From the NCBI RefSeq assembly GCF_017368815.1, contig NZ_JAFNME010000012.1:1-64000 (forward strand): DNA of 64,000 bases, written 5' to 3'. The notes under the pieces were generated by a model. It had not been told where the DNA came from and did no database searches. It saw only the letters and a program-made list of their open reading frames with translations. Shown piece after piece: positions 1-64,000 of the stretch. Source of the DNA: Comamonas denitrificans (GTDB lineage: Bacteria > Pseudomonadota > Gammaproteobacteria > Burkholderiales > Burkholderiaceae_C). The first letter of the stretch is position 1. Each line of letters opens with the position of its first letter. The translations under genes and the position numbers were made by a program.

Positions 1-120
1 GAACTTCACTTCATATTCACATGAGTATTTAATGGCAAACTTCTATCCACCACCAAATACCCACGCTTATCGGCTGTATCTTGTTAAAGATCTCAAACAG
101 AAGTTTTGCAACTTCTAAGC
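1..120 (-). promoter_or_regulatory. rRNA operon leader with boxA-like antitermination site
   Basis: On the minus strand this stretch reads GATCTTTAACAAG followed by ACAGCCGATAAGCGTGGG. That resembles the boxA-containing leader I know from upstream of 16S rRNA in Burkholderiales. A small palindrome (GAAGTTGCAAAACTTC) precedes it. The 16S gene itself would lie left of the window and cannot be seen. The assignment rests on motif recognition and on the two promoters upstream. Confidence 0.6.
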
Positions 121-145
121 ACCGCTGTAATCAGCGAAGCCTTGT

Positions 146-174
146 ATTCTAGCACAGCGTTTTGCTGTTTGTTT
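146..174 (-). promoter_or_regulatory. Proximal rRNA promoter (P2)
   Basis: The minus strand shows the -10 hexamer TAGAAT (146-151) preceded by TGTGC. The -35 position (169-174) reads AAACAA, a poor match. A/T-rich tracts further upstream (about 175-215) could serve as an UP element. The initially transcribed sequence CAAGGCTTCGCT is the same as that after the distal promoter. Confidence 0.5.
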
Positions 175-253
175 TAAAAAAGCAAAAAAGATTTTTTAAA
201 ACTTTTCGCTAACTTTTGAACTCTTTCAAGCTGCTTGTTTAGCGAAGCCTTGC

Positions 254-283
254 ATTGTACACAGAAATTTGTGCACCTGACAA
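254..283 (-). promoter_or_regulatory. Distal rRNA promoter (P1)
   Basis: The minus strand carries TTGTCA (278-283), an 18-bp spacer and TACAAT (254-259), followed by GCAAGGCTTCGCT. This is a good sigma-70 match pointing towards the rRNA leader. The region between this promoter and uup (about 284-451) shows no further gene and must hold the divergent uup promoter, which I could not assign. Confidence 0.6.
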
Positions 284-451
284 GTGGTGAAGAAAATTTT
301 CTTCCGGGCCAGCGATTCTTCTGAATCACCGCCCCGCCGCTTGTCGTTGCGAGGGGGCGAACTATAGCATGAGATTGGGGTTTTCCCGGAAATTCTGGAC
401 TTCTTTATCCTTGCACGCTGGCACAAGCTTCCCTTGGATAATTTACCCCTT

Positions 452-2356
452 ATGGCACTCATCACACTATTAAATGCGCAACTGGCGTTTGGCCACGTTG
501 CTTTGTTAGACCACACGGATTTTTCTCTTGAGGGTGCTGAGCGCGTAGGCCTGATTGGGCGCAATGGGGCGGGCAAATCTTCCTTGCTAAAAATTCTTGG
601 CGGCTTGGCCCACGCAGACGATGGGCAATTGCAGCTGCAAACCGATTTGCGCATTGCCTATGTGGCCCAAGAGCCTGATCTGGAGCCGACCCACAGCGTT
701 TTTGAGGCTGCGGCACTGGGCTTGGCCGAAGCGGCTGCTTTGCGCGAAAAATACCTGGCGCACGACCCTGGTGTTGATTTGGACCAGCTGCAATCACGCA
801 TTGAGGCGCTGGATGCGTGGAATTGGGAGCAGCGGGTGCAGGCCACGCTGCAGCGCCTGCACCTGGATCCCTCGGCGAAAGTGGGCGATCTCTCCGGGGG
901 CACCAAAAAGCGGGTGGCCTTGGCGCAAGCCTTGGTCGCCAAGCCGGATGTCTTGCTCTTGGACGAGCCAACCAACCATTTGGACCTGGACTCGATTGCC
1001 TGGCTAGAGGATTTGCTGCTCGGCTTCAAAGGCAGCGTGGTCACGATTACCCACGACCGGGCCTTCCTCGATCGCATTGCCACACGCATTGTTGAGTTAG
1101 ACCGGGGGCAGCTGCGCTCTTATCCGGGTAATTTCTCGCAGTACCAGCAGCTCAAGGCCGAGCAGCTGCAGCAAGAAGCGGTGCTCAACGCCAAGGCCGA
1201 CAAGCTGTTGGCACAAGAAGAAATCTGGATTCGCAAAGGGGTAGAGGCCCGGCGCACCCGCAGCGTCAGCCGGATAGAGCGCCTCAAAGCCTTGCGGGCC
1301 AACCGCGAAGCGCGGCGCGTGACCCTGGGCAATGTGCAGATGGAGCTTGCTTCTGGCAAAGACAGTAGCTACCAGGGCAAGATCGTGGCTGAATTAAGCG
1401 ATGTTTCTAAGCAATTTGGCGATAAAACCATCGTTAGCCGCTTCAGCGGAACCATTTTGCGGGGGGATAAGGTGGGCCTGCTGGGGGCCAATGGCGCTGG
1501 CAAAACCACCCTGCTCAAGATGATTCTGGGCGAGCTGGCCCCCGATAGCGGCCAAGTGCGCTTGGGCAACAACCTGCAGGTGGCTTACTTTGACCAGATG
1601 CGGGCACAAATCGACCTAGATGCCACGCTGGAGGATTTCATCAGTCCGGGCAGCGAATGGATTGAGATTGGCAAGAGCAAAAAGCATGTGAAAAGCTATT
1701 TGCAGGATTTCTTATTCTCTCCTGCCCGGGCCCACTCACCGGTGCGCTCGTTGTCCGGCGGAGAGCGCAACCGCCTGCTGCTGGCCCGCCTGTTTGCCCG
1801 CCCGGCCAACGTTTTGGTGCTGGATGAGCCAACCAACGATTTGGACATTGAAACCCTGGAGTTGCTCGAAGACTTGCTGCAGCAGTACGAGGGCACCGTC
1901 TTCCTGGTCAGCCACGACCGCACTTTTTTGGACAACGTAGTCACCAGCATCATCGCCGCCGAGGGCAATGGCCTGTGGCGCGAGTACGAAGGCAGCGTGC
2001 AAGACTGGCTCACCCAATCACAGCGCAGCCAGGCCTGGGCCGAACAAGCCCAAAAAACCCCGGCCACGCCGACTGCCGCATCCGCCCCTTCCATCAAGGA
2101 AGAAAAAATCACCCCTCCCGCCGCCACGCCCCCCAAGCGCAAGCTCAGCTACAAAGAGCAACGCGAATTGGAGCAACTGCCCGCACACATTGAAGCGCTG
2201 GAGGCCGAGCAAGCCAGCCTGCGCACCACGCTGGCAGACCCGCAAATCTACGCCCAAGACAATGCCCGCGCTTTGGCCCTGCATGCACGCGATGCAGAGA
2301 TTGAAGCGGCGCTCATGCTGGCCCTGGAGCGCTGGGAAGCCTTGTCAAGCCAGTAA
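452..2356 (+). CDS. uup: ABC-F family ATPase Uup
   Basis: This is a soluble ABC-F protein of 634 residues with two ATP-binding cassettes and no membrane segments. The first Walker A is GRNGAGKS near residue 36, with signature LSGGTKKR; the second is GANGAGKT, with signature LSGGERNR. The C-terminus, from about residue 530, is a charged coiled-coil region starting near KLSYKEQRELEQL, which is typical of Uup rather than EttA. Uup is linked to branched DNA intermediates and ribosome-related functions. I start it at the ATG at 452, because the upstream TTG at 434 adds residues unlike the family N-terminus (MALITL...). It is divergent from the rRNA promoters and followed by a palindromic repeat. 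Confidence 0.9.
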   Translation: MALITLLNAQLAFGHVALLDHTDFSLEGAERVGLIGRNGAGKSSLLKILGGLAHADDGQLQLQTDLRIAYVAQEPDLEPTHSVFEAAALGLAEAAALREKYLAHDPGVDLDQLQSRIEALDAWNWEQRVQATLQRLHLDPSAKVGDLSGGTKKRVALAQALVAKPDVLLLDEPTNHLDLDSIAWLEDLLLGFKGSVVTITHDRAFLDRIATRIVELDRGQLRSYPGNFSQYQQLKAEQLQQEAVLNAKADKLLAQEEIWIRKGVEARRTRSVSRIERLKALRANREARRVTLGNVQMELASGKDSSYQGKIVAELSDVSKQFGDKTIVSRFSGTILRGDKVGLLGANGAGKTTLLKMILGELAPDSGQVRLGNNLQVAYFDQMRAQIDLDATLEDFISPGSEWIEIGKSKKHVKSYLQDFLFSPARAHSPVRSLSGGERNRLLLARLFARPANVLVLDEPTNDLDIETLELLEDLLQQYEGTVFLVSHDRTFLDNVVTSIIAAEGNGLWREYEGSVQDWLTQSQRSQAWAEQAQKTPATPTAASAPSIKEEKITPPAATPPKRKLSYKEQRELEQLPAHIEALEAEQASLRTTLADPQIYAQDNARALALHARDAEIEAALMLALERWEALSSQ

Positions 2357-2361
2357 AAAAA

Positions 2362-2438
2362 GAGCTGCATCCGCATGTATATCAATGATTTTTAGACATA
2401 AGTTTGTAAATCTATTGAAATACAAGCGGATACAGCTC
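2362..2438. repeat. Dispersed palindromic element, copy 1
   Basis: An imperfect hairpin with outer arms GAGCTGCATCCGC and GCGGATACAGCTC encloses an AT-rich middle. It sits directly after the uup stop and before pyrC, and is flanked by short A- and T-rich runs, so it may also act as a transcription terminator. Related copies occur at about 16640, 24465, 38273, 42671, 45537, 47224 and 60873. Confidence 0.8.
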
Positions 2439-2517
2439 CTTTAAGCAGCAATCCACGGCCACAGCCACCACACCGCCATCGACAACCTGCGCTCCTGCGC
2501 CCTGAACCACCCCTGCC

Positions 2518-3561
2518 ATGACCACCACCACCCTGACCCTCACCCGCCCCGACGACTGGCACCTGCACGTGCGCGATGGCGCTGCCATGCACGCCGTCGT
2601 GCCGCACACGGCAGCGCAATTTGCCCGCGCCATCATCATGCCCAACCTCAAACCGCCGGTGACCACCACCGCGCAGGCACTGGCCTACAAAGCACGCATC
2701 CTGGCCGCCGTGCCCGCAGGCGTGCCGTTTGAGCCGCTGATGACGCTGTACCTGACCGACAACCTCGCCCCCGAGGAAATCGCCCGCGCCAAGGCGGCCG
2801 GCATCGTCGCCTGCAAGCTCTACCCGGCCGGTGCCACCACCAACAGCGACTTTGGCGTGACCGATCTGCGCAAAATTTATCCGGTGCTGGAAGCCATGCA
2901 GCGCGAGGGCCTGCTGCTGCTCGTCCACGGCGAAGTCACCAGCAGCGACATCGACCTGTTCGACCGCGAGGCGGCCTTTATCGACCAGCAATTGATCCCG
3001 CTGCGCCGCGACTTCCCCGAGCTGAAAATCGTCTTCGAACACATCACCACCAAAGAAGCCGCCCACTACGTGCGCGAGGCCGACCGCTTTGTCGGTGCCA
3101 CCATCACGCCGCAGCACCTGCTGTTCAACCGCAACGCCATCTTTACCGGTGGCATTCGCCCGCACTACTACTGCCTGCCCGTGCTCAAGCGCGAAGAGCA
3201 CCGCCAAGCGCTGGTGCAAGTGGCCACCAGCGGTAGCAGCAAATTCTTCCTGGGCACCGACAGCGCCCCCCACGCCGCGCACCTGAAAGAGCACGCCAGC
3301 GGCTGCGCCGGCTGCTACTCGGCGCACGCCGCGCTGGAGCTGTACGCCACCGCCTTCGAGGCGGCGGGTGCGCTGGATAAGTTAGAAGGCTTTGCCAGCT
3401 TCCATGGCCCCGACTTCTACGGCCTGCCGCGCAACACCAGCACCGTTACCCTGGTCAAGCAAACCTGGACCCCGCCCGAAAGCTTTGCCTTTGGCGAAGG
3501 CGCTGAACTCAAACCCTTGGCGGCGGGCGAGGCGCTGGGGTGGAAGCTGCTGGCGGCCTGA
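2518..3561 (+). CDS. pyrC: Dihydroorotase (class II, PyrC type)
   Basis: This enzyme cyclises N-carbamoyl-aspartate to dihydroorotate in pyrimidine synthesis, in the cytoplasm. The 347-residue length fits PyrC. The metal-binding HLHVRDG motif lies at residues 15-21 (His15 and His17), the lysine that is carboxylated in the family falls in ACKLYPAG, and later metal ligands lie in LVHGE and FEHI. The loop sequence [10 protein letters not shown] is also typical. The ATG at 2518 gives the expected family N-terminus. The next gene starts 1 bp after the stop, so the two are probably co-transcribed. Confidence 0.95.
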
Positions 3562-3562
3562 C

Positions 3563-4405
3563 ATGCACAGCACGCCGCAGCCGCGCATTGCCTTGCTCAT
3601 TGATGCCGACAATGCGCCAGCCGAGAAGGTGGACGACATCCTGACAGAGTTGTCCACCCTGGGCGAGATCAGCATCCGCCGCATTTACGGCAACTGGACC
3701 AAGCCGCACCTGAGCGGCTGGCAGAGCAAGCTGCTCGATTACGCGCTGCGGCCTATGCAGCAGTTCGATTACGCCAAGGGCAAAAACGCTACCGACATGG
3801 CCATGACGGTGGATGCGATGGAGCTGCTGTATACCGAGCGGCCCAATGCCTTTGGCATCGTCTCGTCCGACTGCGACTTCACCCCGCTGGTCATGCACCT
3901 GCGGGCCAAAGGAGTGCAGGTTTATGGCTTTGGTGCCGACCAGACACCCAAGGCGTTTGTGAACGCCTGCTCGCGGTTTTTGTATCTGGAATCGTTGGGC
4001 GGGCCGCAGGAGGTGCCCAGTGCCGAAGAAAACACAAATTGTGCAGTCCCAACCACTGAACTAGACTTGGCTTTAGAGGAAAAACAGCCTGAAAAGACTA
4101 CTAATAAAGCGCAAGAAGCTCCTAAAACCGCAGCTACCGGGCGCATGCAAACGGCGCAGCTACGCCAAAACACGCGCTTAATGAATTTGCTGCGCTCTGC
4201 CGTGCAGGCTTTGCAAGACGACGCGGGCTGGGTGCCAGTCAGTGCCTTGCGCACACAAATTGGCAACAAGGCATCGTTTGATCCGCGCAACTACGGCTAT
4301 GCCACTTTGACCAAGCTGCTGGTGGCGGTCGAAGATTTTGAATTCAAAAACGAAGGCACCTCGCTGGTGGCCGTGCGCAAAAAAACAAAAAATGAACCAC
4401 GATAA
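3563..4405 (+). CDS. NYN domain protein with C-terminal LOTUS/OST-HTH domain
   Basis: This is a 280-residue predicted RNA-binding nuclease. The N-terminal NYN (DUF88, PIN-like) domain shows acidic motifs LLIDADNAPAEK, DMAMTVDAMEL and GIVSSDCDFTPL. The C-terminal roughly 75 residues (from RLMNLLRSAVQAL) match an OST-HTH/LOTUS fold that binds RNA. The linker between them (about residues 155-195) is Glu/Thr/Lys-rich. Its DNA at 4085-4132 resembles the right arm of the dispersed palindrome. The ATG at 3563, just after the pyrC stop, is preferred over a longer frame overlapping pyrC. The next gene overlaps by 14 bp. The natural substrate is unknown. Confidence 0.8.
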   Translation: MHSTPQPRIALLIDADNAPAEKVDDILTELSTLGEISIRRIYGNWTKPHLSGWQSKLLDYALRPMQQFDYAKGKNATDMAMTVDAMELLYTERPNAFGIVSSDCDFTPLVMHLRAKGVQVYGFGADQTPKAFVNACSRFLYLESLGGPQEVPSAEENTNCAVPTTELDLALEEKQPEKTTNKAQEAPKTAATGRMQTAQLRQNTRLMNLLRSAVQALQDDAGWVPVSALRTQIGNKASFDPRNYGYATLTKLLVAVEDFEFKNEGTSLVAVRKKTKNEPR

Positions 4406-5177
4406 ACGCACCCCTTTGGCAGCCATCAACTGGCACGCCCCGTGGCTAGAGCGCTATGCGGCACTGGGAGAGGCTGCGGCGCAGCAGGTGCTTGCTGGTG
4501 CCACGGTGGCGCAGGCCTTTAATCACTTGGTAGCGCAGGGCGCAGCCCCCGATCCTGGGGTGCGCTTTGTGCCGCAGGCAGATTTGCCCTCGGGCATGGC
4601 TTATGAGCAATTCATCCTAGAGCGCGCCCAGGTGCCCACGCGGGATAACTTGCATGATTTTTTCAATGGGTTGATGTGGCTGCATTGGCCGCAGACCAAG
4701 CGGCGGATGAACCAGATTCACGGCGCAGCGGTGCAGGCCCAAGGGGTGCAAGCCCGGCGCGGGCCGCTGCGCGATGCGCTCACGTTGCTGGATGAGAATG
4801 CTGCTTTGCTCGTCGCCCCGGCCGCCTTGCTGCACGCGCTGCAGACGCGGCAGTGGCAGCTGGCGTTTGTGACCCTGCGGCCACTGTGGCAGCAGGCGCA
4901 GTTGTACCCCCTAGGGCATGCTTTATTGGAAAAACTTGTTTATCCAAGAAAAGGCATTACGGCGCATATCTACCAAGCGCCAACAGCTATCAAAAAAGAT
5001 CAATCTATCGACACCAGCTGGGCCCATGCCTTGCAGGCTGAGCACTTGGCTACCAAGCCCTTCTTTCCGCTGCCGGTGCTGGGCATTCCGGGGTGGTGCG
5101 CAGAGAATGCGAACTTTTATTTCTATGATGACTCCATGGTCTTCCGTCCCGCGCGGGCGGCGCTTGAAGTCCTGTAA
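4392..5177 (+). CDS. DUF3025 family protein
   Basis: This conserved proteobacterial protein has 261 residues and no known function. I recognise it by the block DNLHDFFNGLMWLHWPQTK, the tail FPLPVLGIPGW and the terminal FYDD...VFRP. The start at the ATG at 4392 overlaps the previous gene by 14 bp, implying coupled translation. The segment KGITAHIYQAPTAIKKDQS is odd. The DNA at about 4917-5010 ends in an arm (CCAAGCGCCAACAGCTATC) like the dispersed palindrome, so part of the protein may be repeat-derived. No signal peptide or membrane segment is seen. Confidence 0.75.
   Translation: MNHDKRTPLAAINWHAPWLERYAALGEAAAQQVLAGATVAQAFNHLVAQGAAPDPGVRFVPQADLPSGMAYEQFILERAQVPTRDNLHDFFNGLMWLHWPQTKRRMNQIHGAAVQAQGVQARRGPLRDALTLLDENAALLVAPAALLHALQTRQWQLAFVTLRPLWQQAQLYPLGHALLEKLVYPRKGITAHIYQAPTAIKKDQSIDTSWAHALQAEHLATKPFFPLPVLGIPGWCAENANFYFYDDSMVFRPARAALEVL
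4917..5010. repeat. Degenerate palindromic element inside the DUF3025 gene
   Basis: The right-hand arm AAGCGCCAACAGCTATC followed by six A residues closely resembles the arm of intergenic copies such as the one at 47224 (AAGCGCTAGCAGCTATT). A matching left arm is weak. It lies in frame within coding sequence and adds no stop codon. A similar partial arm is at 4085-4132 in the NYN gene. Confidence 0.45.
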
Positions 5178-5222
5178 CCCTGCCTTACCTAAGGCAGCAC
5201 CAACCTACTTCACCTTGCTTGT

Positions 5223-6101
5223 ATGAAACGCATCGCTTTATTTTTATTGACCAATATTGCCGTGGTGGCGGTGTTGGGGATTACCGCCAACTTGTTGGGG
5301 GTGAACCGATTCTTAACGTCCAATGGGCTTAATTTAGGCGCTTTGCTGGGCTTTGCCTTCATCATGGGGTTTGGCGGGGCGATTATTTCGCTCTTGATGA
5401 GCAAGCCCATGGCCAAGATGAGCATGGGCGTGCGCATCATCAACCAGCCCAGCAATGCCGATGAGGCCTGGATTGTGCAAACCGTACACAACTTTGCCCT
5501 GAAAGCGGGCATTGGCATGCCGGAAGTGGGCATTTACGAGGGGGAGCCCAACGCCTTTGCTACCGGCGCGTTTAAAAACAGTGCCTTGGTGGCGGTCTCT
5601 ACCGGTCTGCTGCAAGGCATGACGCGCGAGGAAGTTGAGGCGGTGATCGGCCACGAGGTGGCCCACGTGGCCAATGGCGACATGGTCACCATGACGCTGA
5701 TTCAGGGGGTGATGAACACGTTTGTCGTCTTCCTCTCGCGCCTGATTGGGTATGCGGTCGATAGCTTTTTGCGCAAGGGTGATGACCGCGAATCCAGCGG
5801 CCCGGGCATTGGCTACTACGTCTCGACGATTGTGCTGGACATTTTGCTGGGCTTTGTCGCCGCCATCATCGTGGCCTGGTTCTCGCGCCAGCGCGAATTT
5901 CGCGCTGATGCCGGGGCCGCCGACATGATGGGCAGTAGCCTACCCATGCAGCACGCCCTGGCCCGTCTGGGCGGCATGCATCCGGGCGAAATGCCCAAAA
6001 ACATGGCGGCCATGGGCATTGCCGGGAGCATTGGCAAACTGTTCTCCACCCACCCGCCGATCGAAGAGCGCATTGCCGCCCTGCAGTCCCGGGGCAATTG
6101 A
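5223..6101 (+). CDS. htpX: Membrane zinc metalloprotease HtpX
   Basis: This is an inner-membrane M48 protease for quality control of misfolded membrane proteins. Two N-terminal hydrophobic segments (about residues 4-22 and 35-55) precede the zinc site GHEVAH near residue 143. A second pair of hydrophobic segments follows, with the third ligand in [12 protein letters not shown]. The 292-residue length is normal. A short inverted repeat (5181-5199) lies in the 45-bp gap upstream. A strong terminator follows at 6153. Confidence 0.95.
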
Positions 6102-6152
6102 TCGTTACGGCACAGATACAAACTTTACTTGCGCTTTAGCACAACGATACCC

Positions 6153-6183
6153 AGCCCGGTCAGCATATGACCGGGCTGTTTCG
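6153..6183 (+). terminator. Rho-independent terminator after htpX
   Basis: A perfect stem AGCCCGGTCA / TGACCGGGCT with a 5-base loop is followed by GTTTCGTT. It separates htpX from the lipoprotein gene. Confidence 0.8.
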
Positions 6184-6259
6184 TTATGGGAGATTGCAGG
6201 GCTACACGCCACACTGCACTGCGCAGTCTTGCCCACCCAGATACCCAAGGAGTTTTGCC

Positions 6260-6802
6260 ATGAAGCGCTTATCTGCTGTTTTTTCCGCCCGCATGGGCGC
6301 TGTACTGGCCAGCGCAGCGCTGCTGTCGGGCTGTGTGGTCATGCCTGTGGAAGGGGGCTATCGTCACCACGATCGCTACGAAAACTACGAAAGCCATGAT
6401 CGCTACGAAGGCCATCACGTCCACCGCTATGGCCATCCACCGCCGCCACGTGCTGAGCGCCGCCCCCGCCCGCCAGGGCCGGGCTATGCCTGGAGCCAGG
6501 GCCGCTGGGTCTGGAGCGGCCAGCGCTACCATTGGCAACCGGGCCGCTGGCACTACGTGCGCCCGGCACCGCCACCGCACGTGCGCCCTGGGCCACCACC
6601 CCACGCCCATCGCCCTGGGCCGCCCCCACATGCCCAACATCCGCCCAGGGGGCACCGCGTCCCAGCGCCGCCTGGGGCCAGGCCTGAGCGCCCCCATGGG
6701 CACGTCCCGCCCCCAGCGCAGCACCAAGACCCACGGCGTTTTTTCCCTAGGGACCCAACGCCCCCAGAGCCTTATCGCGATCGCGGGCCGGGCGGTGCCT
6801 AG
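6260..6802 (+). CDS. His/Pro-rich lipoprotein with YxWxxGxW repeats
   Basis: This is a predicted outer-membrane or periplasmic lipoprotein of 180 residues. A charged and hydrophobic N-terminus ends in the lipobox LLSGC near residue 22-26. A Tyr/His/Arg-rich stretch comes next. Then come two short repeats of the type YAWSQGRWVW and YHWQPGRWHY, found in the BcpO-related WxxGxW family. A long Pro/His/Arg/Gly-rich tail follows, with repeats of the PPPHxRPG type. The ATG at 6260 is chosen because AAGGAG lies just upstream and a signal peptide follows. The His-rich tail could bind metal, but that is only a guess. Confidence 0.7.
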   Translation: MKRLSAVFSARMGAVLASAALLSGCVVMPVEGGYRHHDRYENYESHDRYEGHHVHRYGHPPPPRAERRPRPPGPGYAWSQGRWVWSGQRYHWQPGRWHYVRPAPPPHVRPGPPPHAHRPGPPPHAQHPPRGHRVPAPPGARPERPHGHVPPPAQHQDPRRFFPRDPTPPEPYRDRGPGGA

Positions 6803-6841
6803 CCGGGTGCAGCGCCCGTGCAACGCGACTGGCCTGGGCGC

Positions 6842-7819
6842 TTACATCAAGATGTGCTCGGCATCGTTGCCGCCGCCCAAGATCACGTAATTGACCTTGC
6901 GGATGTCCATCAACTGCGTGCCCCCGGCGTAGCTGATGGAGCTTTGCACGTCCTGCTCCATCTCGATCAGCGTATCGGCCAGCAGGCCCTTGATCGGCTC
7001 CAGGATGCGCTTGCCTTCAACGTGCTTGTACTCGCCCTTGTTGAAGTCGCTGGCCGAGCCGTAATACTCCTTAAAGCGCTGCCCATCCACCTCCACCGTC
7101 TGGCCGGGCGATTCCTCATGCCCGGCAAACAGCGAACCGACCATCACCATGGTCGCGCCAAAGCGCACGCTCTTGGCAATGTCGCCGTGGCTGCGAATGC
7201 CGCCATCGGCAATGATGGGTTTGGTCGCCACACGGGCGCACCACTTCAGCGCAGACAACTGCCAGCCGCCGGTGCCAAAGCCCGTTTTCAGCTTGGTGAT
7301 GCACACCTTGCCGGGGCCAATGCCCACCTTGGTGGCATCCGCGCCCCAGTTTTCCAGGTCAATCACCGCCTCGGGCGTGCCCACGTTGCCGGCGATGACG
7401 AAGGCGGCGGGAATCTTCGCCTTCAGGTAGGCGATCATCTTCTGCACGCTCTCGGCATGGCCGTGGGCGATGTCGATGGTGATGTATTCCGGGCACAGCC
7501 CCTCGGCCACAAACCGATCCACCGTGGCGTAATCCGGCGCTTTCACCCCCAGCGAGATCGAGGCGAACAGCCCGCGCTCTTGCATATCGCGGGTAAAGGC
7601 CACGTTGTCCACGTCAAAGCGGTGCATGACGTAGAAGTAGCCATTGGCTGCCAGAAAGCGGCAAATGGATTCGTCCAGCACCGTTTTCATATTCGCTGGC
7701 ACCACCGGCAACTTGAAGCGCCGTGCGCCCAGTTGCACGCTGGCATCGCACTCTGAGCGGCTCTCTACCCGGCACTTGCGCGGCAGCAGCAGGATGTTGT
7801 CGTAGTCAAAAATTTCCAT
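6842..7819 (-). CDS. guaC: GMP reductase
   Basis: This enzyme converts GMP to IMP with NADPH and so balances purine nucleotides. It belongs to the IMPDH/GMPR barrel family but has no CBS domains. At 325 residues it has the usual GuaC length. The catalytic cysteine lies in [10 protein letters not shown], and phosphate-binding loops are seen in [11 protein letters not shown] and [11 protein letters not shown]. The start is the ATG at 7819 ([11 protein letters not shown]). The longer frame upstream encodes a sequence with no family match and overlaps the structured leader. Downstream it converges on the lipoprotein gene. Confidence 0.93.
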
Positions 7820-7889
7820 AAAGAATCCAAGCTCCAAAAAGTAAGGCTGCAGCAGGGGCATCCTGTGCGCTGGGGCGCTTGGCTTGAAA

Positions 7890-7955
7890 GGCTCGGCCAT
7901 GCCTGCAAAACCGTACAGGCATAAAAAAACCGAGCCGCAAGAAACTTGGGCCCGG
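7890..7955 (-). promoter_or_regulatory. Leader with competing hairpins upstream of guaC
   Basis: On the minus strand CCGGGCC (7949-7955) can pair, with one G-U, with GGCTCGG (7930-7936) to form a hairpin followed by seven T residues, a rho-independent terminator. The same GGCTCGG can instead pair with CCGAGCC (7890-7896), enclosing a smaller TGCCTG/CAGGCA hairpin. A TACAAT box lies upstream at 7963-7968. It may simply terminate the defence operon, or act as an attenuator for guaC. Confidence 0.45.
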
Positions 7956-7984
7956 TGCTTGATTGTACCGATGAGGGGCCGTGC

Positions 7985-8959
7985 TCACGCAAGAATGGGG
8001 TCGCGCTGCACTGCTCGCACAGCAGTCCCAAAGCCACGCAGCCACCAGTGCAGCATGGCGCTATCGACCACAGTGGCCGTAATGCGCAGCCAGTCATCGG
8101 CCAAATCTTCAACCTGCTGGTCATGCGACAGAGGCGTTTCACGCAGGTGAAATCCAGCATCGCGTTCAACTTCAAATGTCAAACGCACCCGCTCTCCCTC
8201 ACCAAAGCCAAACCGGCCATCGTCGTCATACCGCTGAAAATCAAAATTTGTCGGGCGCTCAAAACCCAGGGTGGAGGCTTGCGCCTTGCGAATGCGGTGC
8301 AGCGCCAAGCTGCGCTCGTTATCAAAGCCCTCGTACCGACACACCAGGTACAGGCGTGGGCCTTGCTGGGCCAATCCAAGGGGCATGACTTTGACGGCCT
8401 TGCGCACCCCGGCCGCATTTTGGTAATCCAGCTCCAACCAGCGGTTGGCGTACAGCGCCTCACTGACTTCTTCCAGCACACCCGGAGCAATCGCCGGAGG
8501 CAGCAAAGGCTGGCTGGTAGCCACCACGCGCACCTTGCTCGACCATTGCCGGGCCAGGCGTTCGTTGGGGCTCTGCCCATCCAGATTGCGCCGTGCCTGG
8601 GCAAAAAAGCCATCCATGGATTGCATCAGATGAACCGGCAGCAGGTGCTTGAGGTGCTCCTGTGCCAATTGCAGCAAGAGCGATTCGTGCAACGTGAGCT
8701 GACCCAGGGCCATGCCGCGTGCCTGTTCTTGCCAGCGAAAACCATAGGGCTTGCTGCGGTCATCGCGCTCTATGCCCAGCGCTGCGCTGTCACTGAGCGC
8801 CGCCATCAGCCGCTGCACGCTGCGCAGGTCACGTTTGATGCCCGCGCACTGCAGTTTCTGCTGCAACTCCTTGGCGGTGATTTTGTGTTTGCGTGGAATG
8901 TGGCGCAGGATTTCCAGCGCCAGCAGGGTGGTTTCCAGGGTGTCGGAGCGTTGGGGCAT
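7985..8959 (-). CDS. WYL-domain transcriptional regulator (YafY-like)
   Basis: This is a 324-residue regulator. The N-terminal helix-turn-helix (about residues 8-75, with TAKELQQKL and RSVQRLMAAL) is followed by a middle linker. A WYL ligand-sensing domain comes next (from about residue 155, LYANRWLELDYQN and RLYLVCRYEG). A C-terminal extension (LRETPLSHDQ...WLRITATV) completes it. WYL regulators often control phage-defence operons and may sense nucleic acids or nucleotides. It is the last gene of a four-gene minus-strand cluster, 5 bp after the GmrSD-type gene, so it may be an autoregulator. Confidence 0.85.
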   Translation of the reverse strand: MPQRSDTLETTLLALEILRHIPRKHKITAKELQQKLQCAGIKRDLRSVQRLMAALSDSAALGIERDDRSKPYGFRWQEQARGMALGQLTLHESLLLQLAQEHLKHLLPVHLMQSMDGFFAQARRNLDGQSPNERLARQWSSKVRVVATSQPLLPPAIAPGVLEEVSEALYANRWLELDYQNAAGVRKAVKVMPLGLAQQGPRLYLVCRYEGFDNERSLALHRIRKAQASTLGFERPTNFDFQRYDDDGRFGFGEGERVRLTFEVERDAGFHLRETPLSHDQQVEDLADDWLRITATVVDSAMLHWWLRGFGTAVRAVQRDPILA

Positions 8960-8964
8960 GCCTT

Positions 8965-10920
8965 TCAGTCTCGCATATTCAGATGCGACCCTAGCGCGTT
9001 TTGCAGTGTTGTAAGCATCGCACTGTGGTGGGCTTGCACCTGTGCGTCGCCCCAGCCATCGCGCAGGGCAATGTCTGCCATCTGCCGCAACTTGGGGCTT
9101 TGTTGGGCGATGATGTCTTTGAAGTTCTCGGCCTTGGCCTTTGGAAAACTATTGCTGAATTTGGAGTTTGCGCCGACGCTTACCAGCGCAAGATTGCCCA
9201 GAAGGTGCAGTTTTTTGTCTGTGACCTCAGCACCGGACTGCTGTTTATCTGGGTGCTGCGGATAAAAATGCTCGATCGAGGTGCGAAATTGAAATTTGAA
9301 GTCCTTTTTCGTTGCCTCGTCCAGCAACAAATAGTCTAGGTAGGTGAAAACAATCCGGGCAATGCCAAAGCCTTGTGGATGCGCATTGGGCTGCTCGTCG
9401 GACGGCTCCTTAGTGTCAAAAAAAGCAGATTTCACTTTGGCGCGGGCATAGTTCTGCAATAAATCGACCAGACCAGCACTGGTAATGGTGCCTGGCTTCT
9501 CTTGCCGGACCAACCACTGCAGGGTCTGGGTGATCCAGTGCATGGTGCGCGGCGAGGTGTAGGTGATGCGCAGCATAGACTGCAGTAGCAACGCATCGCG
9601 GGTCGTGGTGTCGGGCTCTCTCTCATCGGTCGTAGCGTTTTGCCAGAAGGTAGGCGGATAGTCGGGTCTCGCGCTGCTGGTGTTTTTCTGCAGGCGCTGC
9701 AAAGACCAGTCGCCCTCTTCACTGTCGGTGCTGGCCGTGAACTGGCGCTTCAAAATGAAAGCATCAAAAAGGTTGCGGCATTTGAGCAGGGTAAAAGCGA
9801 AGTCCCGCACCCATTGCACCTCATGATCTGTGGGCATGGCATTGGTGAACGATGCGATCAAGTGCTTATCGTCGAGCTGCCCTTCGTTTTCATCACCCTG
9901 GCCATTTTTGACCTTTAAGACATGCAGCAGAAAAACCGAAAATTCGATGGTTGAGCGAAAACGCTCGTTACCTTCATCAGCGCTGGATTTCTGCACATGG
10001 GCCTGGGCGTATTTTTGCAATGCATCCTCCAGCGACAAGGCTGCGACTGCTGAAAAGGTAGAGGTAGAGGCATCGAATTGCGAACGCATACGGAGCAATG
10101 CGTTGAAGTCCGCAGGCACCAGCCAGCACCAGTCATCGCCAAAGATCGTGCTGCGCAAGCCTGTATCGCCCCGGGCCAATGACATTTGCACGTAAGTGTC
10201 CATGTCGGCACAGGCATCCCAAATCCAGGCGAAGCCGGCACGCTCGGCATCCGGCAGCTTGCTCATCAGTCGCGCTTTGACGATATCCACCTGCAGCAAC
10301 TGCTGGCCGCGTGTATTCATGATCTCGAAATAACGGTTCAGGTCGGTTGTCGGCGGCAGCGACGCACGCACCACGGTGACTTTGAAACGCAAGAACTCGG
10401 CAAACTTCCCCCGGCTGACCGAGTCACGAAATTTTGTTTCAATGGTTTGGTGGATGATATTGAAGCCCTCATGGATACCGCCATCTTCCTCAGTCAAAGA
10501 ATCTTGCACCTGCCTGCCGTCTCGATAGGATGCCTGACCCACCCGCCGCAGCGCCTCTGAAGCGCGCGCCCGTGATTCATATTGCAGTCGACCTTTATGG
10601 CGGTCGTAGGGTTGGGGACCGACATGCTCCAAAAAAGTCAAAAGCAGGTACAGCGTGGTCAGGCGCTGTTGGCCGTCAATCACTTCAAAGTCGTTGGGCT
10701 TGGCTCTTGGTGTGACGACGAGGTTGCCCAAGAAATAGCTGCTCTCATGGCCCATTGCCGCATCTTGAATATCGCTGATGAGCTGTTCAATCTGCACTGC
10801 CCGCCAAGCGTAGTTGCGCTGATAGATCGGCACGGTGTACACGTTGCCATGGCTGAATAGCTCATCCACTGTCAGCAACTCGGGTTTCAATGCATCGGGA
10901 TTCATTGCGTTGGCACTCAT
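8965..10920 (-). CDS. GmrSD-type DUF262-DUF1524 restriction protein
   Basis: This is a 651-residue fusion of the two modules of type IV restriction enzymes such as GmrSD, which cleave modified phage DNA. The N-terminal DUF262 module shows YQRNYAW at residues 33-39 and the nucleotide-hydrolysis motif DGQQRLTTL at 82-90. The C-terminal DUF1524 nuclease module shows IEHFYPQ (His551) and then LGNLALVSVGANSKFSN, the expected His-Me finger pattern. The start is the ATG at 10920, which overlaps the stop of the preceding DUF262 gene as ATGA, giving translational coupling. The longer frame upstream is a shadow of that gene. The actual target is not known. Confidence 0.88.
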   Translation of the reverse strand: MSANAMNPDALKPELLTVDELFSHGNVYTVPIYQRNYAWRAVQIEQLISDIQDAAMGHESSYFLGNLVVTPRAKPNDFEVIDGQQRLTTLYLLLTFLEHVGPQPYDRHKGRLQYESRARASEALRRVGQASYRDGRQVQDSLTEEDGGIHEGFNIIHQTIETKFRDSVSRGKFAEFLRFKVTVVRASLPPTTDLNRYFEIMNTRGQQLLQVDIVKARLMSKLPDAERAGFAWIWDACADMDTYVQMSLARGDTGLRSTIFGDDWCWLVPADFNALLRMRSQFDASTSTFSAVAALSLEDALQKYAQAHVQKSSADEGNERFRSTIEFSVFLLHVLKVKNGQGDENEGQLDDKHLIASFTNAMPTDHEVQWVRDFAFTLLKCRNLFDAFILKRQFTASTDSEEGDWSLQRLQKNTSSARPDYPPTFWQNATTDEREPDTTTRDALLLQSMLRITYTSPRTMHWITQTLQWLVRQEKPGTITSAGLVDLLQNYARAKVKSAFFDTKEPSDEQPNAHPQGFGIARIVFTYLDYLLLDEATKKDFKFQFRTSIEHFYPQHPDKQQSGAEVTDKKLHLLGNLALVSVGANSKFSNSFPKAKAENFKDIIAQQSPKLRQMADIALRDGWGDAQVQAHHSAMLTTLQNALGSHLNMRD

Positions 10921-12194
10921 GGTGTATTTGTCTTGGTAATAAAGGCCACGAGGGCTTTTTCGTGTTCTGCGTGGGGTGGCTTGAGCTGCACGGAAAGTTG
11001 TCTGAGTGCCTGCACAGGGGCGGTGTTGCGCATGAGGACGAAGGGCGATGCAGCATCCTTGCCCCGCGCCCGGTTGTCGGCAGAGGCGAATTGCACGCGG
11101 GTCATGGCTACGCGTAGGGCGTAGGCCCATGCAAACAAGGTGTCACGCGCATGCCTAAATTCGTGGGTGCCGCATTTATTGGTGAAATACAGCAACGCAG
11201 CAATGAATAGCTCATAGACATAGCGATAGCGGCTTTGCGAGCCATCAAACGCACCCGCATATTCCTTGGCCTCTTTTTCCAGCACCGCCAATTCCTGGAG
11301 CATGAACGACACCATTTCAAAAAAAGGGCGGCCTGCAATTGGCGGGGCATCCAGTTGGAAACGGCTGCGGCCTACATCCCGGGCATCGTGCTCCGTCGAG
11401 GGGATCCAGGCCGTTAAAAGCGGCATCGCGGCTTGCGCAGCCAGGTGATAGCGTTCGCTGGGCAGCAAAAATCCACTGCGGGCTTTGGGCGAAATACCCT
11501 TGAACATTCCAATATCGTGTATCGAAAATCCCGGCGCACTCTTGCCACGCGACCAGCAGGCAATGCGGTACAGAAAGGTTGAGAACAGTCGGTTGAGTTG
11601 TTTGTCATCGACCGATTCCCAGGCTTGCACCACAGCCGCTTGCATTGCCGTCGATTCGCCACGCATCTCGCGCAGGTGGTAGGCCTTGAGTAGATCGTGG
11701 GGGGCCAGTGGTTTGCCTCGGTAATTTTGGGAATCGAACACCCGAAAGGCTTCATCCACATCGTCGGTCACGATGCGCACCAACTGGCAGCGGGTGCGGA
11801 TGAAGTCCAGAAGATCGTCTTTTCCCTTTCCATCCAGCCTTGCCAATTTCTGCTCAAGCGCCTGCCAAACCAGTTTGACCGGATTGTTGTCAGCCGCTTT
11901 GTCTAGGGCCAGGGCGTGGTCGGATTGAAGGATGGCAAAAATCATCTTCAAGGTCAGCAACCTTTGCTGGCCATCGACCACATCGAGCCAGCCCGCACGC
12001 GCATGAAGAATGACCGCTCCCAGGACGTAAGGGATTTGTGCCTTGCTGGCCTGCGCATCTCGCAGGTCATCCAGCAATTGCAAAGCGGTGGCGGGTTGCC
12101 AACTGTAGGGGCGCTGGTATTGAGGAATGCGCAGGTTTTGCTCCAGCAGGTCGCCGATGCTGATGGCGCTCACCCCAGTGGCTTGGATGGTCAT
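10917..12194 (-). CDS. Stand-alone DUF262 protein
   Basis: This 425-residue protein has the DUF262 hallmarks YQRPYSW (residues 26-32), DGQQRLLTL (74-82) and YRGKPLAPHDLLKAYHLRE. It lacks the C-terminal EHxxP/NSKxSN nuclease motifs, so it should hydrolyse nucleotide but not cut DNA by itself. Its C-terminal half (helical, with MVSFMLQELAVLEKEAKEY) is not a domain I recognise. It overlaps the GmrSD-type gene by 4 bp and follows the AAA+ gene by 72 bp. The layout suggests a regulatory or sensor partner for the nuclease. Confidence 0.85.
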   Translation of the reverse strand: MTIQATGVSAISIGDLLEQNLRIPQYQRPYSWQPATALQLLDDLRDAQASKAQIPYVLGAVILHARAGWLDVVDGQQRLLTLKMIFAILQSDHALALDKAADNNPVKLVWQALEQKLARLDGKGKDDLLDFIRTRCQLVRIVTDDVDEAFRVFDSQNYRGKPLAPHDLLKAYHLREMRGESTAMQAAVVQAWESVDDKQLNRLFSTFLYRIACWSRGKSAPGFSIHDIGMFKGISPKARSGFLLPSERYHLAAQAAMPLLTAWIPSTEHDARDVGRSRFQLDAPPIAGRPFFEMVSFMLQELAVLEKEAKEYAGAFDGSQSRYRYVYELFIAALLYFTNKCGTHEFRHARDTLFAWAYALRVAMTRVQFASADNRARGKDAASPFVLMRNTAPVQALRQLSVQLKPPHAEHEKALVAFITKTNTP

Positions 12195-12266
12195 GTGCTT
12201 GTCCTTGTCTTTTCAAATGCTATTGTTTTTGCAATCAGATTCATTTTTACTGATCTGTGAGGCTGC

Positions 12267-14381
12267 TCACACAAATCCCATCACCCCTTTCGCTCCCTCC
12301 TTCAAGGCACACTCCGCTTCCAACTGCGCCACCAGCGCCGCCGCATCGGCCAGCGGCCTGAATCGCCCCTGGCGCAGCACCGCCGCAAAATCCCCTGGCG
12401 TGACATAGCGCAGCCGTGCCAGGCGGGATTGCTCAGAACTGCCAGGCGTGGCCAACCCCAGCTGCGCACAGTGGCGCAGCAGTAGCGCCCAGGCTTGCTC
12501 AGGGCGCAAAAAATCGAGTTTCACTTTCAGGTCAAAGCGCCGCAGCGCGGCCTGATCCAGCCCGTGCATCAAATTGGTGGTGGCGATGAATACGCCGCTG
12601 AAGCTTTCCATTTGCGTGAGCATTTCATTGACTTGGCTCACTTCCCAACTGCGCTGTGCGCCACGGCGGTCTTGCAAAAAGCCGTCCACCTCGTCGATCA
12701 ACAGCAGCGCACCATCCTGTTCGGCGGCACGAAAGGCGTGGGCAAGGTTTTTCTCGCATTCCCCCACCCACATCGATTGCAGATCAGAGGCCTGCTTGAC
12801 CAGCAGTGGCATATCCAGCTGCTGCGCCAGCCAGCGGCCATAAGCGGTTTTACCGGTACCTGGTGGCCCGTACAGGCACAAGCGGGCGCTTTTGTGTCTG
12901 GCGACGCCTTGGGCAATGGCGGCCAGGTCAGCATCGGCATGGATGAAGGCCGGGTCGTACACCTGGGGCAGTTGGTTGGCTGCTTGGCGCTGCAAACTGG
13001 GGTGGCCCTGGGCTTGCAGGGTGTTATTGACCAAGCGCTCCAGCGCCACGGCAGGGCATGGTGTTTGACTTTGGTCTTGCTCGAGGGGGCATGCTTGCAT
13101 GCTGCGCACCACTTTGGCCGCCCGGGCCACTACGGCAGGAGCCAGGTGCTCGGACTGACTCATGCGGTGCATCGCTGGGCTATCCAACAAGCCTTGGCAC
13201 TGCTGGTCGATGATGCGCAAGCGCTGGCTTTGCGGCGGTACGGGCAACTCAAACACCATATCAAAGCGGCGGATAAAGGCCGCATCCAGCGCCCCGCTGT
13301 TTGAGAGCCACAAGGTGGGCATCGGATTGCTTTCCAGCATGCGATTGACCCAGGCCTTGCGCTGCTGGGCGGTGCTTTTGCCCCCCAGTGGGTGGGTGCT
13401 ATCGTTAAAAACATCTTCGACTTCATCAAACATCAATAGCGCCCGGCGCTGACTGAAAAAGCTTTGTGCCGCTTGCAAAGCACGCAAACGCCGTTCGGCA
13501 TTGATGGGATCGCCATCACTGTCTTCGCTGGCCACTTCAAACAGCTCACAGCCCAAGGCCGCAGCCAGGGTGCGGGCCAATTCGGTTTTGCCCGTGCCGG
13601 GGCTGCCATGGATGAAAAAATTCACGCCGTGCTGGCCTTGCTGGCTGGCTTGGCGCAGGTAAGGCAGGGCGATGTCCAGCTGGGGCTGGATGTGGGGATA
13701 GTCCTCCAGAGCCAATTGCGCAGGTGGGGCCGCTTGCACGACACCACGCAGCAGTTGCAAGATGTCGTTGGTTTCGCTGTGCATGCGGTCGGCAAAGCTG
13801 CCTGAGAGCAAGTCCAAACACCCCCGCAATTGGCGTGGGCCACTGCGGTCCAGCACCACCAAGCCGGTGCGGCTCAAAACGGCTTGCGGTGCCAAAGCGG
13901 TGCGAATGTCCTGCACGGGAAAATCCAAAATCACCGCCAAGCAAGCCGCTACGCGGGCAGAAGACAAATTACCCAAATAATCCGCCGCAGACTCCAACAA
14001 CGGCTCTTGGTGAATGGCACAGGCAAACGCCAAAATCTGCTCATCCACAGGACTCAGGTTAGCCAGCGCGGCCAGCCGCTGGGTGTTGCTGCGCATGATG
14101 GCGTGGGGGTGGACTCGGTGGCGTTGCCTTTCGGCGGCGCTATAGCGTTGGCGCAGCTCTAGACGCACCGCTCGCGCATCAAAAGGGCGTTCGCCTTCGT
14201 CCAGCCACGCCTGCAGCCCCAGGGCGCTGGCCAACTCATCGCAGCGAAAACCGTGGTTTTGCACCCACTCTTTGTAGCCCCCCAGAGGGTGCAAGATGCG
14301 CAAAATCCACAACCGCACAATCGGAGCAAGGGCCTCGGTGGCGTTGTAAGTGGGTCGAGTACGAAAATATTTTTTCACCAT
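12267..14381 (-). CDS. Tandem AAA+ ATPase of the defence-like operon
   Basis: This 704-residue protein has two AAA+ modules. The N-terminal helical region (1-230) has no motif I recognise. The first ATPase has Walker A GSPGTGKT at 259-266 and Walker B LLMFDEVED at about 315-323. The second has GPPGTGKT at 505-512 and LLLIDEVDG at about 559-567. The arrangement resembles CDC48-like remodellers. The ATG at 14381 is chosen because GGAG lies 5-6 bases upstream. The much longer open frame to 16607 is antisense to uvrD and was rejected. It is the first gene of the cluster and probably powers DNA or protein remodelling for the DUF262 partners. Confidence 0.8.
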   Translation of the reverse strand: MVKKYFRTRPTYNATEALAPIVRLWILRILHPLGGYKEWVQNHGFRCDELASALGLQAWLDEGERPFDARAVRLELRQRYSAAERQRHRVHPHAIMRSNTQRLAALANLSPVDEQILAFACAIHQEPLLESAADYLGNLSSARVAACLAVILDFPVQDIRTALAPQAVLSRTGLVVLDRSGPRQLRGCLDLLSGSFADRMHSETNDILQLLRGVVQAAPPAQLALEDYPHIQPQLDIALPYLRQASQQGQHGVNFFIHGSPGTGKTELARTLAAALGCELFEVASEDSDGDPINAERRLRALQAAQSFFSQRRALLMFDEVEDVFNDSTHPLGGKSTAQQRKAWVNRMLESNPMPTLWLSNSGALDAAFIRRFDMVFELPVPPQSQRLRIIDQQCQGLLDSPAMHRMSQSEHLAPAVVARAAKVVRSMQACPLEQDQSQTPCPAVALERLVNNTLQAQGHPSLQRQAANQLPQVYDPAFIHADADLAAIAQGVARHKSARLCLYGPPGTGKTAYGRWLAQQLDMPLLVKQASDLQSMWVGECEKNLAHAFRAAEQDGALLLIDEVDGFLQDRRGAQRSWEVSQVNEMLTQMESFSGVFIATTNLMHGLDQAALRRFDLKVKLDFLRPEQAWALLLRHCAQLGLATPGSSEQSRLARLRYVTPGDFAAVLRQGRFRPLADAAALVAQLEAECALKEGAKGVMGFV

Positions 14382-14492
14382 AGCAGCTCCATTCATCTGG
14401 AGGCCATGATGCCTGCCTGCTACGACAAATTGCGTCGCAATAAACCAACCTGGCGGCAGTGCCCCGGCGGCGGCCCCTCCTACAATCGCCCG

Positions 14493-16907
14493 ATGCCTTT
14501 GTCTGCCCCACTTTTTTCTCCCTCCTCCCCCAACGCCCCTGACCTGCCCCTGCTGCACGGCCTCAACCCCGAGCAACTGGCCGCCGTCACCCTGCCCCAA
14601 GGCCATGCGCTGATTTTGGCAGGGGCCGGTTCTGGCAAAACGCGGGTGCTGACCACGCGCATTGCCTGGTTGCTGCACATGGGGTATGCCTCGCCCGGCG
14701 GCATCATGGCCGTCACCTTCACCAACAAAGCGGCCAAAGAGATGCAAACGCGCCTGTCCGCCCTGCTGCCCATCAGCCTGCGCGGCATGTGGATGGGCAC
14801 CTTCCACGGCCTGTGCAACCGCCTGCTGCGGGCGCACCACCAGGCGGCGGGGCTGCCCGCCACGTTTCAGATTCTGGATATGCAAGACCAGCTCTCGGCC
14901 ATCAAGCGGCTGTGCAAGGCCTTCAACGTGGATACCGAGCGCTACCCGCCCAAGCAGCTGGGCTGGTTTTTTGCCAGTTGCAAAGAAGACGGCCTGCGCC
15001 CCAAAGATGTGCCTACGCACGACCCGGATACGCGCAAAAAGGTCGAGCTGTACCAACTTTACGAAGACCAGTGCCAGCGCGAGGGCGTGGTTGATTTTGC
15101 CGAACTGCTGCTGCGCTCTTACGAGCTGCTGCGCGACCACCCGGCCTTGCGCCAGCACTACCAACAGCGCTTTCGCTACCTGCTGGTCGATGAGTTCCAG
15201 GACACCAACAAGCTGCAATACCAGTGGCTCAAACTGCTGGCCGGGGAAATGGAAGACGGGCGCATCGTCGGCACCAGCAGCGTGCTGGCCGTGGGCGATG
15301 ACGACCAAAGCATCTACGCCTTTCGCGGCGCACGCGTGGGCAATATGCAAGACTTTTTGCGCGAATTTGCCGTGCCGCACCAGATCAAGCTGGAGCGCAA
15401 CTACCGCAGCCACGGCAACATCCTGGACTGCGCCAACGCCTTGATTGAAAACAACAGCCAGCGCCTGGGCAAAAACCTGACCACCGACCAGGGCGCGGGC
15501 GAACCGGTGCGCATCCACGAAGCGCCCACCGATCTGGACGAAGCGCGTTGGCTGGTCGAGGAAATCCAGGCGCTCACCAAAAACGACGGCTTCCCGCGCC
15601 AGGAAATCGCCCTGCTCTACCGCAGCAACGCCCAAAGCCGCGTGCTGGAAAGCCGCCTGTTCAATGCCGGCATCCCCTACCGCGTGTATGGCGGCCTGCG
15701 CTTTTTTGAACGCGCGGAAATCAAGCACGCCCTGGCCTACCTGCGCCTGCTGGAGAACCCGCAGGACGACACCAGCTTTTTGCGCGTGGTGAACTTTCCG
15801 GCCCGGGGCATCGGCGCCCGCAGCATCGAAGCCTTGCAGGAAGAAGCCCGCCAGACCGGCTGCAGCCTGCTGGATGCCACCACCTTGGTCAGCGGCGCGG
15901 CCGGGGCCAAGCTGCGCAGCTTTCACGCCCTGATCGACGTGATGCGCGAAGCCGTGGCCGGGCAAAGCCTGCGCCACACCATCGAACATGTGCTGCACGC
16001 CAGCGGCCTGCAAGAGCATTACCGCGCCGACAAAGAAGGTCAGGAGCGCCTGGAAAACCTGGACGAACTCATCAACGCCGCCGAAAGCTTTGTGCTGCAA
16101 GAAGGCTTTGGCAAAGATGCCATCGCCCTGCCGCTGGATGAAACGGCCAGCGCCGCCCCCGCCGCGCTCACGCAAAGCCCGGCCAGCCAGGGCATTGACC
16201 CCCGCCTGCCGCTGCTCAACCAACCGCTGGCTGGCACCGATGCCGACACCGGCGAAACCCTCTCGCCGCTGCAAGCCTTCCTCGTCCACGCTGCACTGGA
16301 GGCGGGCGACAACCAGGCCCAGGCCGGGCAGGATGCCGTGCAGCTCATGACCGTACACGCCAGCAAGGGGCTGGAGTTTGATGCCGTGTTCATCGTCGGC
16401 CTGGAAGAAGGCCTGTTCCCCCACGAAAACGCCCTGAGCGACAAGGGCGGTCTGGAGGAAGAGCGCCGCCTGATGTACGTGGCCATCACCCGCGCCCGCC
16501 AGCGCCTGTACCTGAGCCACGCGCAAAGCCGCATGCTGCACGGGCGCACCAGCTTCAACCTGCCCAGCCGCTTTCTCGATGAGCTGCCCAGCGCCTGCGT
16601 AAAGCACCTCAGCGCACGCGGGTTTGGCAGTTTTAGTCCTAAAAAAGAAGCTGCTTCCGCTTACTCAACAAGGTTTTCAAATACATTTAATTCTGAAAAC
16701 ATTATTAAATCAGCGGATACAGCTCTTGCTTCAAAGAACACTGGCAGCATTACCAAAGGCCAAACCGTGTTCCACGCCAAGTTTGGCGAAGGCCGCGTCC
16801 TGGCCATCGAAGGCGTGGGCGACGATGCCCGCGCCCAAGTGAACTTCCCGCGCCACGGCAGCAAATGGCTGGCGCTGGCGATTGCTAAATTGACGGTGGT
16901 GGAGTAG
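14493..16907 (+). CDS. uvrD: UvrD-type superfamily 1 DNA helicase
   Basis: This 3'-5' helicase acts in nucleotide-excision and mismatch repair. The 804-residue protein shows Walker A GAGSGKT near residue 43, the motif VDEFQDTN, then GDDDQSIYAFRGA, and late motifs QLMTVHASKGLEFD and VAITRARQRLYL. The C-terminal domain that binds RNA polymerase in UvrD/PcrA is kept (VFHAKFGEGRVLAIEG). Between them, residues about 716-746 are encoded by a full copy of the dispersed palindrome. The ATG at 14493 lies 7 bp after TACAAT, so the mRNA could be leaderless. It is divergent from the AAA+ gene. Confidence 0.93.
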   Translation: MPLSAPLFSPSSPNAPDLPLLHGLNPEQLAAVTLPQGHALILAGAGSGKTRVLTTRIAWLLHMGYASPGGIMAVTFTNKAAKEMQTRLSALLPISLRGMWMGTFHGLCNRLLRAHHQAAGLPATFQILDMQDQLSAIKRLCKAFNVDTERYPPKQLGWFFASCKEDGLRPKDVPTHDPDTRKKVELYQLYEDQCQREGVVDFAELLLRSYELLRDHPALRQHYQQRFRYLLVDEFQDTNKLQYQWLKLLAGEMEDGRIVGTSSVLAVGDDDQSIYAFRGARVGNMQDFLREFAVPHQIKLERNYRSHGNILDCANALIENNSQRLGKNLTTDQGAGEPVRIHEAPTDLDEARWLVEEIQALTKNDGFPRQEIALLYRSNAQSRVLESRLFNAGIPYRVYGGLRFFERAEIKHALAYLRLLENPQDDTSFLRVVNFPARGIGARSIEALQEEARQTGCSLLDATTLVSGAAGAKLRSFHALIDVMREAVAGQSLRHTIEHVLHASGLQEHYRADKEGQERLENLDELINAAESFVLQEGFGKDAIALPLDETASAAPAALTQSPASQGIDPRLPLLNQPLAGTDADTGETLSPLQAFLVHAALEAGDNQAQAGQDAVQLMTVHASKGLEFDAVFIVGLEEGLFPHENALSDKGGLEEERRLMYVAITRARQRLYLSHAQSRMLHGRTSFNLPSRFLDELPSACVKHLSARGFGSFSPKKEAASAYSTRFSNTFNSENIIKSADTALASKNTGSITKGQTVFHAKFGEGRVLAIEGVGDDARAQVNFPRHGSKWLALAIAKLTVVE
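16640..16730. repeat. Palindromic element in frame within uvrD
   Basis: Both arms are visible: GAAGCTGCTTCCGCTTA on the left and TCAGCGGATACAGCTC on the right, with an AT-rich middle. They match intergenic copies such as 2362-2438. The insert keeps the reading frame and encodes a Ser/Ala/Lys/Asn-rich linker (KKEAASAYS...SADTALASK). Confidence 0.75.
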
Positions 16908-17045
16908 CCAGCAGCCCAGATCGCCCCAAATCAGCACAGATCAGCCCAGCGGGTTGGGGGTGCTCACATGACTACCATTCATAGATGGGTGAAATAAAAC
17001 CATTTTCTTTCACTCACAGACCCCTCTACCATGCGGGCCACCCAG

Positions 17046-17095
17046 TCCGTGCGCACCGCTGCGCCCCCTGCAGCCAGTGCGCACGGCTTTTTATT
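17046..17095 (+). terminator. Terminator or attenuator upstream of the MetE-like gene
   Basis: The stem CCGTGCGCAC / GTGCGCACGG with a loop of about 20 bases is followed by CTTTTTATT, ending about 20 bp before the start codon of the methionine synthase gene. It may end uvrD transcripts. Its position right in front of the next gene would also suit attenuation. A separate inverted repeat GTGAAA...TTTCAC is at 16986-17011. Confidence 0.6.
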
Positions 17096-17116
17096 GGTAT
17101 GAAAGGAATCCCCCGC

Positions 17117-18136
17117 ATGTTTGCAACCTCCATCGCCGGCAGCTTGCCCAAACCCGCCTGGCTGGCCGAAACCCACAAACTCTGGCCCCAATGGAAAGCC
17201 GAGGGCGATGCGCTGTTGCAAGCCAAAGCCGATGCCACCTTGCTGTGGATCAAGGCCCAGGAAGATGCAGGCTTGGACATCGTGTGCGATGGCGAGCAAG
17301 CGCGTCAGCACTTTGTGCATGGCTTTTTGGAGCAGGTCGAAGGCATCGACTTTCAGAACAAAGTCACGATGGGCATCCGCAACAACCGCTACGACGCGAT
17401 GGTGCCGCAGGTGGTGGCCCCGCTGCGCCTCAAAGGCCGGGTGCACGCTTTTGAAGCCCAACTGGCCCGCGCCCATACCAAGAAAAAACTCAAATTCACC
17501 CTGCCTGGCCCCATGACCATCGTCGATACGGTGGCCGACCGCTTCTATGGCGACAAAGTCAAAATGGCCTTCGCCTTTGCCGAGCTGCTCAACCAAGAAG
17601 CACTGGCCCTGCAGGCCGATGGGGTGGACATCATCCAGTTTGATGAACCCGCCTTCAACGTCTATATGCAAGAGGCCGCCGAATGGGGCGTGCAGGCACT
17701 GGAACGCGCCGCCCAGGGCCTGACCTGCACCACGGCCGTGCATATCTGCTACGGCTACGGTATTAAAGCCAATACCGACTGGAAAAGCACCCTGGGCGAT
17801 GAGTGGCGGCAGTACGAAACCATCTTCCCGGCACTGGCCCAAAGCCGCATCGACCAGGTCAGCCTGGAATGCATCCACTCCCACGTGCCGCCCCATCTGA
17901 TGCAGTTGCTGGCGGGCAAGGACGTGCTGGTCGGCGTGATTGATGTGGCCACCGAGGTGGTCGAAACCCCTGAAGAAGTAGCCGACACCATTGCCCGGGC
18001 GCTGGAGTTTGTGCCCAAAGAGCGCCTGTTCCCCTGCACCAACTGCGGCCTGGCCCCGATGGATCGCAACATCGCATGGCGCAAGCTCCAAGCCCTGGCC
18101 GAAGGTGCCAAGCTGGCCAAAGAGCGACTGTCTTGA
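17117..18136 (+). CDS. Core-MetE type cobalamin-independent methionine synthase
   Basis: This 339-residue protein corresponds to the C-terminal catalytic half of MetE and lacks the N-terminal half, as in the core-MetE (Mes) families. Zinc-site residues are visible as HIC in TAVHICYGYG and as the cysteine in FPCTNCGLAPM. Substrate-loop motifs LPGPMTIVDT, IIQFDEPAF and SLECIHSH are present. The ATG at 17117 follows AAAGGAA at a good distance; a 6-residue longer start at 17099 is possible. It would transfer a methyl group to homocysteine from an uncertain donor. No DUF1852 (MesX) partner is adjacent. Confidence 0.8.
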   Translation: MFATSIAGSLPKPAWLAETHKLWPQWKAEGDALLQAKADATLLWIKAQEDAGLDIVCDGEQARQHFVHGFLEQVEGIDFQNKVTMGIRNNRYDAMVPQVVAPLRLKGRVHAFEAQLARAHTKKKLKFTLPGPMTIVDTVADRFYGDKVKMAFAFAELLNQEALALQADGVDIIQFDEPAFNVYMQEAAEWGVQALERAAQGLTCTTAVHICYGYGIKANTDWKSTLGDEWRQYETIFPALAQSRIDQVSLECIHSHVPPHLMQLLAGKDVLVGVIDVATEVVETPEEVADTIARALEFVPKERLFPCTNCGLAPMDRNIAWRKLQALAEGAKLAKERLS

Positions 18137-18239
18137 CCCCATACAACACTGGTAAGAGAGCAAGAAGATGTCACACGCTTCTTGCTACAACTGCGACGTC
18201 GCCTGCACTTGGCCATCGCGCTCGATCCGTGCAGCCCCG

Positions 18240-19631
18240 TCAGGGTTCACATGTGCCTTGCTTCCACCCAAGCAGCTCTAGCGGCCTCAATCCAAACCGC
18301 ACGGCATTGCCGGCATGCAAGCCCGCTAGTTCTTTGAGCACCAACTGTGTGAAGTGCGCGCGGTCTTCAGGCTGCACACTTGCAGGCAGCATGGCGCTGA
18401 CACTCACCGCATTGATTGGCTGGCCGCTGCGAACAACAGCTGCAATCACTTCACCCAGCACGTGCCGGTAGCGCAAGCGCAAGATGTCTGGCGGCACCAA
18501 ACTTTGCTGCACAGCCACGTACTGCTGGCATGAACGCTCATAGGCCCACACAAAGACATCCCGCAGCAGATCAACCTGATTGAGTTCGTACACACCGATC
18601 ATCGCGTCCACGTACGCTTGCGGCGGCACATCAATGAATGACAGTGGGCACAGGTTGTGGCGAATGAAAGGAATGTTGGCAGCCAAGCGCGACACCCGCT
18701 TGTTCACGTCCTCAAAGGGCTGCAAATACGGCAGGTGCACCATGAGGAAGAACGCTTGCTCGAACGGGTCTTCTATTTCTGCGGCCATGCCCACCACGAT
18801 GCCGAACAACTCTTCCAAGCGTTGGGGCAAAGCCACTGGTAGGTACACGCTGCCACCAATTTCTACGGCACGACTGCGAATGCGGCCACACATGGCGGGG
18901 TCAGGCATCAAGCCATCAGAGAGCAGCGCATGCAAGGCCACGATGGTGTCCTGCGACACCACAGCTTGCTCGGGCGAATGCACCAAAAATTCGATGGCCT
19001 GCTTGTGGTTCAGAATCATCTGCGTTTCAAACGCATCCTTGCCCTCCGCCACCTGGCCAAACTCAATCAGCCGTGCGGTATCCAAGCGGCTGTAGGTGTT
19101 GCCTTCGAGTTGCGAAGAAGCCCAGGAAAGATCAATCAGCAGGCGGTTGAGAATGTCTCTGGCAAAGGTGCCAGCGGGTGTTTGTTCGGCAGGTGAGCGC
19201 CCCAGGGCATGCAGCTGCTCACGCAACTTCAAAGGCAGGTACGCGGTGTGGTTGGGGTGGTACTGCTCCAAAAATTCTGTGCGATAGACCACAGGCTTGC
19301 GCAGGTGCCGGGGCTGACGCACATACGCCTTGATGGCTTCACCTTCAGCGCTGATGGGAACATATGGCCCGGTCTCCATCTTTGCGCTTGAAGCATCCAC
19401 ACCACTTGGGCTTTCACCTTGCAGAACTGGAAAGTAGCGCACGGCCCTGGCTTGCCCCTGCACCCGAATACGCTCTTGCTCAACCAATACAGCCAATCTG
19501 CGCTGAAGGCTTCGGCGTTGCAAGGCCAGCCCTGATTCCTGCAACACTTCTTGAGCGTTCACCCCTTCAGGGTGATGCGCAATGACATTGGCCAACACGT
19601 CGAGTTCTTGCTGTGGTTTGACGCTATTCAT
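18240..19631 (-). CDS. Fic family protein with degenerate catalytic motif and winged helix
   Basis: This 463-residue protein has an N-terminal winged-helix-like region (residues 1-70, with VLANVIAHHPEGVNAQEV). It then has a Fic core carrying the inhibitory-helix motif SSQLEGN at 172-178. The Fic motif, normally HPFxDGNGRxxR, reads QPFEDVNKRVSR at 304-315, so the catalytic His is Gln and the GNG phosphate loop is changed. Canonical AMP transfer looks unlikely. A regulatory or altered enzymatic role is possible, and the fused winged helix suggests DNA binding. Inverted repeats lie in the promoter. Confidence 0.8.
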   Translation of the reverse strand: MNSVKPQQELDVLANVIAHHPEGVNAQEVLQESGLALQRRSLQRRLAVLVEQERIRVQGQARAVRYFPVLQGESPSGVDASSAKMETGPYVPISAEGEAIKAYVRQPRHLRKPVVYRTEFLEQYHPNHTAYLPLKLREQLHALGRSPAEQTPAGTFARDILNRLLIDLSWASSQLEGNTYSRLDTARLIEFGQVAEGKDAFETQMILNHKQAIEFLVHSPEQAVVSQDTIVALHALLSDGLMPDPAMCGRIRSRAVEIGGSVYLPVALPQRLEELFGIVVGMAAEIEDPFEQAFFLMVHLPYLQPFEDVNKRVSRLAANIPFIRHNLCPLSFIDVPPQAYVDAMIGVYELNQVDLLRDVFVWAYERSCQQYVAVQQSLVPPDILRLRYRHVLGEVIAAVVRSGQPINAVSVSAMLPASVQPEDRAHFTQLVLKELAGLHAGNAVRFGLRPLELLGWKQGTCEP

Positions 19632-19637
19632 GGCGCG

Positions 19638-19681
19638 TAGTATGACGCAATACTATGAATTGCGACATTTTTTGTCGCAAT
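19638..19681. promoter_or_regulatory. Two inverted repeats in the fic promoter
   Basis: The dyad TAGTAT-gacgca-ATACTA lies at 19638-19655. A second dyad, ATTGCGAC-n7-GTCGCAAT, lies at 19659-19681. Both are within 50 bp upstream of the fic start codon and would suit operators for the gene's own winged-helix domain. Confidence 0.5.
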
Positions 19682-19777
19682 CAAACATTGTGACAGCTGC
19701 CAACCGGAGTTTTTATGCGCACTCTGAGCCAACAGCCCCCACTTTTCCAACGCGGTGCCCAAGCTCAAGCACGTAAA

Positions 19778-19806
19778 AAAAGCCACTGCAAAGAGTGGCT
19801 TTTCAA
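19778..19806 (-). terminator. Terminator downstream of tRNA(CAU)
   Basis: The minus strand forms AAGCCACT / AGTGGCTT with a 6-base loop followed by a run of T residues, just 3' of the tRNA. Confidence 0.75.
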
Positions 19807-19810
19807 TTTT

Positions 19811-19889
<79 letters not shown>

Positions 19890-19930
19890 AAGAGGGCTTG
19901 CATTGTAGCGGTCAAAACCATGGCCAACGG

Positions 19931-20941
19931 CTAGCGCTGGTGGCTAAGCGCGTTGCTCACCAGCTTGGAGGTGATGTCCACAATCTGAATCATCTTGTCG
20001 TAGGGCATGCGCGTGGGGCCGATCACGCCCAGGGTGCCGACGATTTGGCCGTCCACCTCGTAGGGGGCGCTGACCACCGACAGCTCCTCGATGGGCACGA
20101 TGTGGCTTTCGCCGCCGATAAAGATGCGCACGCCTTCGGCCTGGCTGGAAAAGTCCAGCAGGCGCAGGATTTGGGTTTTTTGCTCAAACAAATCAAACGC
20201 GCGGCGCAGGTTGTGCATGTCGTGGGAGAAATCGCTGACGGCCAGCAAATTGCTTTGCCCGGCAATCACCACTTGCTCCTCTTGCGTGGCGGGGCTGAGC
20301 GCCTCGGCGCTGATATTCACGGCCGCCTGCATTAAATCGGCCACTTGGCTGCGCAGTTGTTCCACTTCGGTGCGCAGGCGTTCGCGCACTTGTTCGATGT
20401 CCAGCCCGGCGTAGTGGCTGTTGAGGTAGTTGGCCGCTTCGATGAGCTGGCTGCTGTCCAGCTCGCTATCGGTGAACATGACGCGGTTTTGCACGTCGCC
20501 ATCGGGGGCGACGATGATGACCAGCACCCGCCGCTCAGAGAGTTTGACGAACTCGATCTGCTTGAAGACCGAGCTGCGCTTGGGGGCCATGACCACGCCG
20601 ACAAATTGCGACAAGTTGGACAGCAGATGGGCCGCGTTGGCGATGACTTTTTGCGGTTGCTCGGCCGGCAGCTGGGGGGCCACCAAGGCTTGGCGCTGGG
20701 CGGTGAGCATGGTATCGACAAACAGGCGGTAGCCCCGGGCCGTGGGGATGCGACCTGCCGAGGTGTGCGGGCTGGCAATCAGGCCCAGCTCTTCGAGGTC
20801 GGCCATGACGTTGCGGATGGTCGCTGGTGACAACTCCAGGCCGGAAGAGCGCGACAGCGTGCGCGAGCCGATGGGCTGACCATCGGCGATATAACGTTCT
20901 ACCAACACTTTGAGCAGCAACTTGGCGCGATCATCGAGCAT
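19931..20941 (-). CDS. hrcA: Heat-inducible transcription repressor HrcA
   Basis: This 336-residue repressor binds CIRCE operators upstream of groESL and dnaK. The N-terminal winged helix ([18 protein letters not shown], then [17 protein letters not shown] and the [17 protein letters not shown] block) is diagnostic. The rest is the GAF-like HrcA domain, ending [12 protein letters not shown]. It is divergent from nadK with 32 bp between the start codons, so the promoters overlap. No CIRCE copy is obvious in that short gap. Confidence 0.95.
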
Positions 20942-20973
20942 CCGGGCATTTTAATATGATGTAATTTCTCAGT

Positions 20974-21882
20974 ATGAGTCCCACATTCCGCCATGTTGCC
21001 TTGATCGGCAAGTACCACCAACTGTCTGGCTACAGCGCCCCGACCAACCCGGCGCACCAGCCGTTGGCCGAGATTGCCGAGTTCTTGCACGCCAAAGGCT
21101 GCGAGGTGGTGGTGGAAGCGGATACCGCCCTGCACACCGGGCTGCACCAGCGCTTTCCGACGCTGACGGTCGATGAACTGGGCCAGCACTGCGCTTTGGC
21201 GGTGGTGGTGGGGGGCGATGGCACCATGCTGGGCATCAGCCGCCATTTGGCCAAGTACGGCACGGCGCTGGTGGGCATCAACCAAGGGCGCTTGGGCTTT
21301 GTGACCGACATCCCTTTGAGCAGTTACCGCGAAACGCTGTTTCCGATTTTGCTGGGTGAATACGACGAAGACGTGCGCCCGCTCATGCACGCCCGCGTGG
21401 TGCGCGAGGGCAACTGCGTGTTTGAAACCTTGGCGGTAAACGATGTGGTGGTCAATCGCGGCGCGACCGCAGGCATGCTGGAGCTGCGCATCGAGGTTGA
21501 TGGGCGCTTTTTGTCCGACCAGCGTGCCGATGGCCTGATTGTGGCCACGCCCACGGGATCGACGGCCTACGCCCTCTCGGCGGGCGGGCCGATGATGCAC
21601 CCCAGCACGCCCGCGTGGGTGATTGCGCCGATTGCGCCCCACATGCTCTCGAACCGGCCCATCGTGATTCCGGACAGCGGCGAGGTCATGCTGCAAGTCA
21701 TTGGCGGGCGCGATGCCAGCGCCAATTTCGACATGCAGTCACTGCCCACCATCTTGCATGGCGACCGCATCTACGTGCGCCGCTCCGAGCACAGCGTGCG
21801 TTTTTTGCACCCCCGGGGTTGGAATTACTTTGCCACCTTGCGCAAAAAATTGGGCTGGAACGAAAGAAGCTACCGACCATGA
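20974..21882 (+). CDS. nadK: NAD kinase
   Basis: This enzyme phosphorylates NAD to NADP with ATP. The 302-residue length is normal. The GGDGTML motif is near residue 84, NDVVVNRG follows, and the [14 protein letters not shown] segment forms the NAD site. The stop overlaps the recN start as ATGA, indicating a nadK-recN operon, a common betaproteobacterial arrangement downstream of divergent hrcA. Confidence 0.95.
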
Positions 21883-23573
21883 CACTCAAACGCATCACGC
21901 TGCGCGACTTTGTCATCGTGCAGGCGCTGGACTTGGACTTGGCCACCGGCTTTACCGCCCTGACCGGCGAGACGGGCGCTGGCAAATCCATTTTGCTCGA
22001 TGCCCTGCAACTGGCCCTGGGCGCGCGTGCCGATGCCAGCGTGGTGCGCGAAGGGGCGGAGCAGGCCGAAATCACCCTGGTCTTCACCCCGCACGCCACG
22101 ACCGCCGCCTGGCTGCAAAGCCAAGAATTGCCCAGCGCCCAGGCGCTGACCCTGCGCCGCACCATCGACACCCAAAGCCGCAGCCGCGCCTGGATTAACG
22201 GCAAGCCCGCCACCGCCACGCAATTGCGCCAGGTGGGCGAACAACTGGTGAACATCCACGGCCAGCACGCCTGGCAAAACCTGATGCACGCTGACAGCGT
22301 GCGCGGCCTGCTCGATGCCTATGCCGGCATTCACAGCACCGAACTGCGCCAGCGCTACCACGATTGGCGCCAAGCCCGGCAGCAACTCGAGCACGCCCAA
22401 CAGCGCCAAGCGCAACGCCAGCAAGAGCGCGAGCGCCTGCAGTGGCACATCGACGAATTGGAAAAACTCGCCCCCCAAGCCGATGAGTGGGAAGAACTGA
22501 ACACCCAACACACCCGCCTGGCCCATGCCCAAACCCTGCTAGAAGCAGCGCAACACGCCTTGGCCGCCCTGAATAACGAAGAAACCGGGGCCGAGCGCCC
22601 CCTGGCCTACGCCAGCCACCAACTCGATGCCCACGCCCACCTGGAGCCAGGCTTTGCCGACATCAGCGCCACGCTGCAATCGTGCCTGGCACAGCTTGAC
22701 GATGCCCAGCACAGCCTGCAACGCTACTTAGAGCGTGCCGACCTGGACCCCGAGCGCCTGGCCGCCCTGGATGAGCGCCTGGGCCTGTGGCTGCAACTGG
22801 CCCGGCGCTTCAAACACCCGCCGCAAGAACTGCCGCAGCTGCTGAACACCTGGCACGCACAGCTGGCCGACCTGGACGCTGCCACCGACCTGCCCGCCCT
22901 GGCCCAGGCCGTCACCCACGCGCTGGAGCGCTACCGCAGCACGGCACAAGCGGTGTCTGCCCAGCGCCACCACGCCGCTGCCCAGCTGGAGGCGGCCATT
23001 ACCAGCGCCATGCAGGAATTGGGCATGCAGGGGGGCCGTTTTTGCGCCCAGGTGCTGCCCCTGGCCGAGCCCAGCGCCCACGGCCTGGACGAGGTGCAGT
23101 TTCTGGTGGCCGCCCACCCGGGGGCCACGCCCCGGCCGATTGGCAAAGTCGCCTCGGGCGGAGAGCTGTCGCGCATCTCTCTGGCGCTGGCCGTGGCCAC
23201 CAGTGCCCAAGGCAGCGCGGGCACCTTGATTTTTGACGAAGTCGATGCCGGCATTGGCGGCGCAGTGGCCCAAACCGTGGGGGCGCTCATGCAGCGCCTG
23301 GGTGCCAACCGCCAAGTGCTGGCCGTCACGCATTTGCCGCAAGTGGCCGCCTTTGCCCACCAGCATTGCGTGGTGCGCAAACAGCGGCGCAAAACTGGCA
23401 CCACCAGCCAAGTGCTGCCCACCAACGCCCAGCAGCGCGAACAAGAAATCGCCCGCATGCTGGGCGGGCAAACCATCTCCCCCACCACCTTGGCCCACGC
23501 CCGCGAAATGCTGGCCCAGGCACACAATCAGGCACAGGCCGCACCTGCTGCCATTGGGAAAGCTGCGCTATGA
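21879..23573 (+). CDS. recN: DNA repair protein RecN
   Basis: This is an SMC-like ATPase of double-strand break repair, 564 residues. The N-terminal Walker A is GETGAGKS (near residue 36). A long Gln/Arg/Ala-rich coiled coil occupies about residues 160-380. The C-terminal half has the signature [11 protein letters not shown] and Walker [13 protein letters not shown]. It overlaps nadK and rapZ by 4 bp each (ATGA), so the three genes are translated as one operon. The long open frame beginning upstream at 21615 is nadK read in another frame. Confidence 0.95.
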
Positions 23574-24454
23574 CCCTGGAAGTTGTACTCATCACCGGCC
23601 TGTCCGGCTCGGGCAAATCCATCGCCCTCAAAGCGCTGGAAGATGCCGGCTACTACTGCGTGGACAACCTGCCGCCCGAGCTGCTCCCGGCGTTTGTGCG
23701 CCTGCAGCATGCCCACCACGGCCAGCGCGTGGCCATTGCCATTGATGCGCGCAGCGCCACCAGCCTGCCGCACTTGCCCAAACAGTTGGAACAATTGCAA
23801 CGCTTAGGGGGCGAGGGCGTGCAACTGCACACGCTGTTTCTGGATGCCAACACGCCCACCTTGGTGCGGCGCTTCTCTGAAACGCGCCGCCGCCACCCGC
23901 TGGCCCCCACCGACTGGCCCGATGGCGGGGCCTTGGCCCAGGTGATTGAGCACGAGCGTGAACTGCTCAGCAGCCTGCGCGAATGCGCCCACGTGATCGA
24001 CACCAGCAACATCCGGGGGCCGCAACTGCAAAACTACGTCAAGGCATTTATTGAAGCCCCGGCCAACCAACTGACGCTGATTTTTCAGTCCTTCGGCTTC
24101 AAGTACGGCCTGCCCCTGGATGCCGATTACGTGTTTGACGTGCGCATGCTGCCCAACCCGTTCTACGACCCCAGTTTGCGCCCACTTACCGGCAAAGATG
24201 CCCCGGTGCAAGAATTCCTGCGCCAGCAGGCCAATGTGCAAACCATGCAAACGCACATCACGCAATTTGTCAGCCACTGGTTGCCCGCCCTGCAGGCCAA
24301 CCACCGCAGCTATGTGACGGTGGCCGTCGGCTGCACAGGGGGGCAGCACCGGTCGGTGTTTTTAACCGAGCAATTGGCGGCGCATTTCCGCACGCAATGG
24401 AACACCTTGCTGCGCCATCGGGAGATGGATGCGCGGGTGGCCAGCAAACCATAA
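23570..24454 (+). CDS. rapZ: RNase adapter and nucleotide-binding protein RapZ
   Basis: The protein has 294 residues and the P-loop GLSGSGKS at about residues 10-17. It has the conserved [10 protein letters not shown], the [18 protein letters not shown]-like block (here [17 protein letters not shown]) and the C-terminal CTGGQHRS motif. In enterobacteria RapZ guides RNase E to the GlmZ small RNA and binds glucosamine-6-phosphate. The role in betaproteobacteria is less defined. It overlaps recN by 4 bp. Confidence 0.93.
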
Positions 24455-24464
24455 AATAATAAAA

Positions 24465-24541
24465 GAGCTAGACCCGCTTTATTTACAACATTTTTAGCAC
24501 AAAAATACCTAAAAACATTGTATTTAAAGCGGAAGAAGCTC
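24465..24541. repeat. Dispersed palindromic element between rapZ and mutY
   Basis: The arms GAGCTAGACCCGCTTTA and TAAAGCGGAAGAAGCTC enclose TTTACAACA...TTGTATTT. It fills the gap between convergent genes and abuts the mutY stop, so it probably acts as a bidirectional terminator. Confidence 0.8.
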
Positions 24542-25660
24542 TTAAAACTCAAGCATCAACTTGCGCACCGGAGCGGGCAGCCCCAAGGCCAAGGCCTGCG
24601 CGGGCGAGCACCAAGCGCCCTCGTCCCTGGCCACATCCAGCACGTGGGCATCCGCCTCCAGCTGCACCACCACCGGGTGCAAAAACAAATCACGGTGCGT
24701 CAGCACATGCGCCAGCACGGGCAGATCGCGGCGCTGGGCGATGCGCACAGTGCTTGTCAAAGTAGTTGGCAAACTGGCCAAGGCCTGCTCCAGCGCCGGC
24801 GCGTCGGGGTAAATCAAGGGGCTGAACAAGCCGGCCCAGATGGCATTGGCACCGCCTTTTTCGGGGCGGCGCTGCAGCCAAAAGCGCCCGGCACTGTCGC
24901 GCAAAAACAGCAGCCACCAGGCTTGGCTGCTGCGGCGTAATTTGCGGGTTTTGATGGGGTAGCGCTCGGCCGCGTGGGCCTGGTGGGCTTGGCAAACCGC
25001 TTGCAGCGGGCATTGGCTGCAAGCGGGCTGGCGCGGGGTGCACACGGTGGCCCCCAAGTCCATCAGCGCTTGGGTGTAGCGCGGCATATCGTGACCGTGT
25101 TCGGGCAAGAGCTGCTCGGCCAGCGCCCACAGGGCTTTTTCCTGGGCGGCCTGGGCCAAATCGCCCTCAAAGGCCAGCACGCGCGTTAATACGCGCTTGA
25201 CGTTGGCATCCAAAATGGCGGAGCGCTCCTCAAAGCAAAACGCCGCAATCGCCGCCGCCGTGGTGCGGCCAATACCCGGCAGCGTGGCCAACACGGCGGC
25301 GCTGCGCGGAAATTGCCCACCGTGCTCGCGCATGACGGCCTGGGCGCAGCGGTGCAGGTTGCGGGCGCGGCTGTAGTAGCCCAGGCCGCTCCACAGCGCC
25401 ATCACGTCATCGGTGGAGGCGGCGGCCAAAGCCGCCACATCGGGCAGCGCCGCCAAAAACCGGCTGTAGTAGCCCAGCACGGTGGCCACCTGGGTTTGCT
25501 GCAGCATGATTTCAGAGAGCCAAACGCGGTACGGATCGCGCGTGGCCTGCCAGGGCAGGTGGTTGCGCCCATGCTGGGCTTGCCATTGCACCAAAGTGGG
25601 GGCGATCACAGGGGGCATCACAGGGGCTGTGCGCGGCGGGGTCAAAGCAAAAGCATCCAT
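24542..25660 (-). CDS. mutY: Adenine DNA glycosylase MutY
   Basis: MutY removes adenine mispaired with 8-oxoguanine. The 372-residue protein shows the catalytic glutamate in SEIMLQQTQV and the helix-hairpin-helix LPGIGRTTAAAI followed by ILDANVKRV. The iron-sulphur cluster ligands are CTPRQPACSQCPLQAVC. The C-terminal NUDIX-like domain starts near RRSSQAWWLLFL. The start is the ATG at 25660; an in-frame GTG lies 6 bp upstream. mutM, a partner in 8-oxoguanine defence, lies 2 kb away. Confidence 0.95.
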   Translation of the reverse strand: MDAFALTPPRTAPVMPPVIAPTLVQWQAQHGRNHLPWQATRDPYRVWLSEIMLQQTQVATVLGYYSRFLAALPDVAALAAASTDDVMALWSGLGYYSRARNLHRCAQAVMREHGGQFPRSAAVLATLPGIGRTTAAAIAAFCFEERSAILDANVKRVLTRVLAFEGDLAQAAQEKALWALAEQLLPEHGHDMPRYTQALMDLGATVCTPRQPACSQCPLQAVCQAHQAHAAERYPIKTRKLRRSSQAWWLLFLRDSAGRFWLQRRPEKGGANAIWAGLFSPLIYPDAPALEQALASLPTTLTSTVRIAQRRDLPVLAHVLTHRDLFLHPVVVQLEADAHVLDVARDEGAWCSPAQALALGLPAPVRKLMLEF

Positions 25661-25739
25661 AAACACAGCGCCGCCTCAAAACCCCAGGGTTTGGGCGGCG
25701 CAGTCAAAAAAACGGTGCAGTGTAGCGGCTGGGGATGGC

Positions 25740-27701
25740 TTAGTCCTGGAGGGGCTGCACTGCACAGGCGGCCCCTTCCAGCACCGGCAGGTGCAGCAGC
25801 AGTTCGGTCTTGTCCGTCAGCATCTGGTCGATGGCGTGCAGCTGCGCTTCTGCGCTTTCAATTTGCGCGATGTGCTCCATCAAGCCGCTGGCCGCGCTTT
25901 GAATGCGATCAACGGCCTCAATGCGCCGGGCAAAACTGCGTTTGCGCTCTTTTAATTGGGCATCAAGCTGGGCGGTGGCCCCTTTGCTCCACAAATCCAG
26001 GTCGTTGGCGGCGTTTTCAAAAATCGAGCGCAGCCGCATGCCCAGGGCTTTGATCAGGCGCTCGCCAAACAGCGGGTTGGCCAGTTTGAAGACGTTGCCA
26101 AAGCCCAGGTATTGCAAATAGCTTTCTTCCAATTCCGCCAGATTTTTTTCAAAATCGTGCAGCTGCAACGGCTCGGGCGGCAGCAGGGAAAAGCCAAACT
26201 CTGCGTTCAAGTCTTTAAAGCTGGCCCCCAGCATGGATTGCACCTCGGTGCCGGCGGCGCGCACCTGGTTGCCCAGCTCGCGCAGGCGCTCGAAGGTGGC
26301 GGCGTACACCTTGCGCACGCCCAGCTTCAGGCCCGAATGCTCCAGCGCCTGGGCCAGTTGCTCCAGCTCTTTGCGCTGCGAAGTAGAGCCCAAATGCTGA
26401 AACGCCTGGTTCATCAAGCGCAAATGCACCGTGCGCAAGGCCAGGATGCGGGTGCTGCTGGCCTCAAAGCTGCGTTGCTCTTGCTCGATGCGCTGGCGCA
26501 TGCTGTCGATCACCGTGGTGTTTTTGCCGCGCAGGCTGTTGAGCTCCATCATCTGCTCATCCAAATCGCGGCGGCGGATTTGAATCGCCCGGCGCACCTG
26601 GGCGCGCATTTGCTGCACCCCGCCGGTGACCGCCGAGAGCAAGATCGCCTGGCGGTGCGCCAAGATGCCCTGGGCTAGGGCATCCTCAAAGGCGGGCAGG
26701 CCGCTTTCCTGCAGCAAATCGTTGCGGCGCTCCAGCTTGGCCTGCAGCCCTTTTTGCGCCGACAGCGGCAAGATGCGCTGGGGCGATATTTTCAGCATTT
26801 GGGCACTGAGCTGGCGCTGGCGCTCCAGCTGCTGCTGCACTTTTTCTGTGCTGTCGATGCCGTTCCACAGCGCATCAATTTTGTTCAACACCACCAGGTG
26901 CGATTCGCCCTCGCGGTGGCTGGGCAACAAATGCTCTTGCCAAATGGCCAGGTCCGACTTGGTCACCCCGGTATCGGCCCCCAGCAAAAACACCACGGCA
27001 TGGGCCTGGGCAATCTGATTGACGGTCAGCTCTGGCTCGGCCCCGACGGCGTTCAAGCCTGGGGTGTCCAAAATCACCAGCCCTTGCTTGAGCAGGGGAT
27101 GGGCGATGTTCACCAACGCGTGCCGCCAGCGGGGAATCTCGACCAGCCCTTGCGCATTGACCATGGGGTTGTCTTGGGGCAGCTCATCGTTCCAAAAACC
27201 CAGGGCACGGGCTTCCTGCACCGTAACGGTGCGGGTTTCTGCCACTTTGGAGATTTGCACCGCCATCTGCTCAGGGTCGTTCACATCCAGCGGCAACTGC
27301 ACCCAGGTGGAGGGGCGGCTACGCCACTGCGCCAAGCTGTAGGTCTGCTCGCGCGTTTCAATGGGCAACAGCCGCATGCAGGCGGGCAGGGCCGGGTCAT
27401 AGCCCAATTCTGTGGGGCACATGGTGGTGCGTCCCGGCGATGCAGGCATGATGCGCCGCCCGTAATGGGCAAAAAAGATGGCGTTGATCAGCTCCGACTT
27501 GCCCCGGGAGAACTCGGCGACAAAGGCCACGCACACCTTGTCATCCAGCAGCTGGGCCTCCAGGCGGTGCAGATGCTCTTGCACCGCAGCATCCAGCAAC
27601 TCGTGCTCCCCCAACCAGCTGCGAAACTGCGCCAATTGGTTGGCAAAGCCTTTGCGCCATTCGCCCAGCTGGTCAAATTGCTCGTTAAACGATGGGCCCA
27701 C
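25740..27701 (-). CDS. Bacterial dynamin-like GTPase
   Basis: This predicted large GTPase of 653 residues has G1 FSRGKS (64-69), G3 DTPG (212-215) and G4 NKID (273-276). Long helical stalk-like segments follow, but no clear transmembrane pair. Bacterial dynamins remodel or protect membranes. The start is proposed as the GTG at 27701, preceded by AGGAG seven bases upstream. The only in-frame ATG choices lie further upstream in sequence with no coding look, or inside mutM. It sits between mutY and mutM. Confidence 0.8.
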   Translation of the reverse strand: MGPSFNEQFDQLGEWRKGFANQLAQFRSWLGEHELLDAAVQEHLHRLEAQLLDDKVCVAFVAEFSRGKSELINAIFFAHYGRRIMPASPGRTTMCPTELGYDPALPACMRLLPIETREQTYSLAQWRSRPSTWVQLPLDVNDPEQMAVQISKVAETRTVTVQEARALGFWNDELPQDNPMVNAQGLVEIPRWRHALVNIAHPLLKQGLVILDTPGLNAVGAEPELTVNQIAQAHAVVFLLGADTGVTKSDLAIWQEHLLPSHREGESHLVVLNKIDALWNGIDSTEKVQQQLERQRQLSAQMLKISPQRILPLSAQKGLQAKLERRNDLLQESGLPAFEDALAQGILAHRQAILLSAVTGGVQQMRAQVRRAIQIRRRDLDEQMMELNSLRGKNTTVIDSMRQRIEQEQRSFEASSTRILALRTVHLRLMNQAFQHLGSTSQRKELEQLAQALEHSGLKLGVRKVYAATFERLRELGNQVRAAGTEVQSMLGASFKDLNAEFGFSLLPPEPLQLHDFEKNLAELEESYLQYLGFGNVFKLANPLFGERLIKALGMRLRSIFENAANDLDLWSKGATAQLDAQLKERKRSFARRIEAVDRIQSAASGLMEHIAQIESAEAQLHAIDQMLTDKTELLLHLPVLEGAACAVQPLQD

Positions 27702-27798
27702 CTGTGGTTCTCCTGAAGAAGTGTCGATGCATATTCGGGGAACTATAACCGCGCCACTGGCAAAACAGCCGGCGGTTGGGGCCGCCATGGGCCCGCTT

Positions 27799-28638
27799 TC
27801 ACGGCGTTTTCTGGCAGCGCGGGCAGTAATAGCTACTGCGCTGGCCTTGGCGTAAAAGTTGTATCGGCTGGCTACAGGCGTGGCAGGCTTGCCCCGCCCG
27901 GCCATACACCTGCGCTGCATGCTGAAAGTGCCCATTCACACCCAAGGCGTTGGAAAAATCACGCAGCGTGGTGCCGCCCAACTCCACCGCCTGCGCCATC
28001 ACCTGCCCAATGGCCGTGAACAAGCGCCGCGCCTTGACCGCGCTGATGTCGCAGGCCGGTGTGGCCGGGTGAATGCGGCTGAGAAACAACACCTCGCTGG
28101 CATAGATATTGCCCACCCCCACCACCAGCTTGCCCGCCAGCAACACCGTTTTGATCGGGGCCCGGCGGGCCTGCAATCCGGCGGCAAAACGCGCCCAGGT
28201 AAAACTGCTGGGGTCCAAAGGCTCCATGCCCAAACCATCCAGCAGCTTGCGGGCCCGGGGGTCGTCTTCCCCGCTGACGGCCACCACCGCACCAAAGCGG
28301 CGCGGATCGTGCAAGCGCAGCGTGCCCTGGCTGGTGACCAACTCAAAATGCTCGTGCGCCCCAGCGGCCGGCAAACCGGGGGCCTGCGGGGAGTGCGGCG
28401 CAAAGCGCAAACTGCCCGACATCCCCAGGTGCAGCAGCAACAGGCCTTGGCTTAAGTCCAGCAGCAGGTATTTGCCCCGGCGACGCACCTGCAGCACCCG
28501 GCGCCCCACCAAATCCTGCGGCGCACACCCCAGCGGCCAGCGCAGCGGCTTGCCCAGGGACACCGACAGAATGCGCGCGCCCGCAATGGCATCGGCAAAA
28601 CTGCGCCGCGTGGCTTCAACTTCGGGTAACTCAGGCAT
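27799..28638 (-). CDS. mutM: Formamidopyrimidine-DNA glycosylase MutM (Fpg)
   Basis: This bifunctional glycosylase and AP lyase removes 8-oxoguanine. At 279 residues it begins PELPEVE, with the catalytic Pro and Glu at the N-terminus. It has [10 protein letters not shown] near residue 178 and ends in a zinc finger with cysteines in CHACSQP and YYCPRCQ. It is divergent from the TPR gene across 65 bp. Confidence 0.96.
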
Positions 28639-28703
28639 GGTGGGGCAGAAAAATCAAGGAGAGGATCAAAAAGGCCAAGCGCATCCGCGATTATTATGGC
28701 CAG

Positions 28704-30476
28704 ATGGCCTCACTACTTCGCCCCAGCACCTTTTCCCGCGTTTGGCGCTTGCTCACGCTCAGTGCCGCCTTGTTCAGCGCTTGGCATGCCAGCGCCCAAG
28801 CGCCCAGCCCCACTGTAGATGCCGAGCCTGCCGATGAAGTCAGCCGCATCCCACTGGATGCGCCGCTGCTGTACGAATTGCTGCTGGGCGAGATGACGGC
28901 CGCCCAAGGCGATGCCCAAGATGCCGTGGCCTTGCTCCTGGATGCGGCGGGCAAAACCAACCTCCAAGCCTTGTACCAACGCGCCACCGAAGTGGCCTTG
29001 CGTGCCCGCTCCGGCCCCTTGGCTTTGCGCTCGGCACGGGCGTGGCAGCAAGCCTTCCCGCAATCGCGCCTGGCCAACCGCTACCTGCTGCAAATTTTGC
29101 TCATGCTCAACCGCGTCTCTGACACGGTCGAGCCCCTCAGCCAAGAACTGGCCGCCACCCCACCCGGCAGCAAAGCCGCCGCCTACCTGGCCATTGCCCA
29201 GCTCTACCGCCATGCCAGCGATAAAAAGCTGGCCGCCGCCGTGGTCGAGCAAGCCCTGCAAGCCGATTTGAACGACACCGCCAATGCCCCTGCCGCATGG
29301 GCCATGCTGGGCCACATGCGCTTGGCCGCAGGGCAAAAAGAATCCGCCCTAGAAGCGGCCCGACACGCCCAGCAACTGGCCCCCGACAATGGGGCCGCCG
29401 CCCTGTTGGCGCTGGAGTTGCTAGAAAACCACGTCCCCCAGGCCGAGCCCTTGGTGCAAGCCTATTTAGAGCGCACCCCCGCGCTGGCCATCCGCCTGGC
29501 CTATGCCAAAGTCTTGCTCGACCAGCAGCGCCTGGCCCCGGCCCAAGTCCAGCTCGATGCCGCCGTCGCCCAAGCCCCCGACAATTTAGAAGCTTGGTTC
29601 ACCCTGGCCGCCACCCACGCCCAACAAGGCCAGTGGAACGATGCCGAGCAATCGCTGCAACGCTTTACCGACCTCATCCCCACCCTGGCCACGCCAGAGC
29701 AGCGCAGCGCCGCCTGGAAGCAAGCGGGCCTGCTCGGTGCCCGCAGCGCTTTGGCGGCCAAAAATCATGGCCTGGCCCAGCAATGGCTGGAGCGCATCCC
29801 GCCAACTGAAAACGATTTCACCGTGCAAGCCCTGAGGGCCACCGTCTTGGCCCGCCAGGGCAAGCTCAAGCAAGCGCGCCAGCTGCTGCACGCCCTGCCC
29901 GCCGAAGGCAAGCAACAAACCCAGCGCAAACAGCAAGCTGAAGTGCAACTGCTGCGCGATGCCGGGGCCTACGCCCAGGCCTATGCTCTGCAAGCGCAGC
30001 TGCAAGCCCAAGACCCGGAAAACCCCGACATCACCTATGAAACCGCCCTGTTGGCCGAAAAAATTGGCCAACTCGACACCATGGAACAGCTGCTGCGCAG
30101 CATCATGGCGCGCCACCCCGACTACCACCACGCCTACAACGCGCTGGGCTATTCACTGGCCGATCGCGGCGAGCAACTGCCCGAGGCACGCCGCCTGATT
30201 AAAAAAGCACTGGAGTACGCCCCCAACGACCCCTTTATCACCGACAGCCTGGGCTGGCTCACCTACCGCGAGGGCAATCTGCCCGAAGCCCTGTCCCTGC
30301 TCGAACACGCCTACCGCCTGCGCGACGATGTCGAAATTGCCACCCACCTGGCCGAAGTGCTGTGGGTCTCTGGCGACCCCGCACGCGCCCGCAGCCTGTG
30401 GCGCGCCGCCTTGCAGCGCGACCCAGACAACGCCGTGCTGCGCGAAACTTTGCAGCGCCTGAACGTCCAGCCCTAA
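28704..30476 (+). CDS. Exported tetratricopeptide repeat protein
   Basis: This 590-residue protein has an N-terminal hydrophobic signal ending near ASAQAPSP (residues 1-32), so it should be periplasmic or membrane-attached. The rest is Ala/Leu/Gln-rich helical repeats of TPR type, clearest at GYSLADRGEQLPEARRLIKK and SLGWLTYREGNLPEALSLLE (residues about 475-545). It is the first gene of the cluster with lolB and ispE, an arrangement common in betaproteobacteria, where it may help envelope assembly. Its molecular partner is unknown. Confidence 0.8.
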   Translation: MASLLRPSTFSRVWRLLTLSAALFSAWHASAQAPSPTVDAEPADEVSRIPLDAPLLYELLLGEMTAAQGDAQDAVALLLDAAGKTNLQALYQRATEVALRARSGPLALRSARAWQQAFPQSRLANRYLLQILLMLNRVSDTVEPLSQELAATPPGSKAAAYLAIAQLYRHASDKKLAAAVVEQALQADLNDTANAPAAWAMLGHMRLAAGQKESALEAARHAQQLAPDNGAAALLALELLENHVPQAEPLVQAYLERTPALAIRLAYAKVLLDQQRLAPAQVQLDAAVAQAPDNLEAWFTLAATHAQQGQWNDAEQSLQRFTDLIPTLATPEQRSAAWKQAGLLGARSALAAKNHGLAQQWLERIPPTENDFTVQALRATVLARQGKLKQARQLLHALPAEGKQQTQRKQQAEVQLLRDAGAYAQAYALQAQLQAQDPENPDITYETALLAEKIGQLDTMEQLLRSIMARHPDYHHAYNALGYSLADRGEQLPEARRLIKKALEYAPNDPFITDSLGWLTYREGNLPEALSLLEHAYRLRDDVEIATHLAEVLWVSGDPARARSLWRAALQRDPDNAVLRETLQRLNVQP

Positions 30477-30492
30477 GCCTTTCGCGCACTCT

Positions 30493-31050
30493 ATGCACTC
30501 CATGGCCCACACGCCCACACTGCGCCCCGCGCTGGCCCGCCATCCCTCGCTCAGTCGCTGGTGGCAGCGCCTGGTCTGCGCTATTCTTTTAAGTGCTTTA
30601 GCCGCTTGCTCTACAACAACTTCAGTATCAAAAGATACTGAAAACACGTGGAATGGGCGGATGGCACTACAAATACTCAACCCCGACGGCAGCCCGCAAG
30701 ACAGCTGGAGCGCCAGCTTTCAGCTGCAAGGCACGCCCAGCGCCGGGCAGCTGGATATTTTCAGCCCCCTGGGCTCGCAATTGGCCTTGCTGCACTGGAG
30801 CCCAGACGGGGCCTGGCTGCGCCAGGGCAGCGAAGAAACCGCGTCCGACTCCCTGCCCGCCCTGATTGAGCGCAGCTTGGGCACCGCCGTGCCGATTGAG
30901 GCTTTCTTCGCCTGGCTGCAAGGCCACCCCCTGCAAGCCCAAGGCTGGCACGCCGACCTGGGCCAATACACCCAAGGCCGCATCAGCGCCCGCCGCACCG
31001 ACCCGCTGCCGCAAGCGCAGTTGAAAATTATTTTGCAACCCGCCCCTTAA
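30493..31050 (+). CDS. lolB: Outer-membrane lipoprotein receptor LolB
   Basis: LolB receives lipoproteins from LolA and inserts them in the outer membrane. The 185-residue precursor has a signal with lipobox LSALAAC (Cys39). The mature part fits LolB, with FQLQGTPSAGQLDIFSPLGSQLALL and LQGHPLQAQGW. The ATG at 30493 or at 30502 could be used. It lies between the TPR gene and ispE, as expected. The DNA of the lipobox region has a small hairpin (AGTATC/GATACT). Confidence 0.87.
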   Translation: MHSMAHTPTLRPALARHPSLSRWWQRLVCAILLSALAACSTTTSVSKDTENTWNGRMALQILNPDGSPQDSWSASFQLQGTPSAGQLDIFSPLGSQLALLHWSPDGAWLRQGSEETASDSLPALIERSLGTAVPIEAFFAWLQGHPLQAQGWHADLGQYTQGRISARRTDPLPQAQLKIILQPAP

Positions 31051-31104
31051 GCAACGCGGGCTTGGCGCGTGTTCTGCGCAAACTCCCTATCGCTCCCCTT
31101 CCCC

Positions 31105-31956
31105 ATGCGCACCCTGTACGACGTTCCCGCCCCGGCCAAACTCAATTTATTTCTGCACATCACCGGTCGGCGCAGCGATGGCTACCACCTACTGCAATCG
31201 GTCTTCATGCTGATCGACTGGCAAGACCAACTGCACTTTGAGCGCACCGCCAGCCCCACCATCTCCCGCAGCGACTTGGCCAGCACCACCGCACTGCCCA
31301 CCGACGATTTGTGCGTGCGCGCCGCCCGCGCCTTGCAAGCGGCCACCGGCTGCACCCAAGGCGCACACATTGGCCTGGAAAAATCCATTCCTGCGCAGGC
31401 TGGCATGGGCGGCGGCTCCTCCAACGCCGCCACCACCTTGCTGGCCTTGAACCGCCTGTGGCAGCTGCATTTGCCCCGCGCTGACCTGGAGCGCATTGGC
31501 TTGACGCTGGGGGCCGACGTGCCCTTTTTCCTGCGCGGGCGCAATGCCTGGGTGGAAGGCGTGGGCGAGCAAATCACCCCCCTGACCGGCGCGGCCACCC
31601 TGCCCCCAGCGCGGTTCATCGTGCTCAAACCCCAGGCGGGATTGGACACAGGAAAAATTTTTTCGAACCCATCGCTGCAACGCGCCACAAAACTGGCTAC
31701 AATAGCGGGCTTTGCAGCAGATCACTACGGTTTTGGCCACAATGACCTGCAGCCCGTTGCCAGCAGCCTGTGCCCTGAAATTCAAAGCGCCATCGCGTTT
31801 TTAGGACAACAAGGTTTTGCCGCTAAAATGACGGGCTCAGGAAGCGCGGTATTTGCCAAAATTGAGCAAACCACCTGCATTGCCAGCACCGCTTGGCAAT
31901 CCAAGGTTTGTGAAAATCTGCAAAAACACCCATTGCTTGAATGGGCACAGGATTAA
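31105..31956 (+). CDS. ispE: 4-diphosphocytidyl-2-C-methyl-D-erythritol kinase
   Basis: This GHMP kinase of the MEP isoprenoid pathway has 283 residues. The N-terminus PAPAKLNLFLHITGRRSDGYHLLQS is diagnostic. The ATP loop is PAQAGMGGGSSNAA, and the third motif is KMTGSGSAVFA. The ATG at 31105 matches the family N-terminus, so the open frame from 31069 is 12 residues too long. A tRNA-Gln gene follows 24 bp later. Confidence 0.95.
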   Translation: MRTLYDVPAPAKLNLFLHITGRRSDGYHLLQSVFMLIDWQDQLHFERTASPTISRSDLASTTALPTDDLCVRAARALQAATGCTQGAHIGLEKSIPAQAGMGGGSSNAATTLLALNRLWQLHLPRADLERIGLTLGADVPFFLRGRNAWVEGVGEQITPLTGAATLPPARFIVLKPQAGLDTGKIFSNPSLQRATKLATIAGFAADHYGFGHNDLQPVASSLCPEIQSAIAFLGQQGFAAKMTGSGSAVFAKIEQTTCIASTAWQSKVCENLQKHPLLEWAQD

Positions 31957-31980
31957 AACAAGAGACGAATTGATCCGTGT

Positions 31981-32057
31981 AGGGGAGTCGCCAAGTTGGT
32001 TAAGGCACCGGATTTTGATTCCGGCATGCGAGGGTTCGAGTCCTTCCTCCCCTGCCA
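31981..32057 (+). tRNA. tRNA-Gln (UUG)
   Basis: It spans 77 bases with acceptor AGGGGAG/CTCCCCT, anticodon arm CCGGA-TTTTGAT-TCCGG (anticodon UUG), T arm GAGGG-TTCGAGT-CCTTC and encoded CCA. It is placed between ispE and prs, the usual location in Burkholderiales. Confidence 0.95.
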
Positions 32058-32099
32058 CATTTTTTGCTTTTCTTTTAGCACCCCGCGCGGGGATAGCTT

Positions 32100-33062
32100 A
32101 TGCCCTCCTTACCCTCTAATTTCGTGGTGTTTACCGGCAATGCCAACCGTGGCATGGCCGAAGAAATCGCCCACTACCTCGGTACAACCCTGGGCGATGC
32201 CGATGTGGGCCGCTTCTCCGATGGCGAAGTCACCGTCGAAATCAAGCAAAACGTGCGCACGCGCAACGTTTTCATTGTCCAGCCCACCTGCGCCCCGACC
32301 AACGACAACCTGATGGAGTTGCTGGTCATGGTCGATGCCCTCAAACGCGCCTCGGCCGAGAGCATCTGCGCCGTCATCCCCTATTTTGGCTACGCCCGAC
32401 AAGACCGCCGCGTGCGCTCCTCGCGCGTGCCCATTACCGCCAAGGTGGTGGCCAACATGCTGCAAGCCGCTGGCGTATCGCGCGTGCTGACCATGGACTT
32501 GCACGCCGACCAGATCCAGGGCTTTTTCGACATTCCGGTGGACAACATCTTTGCCTCGCCGGTGCTGCTCAAAGACCTGCGCCAGCAGCACTACGACAAC
32601 CTGATCGTGGTCAGCCCCGACGTGGGTGGCGTGGTGCGGGCACGGGCCCTGGCCAAGCAGCTGGGTTGCGATCTGGCCATCATTGACAAGCGCCGCCCCA
32701 AGGCCAACGTCTCGGAAGTGATGCACGTCATTGGCGACATTGAAGGGCGCAACTGCGTCATCATGGACGACATGATCGACACCGCTGGCACCTTGGTCAA
32801 AGCGGCCGAAGTGCTCAAAGAGCGCGGTGCCAAGCAGGTGTATGCCTACTGCACCCACCCCATTTTCTCGGGCCCGGCCATTGAGCGCATTGCCAGCGGC
32901 AGCGCATTGGACGAGGTGGTGGTAACCAACACCATTCCGCTGTCCGCAGCGGCCCAGGCCTGCGGCAAAATTCGCCAGATCTCGGTGGCACCGCTGTTTG
33001 GCGAAACCATCCGCCGGGTGCAAAACGGCGAATCAGTCAGCAGCCTGTTTGAAGAAGACTAA
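32100..33062 (+). CDS. prs: Ribose-phosphate pyrophosphokinase
   Basis: This enzyme makes PRPP from ribose-5-phosphate and ATP for nucleotide, His and Trp synthesis. The 320-residue protein has FGYARQDRR, the PRPP-binding segment [14 protein letters not shown], and the [13 protein letters not shown] loop. It is followed by a strong terminator and then rplY. Confidence 0.97.
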
Positions 33063-33091
33063 AGCCCTCGGGCACTATTGCTTTCCCCCCC

Positions 33092-33117
33092 AAAGACGGC
33101 ACCTGCCGTCTTTTCTT
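33092..33117 (+). terminator. Terminator after prs
   Basis: The stem AAGACGGCA / TGCCGTCTT is followed by TTCTT, 30 bp after the prs stop. Confidence 0.8.
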
Positions 33118-33163
33118 AACCCGGTGAGGCTGGTCGCGGCCCACCACTTTGGAGTTTGACATC

Positions 33164-33790
33164 ATGCAATTTGCAGCCACTACACGCGCACAACAAGGTA
33201 CGGGTGCGAGCCGCCGTATGCGCTTTACCGGTAAGACCCCTGGCATCGTTTACGGTGCTGGCGAACAGCCCCAGCTGATCGAAATGGACCACAACGCGAT
33301 TTTTCACGCACTGAAAAAAGAAGTGTTCCACTCCAGCGTGCTGGACTTGGACATCGACGGCAAAACCACCAAAGTGGTGCTGCGCGATGTGCAATACCAC
33401 CCCTTCAAACAGCAAATCCTGCACGTGGACTTCCAGCGCGTGGACGAAACGACCAAAATCGAAATGCGCGTGCCCCTGCACTTTGAAGGTGTCGAGAACT
33501 CGCCCGCCGTCAAAGAAGACAAGTGCACCGTCACCCCGCTGATCCACGAACTGGCCGTGGTGTGCATGCCCGCCCACTTGCCCGAGAACATCGTGGTCGA
33601 TCTGTCGGGCCTGACCGTCAAGAGCGCCCTGGGCCTGAACAACCTGACCAAAATGCCCTACGGTGTCAAAGCCGTGGTGCGTGGCTCCAACAAAAACCCC
33701 GCCCTGGTCAATATCAAGCTGCCCGAAGTGGCCCCGGCCGAAGGCGCTGCACCGGCCCCCGCCGCCCCTGCCAAAAAAGGCAAAAAATAA
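33164..33790 (+). CDS. rplY: 50S ribosomal protein L25 (CTC type)
   Basis: This 208-residue L25/TL5 protein has an N-terminal 5S-rRNA-binding domain (QQGTGASRRMRFTGKTPGIVYG). A C-terminal beta domain follows, and then an Ala/Pro/Lys-rich tail ending KKGKK. The ATG at 33164 has GGAG upstream. It lies between terminators and so is probably its own transcription unit. Confidence 0.95.
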   Translation: MQFAATTRAQQGTGASRRMRFTGKTPGIVYGAGEQPQLIEMDHNAIFHALKKEVFHSSVLDLDIDGKTTKVVLRDVQYHPFKQQILHVDFQRVDETTKIEMRVPLHFEGVENSPAVKEDKCTVTPLIHELAVVCMPAHLPENIVVDLSGLTVKSALGLNNLTKMPYGVKAVVRGSNKNPALVNIKLPEVAPAEGAAPAPAAPAKKGKK

Positions 33791-33819
33791 TTTTTGCGCC
33801 CCGGCGTAAAAACCCAGCC

Positions 33820-33850
33820 ATGGCCCACTTCGGTGGGCCATTGTCTTTTC
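33820..33850 (+). terminator. Terminator after rplY
   Basis: The stem ATGGCCCAC / GTGGGCCAT closes a TTCG tetraloop and is followed by TGTCTTTTC. Confidence 0.85.
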
Positions 33851-33895
33851 TGCACCCTCTGCGCAGATTTACCGCGCTTACGATAATCGCCGCCC

Positions 33896-34513
33896 ATGAT
33901 TAAGTTATTTGTCGGCCTGGGCAATCCGGGCCCGGAATACGCCGCCACCCGCCACAACGCTGGCTTTTGGTGGATTGATGCCCTCGCCCGCGAGCTCAAA
34001 GTCCAGTTGCAGCCCGAGCGCAGCTACTGGGGCCTGGCGGCCCGCGCCACGGTGCAGGGGCAAGCGCTGTGGCTGCTGCAGCCGCAAACGTTTATGAACC
34101 TGTCGGGCAAATCGGTGGGGGCGCTGGCGCGGTTTTTTAAAATCCAGCCCGAACAAATCTTGGTGGCACACGACGAGCTGGACTTTGCCCCCGGCCAAGT
34201 CAAGCTGAAAAAAGGCGGTAGCCACGGCGGCCACAACGGCCTGCGCGACATCCACGCCCAGCTGAGCAGTGGCGACTACTGGCGGCTGCGCCTGGGCATC
34301 GGCCATCCGGGCAACAAAAGCGAAGTCACCAGCTGGGTGCTGAAAAAAGCGCCCAGCGACCAACAGCAGGCCATTGAAGAGAGCATTGCCCACAGCCTCA
34401 AAGCCTGGCCCCTGCTGGTGGCGGGCGCGATGGACAAGGCCACCGCACAAATCAACACCAACACACCGCCGCGCCCCAAGCCGCCCCGGCCAGAAGTCAA
34501 AAAAGAGAGCTGA
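33896..34513 (+). CDS. pth: Peptidyl-tRNA hydrolase
   Basis: This 205-residue enzyme releases peptides from stalled peptidyl-tRNA. It begins [23 protein letters not shown], with the catalytic His in RHNAG. It has [22 protein letters not shown] and [14 protein letters not shown]. The C-terminus carries a Pro/Lys-rich extension. A degenerate palindromic element follows the stop. Confidence 0.96.
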
Positions 34514-34545
34514 TAACGCTGATTTCATGGCTATTTTTTGCATAA
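34505..34545. repeat. Partial palindromic element between pth and the ABC operon
   Basis: The left-arm-like GAGAGCTGATAACGCTGA and the sequence TGGCTATTTTTTGC recall the dispersed palindrome, but a full second arm is absent. It overlaps the end of pth. Confidence 0.4.
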
Positions 34546-34557
34546 AACCCTTTTAAT

Positions 34558-35526
34558 ATGGCTTATTTCCTGTGGCAAAAGCTATTGTCTTTGCTGCTGA
34601 CCCTGTTGGCTGCGGCGGCCCTGATCTTTGCCGTGCTGCACCTGCTGCCGGGCAATGCCGCCCAGGTGCTGCTCGGGCCGGATGCCGACCCGCAGGCCGT
34701 GGCCGCCCTGGCCACCCAGCTGGGCCTGGACACCCCCGCCTGGCCGCGCTTTACCGGCTGGCTGCGCGGCCTGCTGCACGGTGATTTGGGGCAAAGCTAC
34801 GCCTATGGCGAGCCCGTGGCCGATTTGCTGCTGCAGCGCCTGCAGCTGACCGTGCCGCTGGCCCTGCTGGCCCTGGGCGTAAGCGCCCTGCTGGCCCTGC
34901 CCATGGGGCTGTACGCCGCCGCCTACCAGGGCCGCTGGCCGGACAAGCTGCTCATGGGCAGCACCCAGCTGGGCCTGGCCATTCCCAGCTTTTGGCTGGC
35001 CATGCTGCTGATTGTGGTGTTCGCCGTGCGCCTGCAGTGGGTCAGCGCCGGGGGTTTTCCGGGCTGGACGCAGGATTCTGGCGGCGGCCTGCTGCCCGCC
35101 CTGCAGGCACTGATCCTGCCCACGCTGGCGCTGGCGGGGGTGCAAACGGCCATTTTGGCGCGGCTGACGCGCTCGGCGGTGCTGGAGCATGTGGGCGCAG
35201 ACTTTGTGCGCACCGCCCGCGCCAAGGGGCTGGGCCGCCACCAAATCCTTTGGGGCCATGTGCTGCGCAATGCCATGGGGCCGATTTTGACCCTGCTGGG
35301 GCTGCAGTTTGCCAACCTGCTGGCCGGGGCCATCGTGGTGGAAAACGTGTTTTACCTGCCCGGCCTGGGCCGCTTGCTGTTTCAGGCCATTGCCAACCGC
35401 GACCTGCTGGTGGTGCAAAACGGCGTGCTCCTGCTGGTGGCGATGGTCATCGTGGTGAATTTTTGGGTTGATGTGCTGCACGCCTGGCTCGATCCGCGTG
35501 TGCGCCTGTCCGGAACGGGGCGATGA
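34558..35526 (+). CDS. Peptide-type ABC transporter permease (DppB-like)
   Basis: This 322-residue inner-membrane permease has about six hydrophobic segments, the first at residues 5-30. The cytoplasmic EAA-type loop HVGADFVRTARAKGLGRHQILWGHVLRNA contacts the ATPases. It is shorter than DppB but the order of segments fits. Its stop overlaps the next start by 4 bp. The operon is permease, permease, ATPase, ATPase, binding protein. The substrate class (dipeptide, oligopeptide or nickel) cannot be decided. Confidence 0.88.
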   Translation: MAYFLWQKLLSLLLTLLAAAALIFAVLHLLPGNAAQVLLGPDADPQAVAALATQLGLDTPAWPRFTGWLRGLLHGDLGQSYAYGEPVADLLLQRLQLTVPLALLALGVSALLALPMGLYAAAYQGRWPDKLLMGSTQLGLAIPSFWLAMLLIVVFAVRLQWVSAGGFPGWTQDSGGGLLPALQALILPTLALAGVQTAILARLTRSAVLEHVGADFVRTARAKGLGRHQILWGHVLRNAMGPILTLLGLQFANLLAGAIVVENVFYLPGLGRLLFQAIANRDLLVVQNGVLLLVAMVIVVNFWVDVLHAWLDPRVRLSGTGR

Positions 35527-36368
35527 GTGCCATGAACGCAACACGGCCGCCGCGCCCGCTTGCCCTGCTCCTGGGCGGGCTGCTCACCACCGCCCTAGTG
35601 CTGGCCGCCGCCCTGTCGTGGCTGTGGACACCCCACGCCTTTGAGGCCATGAACCTGGCCCAGCGCTTTGCCCCGCCCAGCGCCCAGCACTGGCTGGGCA
35701 CCGATGCCTATGGCCGCGATATTGCCAGCCAATTGCTGGTCGGTGCCCGCAGCACCTTGGCCGTGGGCCTGGTGGCCGTGGGCCTGGGGCTGCTGCTGGG
35801 CACGGGCCTGGGCCTGCTGGCCGCCGCCCGGCGCGGTTGGGTTGAGCAACTGACCCTGCGCCTGGCCGATTTCAGCCTGGCCTTTCCGGCGCTGCTCACG
35901 GCCATTTTGCTCAGTGCCGTGCGCGGGCCGGGCCTGGGCAATGCGGTGCTGGCGATTGCGCTGCTCAACATCCCCATCTTTGCCCGCCTGGCGCGGGCCA
36001 GCGCCGCCAGCGTGTGGGCGCAAAACTATGTGCTTGCGGCCCGCGCCTGCGGCAAAAGCCGGTGGCGCATTACCTGGGAGCACATCCTGCCCCACTGCGC
36101 CGGGGTGCTGATGGCCCAAGCCAGCAGCCAGTTTGCCCTGGCCATCTTGGCCGAGGCGGCACTGTCCTACCTGGGCCTGGGGGTGCAGGCGCCAACACCC
36201 TCGTGGGGACGCATGTTGAGCGAGGCGCAAAGCCTGCTCTACCAGGCCCCGCAATTGGCCCTGTACCCCGGCCTGGCGATTGCCTTGGCCGTGCTGGGCT
36301 TTCAGCTTGTGGGCGAGGGCCTGCGCCAGCTGCTGGCCCCGCCAACGCAAGGACGCTCGCCATGGTGA
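35523..36368 (+). CDS. Peptide-type ABC transporter permease (DppC-like)
   Basis: This 281-residue second permease has an N-terminal hydrophobic segment, the motif WLGTDAYGRDIASQLLVGAR and the EAA-type loop WAQNYVLAARACGKSRWRI. All are typical of DppC/OppC. It overlaps the upstream permease by 4 bp and the next ATPase gene by 7 bp. Confidence 0.88.
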   Translation: MSAMNATRPPRPLALLLGGLLTTALVLAAALSWLWTPHAFEAMNLAQRFAPPSAQHWLGTDAYGRDIASQLLVGARSTLAVGLVAVGLGLLLGTGLGLLAAARRGWVEQLTLRLADFSLAFPALLTAILLSAVRGPGLGNAVLAIALLNIPIFARLARASAASVWAQNYVLAARACGKSRWRITWEHILPHCAGVLMAQASSQFALAILAEAALSYLGLGVQAPTPSWGRMLSEAQSLLYQAPQLALYPGLAIALAVLGFQLVGEGLRQLLAPPTQGRSPW

Positions 36369-37405
36369 TTTTGGATGTTGCCCGCCTGAACCTGCTGCTG
36401 CCCACCCCCGACGGGCGGCGGCTGCACGCCCTGCGCGAGATCAGCTTCAAACTGCAGCGCGGCAGTTGCCTGGGCGTGGTGGGCGAATCGGGCTGCGGCA
36501 AAAGCCTGCTGGCCCTGAGCTTGCTGGGCCTGCAGCCTGAGGGCAGCCAAGTCAGCGGCAGCATCCGCCTGCACACGCACGAAGTGCTGGGCCAAAGCGA
36601 AGCGGCCTGGCAAAAACTGCGCGGCAACCGCATTGCCATGGTGTTTCAAGACCCGGGCAGTGCGCTCAACCCCGTTCACCCCATTGGCCGCCAGGTGGCC
36701 GAGCCCCTGCGCCTGCACCAGGGCCTGGGCCGCGCGGCCGCCTGGGCGCAGGCCGCCGATTTACTGGCCCAAGTGGGCATCCCCCGCAACCGCCTTGCCG
36801 ACTACCCGCACCAGTTCTCCGGCGGGCAGCGCCAGCGCATCACCATTGCCATGGCCCTGGCCTGCGGGCCCGATATTTTGCTGGCCGACGAGCCCACCAC
36901 CGCCCTGGACACCACGGTGCAACAGCACATTCTCGATTTGCTGCACCGCCTGATGCAAGAGCGCGACATGGCCCTGCTGCTCATCAGCCACGACCTGGGC
37001 GTGGTGGCGCAAAACGCCGACGACCTGCTCGTCATGTACGGCGGCCAGGTGGTGGAAAGCGGCCCCACCGCGGCCCTGTTCAGCCACATGGCCCACCCCT
37101 ACACCCGCGCCCTGCTGGCCGCCCGACCCCGTTTAGGGGCTCCACGCCAGCCCAGCGGCCAGCCCTACCCGCTTTTAACCATTGCCGGCCAGGTGCCCAG
37201 CCTGGCCGACTTGGGCCACGGCTGCCCCTTTGCCAACCGCTGCAGCTTTGCCCAGGCCGAGTGCCAGGCGCAAACCCCGCCGCGCATCGCCATTCCCAGC
37301 TTCTTTCCACACCAAGCCCCGCACACCAGCCTGGGAGCCCACCATGCTTGGTGCTTGCGCCCCGAGGCCCTGCGCGGCGGCAACACCCAGCACTGGCAAG
37401 ATTAA
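36362..37405 (+). CDS. Peptide-type ABC transporter ATPase (DppD-like)
   Basis: This 347-residue ATPase has Walker A GESGCGKS, signature FSGGQRQRITIAMAL, Walker B ILLADEPTTALD and the switch His in LISHDLG. The C-terminal oligopeptide-transporter domain has cysteines in GHGCPFANRCSFAQAEC, which in relatives bind an iron-sulphur cluster. The ATG at 36362 overlaps the permease end by 7 bp. The longer frame starting at 36014 is a shadow. Confidence 0.92.
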   Translation: MVILDVARLNLLLPTPDGRRLHALREISFKLQRGSCLGVVGESGCGKSLLALSLLGLQPEGSQVSGSIRLHTHEVLGQSEAAWQKLRGNRIAMVFQDPGSALNPVHPIGRQVAEPLRLHQGLGRAAAWAQAADLLAQVGIPRNRLADYPHQFSGGQRQRITIAMALACGPDILLADEPTTALDTTVQQHILDLLHRLMQERDMALLLISHDLGVVAQNADDLLVMYGGQVVESGPTAALFSHMAHPYTRALLAARPRLGAPRQPSGQPYPLLTIAGQVPSLADLGHGCPFANRCSFAQAECQAQTPPRIAIPSFFPHQAPHTSLGAHHAWCLRPEALRGGNTQHWQD

Positions 37406-37425
37406 CGACGAGGGATTGCACCGCC

Positions 37426-38274
37426 ATGGACCTTCACGACCTGCCCCCGCCGCTGCTGCAAGTGCGCCAACTGTGCAAAAGCTACCCCGCCCCCCGGCGC
37501 CACTGGCTGGCCCTGCCCGCGCAGCAAAGGGTGCTCAACAACGTCGATTTTGAGCTGCACGCCGGGCGCTGCCTGGGGCTGGTGGGTGCCTCGGGCAGCG
37601 GCAAATCCACCCTGGCGCGGCTGATTTTGGTGCTGGAATCGCCCACCAGCGGCCAAGTGCTCCTCGATGGCCAAGACCTGCACCGCCTGCCCGCCGCCGC
37701 TTTGCGCCCGCTGCGCCAGCACATGGCCATGGTGTTTCAAGACCCGGCCACCGCCCTCAACCCGCGCCGCAGTGTGGGCTGGAGCATTGCCGAGCCGCTG
37801 ACCGCCCACGGCAATCTTGCGCCCGCAGACATCGCCCAGCGCGTGGCCCAGGCGCTGGAGCATGTGGGCCTGCACCCGCACGATGCGCAGCGCTATCCCC
37901 ACAGTTTTTCTGGCGGCCAGCGCCAGCGCATTGCCATTGCGCGGGCCATCATCACGCGCCCGCGCCTGCTGGTGCTGGATGAGCCGGTCAGCGCCCTGGA
38001 CGTTTCGGTGCAGGCCCAGGTACTCAATGTGCTGCTACAGCTGCAGCAAGAGCTGGGCCTGGCCTATTTGCTCATTAGCCACGACCTGGCGGTGATTAGC
38101 CACCTGTGCCACCACATGCTGGTGCTGCACGCGGGCGAAGTGGTAGAAAGCGGTAGCCCCCAGCAACTGCAGCGGGCTGCGCACGACCCCATCACGCAAG
38201 CCCTGTTGCGCAGCGTGCCCACCATCACGCCCGGCGCCGCCCGCCAGCGCTATGCTGCGCACCACAATCAATAG
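37426..38274 (+). CDS. Peptide-type ABC transporter ATPase (DppF-like)
   Basis: This 282-residue partner ATPase has Walker A GASGSGKS, the Q-loop segment MVFQDPATALNPR, signature FSGGQRQRIAIARAI, Walker B LLVLDEPVSALD and LISHDLAV. It lacks the long cysteine-bearing C-terminal extension and is therefore a little short. The start is the ATG at 37426, 20 bp after the previous stop. Its stop overlaps a palindromic element. Confidence 0.92.
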   Translation: MDLHDLPPPLLQVRQLCKSYPAPRRHWLALPAQQRVLNNVDFELHAGRCLGLVGASGSGKSTLARLILVLESPTSGQVLLDGQDLHRLPAAALRPLRQHMAMVFQDPATALNPRRSVGWSIAEPLTAHGNLAPADIAQRVAQALEHVGLHPHDAQRYPHSFSGGQRQRIAIARAIITRPRLLVLDEPVSALDVSVQAQVLNVLLQLQQELGLAYLLISHDLAVISHLCHHMLVLHAGEVVESGSPQQLQRAAHDPITQALLRSVPTITPGAARQRYAAHHNQ

Positions 38275-38348
38275 CTGGCACCGCTGATCAATCAATGGTT
38301 TCAAAAGAAAAACCTCTTTTAAACATTGACTACAAAGCGCTACCAGCT
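38273..38348. repeat. Dispersed palindromic element before the binding-protein gene
   Basis: The arms AGCTGGCACCGCTGA and AAAGCGCTACCAGCT enclose an AT-rich middle (CAATCAATGG...AACATTGAC). It lies between the second ATPase gene and the binding-protein gene. It could act as a stem-loop setting unequal expression within the operon. Confidence 0.8.
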
Positions 38349-38367
38349 TCTTTTTTAGGAGATTTTC

Positions 38368-39861
38368 ATGTTCCATCGCCGCACCCTTTTGGCCAGCGCC
38401 CTGGCCAGCAGCCTGCCCTGGCCCGCCTGGGCCCAAAGCAGCACAGGCAGCGCCGGCAAAAACAGCCTCACCCTGGGCATGGCGCTGGAGCCGCCCCTGC
38501 TGGACCCCACCGTCAGCGCGGCAGCGGCGATTGGCGAAATCGTCCACTACAACCTGTTTGAAACCCTCACCAAAATCACCCCCGAAGGCACGGTACTGCC
38601 CCTGCTGGCCCAGCGCTGGGAAGTGGCCCCCGATTTAAAAACCTTCACCTTCCACCTGCGCCAGGATGCGCAATTTCATAACGGCCAGCCGCTCACCGCC
38701 GACAGCGTGCAGTTCAGCTTTGCCCGCGCCGCCAGCAGCACCAGCACCAACAAGGACAAAGCCCTGTTCGCGCAGCTCAAGGTCACCGCCAAAGACCGCT
38801 TCACCGTGGTGATCGAAAGCGCCCACAGCAACCCCGACCTGCTCTTTCTGCTGGGGCAGGCCACTGCCATCATCGTCGAGCCCCAAAGCGCTGCCACCAA
38901 CGCCACCGCCCCCGTCGGCACCGGCCCCTACCGCGTGCAGCAATGGCAAAAAGGCAGCCGCCTGACCCTGCTGGCCTGGCCCCAATGGCGCGAAGCCGGG
39001 CGCATCGCCCTGCAGCGCGTCACCTTCCGCTTTATCCCCGATGCCGCCGCCCAGGCCACCGCCTTGCTGGCCGGCGATGTGGATGCCTTCCCGCGCATCG
39101 GCGTGCGCAGCGTGGCGCAATTCCAAAGCGACCCGCGCTTTCAGGTGCTCATCAGCGGCTCGCGGGCCAAAACTATTCTGAGCATCAACAACACCCGCCC
39201 GCCCTTGAACGATGTGCGCGTGCGCCGCGCCCTGGCTGCGGCCATCGACCGCCAGGCCGTCATCACCGGCGCGGCCGAAGGCTTTGGCGTGCCCATTGGC
39301 AGCCACTACACCCCCAACGCCCCGGGCTACATCGACACCACCGGCATCAACCCCTTCAACCCCGAGCGAGCGCGCCAGCTGTTGCAAGAGGCCGGTGTGA
39401 CCTTGCCGCTGAAGCTGCACATGACGCTGCCGCCCACCCCCTACGCCCGCCAGGGCGGAGAAGTCATCGCTGCCCAACTGGCGCAGGTGGGCGTGCAAGT
39501 GCAGCTCATCAACGTGGAATGGGCACAGTGGCTAAGCCAAACCTACGGTGCCAAACAGTACGACCTGACCCTGATCAGCCACGTCGAACCGCTGGATTTA
39601 GGCAACTACGCCAAGCCCGATTACTACTGGGGCTACCAATCGAGCCGCTTCAACGCGCTGTACGCACGCATCCAGGCCAGCGCCAACCCCGAAGAGCGCC
39701 TGCAGCTCCTGGCCGATGCCCAGCGCCTGCTGGCCGAAGATTGTGTGAACGTCTTTTTGTACCAACCGCAATGGATCACCATCGCCAAAACCGGCCTGCG
39801 CGGCCTGTGGCGCGACATGCCGATTGCCGTCAATGACCTCAGCAGCTTGGGCTGGGCATAA
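38368..39861 (+). CDS. Periplasmic peptide-type substrate-binding protein
   Basis: This 497-residue SBP family 5 (DppA/OppA-like) protein has a signal peptide with twin arginines (MFHRRTLLASALASS...WAQSS, residues 1-23). The diagnostic block LQRWEVAPDLKTFTFHLR is seen as LAQRWEVAPDLKTFTFHLRQ, followed by TADSVQFSF and VGTGPYRV. C-terminal hinge elements are also present. It is the last gene of the importer operon, after a palindromic stem-loop. Confidence 0.92.
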   Translation: MFHRRTLLASALASSLPWPAWAQSSTGSAGKNSLTLGMALEPPLLDPTVSAAAAIGEIVHYNLFETLTKITPEGTVLPLLAQRWEVAPDLKTFTFHLRQDAQFHNGQPLTADSVQFSFARAASSTSTNKDKALFAQLKVTAKDRFTVVIESAHSNPDLLFLLGQATAIIVEPQSAATNATAPVGTGPYRVQQWQKGSRLTLLAWPQWREAGRIALQRVTFRFIPDAAAQATALLAGDVDAFPRIGVRSVAQFQSDPRFQVLISGSRAKTILSINNTRPPLNDVRVRRALAAAIDRQAVITGAAEGFGVPIGSHYTPNAPGYIDTTGINPFNPERARQLLQEAGVTLPLKLHMTLPPTPYARQGGEVIAAQLAQVGVQVQLINVEWAQWLSQTYGAKQYDLTLISHVEPLDLGNYAKPDYYWGYQSSRFNALYARIQASANPEERLQLLADAQRLLAEDCVNVFLYQPQWITIAKTGLRGLWRDMPIAVNDLSSLGWA

Positions 39862-39871
39862 AAAGCGCCCC

Positions 39872-39904
39872 AAAAAAAAGCAGCCCAGGTTGCCCAAGGC
39901 TGCT
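39872..39904 (-). terminator. Terminator of flagellin A
   Basis: On the minus strand AGCAGCC and GGCTGCT pair around a 12-base loop and are followed by eight T residues. The same element recurs at 42754-42786 after flagellin A'. Confidence 0.8.
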
Positions 39905-39987
39905 ATCAAAAAGCAAAACTATCACACCCCACCTGCCTGGCAAAGCATCCAAAGGCGCTTTGCCAAGCCGGTGGGCATCACCACCGC

Positions 39988-41178
39988 TTAACGCAGCAGG
40001 CTCAAGACCTGCTGGGGCAGTTGGTTGGCCTGGGCCACCATGGCAGTGCCCGCTTGCTGCAGGATCTGCGTGCGGCTCAAGTTGGCGGTTTCTTGCGCAA
40101 AGTCGGCATCCACCACGCGGCCCCGGGCAGCGGTCAGGTTCTCGTTTTGAATGTCGATGTTTTCCACCGTTTTCTCAAAACGCGTCTGGATGGCACCCAG
40201 CTCGCCCCGGGCGGTATTGACTTTGTCGATGGCTTTGTCGATTTGCTGCAAAGCTTCCCACGCGCCAGCTTGGGTACCAATATCGACGGCTGCAATACCG
40301 GTAACTTTCTTTTCAGCACCCGTGCCAGAAATGAGCGCATTGAAGTCCGTCTGCGCAGACCCCACTGCCACCGAGGCTGCTGTTTCACCGTCTTTCACCG
40401 ATGCACGGTATTCAATCGACTTGCCATCAGTGGACAAGAAAGCCACCACGCCAGTATCCGAGGTTTTGCTGTTGATGGCCTGCAAAGCACGGCCCAAAGC
40501 CTCGTCACCTGTGACGCTATCGCCTTTGGCAACCGTTGCCGTTACCGAGACACCATTGGCCCCGGTAATCGTGATCGTCGCCGCAGCACTCGTCAGCGCA
40601 GCCCCAGCAGCATTCTTTTGCGTATCGGTAATAGACGCGTGGCTGACAGCGGCATAAGTGGTTTTGCCCAGCTGATCCACCTTGGTATTGGCCAGCGCCC
40701 CCACCGTGATGTTGTCGCCCGAGTTGGCGCCCACCTGGAACACCGCCCCGGTGAAGCTGCCGTCCAGCAGCTTGGCACCGTTGAAGCTGGTGGTTTTGGC
40801 CACACGGTCCACTTCATCGCGCAGTTGCTTCAACTCCGCTTGCAGCGCTTCGCGGTCGGTTTTGCTGTTGGTGGCGTTGCCCGATTGCACGGCCAGTTCG
40901 CGCATGCGCTGCAGCATGTCGCCCACTTTGCCCAAAGCGCCTTCGGCCGTTTGTGCCAGCGAGATGCCGTCGTTGGCATTGCGCGAGGCAACCGCCAGGC
41001 CTTTGACCTGGGTGTTCATGCGCTCGGCAATGGCCAGGCCAGCAGCATCGTCTTTGGCGCTGTTCACACGCAGGCCCGAAGACAGGCGCTGCATGGAGGT
41101 GGCCAAGGAGTTGCCTGACAAGCCCAGATTGCGCTGGGCGTTGATGGACACCGAGTTGGTGTTGATAGACATACCCAT
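39988..41178 (-). CDS. fliC: Flagellin A
   Basis: This 396-residue filament subunit is exported by the flagellar type III system. The conserved N-terminal D0/D1 region begins MGMSINTNSVSINAQRN with LSSGLRVNSAKDDAAGLAI. The C-terminal D1/D0 region is IQTRFEKTVENIDIQNENL to LPQQVLSLLR. The middle (about residues 165-310) is variable and Ala/Thr/Ser/Gly-rich. The start is the ATG at 41178 with AAGGGGA upstream; the frame to 41226 is too long. No sigma-28 site is visible just upstream, so it may rely on read-through from flagellin B. Confidence 0.95.
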   Translation of the reverse strand: MGMSINTNSVSINAQRNLGLSGNSLATSMQRLSSGLRVNSAKDDAAGLAIAERMNTQVKGLAVASRNANDGISLAQTAEGALGKVGDMLQRMRELAVQSGNATNSKTDREALQAELKQLRDEVDRVAKTTSFNGAKLLDGSFTGAVFQVGANSGDNITVGALANTKVDQLGKTTYAAVSHASITDTQKNAAGAALTSAAATITITGANGVSVTATVAKGDSVTGDEALGRALQAINSKTSDTGVVAFLSTDGKSIEYRASVKDGETAASVAVGSAQTDFNALISGTGAEKKVTGIAAVDIGTQAGAWEALQQIDKAIDKVNTARGELGAIQTRFEKTVENIDIQNENLTAARGRVVDADFAQETANLSRTQILQQAGTAMVAQANQLPQQVLSLLR

Positions 41179-41225
41179 GTTGATTCCCCTTCTTGATGGA
41201 TCTACCGTTGGTTGATATGCCTGCA

Positions 41226-41319
41226 CCCAAGCTTTGAAATATGTTTTTCAAATGCTTGGGCCAGGCGTTTTTATCGAAAGGGGTGGGAGAAAAAGCACGG
41301 GGCTTTTTTCTCACCCCTT
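41226..41319 (-). promoter_or_regulatory. Two hairpins between flagellin B and flagellin A
   Basis: The B-proximal hairpin (41278-41319) pairs AAGGGGTGAGAAAAAAG with CTTTTTCTCCCACCCCTT but lacks a good T run. The second (41226-41260) pairs CCCAAGC and TTTGAAA with matching arms just upstream of the A ribosome-binding site. Together they may give partial termination or mRNA stability. The same pair is at 44093-44186. Confidence 0.55.
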
Positions 41320-41355
41320 GTCAGATTGCTTCTTGCCGGTTGCGCAGCCCTCCCG

Positions 41356-42537
41356 TTATTGCAGCAGCTGCAGCACTTGCTGCGGCAATTGGTTGGCTTG
41401 GGCGACCATGGCGGTGCCCGCTTGTTGCAAGATTTGGGTGCGGCTCAAGTTGGCCGTTTCTTGTGCAAAGTCCGCATCGGTGATCCGACCGCGAGCCGCT
41501 GAGATGTTTTCTTGCTGGATGTCGATGTTCTCGATGGACTTTTCAAATCGGGTCTGGATAGCGCCCAGCTCGGCACGGGCAGAGCTGACTTTGTCCAGGG
41601 CGCTGTCAATGCGCTGCAGCGACTCCCAGGCGGCGGCTTGGGTTTTGATGTCCATTTTGTGGATGCCTGCCTGGTCGGCTGCGGCCAAGTTTGTAGTAGC
41701 TCCGGCAATGGCCAAGGTACCCTGTCCATTCGTCGTAATCGTTGCCACAGCGGTAGAGCCTGCGGCATCGGCGCTGCTGCGGTATTCAATGTCGTAGCCG
41801 GTCGCTGTTTTGTTCAAAAACGCCACCACCCCGGTATCGGCGGTTTTGGAGTTGATGCTTTGCACCATGCTACCCAGCAACTCTTCGCCGGTACGGTCAG
41901 CATCTGCATCAATGGTGATCGTGGCCGAGCCAGCAGCGCCTTGCACCGTAATAGAAACCGCTGTGGTGGTGTTTTGCACGTTGGCAGTGGCGATGGCTAC
42001 TTTAGAAGCGCCATACATGGAGCTGCCCAGCTTATCCACCTTGGTATTGGCCAGCGCCCCCACCGTGATGTTGTCGCCCGAGTTGGCACCCACCTGGAAT
42101 ACGCCACCAGTGAAGCTGCCGTCCAGCACTTTTTTGCCGTTAAAACTGGTGGTTTTGGCCACGCGGTCCACCTCATCGCGCAGTTGCACCAGCTCGGCAT
42201 TGAGCGCTTCGCGGTCACTGGTGCTGTTGGTGGCGTTACCCGCTTGCACGGCCAACTCACGCATGCGCTGCAGCATGTCGCCAACTTTGCCCAAAGCGCC
42301 TTCTGCGGTTTGGGCCAAAGAAATCCCATCATTGGCATTGCGCGAGGCCACTGCCAAACCACGCACCTGGGTGCTCATGCGCTCGGCAATGGCCAAGCCA
42401 GCGGCATCGTCTTTGGCGCTATTGACGCGCAAACCCGAGGACAGGCGCTGCATCGACGTAGCCAGCGAGCCGCCGGACAAGGCCAGGTTGCGCTGGGCGT
42501 TGATCGAGACGACGTTGGTGTTGATTGACATGGCCAT
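41356..42537 (-). CDS. fliC: Flagellin B
   Basis: This 393-residue flagellin starts MAMSINTNVVSINAQRN and ends LPQQVLQLLQ. Its middle domain differs from flagellin A, and it carries DGSFTGGVFQVGANSGDN like the others. AAGGAATC precedes the ATG at 42537. It is driven by a sigma-28 promoter at 42653. It differs from B' at only two residues that I can see (Thr/Lys in NATNS-x-SDREALN and Gly/Ser in GAL-x-KVGD). Confidence 0.95.
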   Translation of the reverse strand: MAMSINTNVVSINAQRNLALSGGSLATSMQRLSSGLRVNSAKDDAAGLAIAERMSTQVRGLAVASRNANDGISLAQTAEGALGKVGDMLQRMRELAVQAGNATNSTSDREALNAELVQLRDEVDRVAKTTSFNGKKVLDGSFTGGVFQVGANSGDNITVGALANTKVDKLGSSMYGASKVAIATANVQNTTTAVSITVQGAAGSATITIDADADRTGEELLGSMVQSINSKTADTGVVAFLNKTATGYDIEYRSSADAAGSTAVATITTNGQGTLAIAGATTNLAAADQAGIHKMDIKTQAAAWESLQRIDSALDKVSSARAELGAIQTRFEKSIENIDIQQENISAARGRITDADFAQETANLSRTQILQQAGTAMVAQANQLPQQVLQLLQ

Positions 42538-42652
42538 GGTGCGATTCCTTTAAACAGTCGGTGTGTTGCTTGAACAAGTTTTGCTTGTCGCTACAGGCTG
42601 CCTGGCCTCTGTGGGCGGTTGTGGCATAGGGTGCCTGCGGCGTACAAATGGG

Positions 42653-42679
42653 TTATCGGGCGCTGTTAAGAAAGCTTTA
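42653..42679 (-). promoter_or_regulatory. Sigma-28 promoter of flagellin B
   Basis: The minus strand reads TAAA (42676-42679), 15 bases, then CCCGATAA (42653-42660). That is close to the flagellar consensus TAAA-N15-GCCGATAA. It lies 116 bp upstream of the start codon. The TAAA sits at the edge of a palindromic element. Confidence 0.8.
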
Positions 42680-42737
42680 GCAACTTTTAATAAAAAAGCC
42701 TAAAAATCATTGAACAGCAAGCGCTAATAGCTACTAA
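42671..42737. repeat. Palindromic element upstream of flagellin B
   Basis: The arms AAAGCTTTAGCAACTTTT and AAGCGCTAATAGCTACT enclose an AT-rich centre. It is a diverged copy of the dispersed family and overlaps the -35 element of the sigma-28 promoter. Confidence 0.6.
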
Positions 42738-42753
42738 AAAATTTTTAAAAGCC

Positions 42754-42786
42754 AAAAAAAAGCAGCCCAGGTTGCCCAAGGCTGCT
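42754..42786 (-). terminator. Terminator of flagellin A'
   Basis: This hairpin and T run are identical to those at 39872-39904, and lie downstream of flagellin A'. Confidence 0.8.
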
Positions 42787-42869
42787 ATCAAAAAGCAAAA
42801 CTATCACACCCCACCTGCCTGGCAAAGCATCCAAAGGCGCTTTGCCAAGCCGGTGGGCATCACCACCGC

Positions 42870-44045
42870 TTAACGCAGCAGGCTCAAGACCTGCTGGGGC
42901 AGTTGGTTGGCCTGGGCCACCATGGCAGTGCCTGCTTGCTGCAGGATCTGCGTGCGGCTCAAGTTGGCGGTTTCTTGCGCAAAGTCGGCATCCACCACGC
43001 GGCCCCGGGCAGCAGTCAGGTTCTCGTTTTGAATGTCGATGTTTTCCACCGTTTTCTCAAAACGCGTCTGGATGGCACCCAGCTCGCCCCGGGCGGTATT
43101 GACTTTGTTGATGGCACTGTCGATTTTCTGCAGCGCATCCCACGCACCTTTTTGGGTACCAATATCCACATCGTGAATACCCACAGTGTTCTTTTGGGTA
43201 GCACCAGCAATGGTTCCCAGCGATGCAGAGGTGCCGCCACTCAAAGCAACATTAATCGCCGAGTAGGTACCACCATCTTTGATGGTGCCACGGAACTGAA
43301 TCGCGCCATCTTCCAAGAAGGCAGTCACTCCAGTATCGGCAGTTTTCGAGTTGATCGCCTGGAGCACTTTGCCCAATGCTTCTTTATCGGTTGCATCGCT
43401 CGAATTGGCAATGGTTGCCGTTGCCGTCGCACCATCGGCCCCGGTAATGGTCACGGTGATCGGTGTGGTGCCCGCCATCATGCCGCCTGTGATCGACGGA
43501 GCGGTAATCCCAGCCTCCGCATAGTTGGCCTTGCCCAGCTGATTCACCTTGGTATTGGCCAGCGCCCCCACCGTGATGTTGTCGCCCGAGTTGGCGCCCA
43601 CCTGGAACACCGCCCCCGTGAAGCTGCCGTCCAGCAGCTTGGCACCGTTGAAGCTGGTGGTTTTGGCCACACGGTCCACTTCATCGCGCAGTTGCTTCAA
43701 TTCCGCTTGCAGCGCTTCGCGGTCGGTTTTGCTGTTGGTGGCGTTGCCCGATTGCACGGCCAGCTCGCGCATGCGCTGCAGCATGTCGCCCACTTTGCCC
43801 AAAGCGCCTTCGGCCGTTTGTGCCAGCGAGATACCGTCGTTGGCATTGCGCGAGGCCACCGCCAGGCCTTTGACCTGGGTGTTCATGCGCTCGGCAATGG
43901 CCAGGCCAGCAGCATCGTCTTTGGCGCTGTTCACACGCAGGCCCGAAGACAGGCGCTGCATGGAGGTGGCCAAGGAGTTGCCTGACAAGCCCAGATTGCG
44001 CTGGGCGTTGATGGACACCGAGTTGGTGTTGATAGACATACCCAT
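42870..44045 (-). CDS. fliC: Flagellin A'
   Basis: This 391-residue paralogue of flagellin A has identical N-terminal (about 155 residues) and C-terminal (about 70 residues) parts. Its central domain differs (for example KVNQLGKANYAEAGITAPS and GGMMAGTTPITVTITGADG against KVDQLGKTTYAAVSHAS and ITITGANGVSV). It starts at the ATG at 44045. The central domain forms the filament surface, so the two A genes would give antigenically different filaments. Confidence 0.95.
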   Translation of the reverse strand: MGMSINTNSVSINAQRNLGLSGNSLATSMQRLSSGLRVNSAKDDAAGLAIAERMNTQVKGLAVASRNANDGISLAQTAEGALGKVGDMLQRMRELAVQSGNATNSKTDREALQAELKQLRDEVDRVAKTTSFNGAKLLDGSFTGAVFQVGANSGDNITVGALANTKVNQLGKANYAEAGITAPSITGGMMAGTTPITVTITGADGATATATIANSSDATDKEALGKVLQAINSKTADTGVTAFLEDGAIQFRGTIKDGGTYSAINVALSGGTSASLGTIAGATQKNTVGIHDVDIGTQKGAWDALQKIDSAINKVNTARGELGAIQTRFEKTVENIDIQNENLTAARGRVVDADFAQETANLSRTQILQQAGTAMVAQANQLPQQVLSLLR

Positions 44046-44092
44046 GTTGATTCCCCTTCTTGATGGATCTACCGTTGGTTGATATGCCTGCA

Positions 44093-44186
44093 CCCAAGCT
44101 TTGAAATATGTTTTTCAAATGCTTGGGCCAGGCGTTTTTATCGAAAGGGGTGGGAGAAAAAGCACGGGGCTTTTTTCTCACCCCTT
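44093..44186 (-). promoter_or_regulatory. Two hairpins between flagellin B' and flagellin A'
   Basis: This copy matches the hairpin pair at 41226-41319 in sequence and position. Confidence 0.5.
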
Positions 44187-44222
44187 GTCAGATTGCTTCT
44201 TGCCGGTTGCGCAGCCCTCCCG

Positions 44223-45404
44223 TTATTGCAGCAGCTGCAGCACTTGCTGCGGCAATTGGTTGGCTTGGGCGACCATGGCGGTGCCCGCTTGTTGCAAGAT
44301 TTGGGTGCGGCTCAAGTTGGCCGTTTCTTGGGCAAAGTCCGCATCGGTGATCCGACCGCGAGCCGCTGAGATGTTTTCTTGCTGGATGTCGATGTTCTCG
44401 ATGGACTTTTCAAATCGGGTCTGGATAGCGCCCAGCTCGGCACGGGCAGAGCTGACTTTGTCCAGGGCGCTGTCAATGCGCTGCAGCGACTCCCAGGCGG
44501 CGGCTTGGGTTTTGATGTCCATTTTGTGGATGCCTGCCTGGTCGGCTGCGGCCAAGTTTGTAGTAGCTCCGGCAATGGCCAAGGTACCCTGTCCATTCGT
44601 CGTAATCGTTGCCACAGCGGTAGAGCCTGCGGCATCGGCGCTGCTGCGGTATTCAATGTCGTAGCCGGTCGCTGTTTTGTTCAAAAACGCCACCACCCCG
44701 GTATCGGCGGTTTTGGAGTTGATGCTTTGCACCATGCTGCCCAGCAACTCTTCGCCGGTACGGTCAGCATCTGCATCAATGGTGATCGTGGCCGAGCCAG
44801 CAGCGCCTTGCACCGTAATAGAAACCGCTGTGGTGGTGTTTTGCACGTTGGCAGTGGCGATGGCTACTTTAGAAGCGCCATACATGGAGCTGCCCAGCTT
44901 ATCCACCTTGGTATTGGCCAGCGCCCCCACCGTGATGTTGTCGCCCGAGTTGGCACCCACCTGGAATACGCCACCAGTGAAGCTGCCGTCCAGCACTTTT
45001 TTGCCGTTAAAACTGGTGGTTTTGGCCACGCGGTCCACCTCATCGCGCAGTTGCACCAGCTCGGCATTGAGCGCTTCGCGGTCACTCTTGCTGTTGGTGG
45101 CGTTGCCCGCTTGCACGGCCAGCTCACGCATGCGCTGCAGCATGTCGCCAACTTTGCTCAAAGCGCCTTCTGCGGTTTGGGCTAAAGAAATCCCATCATT
45201 GGCATTGCGCGAGGCCACTGCCAAACCACGCACCTGGGTGCTCATGCGCTCGGCAATGGCCAAGCCAGCGGCATCGTCCTTGGCGCTATTGACGCGCAAA
45301 CCCGAGGACAGGCGCTGCATCGACGTAGCCAGCGAGCCGCCGGACAAGGCCAGGTTGCGCTGGGCGTTGATCGAGACGACGTTGGTGTTGATTGACATGG
45401 CCAT
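44223..45404 (-). CDS. fliC: Flagellin B'
   Basis: This 393-residue flagellin is nearly identical to flagellin B even in the central domain, in contrast to the A pair. It has the same start context (AAGGAATC before ATG at 45404) and its own sigma-28 promoter at 45520. Two residue differences from B are seen. Confidence 0.95.
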   Translation of the reverse strand: MAMSINTNVVSINAQRNLALSGGSLATSMQRLSSGLRVNSAKDDAAGLAIAERMSTQVRGLAVASRNANDGISLAQTAEGALSKVGDMLQRMRELAVQAGNATNSKSDREALNAELVQLRDEVDRVAKTTSFNGKKVLDGSFTGGVFQVGANSGDNITVGALANTKVDKLGSSMYGASKVAIATANVQNTTTAVSITVQGAAGSATITIDADADRTGEELLGSMVQSINSKTADTGVVAFLNKTATGYDIEYRSSADAAGSTAVATITTNGQGTLAIAGATTNLAAADQAGIHKMDIKTQAAAWESLQRIDSALDKVSSARAELGAIQTRFEKSIENIDIQQENISAARGRITDADFAQETANLSRTQILQQAGTAMVAQANQLPQQVLQLLQ

Positions 45405-45519
45405 GGTGCGATTCCTTTAAACAGTCGGTGTGTTGCTTGAACAAGTTTTGCTTGTCGCTGCAGGCTGCCTGGCCTCTGTGGGCGGTTGTGGCATGGGGTG
45501 CCTGCTGCGTACAGATGAG

Positions 45520-45546
45520 TTATCGGGCGCTGTTCAGAAAGCTTTA
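45520..45546 (-). promoter_or_regulatory. Sigma-28 promoter of flagellin B'
   Basis: The minus strand reads TAAA (45543-45546), 15 bases, then CCCGATAA (45520-45527). The two boxes and their spacing are kept although the spacer and flank have diverged from copy 1. Confidence 0.8.
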
Positions 45547-45605
45547 GCAGTTTTTAATAAAAACGGCCTAAAACCATTGATCAGTAAGCGCAGACAGCTC
45601 TTGTT
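45537..45605. repeat. Diverged palindromic element upstream of flagellin B'
   Basis: Arms like AAAGCTTTAGCAG and AAGCGCAGACAGCTCTT correspond to the element at 42671 but are more degenerate. The rest of the 389-bp gap to flagellin C (45611-45793) shows no gene. It holds the flagellin C promoter, which I could not identify. Confidence 0.5.
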
Positions 45606-45793
45606 TTTAAAAACAAAAACAGCACAAACACCGAAGAAAGCCGCAAAACCCGGTGCTTATTCCCCTACTTCCCCAGGGTGAAAAGGGAAGAATCCTTCCC
45701 ATCGCTCGCGTTGCCTGCCGCTTTTGAACGCCTAGGTTTTCTCAGCGATGCGAAGCAACTGCACTTTTTTGCCTAACTGAAGGAATCACAGCA

Positions 45794-47038
45794 ATGGCCG
45801 CCACTATCAATACGAACATCGCCTCGATCAACGCGCAGCGCAACCTGACGTTTTCGGGACAGTCTCTGAACACCACCATGCAGCGCCTGTCTTCGGGTTT
45901 GCGCGTCAATAGCGCCAAAGACGATGCCGCTGGCCTGGCCATCTCTGAGCGCATGAACACCCAGGTAAAAGGCCTGACGGTGGCCTCGCGCAATGCCAGC
46001 GATGGCATCTCACTGGCGCAAACCACCGAAGGCGCTTTGGGCAAAATTGGCGACATGCTGCAGCGCATGCGCGAGCTGGCCGTGCAAGCGGGCAACGCCA
46101 CCAACAGCAAGGGCGACCGCGAAGCTCTGCAGCTGGAAGTCAAACAGCTGGCCGACGAGGTGGACCGCGTGGCCAAACAGACCAACTTCAACGGCCAAAA
46201 AGTGCTGGACGGTAGTTTTGCCGGGGCAGTATTTCAGGTGGGGGCCAACTCGGGGGACAACATCACGCTGGGCGCACTGGTGGATACGCGTGCAGAAAAA
46301 ATCTCGTCGATCTCTTACGCCTCCTCCGCACAAACAAATATCGACACCGCAGGCACGGCCAGCATCGCCAGCTATATGGATGCTATTTCAGCAGGCAGCT
46401 TGACGGTTACCTTGACACCCGGTGGCACCACCGACCTGCCCGCCCTCCCCCCTGCCAGCAGCCCGCAAGAGCGTCTGGGCCAGGTCATTGAAGCCATCAA
46501 CAACAAAAGCGCTGACACCGGCGTGGTGGCCTACCTGACCAAACAAGAAGGTTCAGAGATGTACACCGTTGAAATCATGTCTGGCAAAACCGACCCCAAT
46601 GGCGATCCGGTGCAGGTTACTTTTGCGGGCTTTAGCGCCAGTGCCACGGGCATTTTGAATGCCACCGGCACCATTGGCGGCTCGACGGCAGGACCGACTA
46701 CTGGTGCAGCAATTGACGCACGCGGTATCAACGACATTGATGTGGGCACCCAAGCAGGGGCGTGGATTGGCCTGAAGAAAATCGATAGCGCCATCGACCA
46801 AGTCAATAGCGCCCGCGCCACGCTGGGGGCCATTCAAACCCGGTTTGAGACGGCCGTAAACAACATCGACATCCAGGTGGAAAACCTGGCTGCCGCACGG
46901 GGGCGCATCATTGATGCCGACTTTGCCGTTGAAACCGCCAACCTCAGCCGCACGCAGATCCTGCAACAGGCGGGCACCGCCATGGTGGCCCAGGCCAACC
47001 AAATTCCGCAAAACGTGCTGCAGCTGCTGCAAGGCTAA
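45794..47038 (+). CDS. fliC: Flagellin C
   Basis: This fifth flagellin has 414 residues and lies on the opposite strand to the other four. It starts MAATINTNIASINAQRN with LSSGLRVNSAKDDAAGLAI and ends IPQNVLQLLQG. The middle domain (about 175-320) is unrelated in detail to A and B and has Gly/Thr/Pro-rich segments. GAAGGAATC precedes the ATG. No sigma-28 consensus was found upstream, so its control may differ from that of the B genes. A MITE-like hairpin begins right after its stop. Confidence 0.95.
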   Translation: MAATINTNIASINAQRNLTFSGQSLNTTMQRLSSGLRVNSAKDDAAGLAISERMNTQVKGLTVASRNASDGISLAQTTEGALGKIGDMLQRMRELAVQAGNATNSKGDREALQLEVKQLADEVDRVAKQTNFNGQKVLDGSFAGAVFQVGANSGDNITLGALVDTRAEKISSISYASSAQTNIDTAGTASIASYMDAISAGSLTVTLTPGGTTDLPALPPASSPQERLGQVIEAINNKSADTGVVAYLTKQEGSEMYTVEIMSGKTDPNGDPVQVTFAGFSASATGILNATGTIGGSTAGPTTGAAIDARGINDIDVGTQAGAWIGLKKIDSAIDQVNSARATLGAIQTRFETAVNNIDIQVENLAAARGRIIDADFAVETANLSRTQILQQAGTAMVAQANQIPQNVLQLLQG

Positions 47039-47200
47039 GAACGTGTTCACAATCTCCTCGCGGGTGTGCGGTCGCGGCCTCGGGCGGTCTGCGGCGTTGC
47101 AAATCCTCGCCATAGCTACGGCTATGTCTGTGGTTTGCGCCTTGCAGCCCATCCCGATCCGCATCCCGCACCCCTTCGCGCGCAGATCGTGAACACGTTC
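47039..47200. mobile_element. MITE-like long palindromic element
   Basis: Terminal inverted repeats of 17 bp (GAACGTGTTCACAATCT and the complement of AGATCGTGAACACGTTC, one mismatch) bound 162 bp. The element continues as an imperfect palindrome to a centre at GCCATAGC-TAC-GGCTATG. It contains no gene and starts directly after the flagellin C stop. It may be a non-autonomous transposable element and also a terminator. Confidence 0.65.
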
Positions 47201-47223
47201 TAAGCCGATCGCTTTAAAAAAAT

Positions 47224-47301
47224 TAGCTGCTACCGCTTGGTATTGCTTTATTTCAGGTAGTTTTTTATCTGAAATTAAAGCTAATAAAGCGCTAGCAGCT
47301 A
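47224..47301. repeat. Dispersed palindromic element before the sugar island
   Basis: This is a well-preserved copy: arms TAGCTGCTACCGCTTGG and AAAGCGCTAGCAGCTA, with an inner hairpin TTTCAG...CTGAAA. The remaining gap to 47445 has no convincing gene; the open frame there is an upstream extension of the aminotransferase. Confidence 0.8.
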
Positions 47302-47445
47302 TTTTTTATGGTGTACACCCCCGCATGCACCCTCAAAACTGGCCTTTTCTCTGGCCTTCTCTGCCCTTTAGCGCAAGCAGATGCTGCTACTCTTTATGCA
47401 CATCCCCATCCCCCTGAAAAACCACCACAAGGGACTGACCGCGCC

Positions 47446-48564
47446 ATGGCAGCAGAAAAAATCTACGTTACCCAGCCCTACCTGCCCCCCTTGGAGGAGT
47501 TCATCCCCTACCTGGAGCAAATCTGGGCCAATAAAGTACTGACCAACGGCGGCCCCTTTCACCAGCAACTCGAACAAGCACTGTGCCGCTATCTGGGGGT
47601 GCCGCACATCAGCCTGTTTAGCAACGGCACCCTGGCCCTTATTACGGCCCTGCAAGCGCTGCGCATTAAGGGGGAAGTGATTACCACCCCCTACTCTTTT
47701 GTCGCCACGGCCCACGCCCTGCTGTGGCAAAACTGCACACCCGTGTTTGTCGATATCGAGCCGCACACCCTCAACCTGGACCCCGCCAAAATCGAAGCGG
47801 CGATCACCCCGCAAACCACCGCCATCCTGCCCGTGCACTGCTACGGCAACCCCTGCGACACCGCAGCGATTCAAAAAATTGCCGACAACTACAACCTGCG
47901 CGTCATCTACGACGCGGCCCATGCCTTTGGCGTGCAAGATGCCGGAGGCAGCATCTTGCGCCACGGCGACCTATCGGTACTGAGCTTTCACGCCACCAAG
48001 GTCTTCAACACCTTTGAAGGCGGCGCCATCATCTGCCACGATGCCAAAACCAAACAGCGCATTGATCACCTGAAAAACTTTGGCTTTGTGGACGAGGTCA
48101 CCGTAGTCGCCCCAGGCATCAACGCCAAAATGAGTGAAATCAACGCCGCTTTTGGCCTGCTGCAACTGGAACACATGCCACATGTCATGCAGCGCCGGGC
48201 CGAAATTGATGCCTATTACCGCGAGCAACTGGCCCATGTGCCAGGAATTACCTGCTTACCCCAAGGCCACCAGACTGTGGCCAATCATTCATACTTTCCG
48301 ATTCTTGTTGGGCCTGAATACCCTTTAAGCCGAGATGCTTTGTATGAAAAGCTCAAAGAGCATGGTATTTATGCACGGCGGTATTTTTATCCGTTGATTA
48401 CTGATTTTCCGATGTATAAAAATCTTTCATCAGCAAACAAAAGCAACATTTTAAATTCAAAAGAATTTTCGGAGCAAGTCTTATGCGCACCAATCTTTCC
48501 AGAACTTTCTTTAAAAAATCAAATAAAAATTATTGACATTATTAAATCTTCAGAAATAAGGTGA
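47446..48564 (+). CDS. DegT/DnrJ/EryC1 sugar aminotransferase, VioA-like
   Basis: This 372-residue PLP enzyme resembles VioA, which makes dTDP-4-amino-4,6-dideoxyglucose from the 4-keto sugar. Support comes from PYLPPLEEFIPYLEQIW, LFSNGTLALITALQALRI, ILPVHCYGNPCD, YDAAHAFGV and the PLP lysine in SFHATKVFNTFEGGAI. The start is the ATG at 47446; the frame from 47308 begins in a repeat. Composition changes inside the gene. The line at 47761-47820 is 39/60 G+C while 48421-48480 is 18/60, with the change near 48250-48290. The C-terminal quarter thus looks foreign. Confidence 0.85.
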   Translation: MAAEKIYVTQPYLPPLEEFIPYLEQIWANKVLTNGGPFHQQLEQALCRYLGVPHISLFSNGTLALITALQALRIKGEVITTPYSFVATAHALLWQNCTPVFVDIEPHTLNLDPAKIEAAITPQTTAILPVHCYGNPCDTAAIQKIADNYNLRVIYDAAHAFGVQDAGGSILRHGDLSVLSFHATKVFNTFEGGAIICHDAKTKQRIDHLKNFGFVDEVTVVAPGINAKMSEINAAFGLLQLEHMPHVMQRRAEIDAYYREQLAHVPGITCLPQGHQTVANHSYFPILVGPEYPLSRDALYEKLKEHGIYARRYFYPLITDFPMYKNLSSANKSNILNSKEFSEQVLCAPIFPELSLKNQIKIIDIIKSSEIR

Positions 48565-48568
48565 AGCA

Positions 48569-49309
48569 ATGCATAAACATGCAATTATTACTGGAACAAG
48601 TGGTGCTATCGGACAAGCGCTCGCTGAAAAATTTAAAAGATCTGGATATAAAATATGCGCTATTGATATCAAAGAAATACAAGACCAGAATGTAGATTTT
48701 TTCATAAAAACAGATTTGAATCAATTTGTTCTGAATAAAAATATACAAGAAATTACTTTTAAAAAAATAGAAACCTGGCTAGAAAAAAATCATATTGACA
48801 TATTAATTAACAACGCTGCTTATCAGTATGTATCGACTTCACACCCCATTGATGAAACAGAATTCATGACATCTTATAACATTAATGTGATTGCACCTTA
48901 TATTCTAATATCACATTTAAAAAATAAGATGACCAAAAATACCGGGAATATTATAAACATTGGCAGCATACACACAAAACTCACCAAACCCGGCTTTGTA
49001 GCTTATGCAACGACCAAAGCAGCATTGGCTGCATTAACCAGAGGCTTGGCACTTGACTACGAAGATACGGTAAGAATTAACTGTATAGAACCAGCATCTG
49101 TAGAAACGCCTATGCTGCACGATGGGTTTAAAAATGCCCCAGAAAGCATGAGACTATTAGAAAGCTATCATCCCCAAAAAAGAATAGCAACCCCAAATGA
49201 AATTGCAGAACTTGCTTTTTTTATTTCTTCAGAAAAAATTAGATTTTTGCACGGCGCATGTATAGACATCAGCGGAGGAATATCCAGCAGACTTCATGAC
49301 CCACTCTGA
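48569..49309 (+). CDS. Short-chain dehydrogenase/reductase 1
   Basis: This 246-residue classical SDR has the NAD(P) loop TGTSGAIG (residues 9-16), NNAA, and the catalytic Ser and YxxxK in NIGSIH...YATTK. It ends in the usual DISGG block. AAGGTGAAG precedes the ATG. It is AT-rich like the rest of the island, and starts 4 bp after the aminotransferase stop. The substrate is unknown; in context it is a sugar or hydroxy-acid. Confidence 0.85.
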   Translation: MHKHAIITGTSGAIGQALAEKFKRSGYKICAIDIKEIQDQNVDFFIKTDLNQFVLNKNIQEITFKKIETWLEKNHIDILINNAAYQYVSTSHPIDETEFMTSYNINVIAPYILISHLKNKMTKNTGNIINIGSIHTKLTKPGFVAYATTKAALAALTRGLALDYEDTVRINCIEPASVETPMLHDGFKNAPESMRLLESYHPQKRIATPNEIAELAFFISSEKIRFLHGACIDISGGISSRLHDPL

Positions 49310-49325
49310 ACAAAACTCAAAAAAT

Positions 49326-50255
49326 ATGAATGATACTGTATGCACACCATATATAAATAAGGTATTTACGCTGGGTGAAGGGCTAGTATGGGATGCTAAC
49401 GATCAATCCATATTAATGACAGATATATTAAAAAAATTATTTGTAAAAATAAATCCTAAAACCAGAACTTATGAATCTTGGTCTTTCCAAGAACCTATAG
49501 GCTGGGTATTTCCAACAAAAACAAAAAATATATACTTAGTCGGCCTACAGAGTGGAATTGCTTTATTTAATACTCATTACCCAAAGAATTTAAATTGGAT
49601 TGACAAAAGTTTTCCAGAGAAAAAATACTGCCGCTTAAATGATGCCTGCATAGACTCACACGCCAGAATTTGGTATGGGAGCATGAACAATGTGGATAAC
49701 TCTGCCAAAGATGGTGAGGTTGCAAGTTACTCTACGGGAGAGGGCCTAAAAATACATGACAGAGGCTTCTCCGTTGTGAACGGCCCATTGATTTCTCCTG
49801 ATGAAAAATTTATGTACATCAATGACACCTTGGAAGGTATTATTTATCGCTATGATTTCTCTGTAAATCATGGAACAATTAAAAATAAACAAATTTTTTC
49901 AAAATTTAGCCCAACCCACGGTTTTCCTGATGGCATGTGTTTTGACAAAGAAAATAATTTATGGGTAGCTATGTGGGGAAGCGGATGTATCATGAGGATT
50001 CATCCGAATGGGAATATTTTAAAAAAAATTCATTTACCAGCACCAAATATTACTAATATATGTTTTTTCGGGAAAGATAATAAAAATCTATTAGTCAGCT
50101 CCGCTAGTATAGGAATAAAGAAAGATGAAATTAATAAATATCCATTCGCTGGCTACTTATTTGAAATAAAAAATCATGATACACAAGGAATACCAACACA
50201 CACTGCAAGCATCAATAATGACACCTTTGATATCTATTGTAGTCCCAATATATAA
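49326..50255 (+). CDS. SMP-30/gluconolactonase-like protein
   Basis: This six-bladed beta-propeller lactonase has 309 residues. The N-terminal metal ligand motif LGEGLVWD, RLNDACIDSHARIWYGSM, VNGPLISPDEKFMYINDT and FPDGMCFDKENNLWVAMWGSG match the family, with the Glu, Asn and Asp metal ligands in place. It may open a sugar lactone to a sugar acid. I prefer the ATG at 49326; a start at 49296 would overlap the SDR. It overlaps the following glycosyltransferase by 38 bp. Confidence 0.82.
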   Translation: MNDTVCTPYINKVFTLGEGLVWDANDQSILMTDILKKLFVKINPKTRTYESWSFQEPIGWVFPTKTKNIYLVGLQSGIALFNTHYPKNLNWIDKSFPEKKYCRLNDACIDSHARIWYGSMNNVDNSAKDGEVASYSTGEGLKIHDRGFSVVNGPLISPDEKFMYINDTLEGIIYRYDFSVNHGTIKNKQIFSKFSPTHGFPDGMCFDKENNLWVAMWGSGCIMRIHPNGNILKKIHLPAPNITNICFFGKDNKNLLVSSASIGIKKDEINKYPFAGYLFEIKNHDTQGIPTHTASINNDTFDIYCSPNI

Positions 50256-51438
50256 CTTAGCGCCATATTTATTTCAATGTATTCATAGCATTACAAACCA
50301 AACTTATAAAAATCTTGAAATCATTTTAGTAGATGATGGATCTACTGATAACGCTTTAGAGATTTGTGAATTCTTCAGAAAATCCGACTCCAGAATAAAA
50401 ATAATTACACAAAAAAATAGTGGTCTTGTATCCGCAAGAAAATCCGGTGTACGCATGGCATCTGGAGATTATATTTTTTATATTGATGGTGATGATTGGA
50501 TAGATACTGACTGCATAGATCAATATCTTAAATATATTCAAGAATATGATGTAGACTTAGTTATAGGAAACTATAAAAGAGAGTTGCTAGGAAAATTTAA
50601 AACAATAAAAAATCATATTACTCCAGGTAAATACACTCAAGCAGAGATAGAAAAATACCTGATACAAAAAATCATCTGGGATGAGCAAATAACAAACCAT
50701 GGCATTAAAACCTATTCATGGGGAAAATTATTTAAATCCAATTTAGTTAAGAAGTTTCAAGAAACTATACCTAATGAAATCATGGTTGGCGAAGATGCCG
50801 CACTTTTATACCCCATAATTTTTAATTCAAAATCCATATATATAACAAATATTAATGCATACAATTACAGGCAAAGATCAAACTCTATATTAAAGTCCAT
50901 CAACTTTAATACAGATAATGAAATAAAAAAAATAGCTATAGCATTTCAGTATTTAGCATCAGCACTTCCAGAAGATACAAAAAAACAACTTCAAAAGTAT
51001 TTTCAATCGATCTGCATCATAAGAGCAGGCGGATTTATTGGAAATAATGATATTTATAAAAATCTTCTTATTTTTGGATCAATTAAAGAAAAATCAATTA
51101 TATCCATCTACAATTCTGGATCATTTGGTCAGCACACCTATAGGCAAATTCAAAATAATACAGACTATAAAATTAAAGACTGGTTTGATATTGATCATCA
51201 TGAAAACAATTTGACAAAAATGTCCATAAAACCTCCAGAATTCATTAACACGTGTGATTTTGATTACCTGCTAATACCATCTTTCAATCAAGAAACAATA
51301 AATGAGTTTTTAAGTATTACAAAAAAATACAACCTAGATTTAGAAAAGATTCGTTTTGCGACACTAGGAGTAAAAAATACAAATGATTTTATTAATTTAC
51401 TTGGATTTAATTCTGAAAACTTCTCTCCACTAAAATAA
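50218..51438 (+). CDS. Family 2 glycosyltransferase with extra C-terminal domain
   Basis: This 406-residue GT-A enzyme has ISIVVPIYN, the nucleotide motif VDDGSTD and the metal motif DGDDW. After the catalytic part there is a second region (about residues 300-385) with IYNSGSFGQHTYRQI, DWFDIDHH and CDFDYLLIPSF. It looks like a small Rossmann-like domain found attached to some sugar-modifying enzymes. No membrane segment is seen, so it works in the cytoplasm. The ATG at 50218 lies inside the end of the lactonase gene. Confidence 0.83.
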   Translation: MTPLISIVVPIYNLAPYLFQCIHSITNQTYKNLEIILVDDGSTDNALEICEFFRKSDSRIKIITQKNSGLVSARKSGVRMASGDYIFYIDGDDWIDTDCIDQYLKYIQEYDVDLVIGNYKRELLGKFKTIKNHITPGKYTQAEIEKYLIQKIIWDEQITNHGIKTYSWGKLFKSNLVKKFQETIPNEIMVGEDAALLYPIIFNSKSIYITNINAYNYRQRSNSILKSINFNTDNEIKKIAIAFQYLASALPEDTKKQLQKYFQSICIIRAGGFIGNNDIYKNLLIFGSIKEKSIISIYNSGSFGQHTYRQIQNNTDYKIKDWFDIDHHENNLTKMSIKPPEFINTCDFDYLLIPSFNQETINEFLSITKKYNLDLEKIRFATLGVKNTNDFINLLGFNSENFSPLK

Positions 51439-51441
51439 GTC

Positions 51442-52695
51442 ATGAAAAAACAAAAGATTATTATTCTTGGAGGAAATCCAGAAACAGGTGCTATTGTTGA
51501 CGTTGCCAACAAGATGGGACTACACACTATTGTTATAGATCCTTATCCAAATGCTCCTGCAAAAAAAAATGCGCACAGCACTTATAATATTGACGTAAGA
51601 GAGACGGACAAGATAAATAAAATTATTAAAAATGAACAAGTGGGAGGTGTTTTAGTTGGAGTGGCCGATCCACTAGTTCCATATTATGAAAAAATATGCC
51701 GAGAGAATAATTTCCCCTGCTACGCAACTAAAGAAATTATTAACTATTTTTCTTCGAAATCCAATTTCGCAGGAATTTGCAGCAAAAATAATATAAATGT
51801 TATACCAAGCTATAGTACAGATAGCGATCTAAATAAATTAGCTTATCCTGTCGTTATCAAACCCGTGGATAGTGGTGCAGGTGTTGGTATTTCTATTTGC
51901 AATACACCTATAGAAGCAGAAATTGGTATAAAAAAAGCCTTAGAAGTCTCGATAAAAAAAGAATATCTTATTGAAAAATACATGGAATGTGATGATATGT
52001 TTGCCTATTACACATTCATCAATGGGGAAGTTTACTTATCAGCTCTTGCCGATAGATATAAAACAAAAAAACAAGGAACATCTAGCTCTGTCTGCATTGC
52101 AGCAGAATACCCCAGTAAGTATAAAGAAATATTCATTGAAAAAATACACCCAAAACTTGTTTTAATGTTTAAAAAACTTGGTGTACATAATGGAGTCTTA
52201 CTGATTCAATTCTTTGTTGATCAAGAGAATTTTTATGCTTACGATCCTGGATTTAGGATACAAGGCGAAGCGCCACATATTTATTTAAAACACTTTAATA
52301 ATTTTGATCATAGAGAAATGTTGATCAATTTTGCCATGACAGGATCTATGTATAGTGGCAACTTCAGTGAAAAGAATAATTGCTTATTTTCTGGGGAACA
52401 TGCTGCGACTTTATGGGTTTTATTAAAAGCAGGAACGATTGGAAAAATATCTGGCATAGCTGAAATAAAATCACACCCCAATGTCATCAACTTTATTCAA
52501 CGCTTTAATTCAAATGACATTATTGAAAATAATATGCTAGGAACAGAGCGCCAAGTTTTTTGCAGAATTTATACTACTGCCAAAGAAAAATCAGAAGTAC
52601 AAAAAACAATAAACTTTATCAAAGATAATTTAATTATTGAAGACAATAAAAAACAAGATATGATTTTAGATTTTTGGAATGGTCATGAAAAATAA
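51442..52695 (+). CDS. ATP-grasp ligase
   Basis: This 417-residue carboxylate-amine or carboxylate-thiol ligase is of the carbamoyl-phosphate-synthetase-like type. It has an N-terminal Rossmann-like pre-ATP-grasp domain (IIILGGNPETGAIVDVANKMG). The ATP-grasp core follows (YPVVIKPVDSGAGVGISIC, EYLIEKYME) and then a metal-site region (FYAYDPGFRIQGEAPH). Such enzymes make amide bonds through an acyl-phosphate. In a nucleotide-sugar cluster it could join an acid to an amino sugar. It starts 3 bp after the glycosyltransferase and overlaps the next SDR. Confidence 0.82.
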   Translation: MKKQKIIILGGNPETGAIVDVANKMGLHTIVIDPYPNAPAKKNAHSTYNIDVRETDKINKIIKNEQVGGVLVGVADPLVPYYEKICRENNFPCYATKEIINYFSSKSNFAGICSKNNINVIPSYSTDSDLNKLAYPVVIKPVDSGAGVGISICNTPIEAEIGIKKALEVSIKKEYLIEKYMECDDMFAYYTFINGEVYLSALADRYKTKKQGTSSSVCIAAEYPSKYKEIFIEKIHPKLVLMFKKLGVHNGVLLIQFFVDQENFYAYDPGFRIQGEAPHIYLKHFNNFDHREMLINFAMTGSMYSGNFSEKNNCLFSGEHAATLWVLLKAGTIGKISGIAEIKSHPNVINFIQRFNSNDIIENNMLGTERQVFCRIYTTAKEKSEVQKTINFIKDNLIIEDNKKQDMILDFWNGHEK

Positions 52696-53446
52696 TATAT
52701 TTACTTATGCTCATAGAACAGCAATTGTTACTGGAGGGTCAAAAAATATTGGTTTATCTATCACAGAAAAATTTCTAGCAGCAGGAATGCAAGTTGCTAT
52801 CATCAGCTCAGAAAAATCCAATCTTGATTCTGCAAAAGAATACTTAAACCAAAGCAACTCTAACGTTTCATTTTGGCAAAGCAATATAACTCATACTGCA
52901 TCCTTGGAAAAATTAATAGCCAATATAAATCAGCACCATGGATCTATTGACATATTAGTAAACAATGCGGCTCTATTAGAAATAACCAGTGTAGAGCAAA
53001 CAACTGAGGAAGACTGGGATAGTGTTTTAGATGTTAATTTAAGAGGTGCGTTTTTTATGACGCAAAAGTGCCTTCCTTATCTAAAAAAGGGTACGGCACC
53101 TCGAGTTATCAATATCTCATCAAATGCAGGAAGAATGGGCGGCTATGCCAATGGATTAGCGTATACCGCATCAAAGGGTGGCATAATCTCATTAACCTAT
53201 GGATTAGCCAGAAAACTTGCTCCCTATGGGATTACAGTAAATTGTGTAGCACCAGGAACTATAGACTCAGAGATGAATAGAATGCGCGATATAGAAACAC
53301 AAAAAGAACTAATTAAAAAATTCCCATTGGGTCGTATTGGTACTCCAGAGGAAGTTGCATCTGCAGTTTGTTATTTTGCCAGTCAAGAATCTAGCTTCAC
53401 TACAGGTGCGGTTTTAGATGTGAACGGTGGCATGTTTATGGGATAA
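52685..53446 (+). CDS. Short-chain dehydrogenase/reductase 2
   Basis: This classical SDR of 253 residues has VTGGSKNIGLSI, VNNAA, ISSNAGRMGG and the catalytic YTASKGG, ending VLDVNGGMFMG. The ATG at 52685 has GGAA at a suitable distance; an alternative ATG is at 52679. It overlaps the ATP-grasp gene and is followed 4 bp later by another SDR gene. Confidence 0.84.
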   Translation: MKNNIFTYAHRTAIVTGGSKNIGLSITEKFLAAGMQVAIISSEKSNLDSAKEYLNQSNSNVSFWQSNITHTASLEKLIANINQHHGSIDILVNNAALLEITSVEQTTEEDWDSVLDVNLRGAFFMTQKCLPYLKKGTAPRVINISSNAGRMGGYANGLAYTASKGGIISLTYGLARKLAPYGITVNCVAPGTIDSEMNRMRDIETQKELIKKFPLGRIGTPEEVASAVCYFASQESSFTTGAVLDVNGGMFMG

Positions 53447-53450
53447 AGCT

Positions 53451-54209
53451 ATGAATTTATTTGATCTAAGTGGAAAAAGTGCACTCGTCGTAGGTGGCGC
53501 TGGAGATATAGGCTTTGCTATCGCAGAAGGTCTTGCAGAAGCAGGTGCTACTGTAATAGTCTTAGACATAGACCCTAGAGTACATGAGCTGGCAACATCT
53601 ATGAAAGATAAAAAATTATCAGCTCACGCATTAGAAGCAAACGTACAAAATAGAGATGAAATAAAAAAATCCATCACTGCTGCAGAAAATATTTTTCAAG
53701 GCAGCATTAATATTTTGGTTAATTCTGCTGGGATACAGCGAAGAAATTCAAGTGAATTTTTTCTAGAAAAAGATTGGGATGATGTTTTGGAAATTAATCT
53801 TACCGCTACTTTTTTGTATTCTCAGCAAGTGGCACAGAAAATGCTACAAAATTCATATGGCAAGATCATTAATATTTCATCCATTATGGGGAATTTTGGT
53901 GGTATTACAATACCTGCATACGCAGCCTCAAAGGGTGGCGTAACCCAGCTCACCAAAGCCTTATCTAATGATTGGGCTAAAAAAGGTATTTGTGTGAATG
54001 CTATTGCACCTGGTTATATTAATACGCGTTTGAATACAAAGCTAATTTCAGATCCAAATAGAAGTGCAGAAGTTTTACTCAGAACGCCCTTAAATCGTTG
54101 GGGAACACCTCAAGACCTCAAAGGCGCTGCAATTTTTCTCGCATCCAAAGCAAGTGATTTCATTACAGGAACCGTCATCAACGTAGATGGTGGATACTCA
54201 GCAAGATAG
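53451..54209 (+). CDS. Short-chain dehydrogenase 3, KduD-like
   Basis: This 252-residue SDR has GGAGDIGFAIAEGLAEAG, NSAGIQRRNSSEFFLEKDWDDVLEINL split as usual, YAASKGGVTQLTKAL, and APGYINTRLN to VINVDGGYSAR. The NSAGIQRR and EKDWDDV blocks recall 2-dehydro-3-deoxygluconate 5-dehydrogenase (KduD) and gluconate 5-dehydrogenases. It therefore probably oxidises or reduces a sugar acid, which agrees with the lactonase-like neighbour. Confidence 0.82.
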   Translation: MNLFDLSGKSALVVGGAGDIGFAIAEGLAEAGATVIVLDIDPRVHELATSMKDKKLSAHALEANVQNRDEIKKSITAAENIFQGSINILVNSAGIQRRNSSEFFLEKDWDDVLEINLTATFLYSQQVAQKMLQNSYGKIINISSIMGNFGGITIPAYAASKGGVTQLTKALSNDWAKKGICVNAIAPGYINTRLNTKLISDPNRSAEVLLRTPLNRWGTPQDLKGAAIFLASKASDFITGTVINVDGGYSAR

Positions 54210-54216
54210 AAGATAT

Positions 54217-55125
54217 ATGAACGTCTTAGTCTTAGGTGGATACGGATTTATAGGCAGCCACATCATAGATATATTAAGTAAAAACTTAATAAAAACCTTT
54301 GTTTACGACAAAAATTCAAAAGAAGATAAAAATAATACTTTTTATATCAATGGTGATTTTTCAGATTTATTATATATAGAAGATACTATAGTAAAGAATA
54401 ATATAACTCATATTATTCATCTCATATCCACAACACTACCAAAAAATTCAAATGAAGATATACCCTTTGATATAACAAGCAATGTTGTACAAAGCATAAA
54501 AATAATGGATTTATGCGTTAAATATGAAATTAAAAAATTTATATTTATGTCTTCTGGAGGGACAGTATACGGAATACCACAATACCTTCCTATGAATGAA
54601 GAGCACCCAACCAATCCACTCTGCTCTTATGGAATTACAAAGCTGTCAATAGAAAAATATTTGCAAATTTATCATCGACTACATGGACTAAACTACTCAA
54701 TTATCAGAGCTGCTAATCCTTATGGTCCTCGACAAAATTATTTATCCGGACAAGGTATTATTGCCAATTTTGTTCACAAAATAGAACAACAACAAGCTTT
54801 AGAAATTTGGGGAGATGGTGAAATTATTCGTGATTATTTTGATGTTAGAGATCTAGCAAGTCTAACTTTTTCTGTCTTAACTACAGATAAAACTGGAATA
54901 TTCAATGCAGGTAGCGGCACTGGCTTATCAATCAATGAAATTGTGAAGGTAATATCATCTACCACAAATACAAAACCAAAAATTATTTATAAAGAAAAAA
55001 GAAACTTTGATATACCAAGTGTAATATTAGACATAAGTTTAACAAGAGAAATATTTAATTGGCATCCAGAAATAAATATACAGAAAGGAATTGAAAATTA
55101 TTTACAGTGGTACAGAAAAAACTAA
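54217..55125 (+). CDS. NAD-dependent sugar epimerase/dehydratase
   Basis: This 302-residue extended SDR has NAD loop GGYGFIGSH (residues 7-15), SSGGTVYG and the catalytic YGITK. RAANPYGPRQ and IRDYFDVRDLA follow, as in GalE-type nucleotide-sugar epimerases. It probably alters a nucleotide-linked sugar of the island pathway. It starts 7 bp after the KduD-like gene. Confidence 0.84.
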   Translation: MNVLVLGGYGFIGSHIIDILSKNLIKTFVYDKNSKEDKNNTFYINGDFSDLLYIEDTIVKNNITHIIHLISTTLPKNSNEDIPFDITSNVVQSIKIMDLCVKYEIKKFIFMSSGGTVYGIPQYLPMNEEHPTNPLCSYGITKLSIEKYLQIYHRLHGLNYSIIRAANPYGPRQNYLSGQGIIANFVHKIEQQQALEIWGDGEIIRDYFDVRDLASLTFSVLTTDKTGIFNAGSGTGLSINEIVKVISSTTNTKPKIIYKEKRNFDIPSVILDISLTREIFNWHPEINIQKGIENYLQWYRKN

Positions 55126-55162
55126 TCTCACTTTAAACACAATACTCTTTTATATATAGATC

Positions 55163-55843
55163 ATGAAGAACACCATTAATATAAGGCCTAGTCAGTTGCT
55201 TTCAATTGAGGACAACTTTCCAGAAGAGGTAAAATTTTTTATGCCTCCTGCACAAGGTGCAGGCTCATTAACCACACTTGAATCCATCTCACTTATTAAG
55301 CTTTTACGTATAACAAAAGCAAAAAGAATTTTTGAGTTTGGAACATATAAAGGCATTACAACACGATTGCTCTTAGAAAACTACCCAAACAGTTATGATC
55401 AAGAGCCCGTTATCTATACTCTTGATTTGCCCAATATCGAAGGAGTCGAATTTATTGCATCAGATAAAGAACATGCTTTAACATCTATAAAATCTCGAAG
55501 AAAATATATAGAATCAAAAAACAGCAATTTAGTTAAGCAGTTACTAACAGATTCAAAAAAATTCGATCCTTCCCCATATTTAAATAAATTTCAATTTATT
55601 TTTGTAGATGCTAATCACGAAGTTTCATACGTAAAAAATGATACTGAAAAAGCATTAGCCATGTTGGACAAAAACAATCCAGGCACTATTATTTGGCATG
55701 ACTACAAAAGCAAAGACTTTCCAGAATTAACCAATTACATAGATAGCTTAGATATTGGAATGAATATTTATCATATAGAGAATACTATGCTTGCATTCTG
55801 TTTAATAGGGGTAGATGAGAAAAATTTAAAAAATAAAAAATAA
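55163..55843 (+). CDS. SAM-dependent methyltransferase 1
   Basis: This class I methyltransferase has 226 residues, with motif I IFEFGTYKGITTRLLLE (residues about 56-72). A strand with FVDANHEVSYVKNDTEKALAML and the following IIWHDYK resemble the Methyltransf_24 family. It could O- or N-methylate a sugar; the substrate is not evident. It lies 37 bp after the epimerase gene. Confidence 0.75.
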   Translation: MKNTINIRPSQLLSIEDNFPEEVKFFMPPAQGAGSLTTLESISLIKLLRITKAKRIFEFGTYKGITTRLLLENYPNSYDQEPVIYTLDLPNIEGVEFIASDKEHALTSIKSRRKYIESKNSNLVKQLLTDSKKFDPSPYLNKFQFIFVDANHEVSYVKNDTEKALAMLDKNNPGTIIWHDYKSKDFPELTNYIDSLDIGMNIYHIENTMLAFCLIGVDEKNLKNKK

Positions 55844-55892
55844 ATCAAAAAATATTACTCATATCGAATTATCAACTAACTTTTTTCTAAAA

Positions 55893-56465
55893 ATGCCTCT
55901 ACCATCTGAATTTGATAACCACCATATTCCAATTTCAAGAAAATTTATTGATGATATAAGAGAATTGTTTATTGATCAATATGTAAAACCAGGCGATTTA
56001 TTGCTGGATATAGGAAATCAAGGAAAGTATAAAAAAGAAAAAAAATATCAATCTCACACTTTTGACATTACAAATACAACATCTCCAGATATTTTAGGAG
56101 ATATAACAACATTTAACTCTAAGATTAATAACGAAACATATGATTCAGTCGTATGCACCGAGGTACTCGAGCATGTTGTAGATCCATTTTCCGCCATCGA
56201 AGAAATAAAAAGAATAACTAAAATTGGCGGCCATGTTCTTTTCACGACTCCGCTCAATGCCAGAATCCATGGTCCTATTCCAGACTGCTGGAGATTCACA
56301 GAGTTCGGGTTGAAAGTTCTCTTGCGCGATTTTGAAATGGTTTATTTTCAAAAGTTAGATACCCCAGGAAGAAATTTATTTCCTCTTCATTATGGATGCA
56401 TCGTAAAAAAAATTACTGATAAAAAAAGTGATCCCAGAATTCTAAGCTTTCAAAAAATAGATTAA
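55893..56465 (+). CDS. SAM-dependent methyltransferase 2
   Basis: This is a 190-residue class I methyltransferase. The SAM loop is weak (LLLDIGNQGKY), but VVCTEVLEHVVDPFSAIEEIKRITKIGGHVLFTTP is typical of Methyltransf_11 proteins. It is the last gene of the plus-strand run and overlaps the convergent GT41 gene by 4 bp. The role is inferred only from context. Confidence 0.72.
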   Translation: MPLPSEFDNHHIPISRKFIDDIRELFIDQYVKPGDLLLDIGNQGKYKKEKKYQSHTFDITNTTSPDILGDITTFNSKINNETYDSVVCTEVLEHVVDPFSAIEEIKRITKIGGHVLFTTPLNARIHGPIPDCWRFTEFGLKVLLRDFEMVYFQKLDTPGRNLFPLHYGCIVKKITDKKSDPRILSFQKID

Positions 56466-59338
56466 ATAACAATCTTCTTCTCTTCATAAGAAATATCTTC
56501 ATTTTTTATTTCGAAGTAAGTTGGCTTCTGGCCACTGCACCATTTACTCCAAATAATACAAATACTTTTTTCAAATCCATTGATTAAAGAATTCAGATCA
56601 CTTATATAATTTTCAAGCATATGACTTCTTAAAGAAGATTTAATTTCCTTAGTAAGATGATTATTTTTCTTCAAAAACAATGCTTTAGCAACGAAATCTT
56701 CTTTATTATTAGCAACCAGATACTTACCCAGCCCAAGTCTATTATTAACAGCCGCACCTTGTGCGCTAGGATAAGTATCTCCAGCTAAAGTAAGCGTTGG
56801 AACGCCCATCCAGAGTGCATGTAAAGTTGTAGTTCCACCTGTATAAGGAAAAGTATCTAAACAAATATCCACTTGGTTGTGTAATTTAAGATATTCAATA
56901 AATCCAGATCGAGGATAAAAATAAAGCCGATCCTCAGAAATACCCTCTTCTTTAAACCACGCCAATAATTCTTCTGGAGCACCACCGCTTGGCATACCTG
57001 CCATTTGGAGTCGAGAATCAGGAATTTTTCGTAAAACGTCACACCATAAAGCTATTATCTCGCGGTTAATTTTATTCAACCGATTGAACGAACCAAATGT
57101 AATGTAATTATTATTAGACAACTCCTGTTTCAAATCAGGCAGTTCTCTACTTGCATCGAATGCATAAGACCTAGGAACTCTAATTATTTTTTCAGCAAAT
57201 TGATTATTTATATTTCTATCTGGCAGTACTGTATTTTCTATAAAAATATAATCCATCGCCTTCAAGCCAGTCGTCCCAGGATAACCAATCCAGGTTATTT
57301 GAACAGGTGCTGGATGTCGAGCGAAAACCTTCAGTCGGTCCCCAGCAGTATGGCCACTCATATCCACTAGAATATCAATTTGGTCTTCCCGGATTTTTTC
57401 GGCTAATTTGTCATCTGACCACTGCACCACAGTGCGCCAGACATCCATGTTTTCTTTAATCCGCAGCATCGAATCATCGACCGCTCCATGGTTGGAATAG
57501 GCGTAAGTGATAAAACCTTCACGCTTGTGCAGTTCTTCAAAAAATGGAATGACAAACTTGGCGACTGCATGGTTACGAAAGTCGGCGGAAACAAAACCTA
57601 TTTTTAAAGGACGGTCAATCACGCGGCTGTTGGTGTAGGTGGTGTATTCCTTGCCTTTCACCTCTTCTTCAATCAATTTACCGTAAGCACGGTGCTCTCG
57701 GTACAGCTCTTCGGGGGTGATTTTGGTGCTATGACTCAGGGCAAACAGCATGCTGCTGCGGGCATGGGAGAAGTTAGGAGCAACTTCCAATGCTTTGCGA
57801 AAGCATGCAATGGCATCATCAGCGCGGCTAAGGGAAAGGTTCACAATTCCTAAATTGGTGTGCAAGTGCGGAATATTGGGCAAGACTTTAATGCTGGCCT
57901 TAATTTCCTCCATAGCTGCTAAGGGATCTTCGGTGGCATTCAATGCAGCGCTAAGGGTAATATGGGCCGCAGCGTAATCTGGCTGGGCTTTGATTGCACG
58001 GCGCAGCCATTCCAATGCTTCATCTTCTTTTTTCTGCTGCACCAGGTTACGGCCAATTTCATACAGGCTTTCTGGGCTTTCATTGTCTATCTCTGCACAG
58101 CGCAGTAACCCGGCTTCGGCTTCGGCAAATCGACCATGCACTTCCAGTAAATGGCACAGGTTGCGCAGCGCCTGGGTGTAGCCAGGATGAATTTTTAAAG
58201 CTTGCCTAAAAGCATTTTCCGCAGCCCCCAACCGCTCTTGGTTGCGCAAGGTAACCCCATAGGCATCCAATAACTCTGCAGAATTTGGGCTTGCATCCAC
58301 AGCGGCTTTAAAACAGACCAGTGCGCCGTCTTGGTCACCTTGTGCCCGCAATAAAGAGCCAAATTTTTCTAAAAAAATCGGATTGAATTTCTCTTTTTGT
58401 AAAGCTCTGGCGTAGCTGTGCAGGGCTTGTTGAATATTGCCTTGTTTTTGATAAAGCAGCCCCATTTTTCCGTGGGCAGGGGCTGACTGTGGATCAACAC
58501 GCAGCACAGTTTCCAAAACCACCTGCGCCTTGTCGTCTTGGCCCAGCGCCAATAATGCATCAACCCACGCTATTTGCGCTGCCGTGTCTGTTGGCTGCAG
58601 CTGTGCGACTTGCTGGCGAGCGTGCAGTGATTTTTCTAAATTGCCACTGCGCTTTTCCGCCTCTGCCAATAATGTCCAGACTGCTGTCGCCTTAGGAAAG
58701 CGCTTGAGCAAGGTGGTCGCATGGAGGATGGTTCGATCGTATTTTTTTTGATTAAAAAGACTGAGTAATTGCTGTAAATCTGCCGTACCGGGATGGTCTG
58801 CAGCCGCGGTCGGTGCTGGCGCAGCTTGAGCCATCTCAGGTTCTGGCAATGGCGGGGCCTCTGCCAGTACCTTGGCAAGCAAATCATCTACCGATGCCTG
58901 GGCTAAGCGGATATCGCGCTGAAAAGATTCAATTTGCAAATCATTGAGGCCATAGTTGCTTGCAAGTGCCAGAACTTGTTCTGCCATTTCTGGCATATTG
59001 GCTTTAATGAGTGCATCGATATAACTAAACCAAAACTGAAGCTTGGTAGGGTTGTTATTCAGCGCAGCTTCAAAATAAGGCAGGGCTTTTATTGGCTCTA
59101 GCAATTGAACCGAATATAAAACCCCTAAATTATGCTGGGCATTTGCATCTTCTGGATTGTCTCGCAGAACAGCTTCGTACTGATCCCTTGCTTCTTCAAA
59201 GCGCCATTGCTGCTGCAGTTCAATAGCATGCTCGAGTTTATCTTCTGCTGAAGAATTTACATTGTCAAATTTTTTAACCTGTGGTTTCTTTTTAGCTAAA
59301 AAATTTTCGTTTTTGACAAGAGATTTTTTTTTATGCAT
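56462..59338 (-). CDS. TPR protein with O-GlcNAc transferase-type (GT41) domain
   Basis: This 958-residue SPINDLY/OGT-like protein has about 570 residues of N-terminal tetratricopeptide repeats (two groups, split by a Pro/Ala-rich linker near residue 170-185). The GT41 catalytic half follows, with IGFVSADFRNHAV, DMSGHTAGDRLKVFARHPAPVQITWIGYP and CLDTFPYTGGTTTLHALWMGVP. It is cytoplasmic. Beside a flagellin cluster it is a good candidate for flagellin O-glycosylation. Composition shifts inside the gene: 57001-57060 is 22/60 G+C and 58081-58140 is 33/60. The catalytic end thus belongs to the AT-rich island. Confidence 0.85.
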   Translation of the reverse strand: MHKKKSLVKNENFLAKKKPQVKKFDNVNSSAEDKLEHAIELQQQWRFEEARDQYEAVLRDNPEDANAQHNLGVLYSVQLLEPIKALPYFEAALNNNPTKLQFWFSYIDALIKANMPEMAEQVLALASNYGLNDLQIESFQRDIRLAQASVDDLLAKVLAEAPPLPEPEMAQAAPAPTAAADHPGTADLQQLLSLFNQKKYDRTILHATTLLKRFPKATAVWTLLAEAEKRSGNLEKSLHARQQVAQLQPTDTAAQIAWVDALLALGQDDKAQVVLETVLRVDPQSAPAHGKMGLLYQKQGNIQQALHSYARALQKEKFNPIFLEKFGSLLRAQGDQDGALVCFKAAVDASPNSAELLDAYGVTLRNQERLGAAENAFRQALKIHPGYTQALRNLCHLLEVHGRFAEAEAGLLRCAEIDNESPESLYEIGRNLVQQKKEDEALEWLRRAIKAQPDYAAAHITLSAALNATEDPLAAMEEIKASIKVLPNIPHLHTNLGIVNLSLSRADDAIACFRKALEVAPNFSHARSSMLFALSHSTKITPEELYREHRAYGKLIEEEVKGKEYTTYTNSRVIDRPLKIGFVSADFRNHAVAKFVIPFFEELHKREGFITYAYSNHGAVDDSMLRIKENMDVWRTVVQWSDDKLAEKIREDQIDILVDMSGHTAGDRLKVFARHPAPVQITWIGYPGTTGLKAMDYIFIENTVLPDRNINNQFAEKIIRVPRSYAFDASRELPDLKQELSNNNYITFGSFNRLNKINREIIALWCDVLRKIPDSRLQMAGMPSGGAPEELLAWFKEEGISEDRLYFYPRSGFIEYLKLHNQVDICLDTFPYTGGTTTLHALWMGVPTLTLAGDTYPSAQGAAVNNRLGLGKYLVANNKEDFVAKALFLKKNNHLTKEIKSSLRSHMLENYISDLNSLINGFEKSICIIWSKWCSGQKPTYFEIKNEDISYEEKKIVI

Positions 59339-59412
59339 AGAGCTTACTTTTATTTTTTAGTACGAAAACCCAAATAGGCTATAGATTCAAACACTGCATG
59401 TACTCTGATAAT

Positions 59413-59967
59413 TCACACACCAGCCAAATCAGCATCAACAAAACGCGGCTGGCGTTGGTCTTTATCTGACAATAAGTAATCTACTGGCAATGCAGGCCAG
59501 GCAATCGCTAAATCTGGGTCATTCCAGGCGATGCCTCGATCGCATTCGGGTGCGTAATAGGCTGTGGTTTTATAGAGAAAATCCGCCGTGTCGCTGAGCA
59601 CGACAAAGCCATGGGCAAAACCGGGAGGCAGCCACAGCTGTTTGTGGTTTTCGGCGGTGAGTGTCTCGGCCACCCACTGGCCAAAGGTGGGGGAATGGGG
59701 GCGAATATCGACGGCGACATCCCACACAGCCCCTTGCACGACCCGCACCAGTTTGCCCTGGGCGTGGGGGGGCAGCTGGTAGTGCAGCCCACGCAACACG
59801 CCCTGGCAAGAGCGGCTGTGGTTGTCTTGCACAAACTCGTAGCGGGTGCCGGTGGCGGCATCAAAGGCTTGCTGGTTAAAGCTTTCGGTAAAAAAGCCCC
59901 GGGCATCGCCAAACACTTTGGGTTCGAGCACCAGTACGTCGGCAATCGCGGTTTGCGTCACTTTCAT
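59413..59967 (-). CDS. rmlC: dTDP-4-dehydrorhamnose 3,5-epimerase
   Basis: This 184-residue cupin enzyme is the third step of dTDP-rhamnose synthesis. It shows [33 protein letters not shown] with the catalytic His, [14 protein letters not shown] and [10 protein letters not shown]. It overlaps rmlA by 4 bp. Composition is back to the GC-rich chromosome type. Confidence 0.95.
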
Positions 59968-60851
59968 CGCACATCCCCTTTCAAGCAGCGCAGTAGATAC
60001 TGGCCGTAGCCGTTTTTCAATAAAGGCTGGGCCAGACGACTGACTTGTGCATCATCAATCCAGTGGTTGCGCCAGGCGATTTCTTCCGGGCAGGCTACTT
60101 TTAAGCCTTGGCGCTGTTCAATGGTAGCGATGAATTGACCGGCTTCTAACAGGCTGTCGTGCGTGCCCGTGTCCAGCCAAGCGTAGCCACGCCCCATCAG
60201 CTGCACATTCAGGGCGGATTTTTCGAGGTAGAGCTTGTTCAAGTCGGTAATTTCCAATTCGCCACGCGGCGAAGGTTGCAGTGCCTTGGCCAGTTCCACC
60301 ACGTGCGCGTCGTAAAAGTACAGGCCCGTGACGGCGTAATGGGATTTTGGCTGTGCCGGTTTTTCTTCCAGCGACAGGACTTTGCCTGCCGCATCAAACT
60401 CGGCCACGCCATAGCGCTCGGGGTCTTGCACGTGGTAGGCGAAGACGGTGGCACCGTGGGTTTGGGCATCTGCCGCTTTTAAGAGGGGCTGCAGGCTATG
60501 GCCGTAAAAAATGTTGTCCCCCAACACCAAAGCCGAAGGGCTGCCCGCTAGGAACTGCTCACCAATCACAAACGCCTGCGCCAAGCCATCCGGGCTTGGC
60601 TGCACGGCGTACTGCAGCGACAGGCCCCATTGGCTGCCATCGCCCAAGAGCTGCTCAAACCGGGGGGTGTCTTGGGGTGTGCTGATGATTAAGATTTCCC
60701 GAATCCCCGCCAGCATCAGCGTGGATAAGGGGTAGTAAATCATGGGCTTGTCATAGACGGGCAGCAATTGTTTGCTAATTGCCAGGGTGGCCGGGTGCAA
60801 GCGGGTGCCAGAGCCGCCAGCCAGGATGATGCCTTTGCGTTGAGAGTGCAT
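59964..60851 (-). CDS. rmlA: Glucose-1-phosphate thymidylyltransferase
   Basis: This 295-residue enzyme makes dTDP-glucose. The N-terminus [36 protein letters not shown] is diagnostic, with [21 protein letters not shown] and [15 protein letters not shown] further on. It is the entry enzyme for dTDP-rhamnose and, by sharing the 4-keto intermediate, for the VioA-like aminotransferase. Confidence 0.96.
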
Positions 60852-60872
60852 AGAGTAGATAACTATTAATTG

Positions 60873-60927
60873 AACAGCTTGTGCCGCTGAATTTATAAGG
60901 ATTTCAGGACTTATTTAGTTTGAAATC
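60873..60927. repeat. Partial palindromic element between rmlA and rmlD
   Basis: The left-arm-like AACAGCTTGTGCCGCTGA is followed by a dyad GATTTCA...TGAAATC (60899-60926) overlapping the rmlD stop. The right outer arm is missing. Confidence 0.45.
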
Positions 60928-61814
60928 ATGATTTCATCAAGCATTCGAGCTACGCTTTTTTCCCAATGCGGGAGTTGAAGACCGAAGGTCGTTTCTAACT
61001 TGGTGCAATTGAGCCGCGAGTTAAGCGGGCGCTGCGCCGGGGTGGGGAAGGCGCTGGTGGCGACCGGTGCAATCTCTTGCACCTGCCACGGTCGCGCAGG
61101 TGCCAGGCGGCGGGCCTGCGCAATCACATAGCTGGCATAGCCATGCCAATGGGTTTCACCGCTGGCGGTGCAGTGGTACAAGCCGCCATCCTGCGGGTGG
61201 CGTTGCAAGTGGGCAATGGCATGGGCGGTGATATCGGCCAGCAACTCGGCACTGGTGGGTGCGCCCCACTGGTCGTTGATAACGGCCAAGCGCTCGCGCT
61301 CACTGGCCAGGCGCAGCATGGTTTTGGCAAAGTTATGGCCCCGTGCGGCATACACCCAGCTGGTGCGCAAAATCAAATGCTGGCAACCAGACGCTTGGAT
61401 GGCCTGCTCCCCCTCCCACTTGGTCTGGCCATAGACCGACAGCGGTGCAGGCGCATCGGCCTCTGTCCAGGGGCGGCTGCCGCTGCCATCGAACACATAG
61501 TCTGTGCTGTAGTGAATCAGCCAAGCGCCCAGGCGGGCCGCCTCCAGGGCAATCTGCCCTGGCGTGGTGGCATTGAGCACGCGCGCGCGCTCGGGCTCAC
61601 TCTCGGCCTTGTCCACGGCCGTGTGCGCCGCCGCATTGACAATCACGTCCGGCTGCAGCGCCCGCACCGTGGCCAGCACGCCCTCGGTGTTGGCAAAATC
61701 GCCGCAGTGCTCCGTGCCGTCCCAATCGACCGCCGTTACCTCGCCCAGCACGGCCAGGCTGCGCTGCAACTCCCAGCCCACTTGGCCGTTTTTACCGAAA
61801 AGAAGAATTTTCAT
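60915..61814 (-). CDS. rmlD: dTDP-4-dehydrorhamnose reductase
   Basis: This 299-residue reductase is the last step of dTDP-rhamnose synthesis. It starts MKILLFGKNGQVGWELQRSLA, and has NAAAHTAVDKAE, HYSTDYVFDGSG, the catalytic YGQTKWEGE and LRTSWVYAARGHNF. The ATG at 61814 matches the family start; one at 61820 adds two residues. rmlB, usually adjacent, is not found here. Confidence 0.95.
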   Translation of the reverse strand: MKILLFGKNGQVGWELQRSLAVLGEVTAVDWDGTEHCGDFANTEGVLATVRALQPDVIVNAAAHTAVDKAESEPERARVLNATTPGQIALEAARLGAWLIHYSTDYVFDGSGSRPWTEADAPAPLSVYGQTKWEGEQAIQASGCQHLILRTSWVYAARGHNFAKTMLRLASERERLAVINDQWGAPTSAELLADITAHAIAHLQRHPQDGGLYHCTASGETHWHGYASYVIAQARRLAPARPWQVQEIAPVATSAFPTPAQRPLNSRLNCTKLETTFGLQLPHWEKSVARMLDEIMISN

Positions 61815-61977
61815 CACCATGGCTGTTTAATACCGCAATATGTTTTAGAAGGTGTTGGCACGTTGCGTGCAGCAGTGCGAACGATTGTAGTGGGCCGCTT
61901 CGCGCTGAACCGCAGCAACACCATCCATGGGAGAATCAGCCCTTTTTTTTATTTCTCTTTTTTTGGCCAATCCATCC

Positions 61978-63078
61978 ATGCTTGAGCTCTTTCGCTACGA
62001 TGCCCTGATGGCAGCTGCGGCCTCCTTGTGTACCTGCATTCTCTTGGTGCTAACCAAGTCTTGGCACGGCAGTTTTTCCATCGACAGTACCGATGGCATA
62101 CAAAAATTTCATACCCAGCCCACCCCCCGCATCGGCGGCATCGCCATCGCCGTAGGGGTTCTGGTCGGCTTTGCCGCCTCCAGCCACGACCCTGCCGCAG
62201 CGGAAAAACGCGCCATCCTCAGCGCTATCTTGCTTGCAGGCATGCCCGCTTTTATTTTTGGCCTGCTCGAAGACCTGACCAAACGCGTCTCGGTGCGTGC
62301 GCGTCTGCTGGCCACCATGGCCTCGGGGATATTGGGCTGGGGCATTACCGGGGTGGCACTGACCCATGTGAACGTCCCTGGGCTCGATTGGCTGCTGGGC
62401 TTTACCGCGATTTCGGTGCTGTTTACCGCGTTTGCCGTCGGTGGCGTGGCCAATGCCATCAACATGATTGATGGCTTTAATGGTCTGACCGCTGGGGTGG
62501 CCCTGATTATGTTGGGCGCTTTTGGCCTAATTGCCCGCCAGGTGGGCGATATTGCCCTGGCTTTTTCCTGCCTGGTGATGGCTGCTTCGGTCGCAGGATT
62601 TTTTGTGGTCAATTGGCCACGCGGCAAGATTTTTCTGGGGGATGGCGGAGCGTACTTTCTGGGCTTTGCGCTGGCCTGGATTGCTGTGCTGCTGCCCGAG
62701 CGCAACGCCAGCGTCTCGCCGTGGACCAGCCTGCTGATTTGCGCCTACCCCATCACCGAGGTGGGTTTCAGCATCTACCGCAGGCGCTTTCTGCGTGAGG
62801 GCTACCCGGCCACCCAGCCTGATGCTGTGCACCTGCACTCGCTGGCCAACCGCCGCTGGGCCAAAAAGCTCTGGCCCAATGCTTCGCTGACCACCCAAAA
62901 TGGCATGACCGCACCGCTGTTGTGGCTCTATGCCCTGTTGCCGTGCAGTGCCGCCGTGTTTTTTTACACCAGCTTCTTGGCTACGTTGGGGGCCTTGGTC
63001 GTCAGCTTTGTCTTTTATCTGCTGATGTACCACAAGCTGGCATTTTTCCGCTGGTTGCCACGGGGCAAGCAAGACTAG
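61978..63078 (+). CDS. WecA/MraY-like undecaprenyl-phosphate sugar-1-phosphate transferase
   Basis: This polytopic inner-membrane protein has about ten hydrophobic segments. It shows PTPRIGGIAIAVGV, the catalytic acidic motif in GLLEDLTKR, NAINMIDGFNGLTAG and IFLGDGGAYFLGF, plus a basic HxH loop (VHLHSLANRR). It starts lipid-linked glycan synthesis, for O-antigen or a similar polymer. I chose the ATG at 61978 (366 residues); one at 61927 would add 17 mostly hydrophobic residues. Neither has a clear ribosome-binding site. Confidence 0.85.
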   Translation: MLELFRYDALMAAAASLCTCILLVLTKSWHGSFSIDSTDGIQKFHTQPTPRIGGIAIAVGVLVGFAASSHDPAAAEKRAILSAILLAGMPAFIFGLLEDLTKRVSVRARLLATMASGILGWGITGVALTHVNVPGLDWLLGFTAISVLFTAFAVGGVANAINMIDGFNGLTAGVALIMLGAFGLIARQVGDIALAFSCLVMAASVAGFFVVNWPRGKIFLGDGGAYFLGFALAWIAVLLPERNASVSPWTSLLICAYPITEVGFSIYRRRFLREGYPATQPDAVHLHSLANRRWAKKLWPNASLTTQNGMTAPLLWLYALLPCSAAVFFYTSFLATLGALVVSFVFYLLMYHKLAFFRWLPRGKQD

Positions 63079-63089
63079 CGGCCACGTTT

Positions 63090-63950
63090 TCAGTAAATGC
63101 CCAGCAGCAGCAGGCCCAGCAGCAGCCAGGCATCGCGGCGACGGCGGCGCAGCTGGTAGAAGTTGCGGATCAAAAACCAGCGCTGCTGCAAGCATGCCGC
63201 CTGCTGCGGTGCCACCAGGCGTGCGATGGCCAGCACCTGCCGACGAAACCAATGCGAGCGCAGCAATGCCCAGCGCTTGCGGTAGGCGCTCAAGCCGGCG
63301 TTGATGCCCACTTGGTTGCTGGCATGCTGGCGGTAATGCATGCTGGGCACCGGGTCGATGTACCAGCGCAACCCCTGGGTGCGGCAGTAGGCATACACCA
63401 GCCAGTCATGCAAATCGACCGCCCGCAAGGCGTGGGCATTGGCACGCACCCAAGGCTGCAGCTGGGCCATCGCGCTGGCACCCAGCACGTAGGTACAACC
63501 GGGGCCAGCCGCCTCAAAAAAATAATCCAGTGTCTTTTGCGGCTGCGCTTTGTCGATCAACTGGCTGCGCCCATCGTCCCAAACCGCCAGCACATTCGAG
63601 GAATACACCGCGCAGGCTCCAGAGGCCAGGCGCTGCCAGGCCCGCTGCAGCTTATCTGGCAGCCAAATATCGTCTTGGTCGGCAAACGCCACCGCATCAA
63701 AGTTGGCGCAGTCCACCTGGCACAGCAGATGAAAAAAGTTGGCCCCCGCACTGCCCAGTCGGCCCGCATCGGGCAGCAGCGTGACGGCAGGCTCGGCCTG
63801 GCTCAAGGCCTGCACCCAGGCACGCGTCCCATCGGTTGAAGCATCGACACTGATGAACAGCGCCACCTGCACCCCTTGCTGGGCCAGAATGCTCTGCACC
63901 TGCTGCTGCAGCCATGCCATGCCGTTGTAGGCCGCCAGCAGCACCGCCAT
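63090..63950 (-). CDS. Family 2 glycosyltransferase, rhamnosyltransferase-like
   Basis: This GT-A enzyme of about 286 residues has MAVLLAAYNGMAWLQQQ, ISVDASTDGT (in place of DDGSTD), the metal motif FADQDDIWLPDK and the acceptor-side DLHDWLVYAY. These resemble rhamnosyltransferases of O-antigen clusters, which agrees with nearby rml genes. It could start at the ATG at 63950 or the GTG at 63959. The frame stays open to the window end through a 12-bp tandem repeat, so a longer N-terminus cannot be excluded. Confidence 0.8.
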   Translation of the reverse strand: MAVLLAAYNGMAWLQQQVQSILAQQGVQVALFISVDASTDGTRAWVQALSQAEPAVTLLPDAGRLGSAGANFFHLLCQVDCANFDAVAFADQDDIWLPDKLQRAWQRLASGACAVYSSNVLAVWDDGRSQLIDKAQPQKTLDYFFEAAGPGCTYVLGASAMAQLQPWVRANAHALRAVDLHDWLVYAYCRTQGLRWYIDPVPSMHYRQHASNQVGINAGLSAYRKRWALLRSHWFRRQVLAIARLVAPQQAACLQQRWFLIRNFYQLRRRRRDAWLLLGLLLLGIY

Positions 63951-63968
63951 GCGGGGCACAGAGGGCGC

Positions 63969-64000
63969 AGAAAACGCCCCAGAAAACGTCCCAGAAAACG
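63969..64000. repeat. 12-bp tandem repeat at the window edge
   Basis: Units AGAAAACGCCCC, AGAAAACGTCCC and AGAAAACG follow one another and continue out of the window. On the minus strand they would encode Phe-Ser-Gly-Ala/Thr repeats in frame with the glycosyltransferase. Confidence 0.6.

Follow-up and report, generated by a model that had tools for sequence, protein, structure and literature searches.

We describe here an apparently borrowed gene set, beside the flagellin genes of Comamonas denitrificans, that probably makes an unusual flagellar sugar. In the reading that we hold to be slightly favoured by the evidence, the island makes a viosamine-type sugar, takes the acyl group for it from an acquired cassette by means of an ATP-grasp protein, and attaches the product to flagellin. 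The window, as we call the whole stretch of DNA analysed, comprises 64,000 nucleotides, and coordinates refer to it.

The proposed pathway uses genes labelled A to K in map order. RmlA and RmlB, the latter encoded elsewhere in the genome, would supply dTDP-4-keto-6-deoxyglucose, which A would aminate to dTDP-viosamine. B would convert an aldose to its lactone, C would open the lactone to an aldonic acid, and G and F would oxidise and then re-reduce this acid, thereby epimerising it. E would turn the acid into an acyl phosphate and then couple it with dTDP-viosamine at the 4-amino group; J and I would O-methylate, D and H would contribute or modify another sugar, and K, a GT41 protein, would transfer the glycan onto flagellin. 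Recombination within the genes of the aminotransferase and of the GT41 protein would have brought the cassette into a slot of fixed order, flagellin-aminotransferase-[cassette]-GT41.

Gene content of the island

Ten intact genes (47446-56465), a TPR-GT41 gene and rmlCAD adjoin the flagellin genes in the open reading frame map, and a flagellin gene (45794..47038, plus strand; Pfam Flagellin_N and Flagellin_C) forms the left edge of the slot. The gene list of the earlier note is fully present as intact reading frames, and Pfam and NCBIfam assign them to the families stated there: a DegT aminotransferase, three classical SDRs, an SMP-30/gluconolactonase, a GT2, an ATP-grasp protein, a GalE-like epimerase, one methyltransferase each of Methyltransf_24 and Methyltransf_11/23, a TPR plus GT41 protein, RmlC, RmlA and RmlD. 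Genes A to J lie on the plus strand. Among them D, the GT2 glycosyltransferase (50176..51438; Pfam GT2, E 7e-38), has an extra C-terminal region that is conserved in cassette homologues (alignment of 7 sequences), and H, the NAD-dependent GalE-like epimerase (54187..55125; Pfam Epimerase, E 3e-41), has the UDP-glucose 4-epimerase 4zrm as its best PDB match (E 2e-53). They are followed by the methyltransferases I (55163..55843; Methyltransf_24, Pfam E 4e-9) and J (55893..56465; Methyltransf_11/23 by Pfam). On the minus strand lie K (56462..59338; Pfam Glyco_transf_41, E 5e-53, plus TPR), which is likely the flagellin-directed glycosyltransferase, and, also by Pfam, rmlC (59413-59967), rmlA (59964-60851) and rmlD (60915-61820).

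Pfam likewise found no flippase, polymerase or NeuB gene within the island, as had been noted before, and Polysacc_synt (PF01943) gave zero matches genome-wide at E 0.001, being present in 13 of 14 control genomes. Just past the island sit a Glycos_transf_4 gene (61927-63078), whose family we assume to be linked to undecaprenyl phosphate, and a GT2 gene (63090-63959). Open reading frames beyond the window suggest a type I secretion region.

The aminotransferase A (47446..48564; Pfam DegT, E 7e-100) is DesI/VioA-like, which agrees with its earlier description as VioA-like. Its best NCBIfam model is TIGR04427 DesI at 284 bits, far below the equivalog cut-off of 650, and its best PDB match is 2po3 (E 6e-66), which we take to be DesI itself. 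On this similarity A is predicted to be a dTDP-4-keto-6-deoxyglucose 4-aminotransferase. The Rml precursor pathway is complete in the genome, with rmlB outside the island (G000:C8:73005-74015; 515 bits against an NCBIfam cut-off of 365).

An apparently acquired segment inside a conserved slot

The GC content of cassette genes B to J (0.29-0.38) lies far under that of flagellin (0.59) and rmlCAD (0.57-0.63), which suggests that the greater part of the island was acquired. In blastn, homology to four same-genus slots ends at 48416-48417 and restarts at 56754-56774, and 60-bp bins show steps of identity at these borders. Together with the drop in GC, this places the cassette at approximately 48417..56753. 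The island had been drawn from 47446 to 61814; the gene set is real, and the foreign part is narrower, from about 48417 to about 56754-56774. The left border thus falls inside A and the right border inside K, near the 3' end of K. In this sense A is a mosaic: it agrees with the copies of the same genus as far as base 48416 and departs from them over the last ~148 bp, so that against the copy of genome G028 the body of the protein is identical at 317 of 323 positions and the tail at 15 of 37. The last ~148 bp of A probably came in with the cassette. We name no donor for this tail, since none of the 15 relatives aligned stands clearly nearer than the rest over the last 37 aligned residues (24-41% identity).

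We also considered one fixed border site across slots, and rejected it, as the end positions in A vary between comparisons. When the slots are compared pair by pair, the four comparisons that involve the window lose homology at base 971-972 of A and the three others that involve L080 at base 977, but among L081, L082 and L083, three relatives that stay homologous to each other past the junction seen in the window, it runs on to base 989-1062. The borders are therefore close to one another and do not form a single site, and the identical border in the four window comparisons reflects mainly one junction in the window.

Four same-genus genomes, and with the window five of the seven that have A, retain the order flagellin-aminotransferase-[cassette]-GT41, and the GT41 proteins that close the slot in these four are 58-76% identical to K. 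The cassette itself differs. It consists of a NeuD/VioB-like transferase with AMP-binding, LuxE, LuxC and SDR genes in L080, of a hexapeptide transferase in L081, of a WbqC protein in L083, and of an ATP-grasp gene with a ComA-ComB fusion (sulfolactate synthesis) and a methyltransferase in L082; a variant slot in L085 likewise carries an ATP-grasp gene. The ATP-grasp protein of L082 was recognised through NCBIfam PRK12767 (E 2e-9, below cut-off), has no PDB match, and showed no support for relatedness to E by profile comparison. No VioB/NeuD protein above cut-off was found genome-wide in the window strain (eight weak matches, the best of 58 bits). In agreement with the earlier suggestion that an ATP-grasp enzyme stands in for an acyltransferase, the ATP-grasp cassette occupies the slot where relatives have other cassettes, in part acyltransferase ones.

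These slots lead us to a tentative proposal, which we hold a little short of even: that flagellin carries viosamine in this genus and that the N-acyl group of this sugar is modular, whole cassettes being swapped between species, as O-antigen loci are, through recombination within the two flanking genes, for the aminotransferase and the GT41 protein. The types would be acyltransferase, WbqC, sulfolactate plus ATP-grasp, and aldonate plus ATP-grasp, and the acyl group of the window strain would be a lactonase-derived, possibly epimerised aldonic acid added by the ATP-grasp ligase.

The lactonase and the dehydrogenases

C (49296..50255; Pfam SGL, E 1e-61) fits the SMP-30/gluconolactonase family both by profile and by the positions E, N, N and D, which we take to be metal ligands and which are kept in 9 of 9 aligned sequences. 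Its best PDB match, 7plb (E 3e-42), is titled only as a Smp-30/Cgr1 family protein; we presume it to be the Caulobacter-type xylonolactonase. B (48569..49309; Pfam adh_short_C2, E 3e-36) is a possible NAD-type aldose 1-dehydrogenase: its best NCBIfam models are glucose 1-dehydrogenase and aldose dehydrogenase, both below cut-off, and the motifs G-S-x-H and Y-A-x-[ST]-K are common to all 11 aligned sequences, B included. The counterpart of B in Flavobacteriaceae is without its acidic cofactor residue in the alignment. The pair B and C resembles the xylose dehydrogenase (an SDR) and xylonolactonase (SMP-30) of Caulobacter type, which belong to a catabolic pathway.

F (52679..53446) is FabG-like, reaching only the cut-off of a broad NCBIfam FabG subfamily (234 bits, cut-off 222), with FabG as best PDB match (E 3e-46). 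Its alignment shows no acidic NAD residue and, by the cofactor rule that we assume to hold here, F is predicted to be an NADPH reductase. G (53427..54209), an NAD-type SDR like KduD or gluconate 5-dehydrogenase, scores 253.5 bits with NCBIfam kduD against an equivalog cut-off of 338.85 and can be called KduD-like only; its best PDB match is a 2-deoxy-D-gluconate 3-dehydrogenase (E 1e-59), and 7 of its top 8 PDB matches are named sugar-acid dehydrogenases. The substrates of the SDRs cannot be read from sequence. The retained ligands of C and the closeness of G to sugar-acid dehydrogenases suggest that the acyl group may be an aldonic acid.

The ATP-grasp protein and alternative readings

E (51442..52695; Pfam Dala_Dala_lig_C, E 2e-8) has the ATP-grasp fold by profile, matching 4dim (E 1e-22), carbamoyl-phosphate synthase, PurK, PurD and D-Ala ligase, and it is predicted to be a carboxylate-amine ligase. 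The canonical metal ligands E ... E-x-N-x-R are absent from E and from the aligned members of its family, which have Q/S ... [DE]-x-G-x-R instead; Q/S and [DE]-x-G are found in 28 of 28 members and R in 27, one L009 copy having H. Carbamoyl-phosphate synthase has glutamine as first metal ligand, so the noncanonical motif lowers the case for activity and does not exclude it. Two open frames of 775 and 654 aa that might have been fusions of the E gene look more like long frames of GC-rich DNA, in which tblastn gives separate D, E and F matches. Of 12 new matches in Clostridia, 8 were taken in, leaving out three short fragments and G1181; the plasmid collection gave two weak matches, 23-24% identical.

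The E proteins of the window, of Limnohabitans (L003) and of two genomes of its family (L054, L055) form one clade with 100/100 support, and each of the four is encoded in a flagellar locus with a DesI/VioA-like aminotransferase. In L054 and L055, flgK and a gene with a flagellin N domain, flgL to judge from its place, directly precede an operon A-B-J-C-D-E-F-G-H that is 44-65% identical to the window; I has no match there (tblastn, 1e-12). In Limnohabitans, flagellin genes enclose the aminotransferase, E, J and a GT41 protein, and B, C, D, F and G are missing. Homologues of J are 56-60% identical in these three loci and 48% in L030. This placement agrees with the flagellar role first proposed from the window. 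Among E loci in general, 11 have an aminotransferase match, of which 9 were compared with DesI (L037 is truncated and L056 weak); DesI was the best match in 8 of the 9, always below its cut-off.

Of the 19 close E loci, 15 contain D, 15 contain C and 14 contain both. They include Flavobacteriaceae, where the SDR-lactonase-GT2-ATP-grasp set sits in polysaccharide loci and, in the stretches read, no match to A lies near, except in the distant truncated locus L037; in five such genomes searched whole, A has matches elsewhere of just 29-37% identity. The acceptor of E therefore need not be viosamine. This association of C and D with E is what would be expected if the cassette built another sugar unit of its own, with B, C, F, G, H and E making a sugar acid or its amide, D transferring it onto the glycan, and viosamine left free or acylated otherwise. 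We judge this reading distinctly less probable than viosamine acylation by E, and still worth weighing, given that C. jejuni amidates the glucuronic acid of its capsule by means of an ATP-grasp domain that shares one protein with a GT2 (PMC11800379). Against it, the DesI-like aminotransferase stays with E in all four flagellar loci, even where D is missing in Limnohabitans, and the alternative cassettes of the slot hold acyltransferase-like, acid-making or acid-activating genes.

That Limnohabitans carries E without B, C, D, F and G also means that the substrate of E may be something other than an aldonic acid. E could then join an ordinary metabolite, such as an amino acid or hydroxy acid, to viosamine, the SDRs and lactonase serving another step. 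This is unlikely in our view. A distant relative of E (L059) has an L-amino acid ligase C-terminal domain and, as far as the accessible text tells, Fuc3N of C. difficile type B bears taurinyl-Ala-Gly and needs an ATP-grasp gene (PMC5207246, PMC5207245). However, C shares the locus of E in 15 of the 19 close cases, from more than one phylum, and this is hard to explain if C is unrelated to the substrate of E.

A role in LPS, capsule or another surface polysaccharide, to which the Glycos_transf_4 gene starting at 61927, the polysaccharide loci of Flavobacteriaceae and rmlCAD, shared in general with LPS pathways, might point, is very improbable, given the flagellar context of all four clade members and the lack of a PF01943 match in the genome, to which the flagellin-A-cassette-GT41 order in 5 of 7 same-genus genomes adds.

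Comparison with known systems

In a literature search that covered few subscription journals, and in which absence of a report is no proof, we found among the papers listed none joining viosamine or Qui4N with an ATP-grasp enzyme, none combining lactonase, ATP-grasp, flagellin, aminotransferase and glycosyltransferase, and none on sulfolactate in flagellin glycosylation. If true, our reading would add a new acylation chemistry for flagellin glycans, sugar acid plus ATP-grasp ligase, and would mean that flagellin sugars diversify through exchange of whole cassettes with recognisable borders. With several cassettes occurring naturally in one slot, the ligase question becomes open to test, as with the same aminotransferase and GT41 the flagellin masses should differ by predictable acyl groups.

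The viosamine island of P. syringae pv. tabaci (vioA, vioM, vioT, vioS, vioB, vioR, acp), as far as its available description goes, shares with ours a FabG-like SDR and rhamnose precursors; A would by similarity be the counterpart of its VioA, and one of our two methyltransferases may correspond to VioM (PMC3927599). Its target is flagellin, which here is the probable target by gene context. By contrast, our island lies at the flagellin genes, is itself without VioB, VioS or ACP by Pfam, and adds the ATP-grasp, lactonase, three SDRs, epimerase, TPR-GT41 and GT2 genes (PMC3927599).

Likened by description, in the portion of the report available, sfmABCDE of Shewanella oneidensis is a flagellin modification operon with an ATP-grasp protein (SfmE), an SDR (SfmC) and a methyltransferase (SfmD), and differs in its pseudaminic-acid-like 274-Da sugar and TPP enzyme (PMC3765264). 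The Campylobacter jejuni amidoligase Cj1438 couples ATP-grasp amide formation to a GT2 in a surface glycan, the accessible text stating that a TupA-like ATP-grasp domain amidates the glucuronic acid carboxylate with an amine, in the capsule (PMC11800379).

For the idea of acylation by an ATP-grasp enzyme, the type B flagellin of C. difficile offers a precedent by analogy: its dTDP-derived amino sugar bears a peptidylamido cap that depends on an ATP-grasp gene (PMC5207246, PMC5207245). That locus, CDR20291_0241-0247, shares the ATP-grasp gene and nearby Rml genes with ours, and also the dTDP-derived amino sugar on flagellin that we predict here. It differs in making Fuc3N through an FdtB-like enzyme and in its FemAB and ornithine cyclodeaminase-like genes, and the available text of PMC5207246 and PMC5207245 names no lactonase or sugar-acid SDRs, both of which the window has.

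Results

The earlier note proposed that A, a DegT aminotransferase, makes viosamine, that the ATP-grasp protein E joins an acid made by neighbouring genes to its 4-amino group, and that flagellin is the target. The gene families on which this rested were all borne out, with intact reading frames. Genes A-J (47446-56465, plus strand) comprise, besides A and E, the SDRs B, F and G, the SMP-30/gluconolactonase-family lactonase C, the GT2 protein D, the GalE-like epimerase H and the methyltransferases I and J. They are followed on the minus strand by K, encoding a TPR-GT41 protein (56462-59338), and by rmlCAD (59413-61820). A flagellin gene (45794-47038) precedes A, with more flagellin genes to its left; among these a gene pair is duplicated in tandem (39988-42737 and 42855-45604, with an offset of 2867 and 81% identity across 2750 bp), one flagellin (41356-42537 and 44223-45404) differing in 2 of 393 residues between copies and the other having diverged in length, 412 versus 407 aa.

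The genome, assembled into 74 contigs (3.0 Mb, completeness 99.98%), encodes an RmlB above its family cut-off on another contig, so dTDP-4-keto-6-deoxyglucose can be made. The best model for A is DesI (284 bits; the equivalog cut-off of 650 is not reached), and its nearest solved relative is 2po3, which we take to be DesI. DesI is also the best model, below cut-off, for the aminotransferases of eight of nine E-containing loci tested, that of the ninth, L061, being PseC-like. On these grounds A likely performs a 4-amination yielding viosamine. No NeuD/VioB family protein over the cut-off was found in the genome (eight weak matches, the best of 58 bits against 160.8), and the PF01943 flippase gave no match in it, while 13 of 14 control genomes do match. 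Immediately downstream of the window (L011:1039-7346, contig positions 64039-70346), the ORFs read as a putative outer-membrane factor, a protein resembling HlyD and a pair of probable ABC transporter components, which suggests type I secretion and not an O-antigen locus.

We found A (E-value 1e-90 or better) in 12 of 120 genomes searched as relatives, seven of them of the same genus, the window's included, and compared the loci of all 11 others. Flagellins occur in 8/11, GT41 homologues in 8/11 and WbqC in 6/11. The window's order of flagellin, A, cassette and GT41 gene is repeated in four (L080-L083, from G028, G035, G024 and G042 respectively), with differing cassette content. L080 holds a TylF-like methyltransferase, an AMP-binding protein, LuxE, LuxC, a NeuD/VioB-like hexapeptide protein (148 bits versus a cut-off of 160.8) and an SDR; L081 one hexapeptide transferase; L083 WbqC, a methyltransferase-like ORF and one further ORF. 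The L082 cassette (L082:9105-12485) encodes an ATP-grasp protein (PRK12767-like, E-value 2e-9), a methyltransferase and a ComA-ComB fusion, that is, phosphosulfolactate synthase plus phosphatase, which suggests sulfolactate as an acyl substituent of a flagellin sugar. In a variant slot (L085, from G040), WbqC and an ATPgrasp_Ter protein occur alongside GT41 proteins and flagellins; the ATPgrasp_Ter gene (L085:12077-13474), phosphatase-like in its C-terminal part by a weak match, adjoins WbqC and an ORF reading like an aminotransferase. In L084 (G013) A occurs with WbqC, and no flagellin was seen at the locus. One additional long ORF lies between flagellin and A in G035 and G042: that at L081:14144-17311 has ALTTAQ repeats, and that at L083:6063-9275 is of similar size, in the same place, and 64% identical to it in DNA.

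The cassette borders lie inside A and K. Blastn homology between the window's slot and the four others breaks off within A, at 48416 in three comparisons and at 48417 in one, and picks up again within K, at 56754-56774. Across the left border, identity to G028 in 60-bp bins goes from roughly 0.97 down to 0.45, identical residues of A go from 317/323 to 15/37, and GC drops at the same place; the right border is less sharp (from about 0.4-0.6 to 0.67-0.75). The common endpoint mainly reflects a single junction, that of the window. L080 shows a border of its own, 6 bases beyond that one (base 977 of A), when compared with the three remaining slots, and homology among L081, L082 and L083 runs to base 989-1062; it is therefore probable that exchanges reached into the 3' part of A repeatedly, with no single fixed site.

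Outside the window's own genome, E was found neither among 149 genomes searched as relatives (E-value 1e-20) nor among 369 genomes of its class (E-value 1e-40), own genome counted in both. A scan of named genomes gave eight E loci, from Limnohabitans, Maribacter, another Flavobacteriaceae genome, Lachnospiraceae and Verrucomicrobia. Counting the starting genomes, E occurs in 8/299 genomes of the family of a Maribacter genome, 3/299 of the Limnohabitans family and 13/245 of the Lachnospiraceae genome's class. In a tree of 28 E proteins, the window, Limnohabitans L003 and the two genomes L054 and L055 form one clade (100/100), next to a Flavobacteriaceae clade. L003 has J, the ATP-grasp gene, A and a TPR-GT41 gene between two flagellin genes, with FlgK, FliD and FlaG nearby. 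In L054 and L055 an operon A-B-J-C-D-E-F-G-H (44-65% protein identity to the window) lies downstream of flgK and of a second gene, by position flgL, whose product has a flagellin N-domain. Thus all four clade members stand in flagellar loci. GC of the cassette genes is 0.29-0.38 in the window versus 0.59-0.71 in L054 and L055. After the L054 operon comes a protein of 1447 aa that carries RgpF and GT2 domains.

As to the acid, C keeps the four putative metal ligands of SMP-30 lactonases, conserved in 9/9 aligned sequences, and its top PDB match is 7plb. Among the top eight PDB matches of G, seven are named gluconate, 2-deoxygluconate or hexonate dehydrogenases. The motifs G-S-x-H and Y-A-x-[ST]-K are present in 11/11 sequences, made up of B and its SDR counterparts from L054, L055, Flavobacteriaceae, Verrucomicrobia, Lachnospiraceae and L030. 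B and G score under the cut-offs of their best families, and F passes only that of a broad FabG subfamily. Judged by the usual cofactor residue, B and G appear to use NAD and F to use NADP, which would suit B and G as oxidising and F as reducing enzymes; in Flavobacteriaceae, however, the protein corresponding to B has no acidic residue at this position. Together these features suggest a route that would run from aldose to lactone to aldonic acid, followed by epimerisation.

Discussion

By profile search E matches carboxylate-amine ligases and related ATP-grasp proteins. Its metal motif in 28 family members is Q or S plus [DE]-x-G, then R in all but one, which has H; in the ATP-grasp protein that L082 carries at this slot, the motif is the canonical E-I-N-L-R. 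We infer that the acceptor of E would be the amino sugar of A, because A shares the locus with E in the four clade members and because E takes the place of acyltransferase-like, acid-making or acyl-activating cassettes in relatives.

Against the model stands the gene content of the 19 loci with a close E homologue (at least about 39% identity, counting the window; L007 and L008 are cut short by contigs). C accompanies E in 15 and D in 15; G is found in 12 at more than 55% identity and F in 9 at more than 50%. An A of some 60% identity or higher, by contrast, is confined to the four flagellar loci, other aminotransferases reaching 36% in L009 and 23.5% in L056. The core set therefore exists without A, in polysaccharide loci, and in L003 E is present without B, C, D, F and G. 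Either the amine acceptor and acid of E vary, or the cassette serves another function. On the Verrucomicrobia contig L009 (653-10171) E is present twice: F and G accompany one copy, while the second stands with an SDR, a lactonase and an aminotransferase that strongly resembles DesI (522 bits against a cut-off of 650), as if the set were divided into two modules. An IMG/VR contig (L030:6457-12595) carries homologues of E, D, the lactonase and J together with an SDR and a gene resembling rmlD.

Neither a lactonase/sugar-acid branch nor cassette exchange at this slot was found in the literature searched. The modified viosamine of P. syringae is made with vioA, vioM, vioT, vioS, vioB, vioR and acp (PMC3927599). 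Other reports describe C. difficile type B flagellin, where Fuc3N is capped with taurinyl-Ala-Gly and an ATP-grasp gene is required (PMC5207245, PMC5207246), the S. oneidensis flagellin modification operon, where sfmE is an ATP-grasp gene (PMC3765264), and C. jejuni Cj1438, a GT2 coupled to an ATP-grasp amidoligase (PMC11800379). Precedents therefore exist for ATP-grasp enzymes in flagellin glycan loci.
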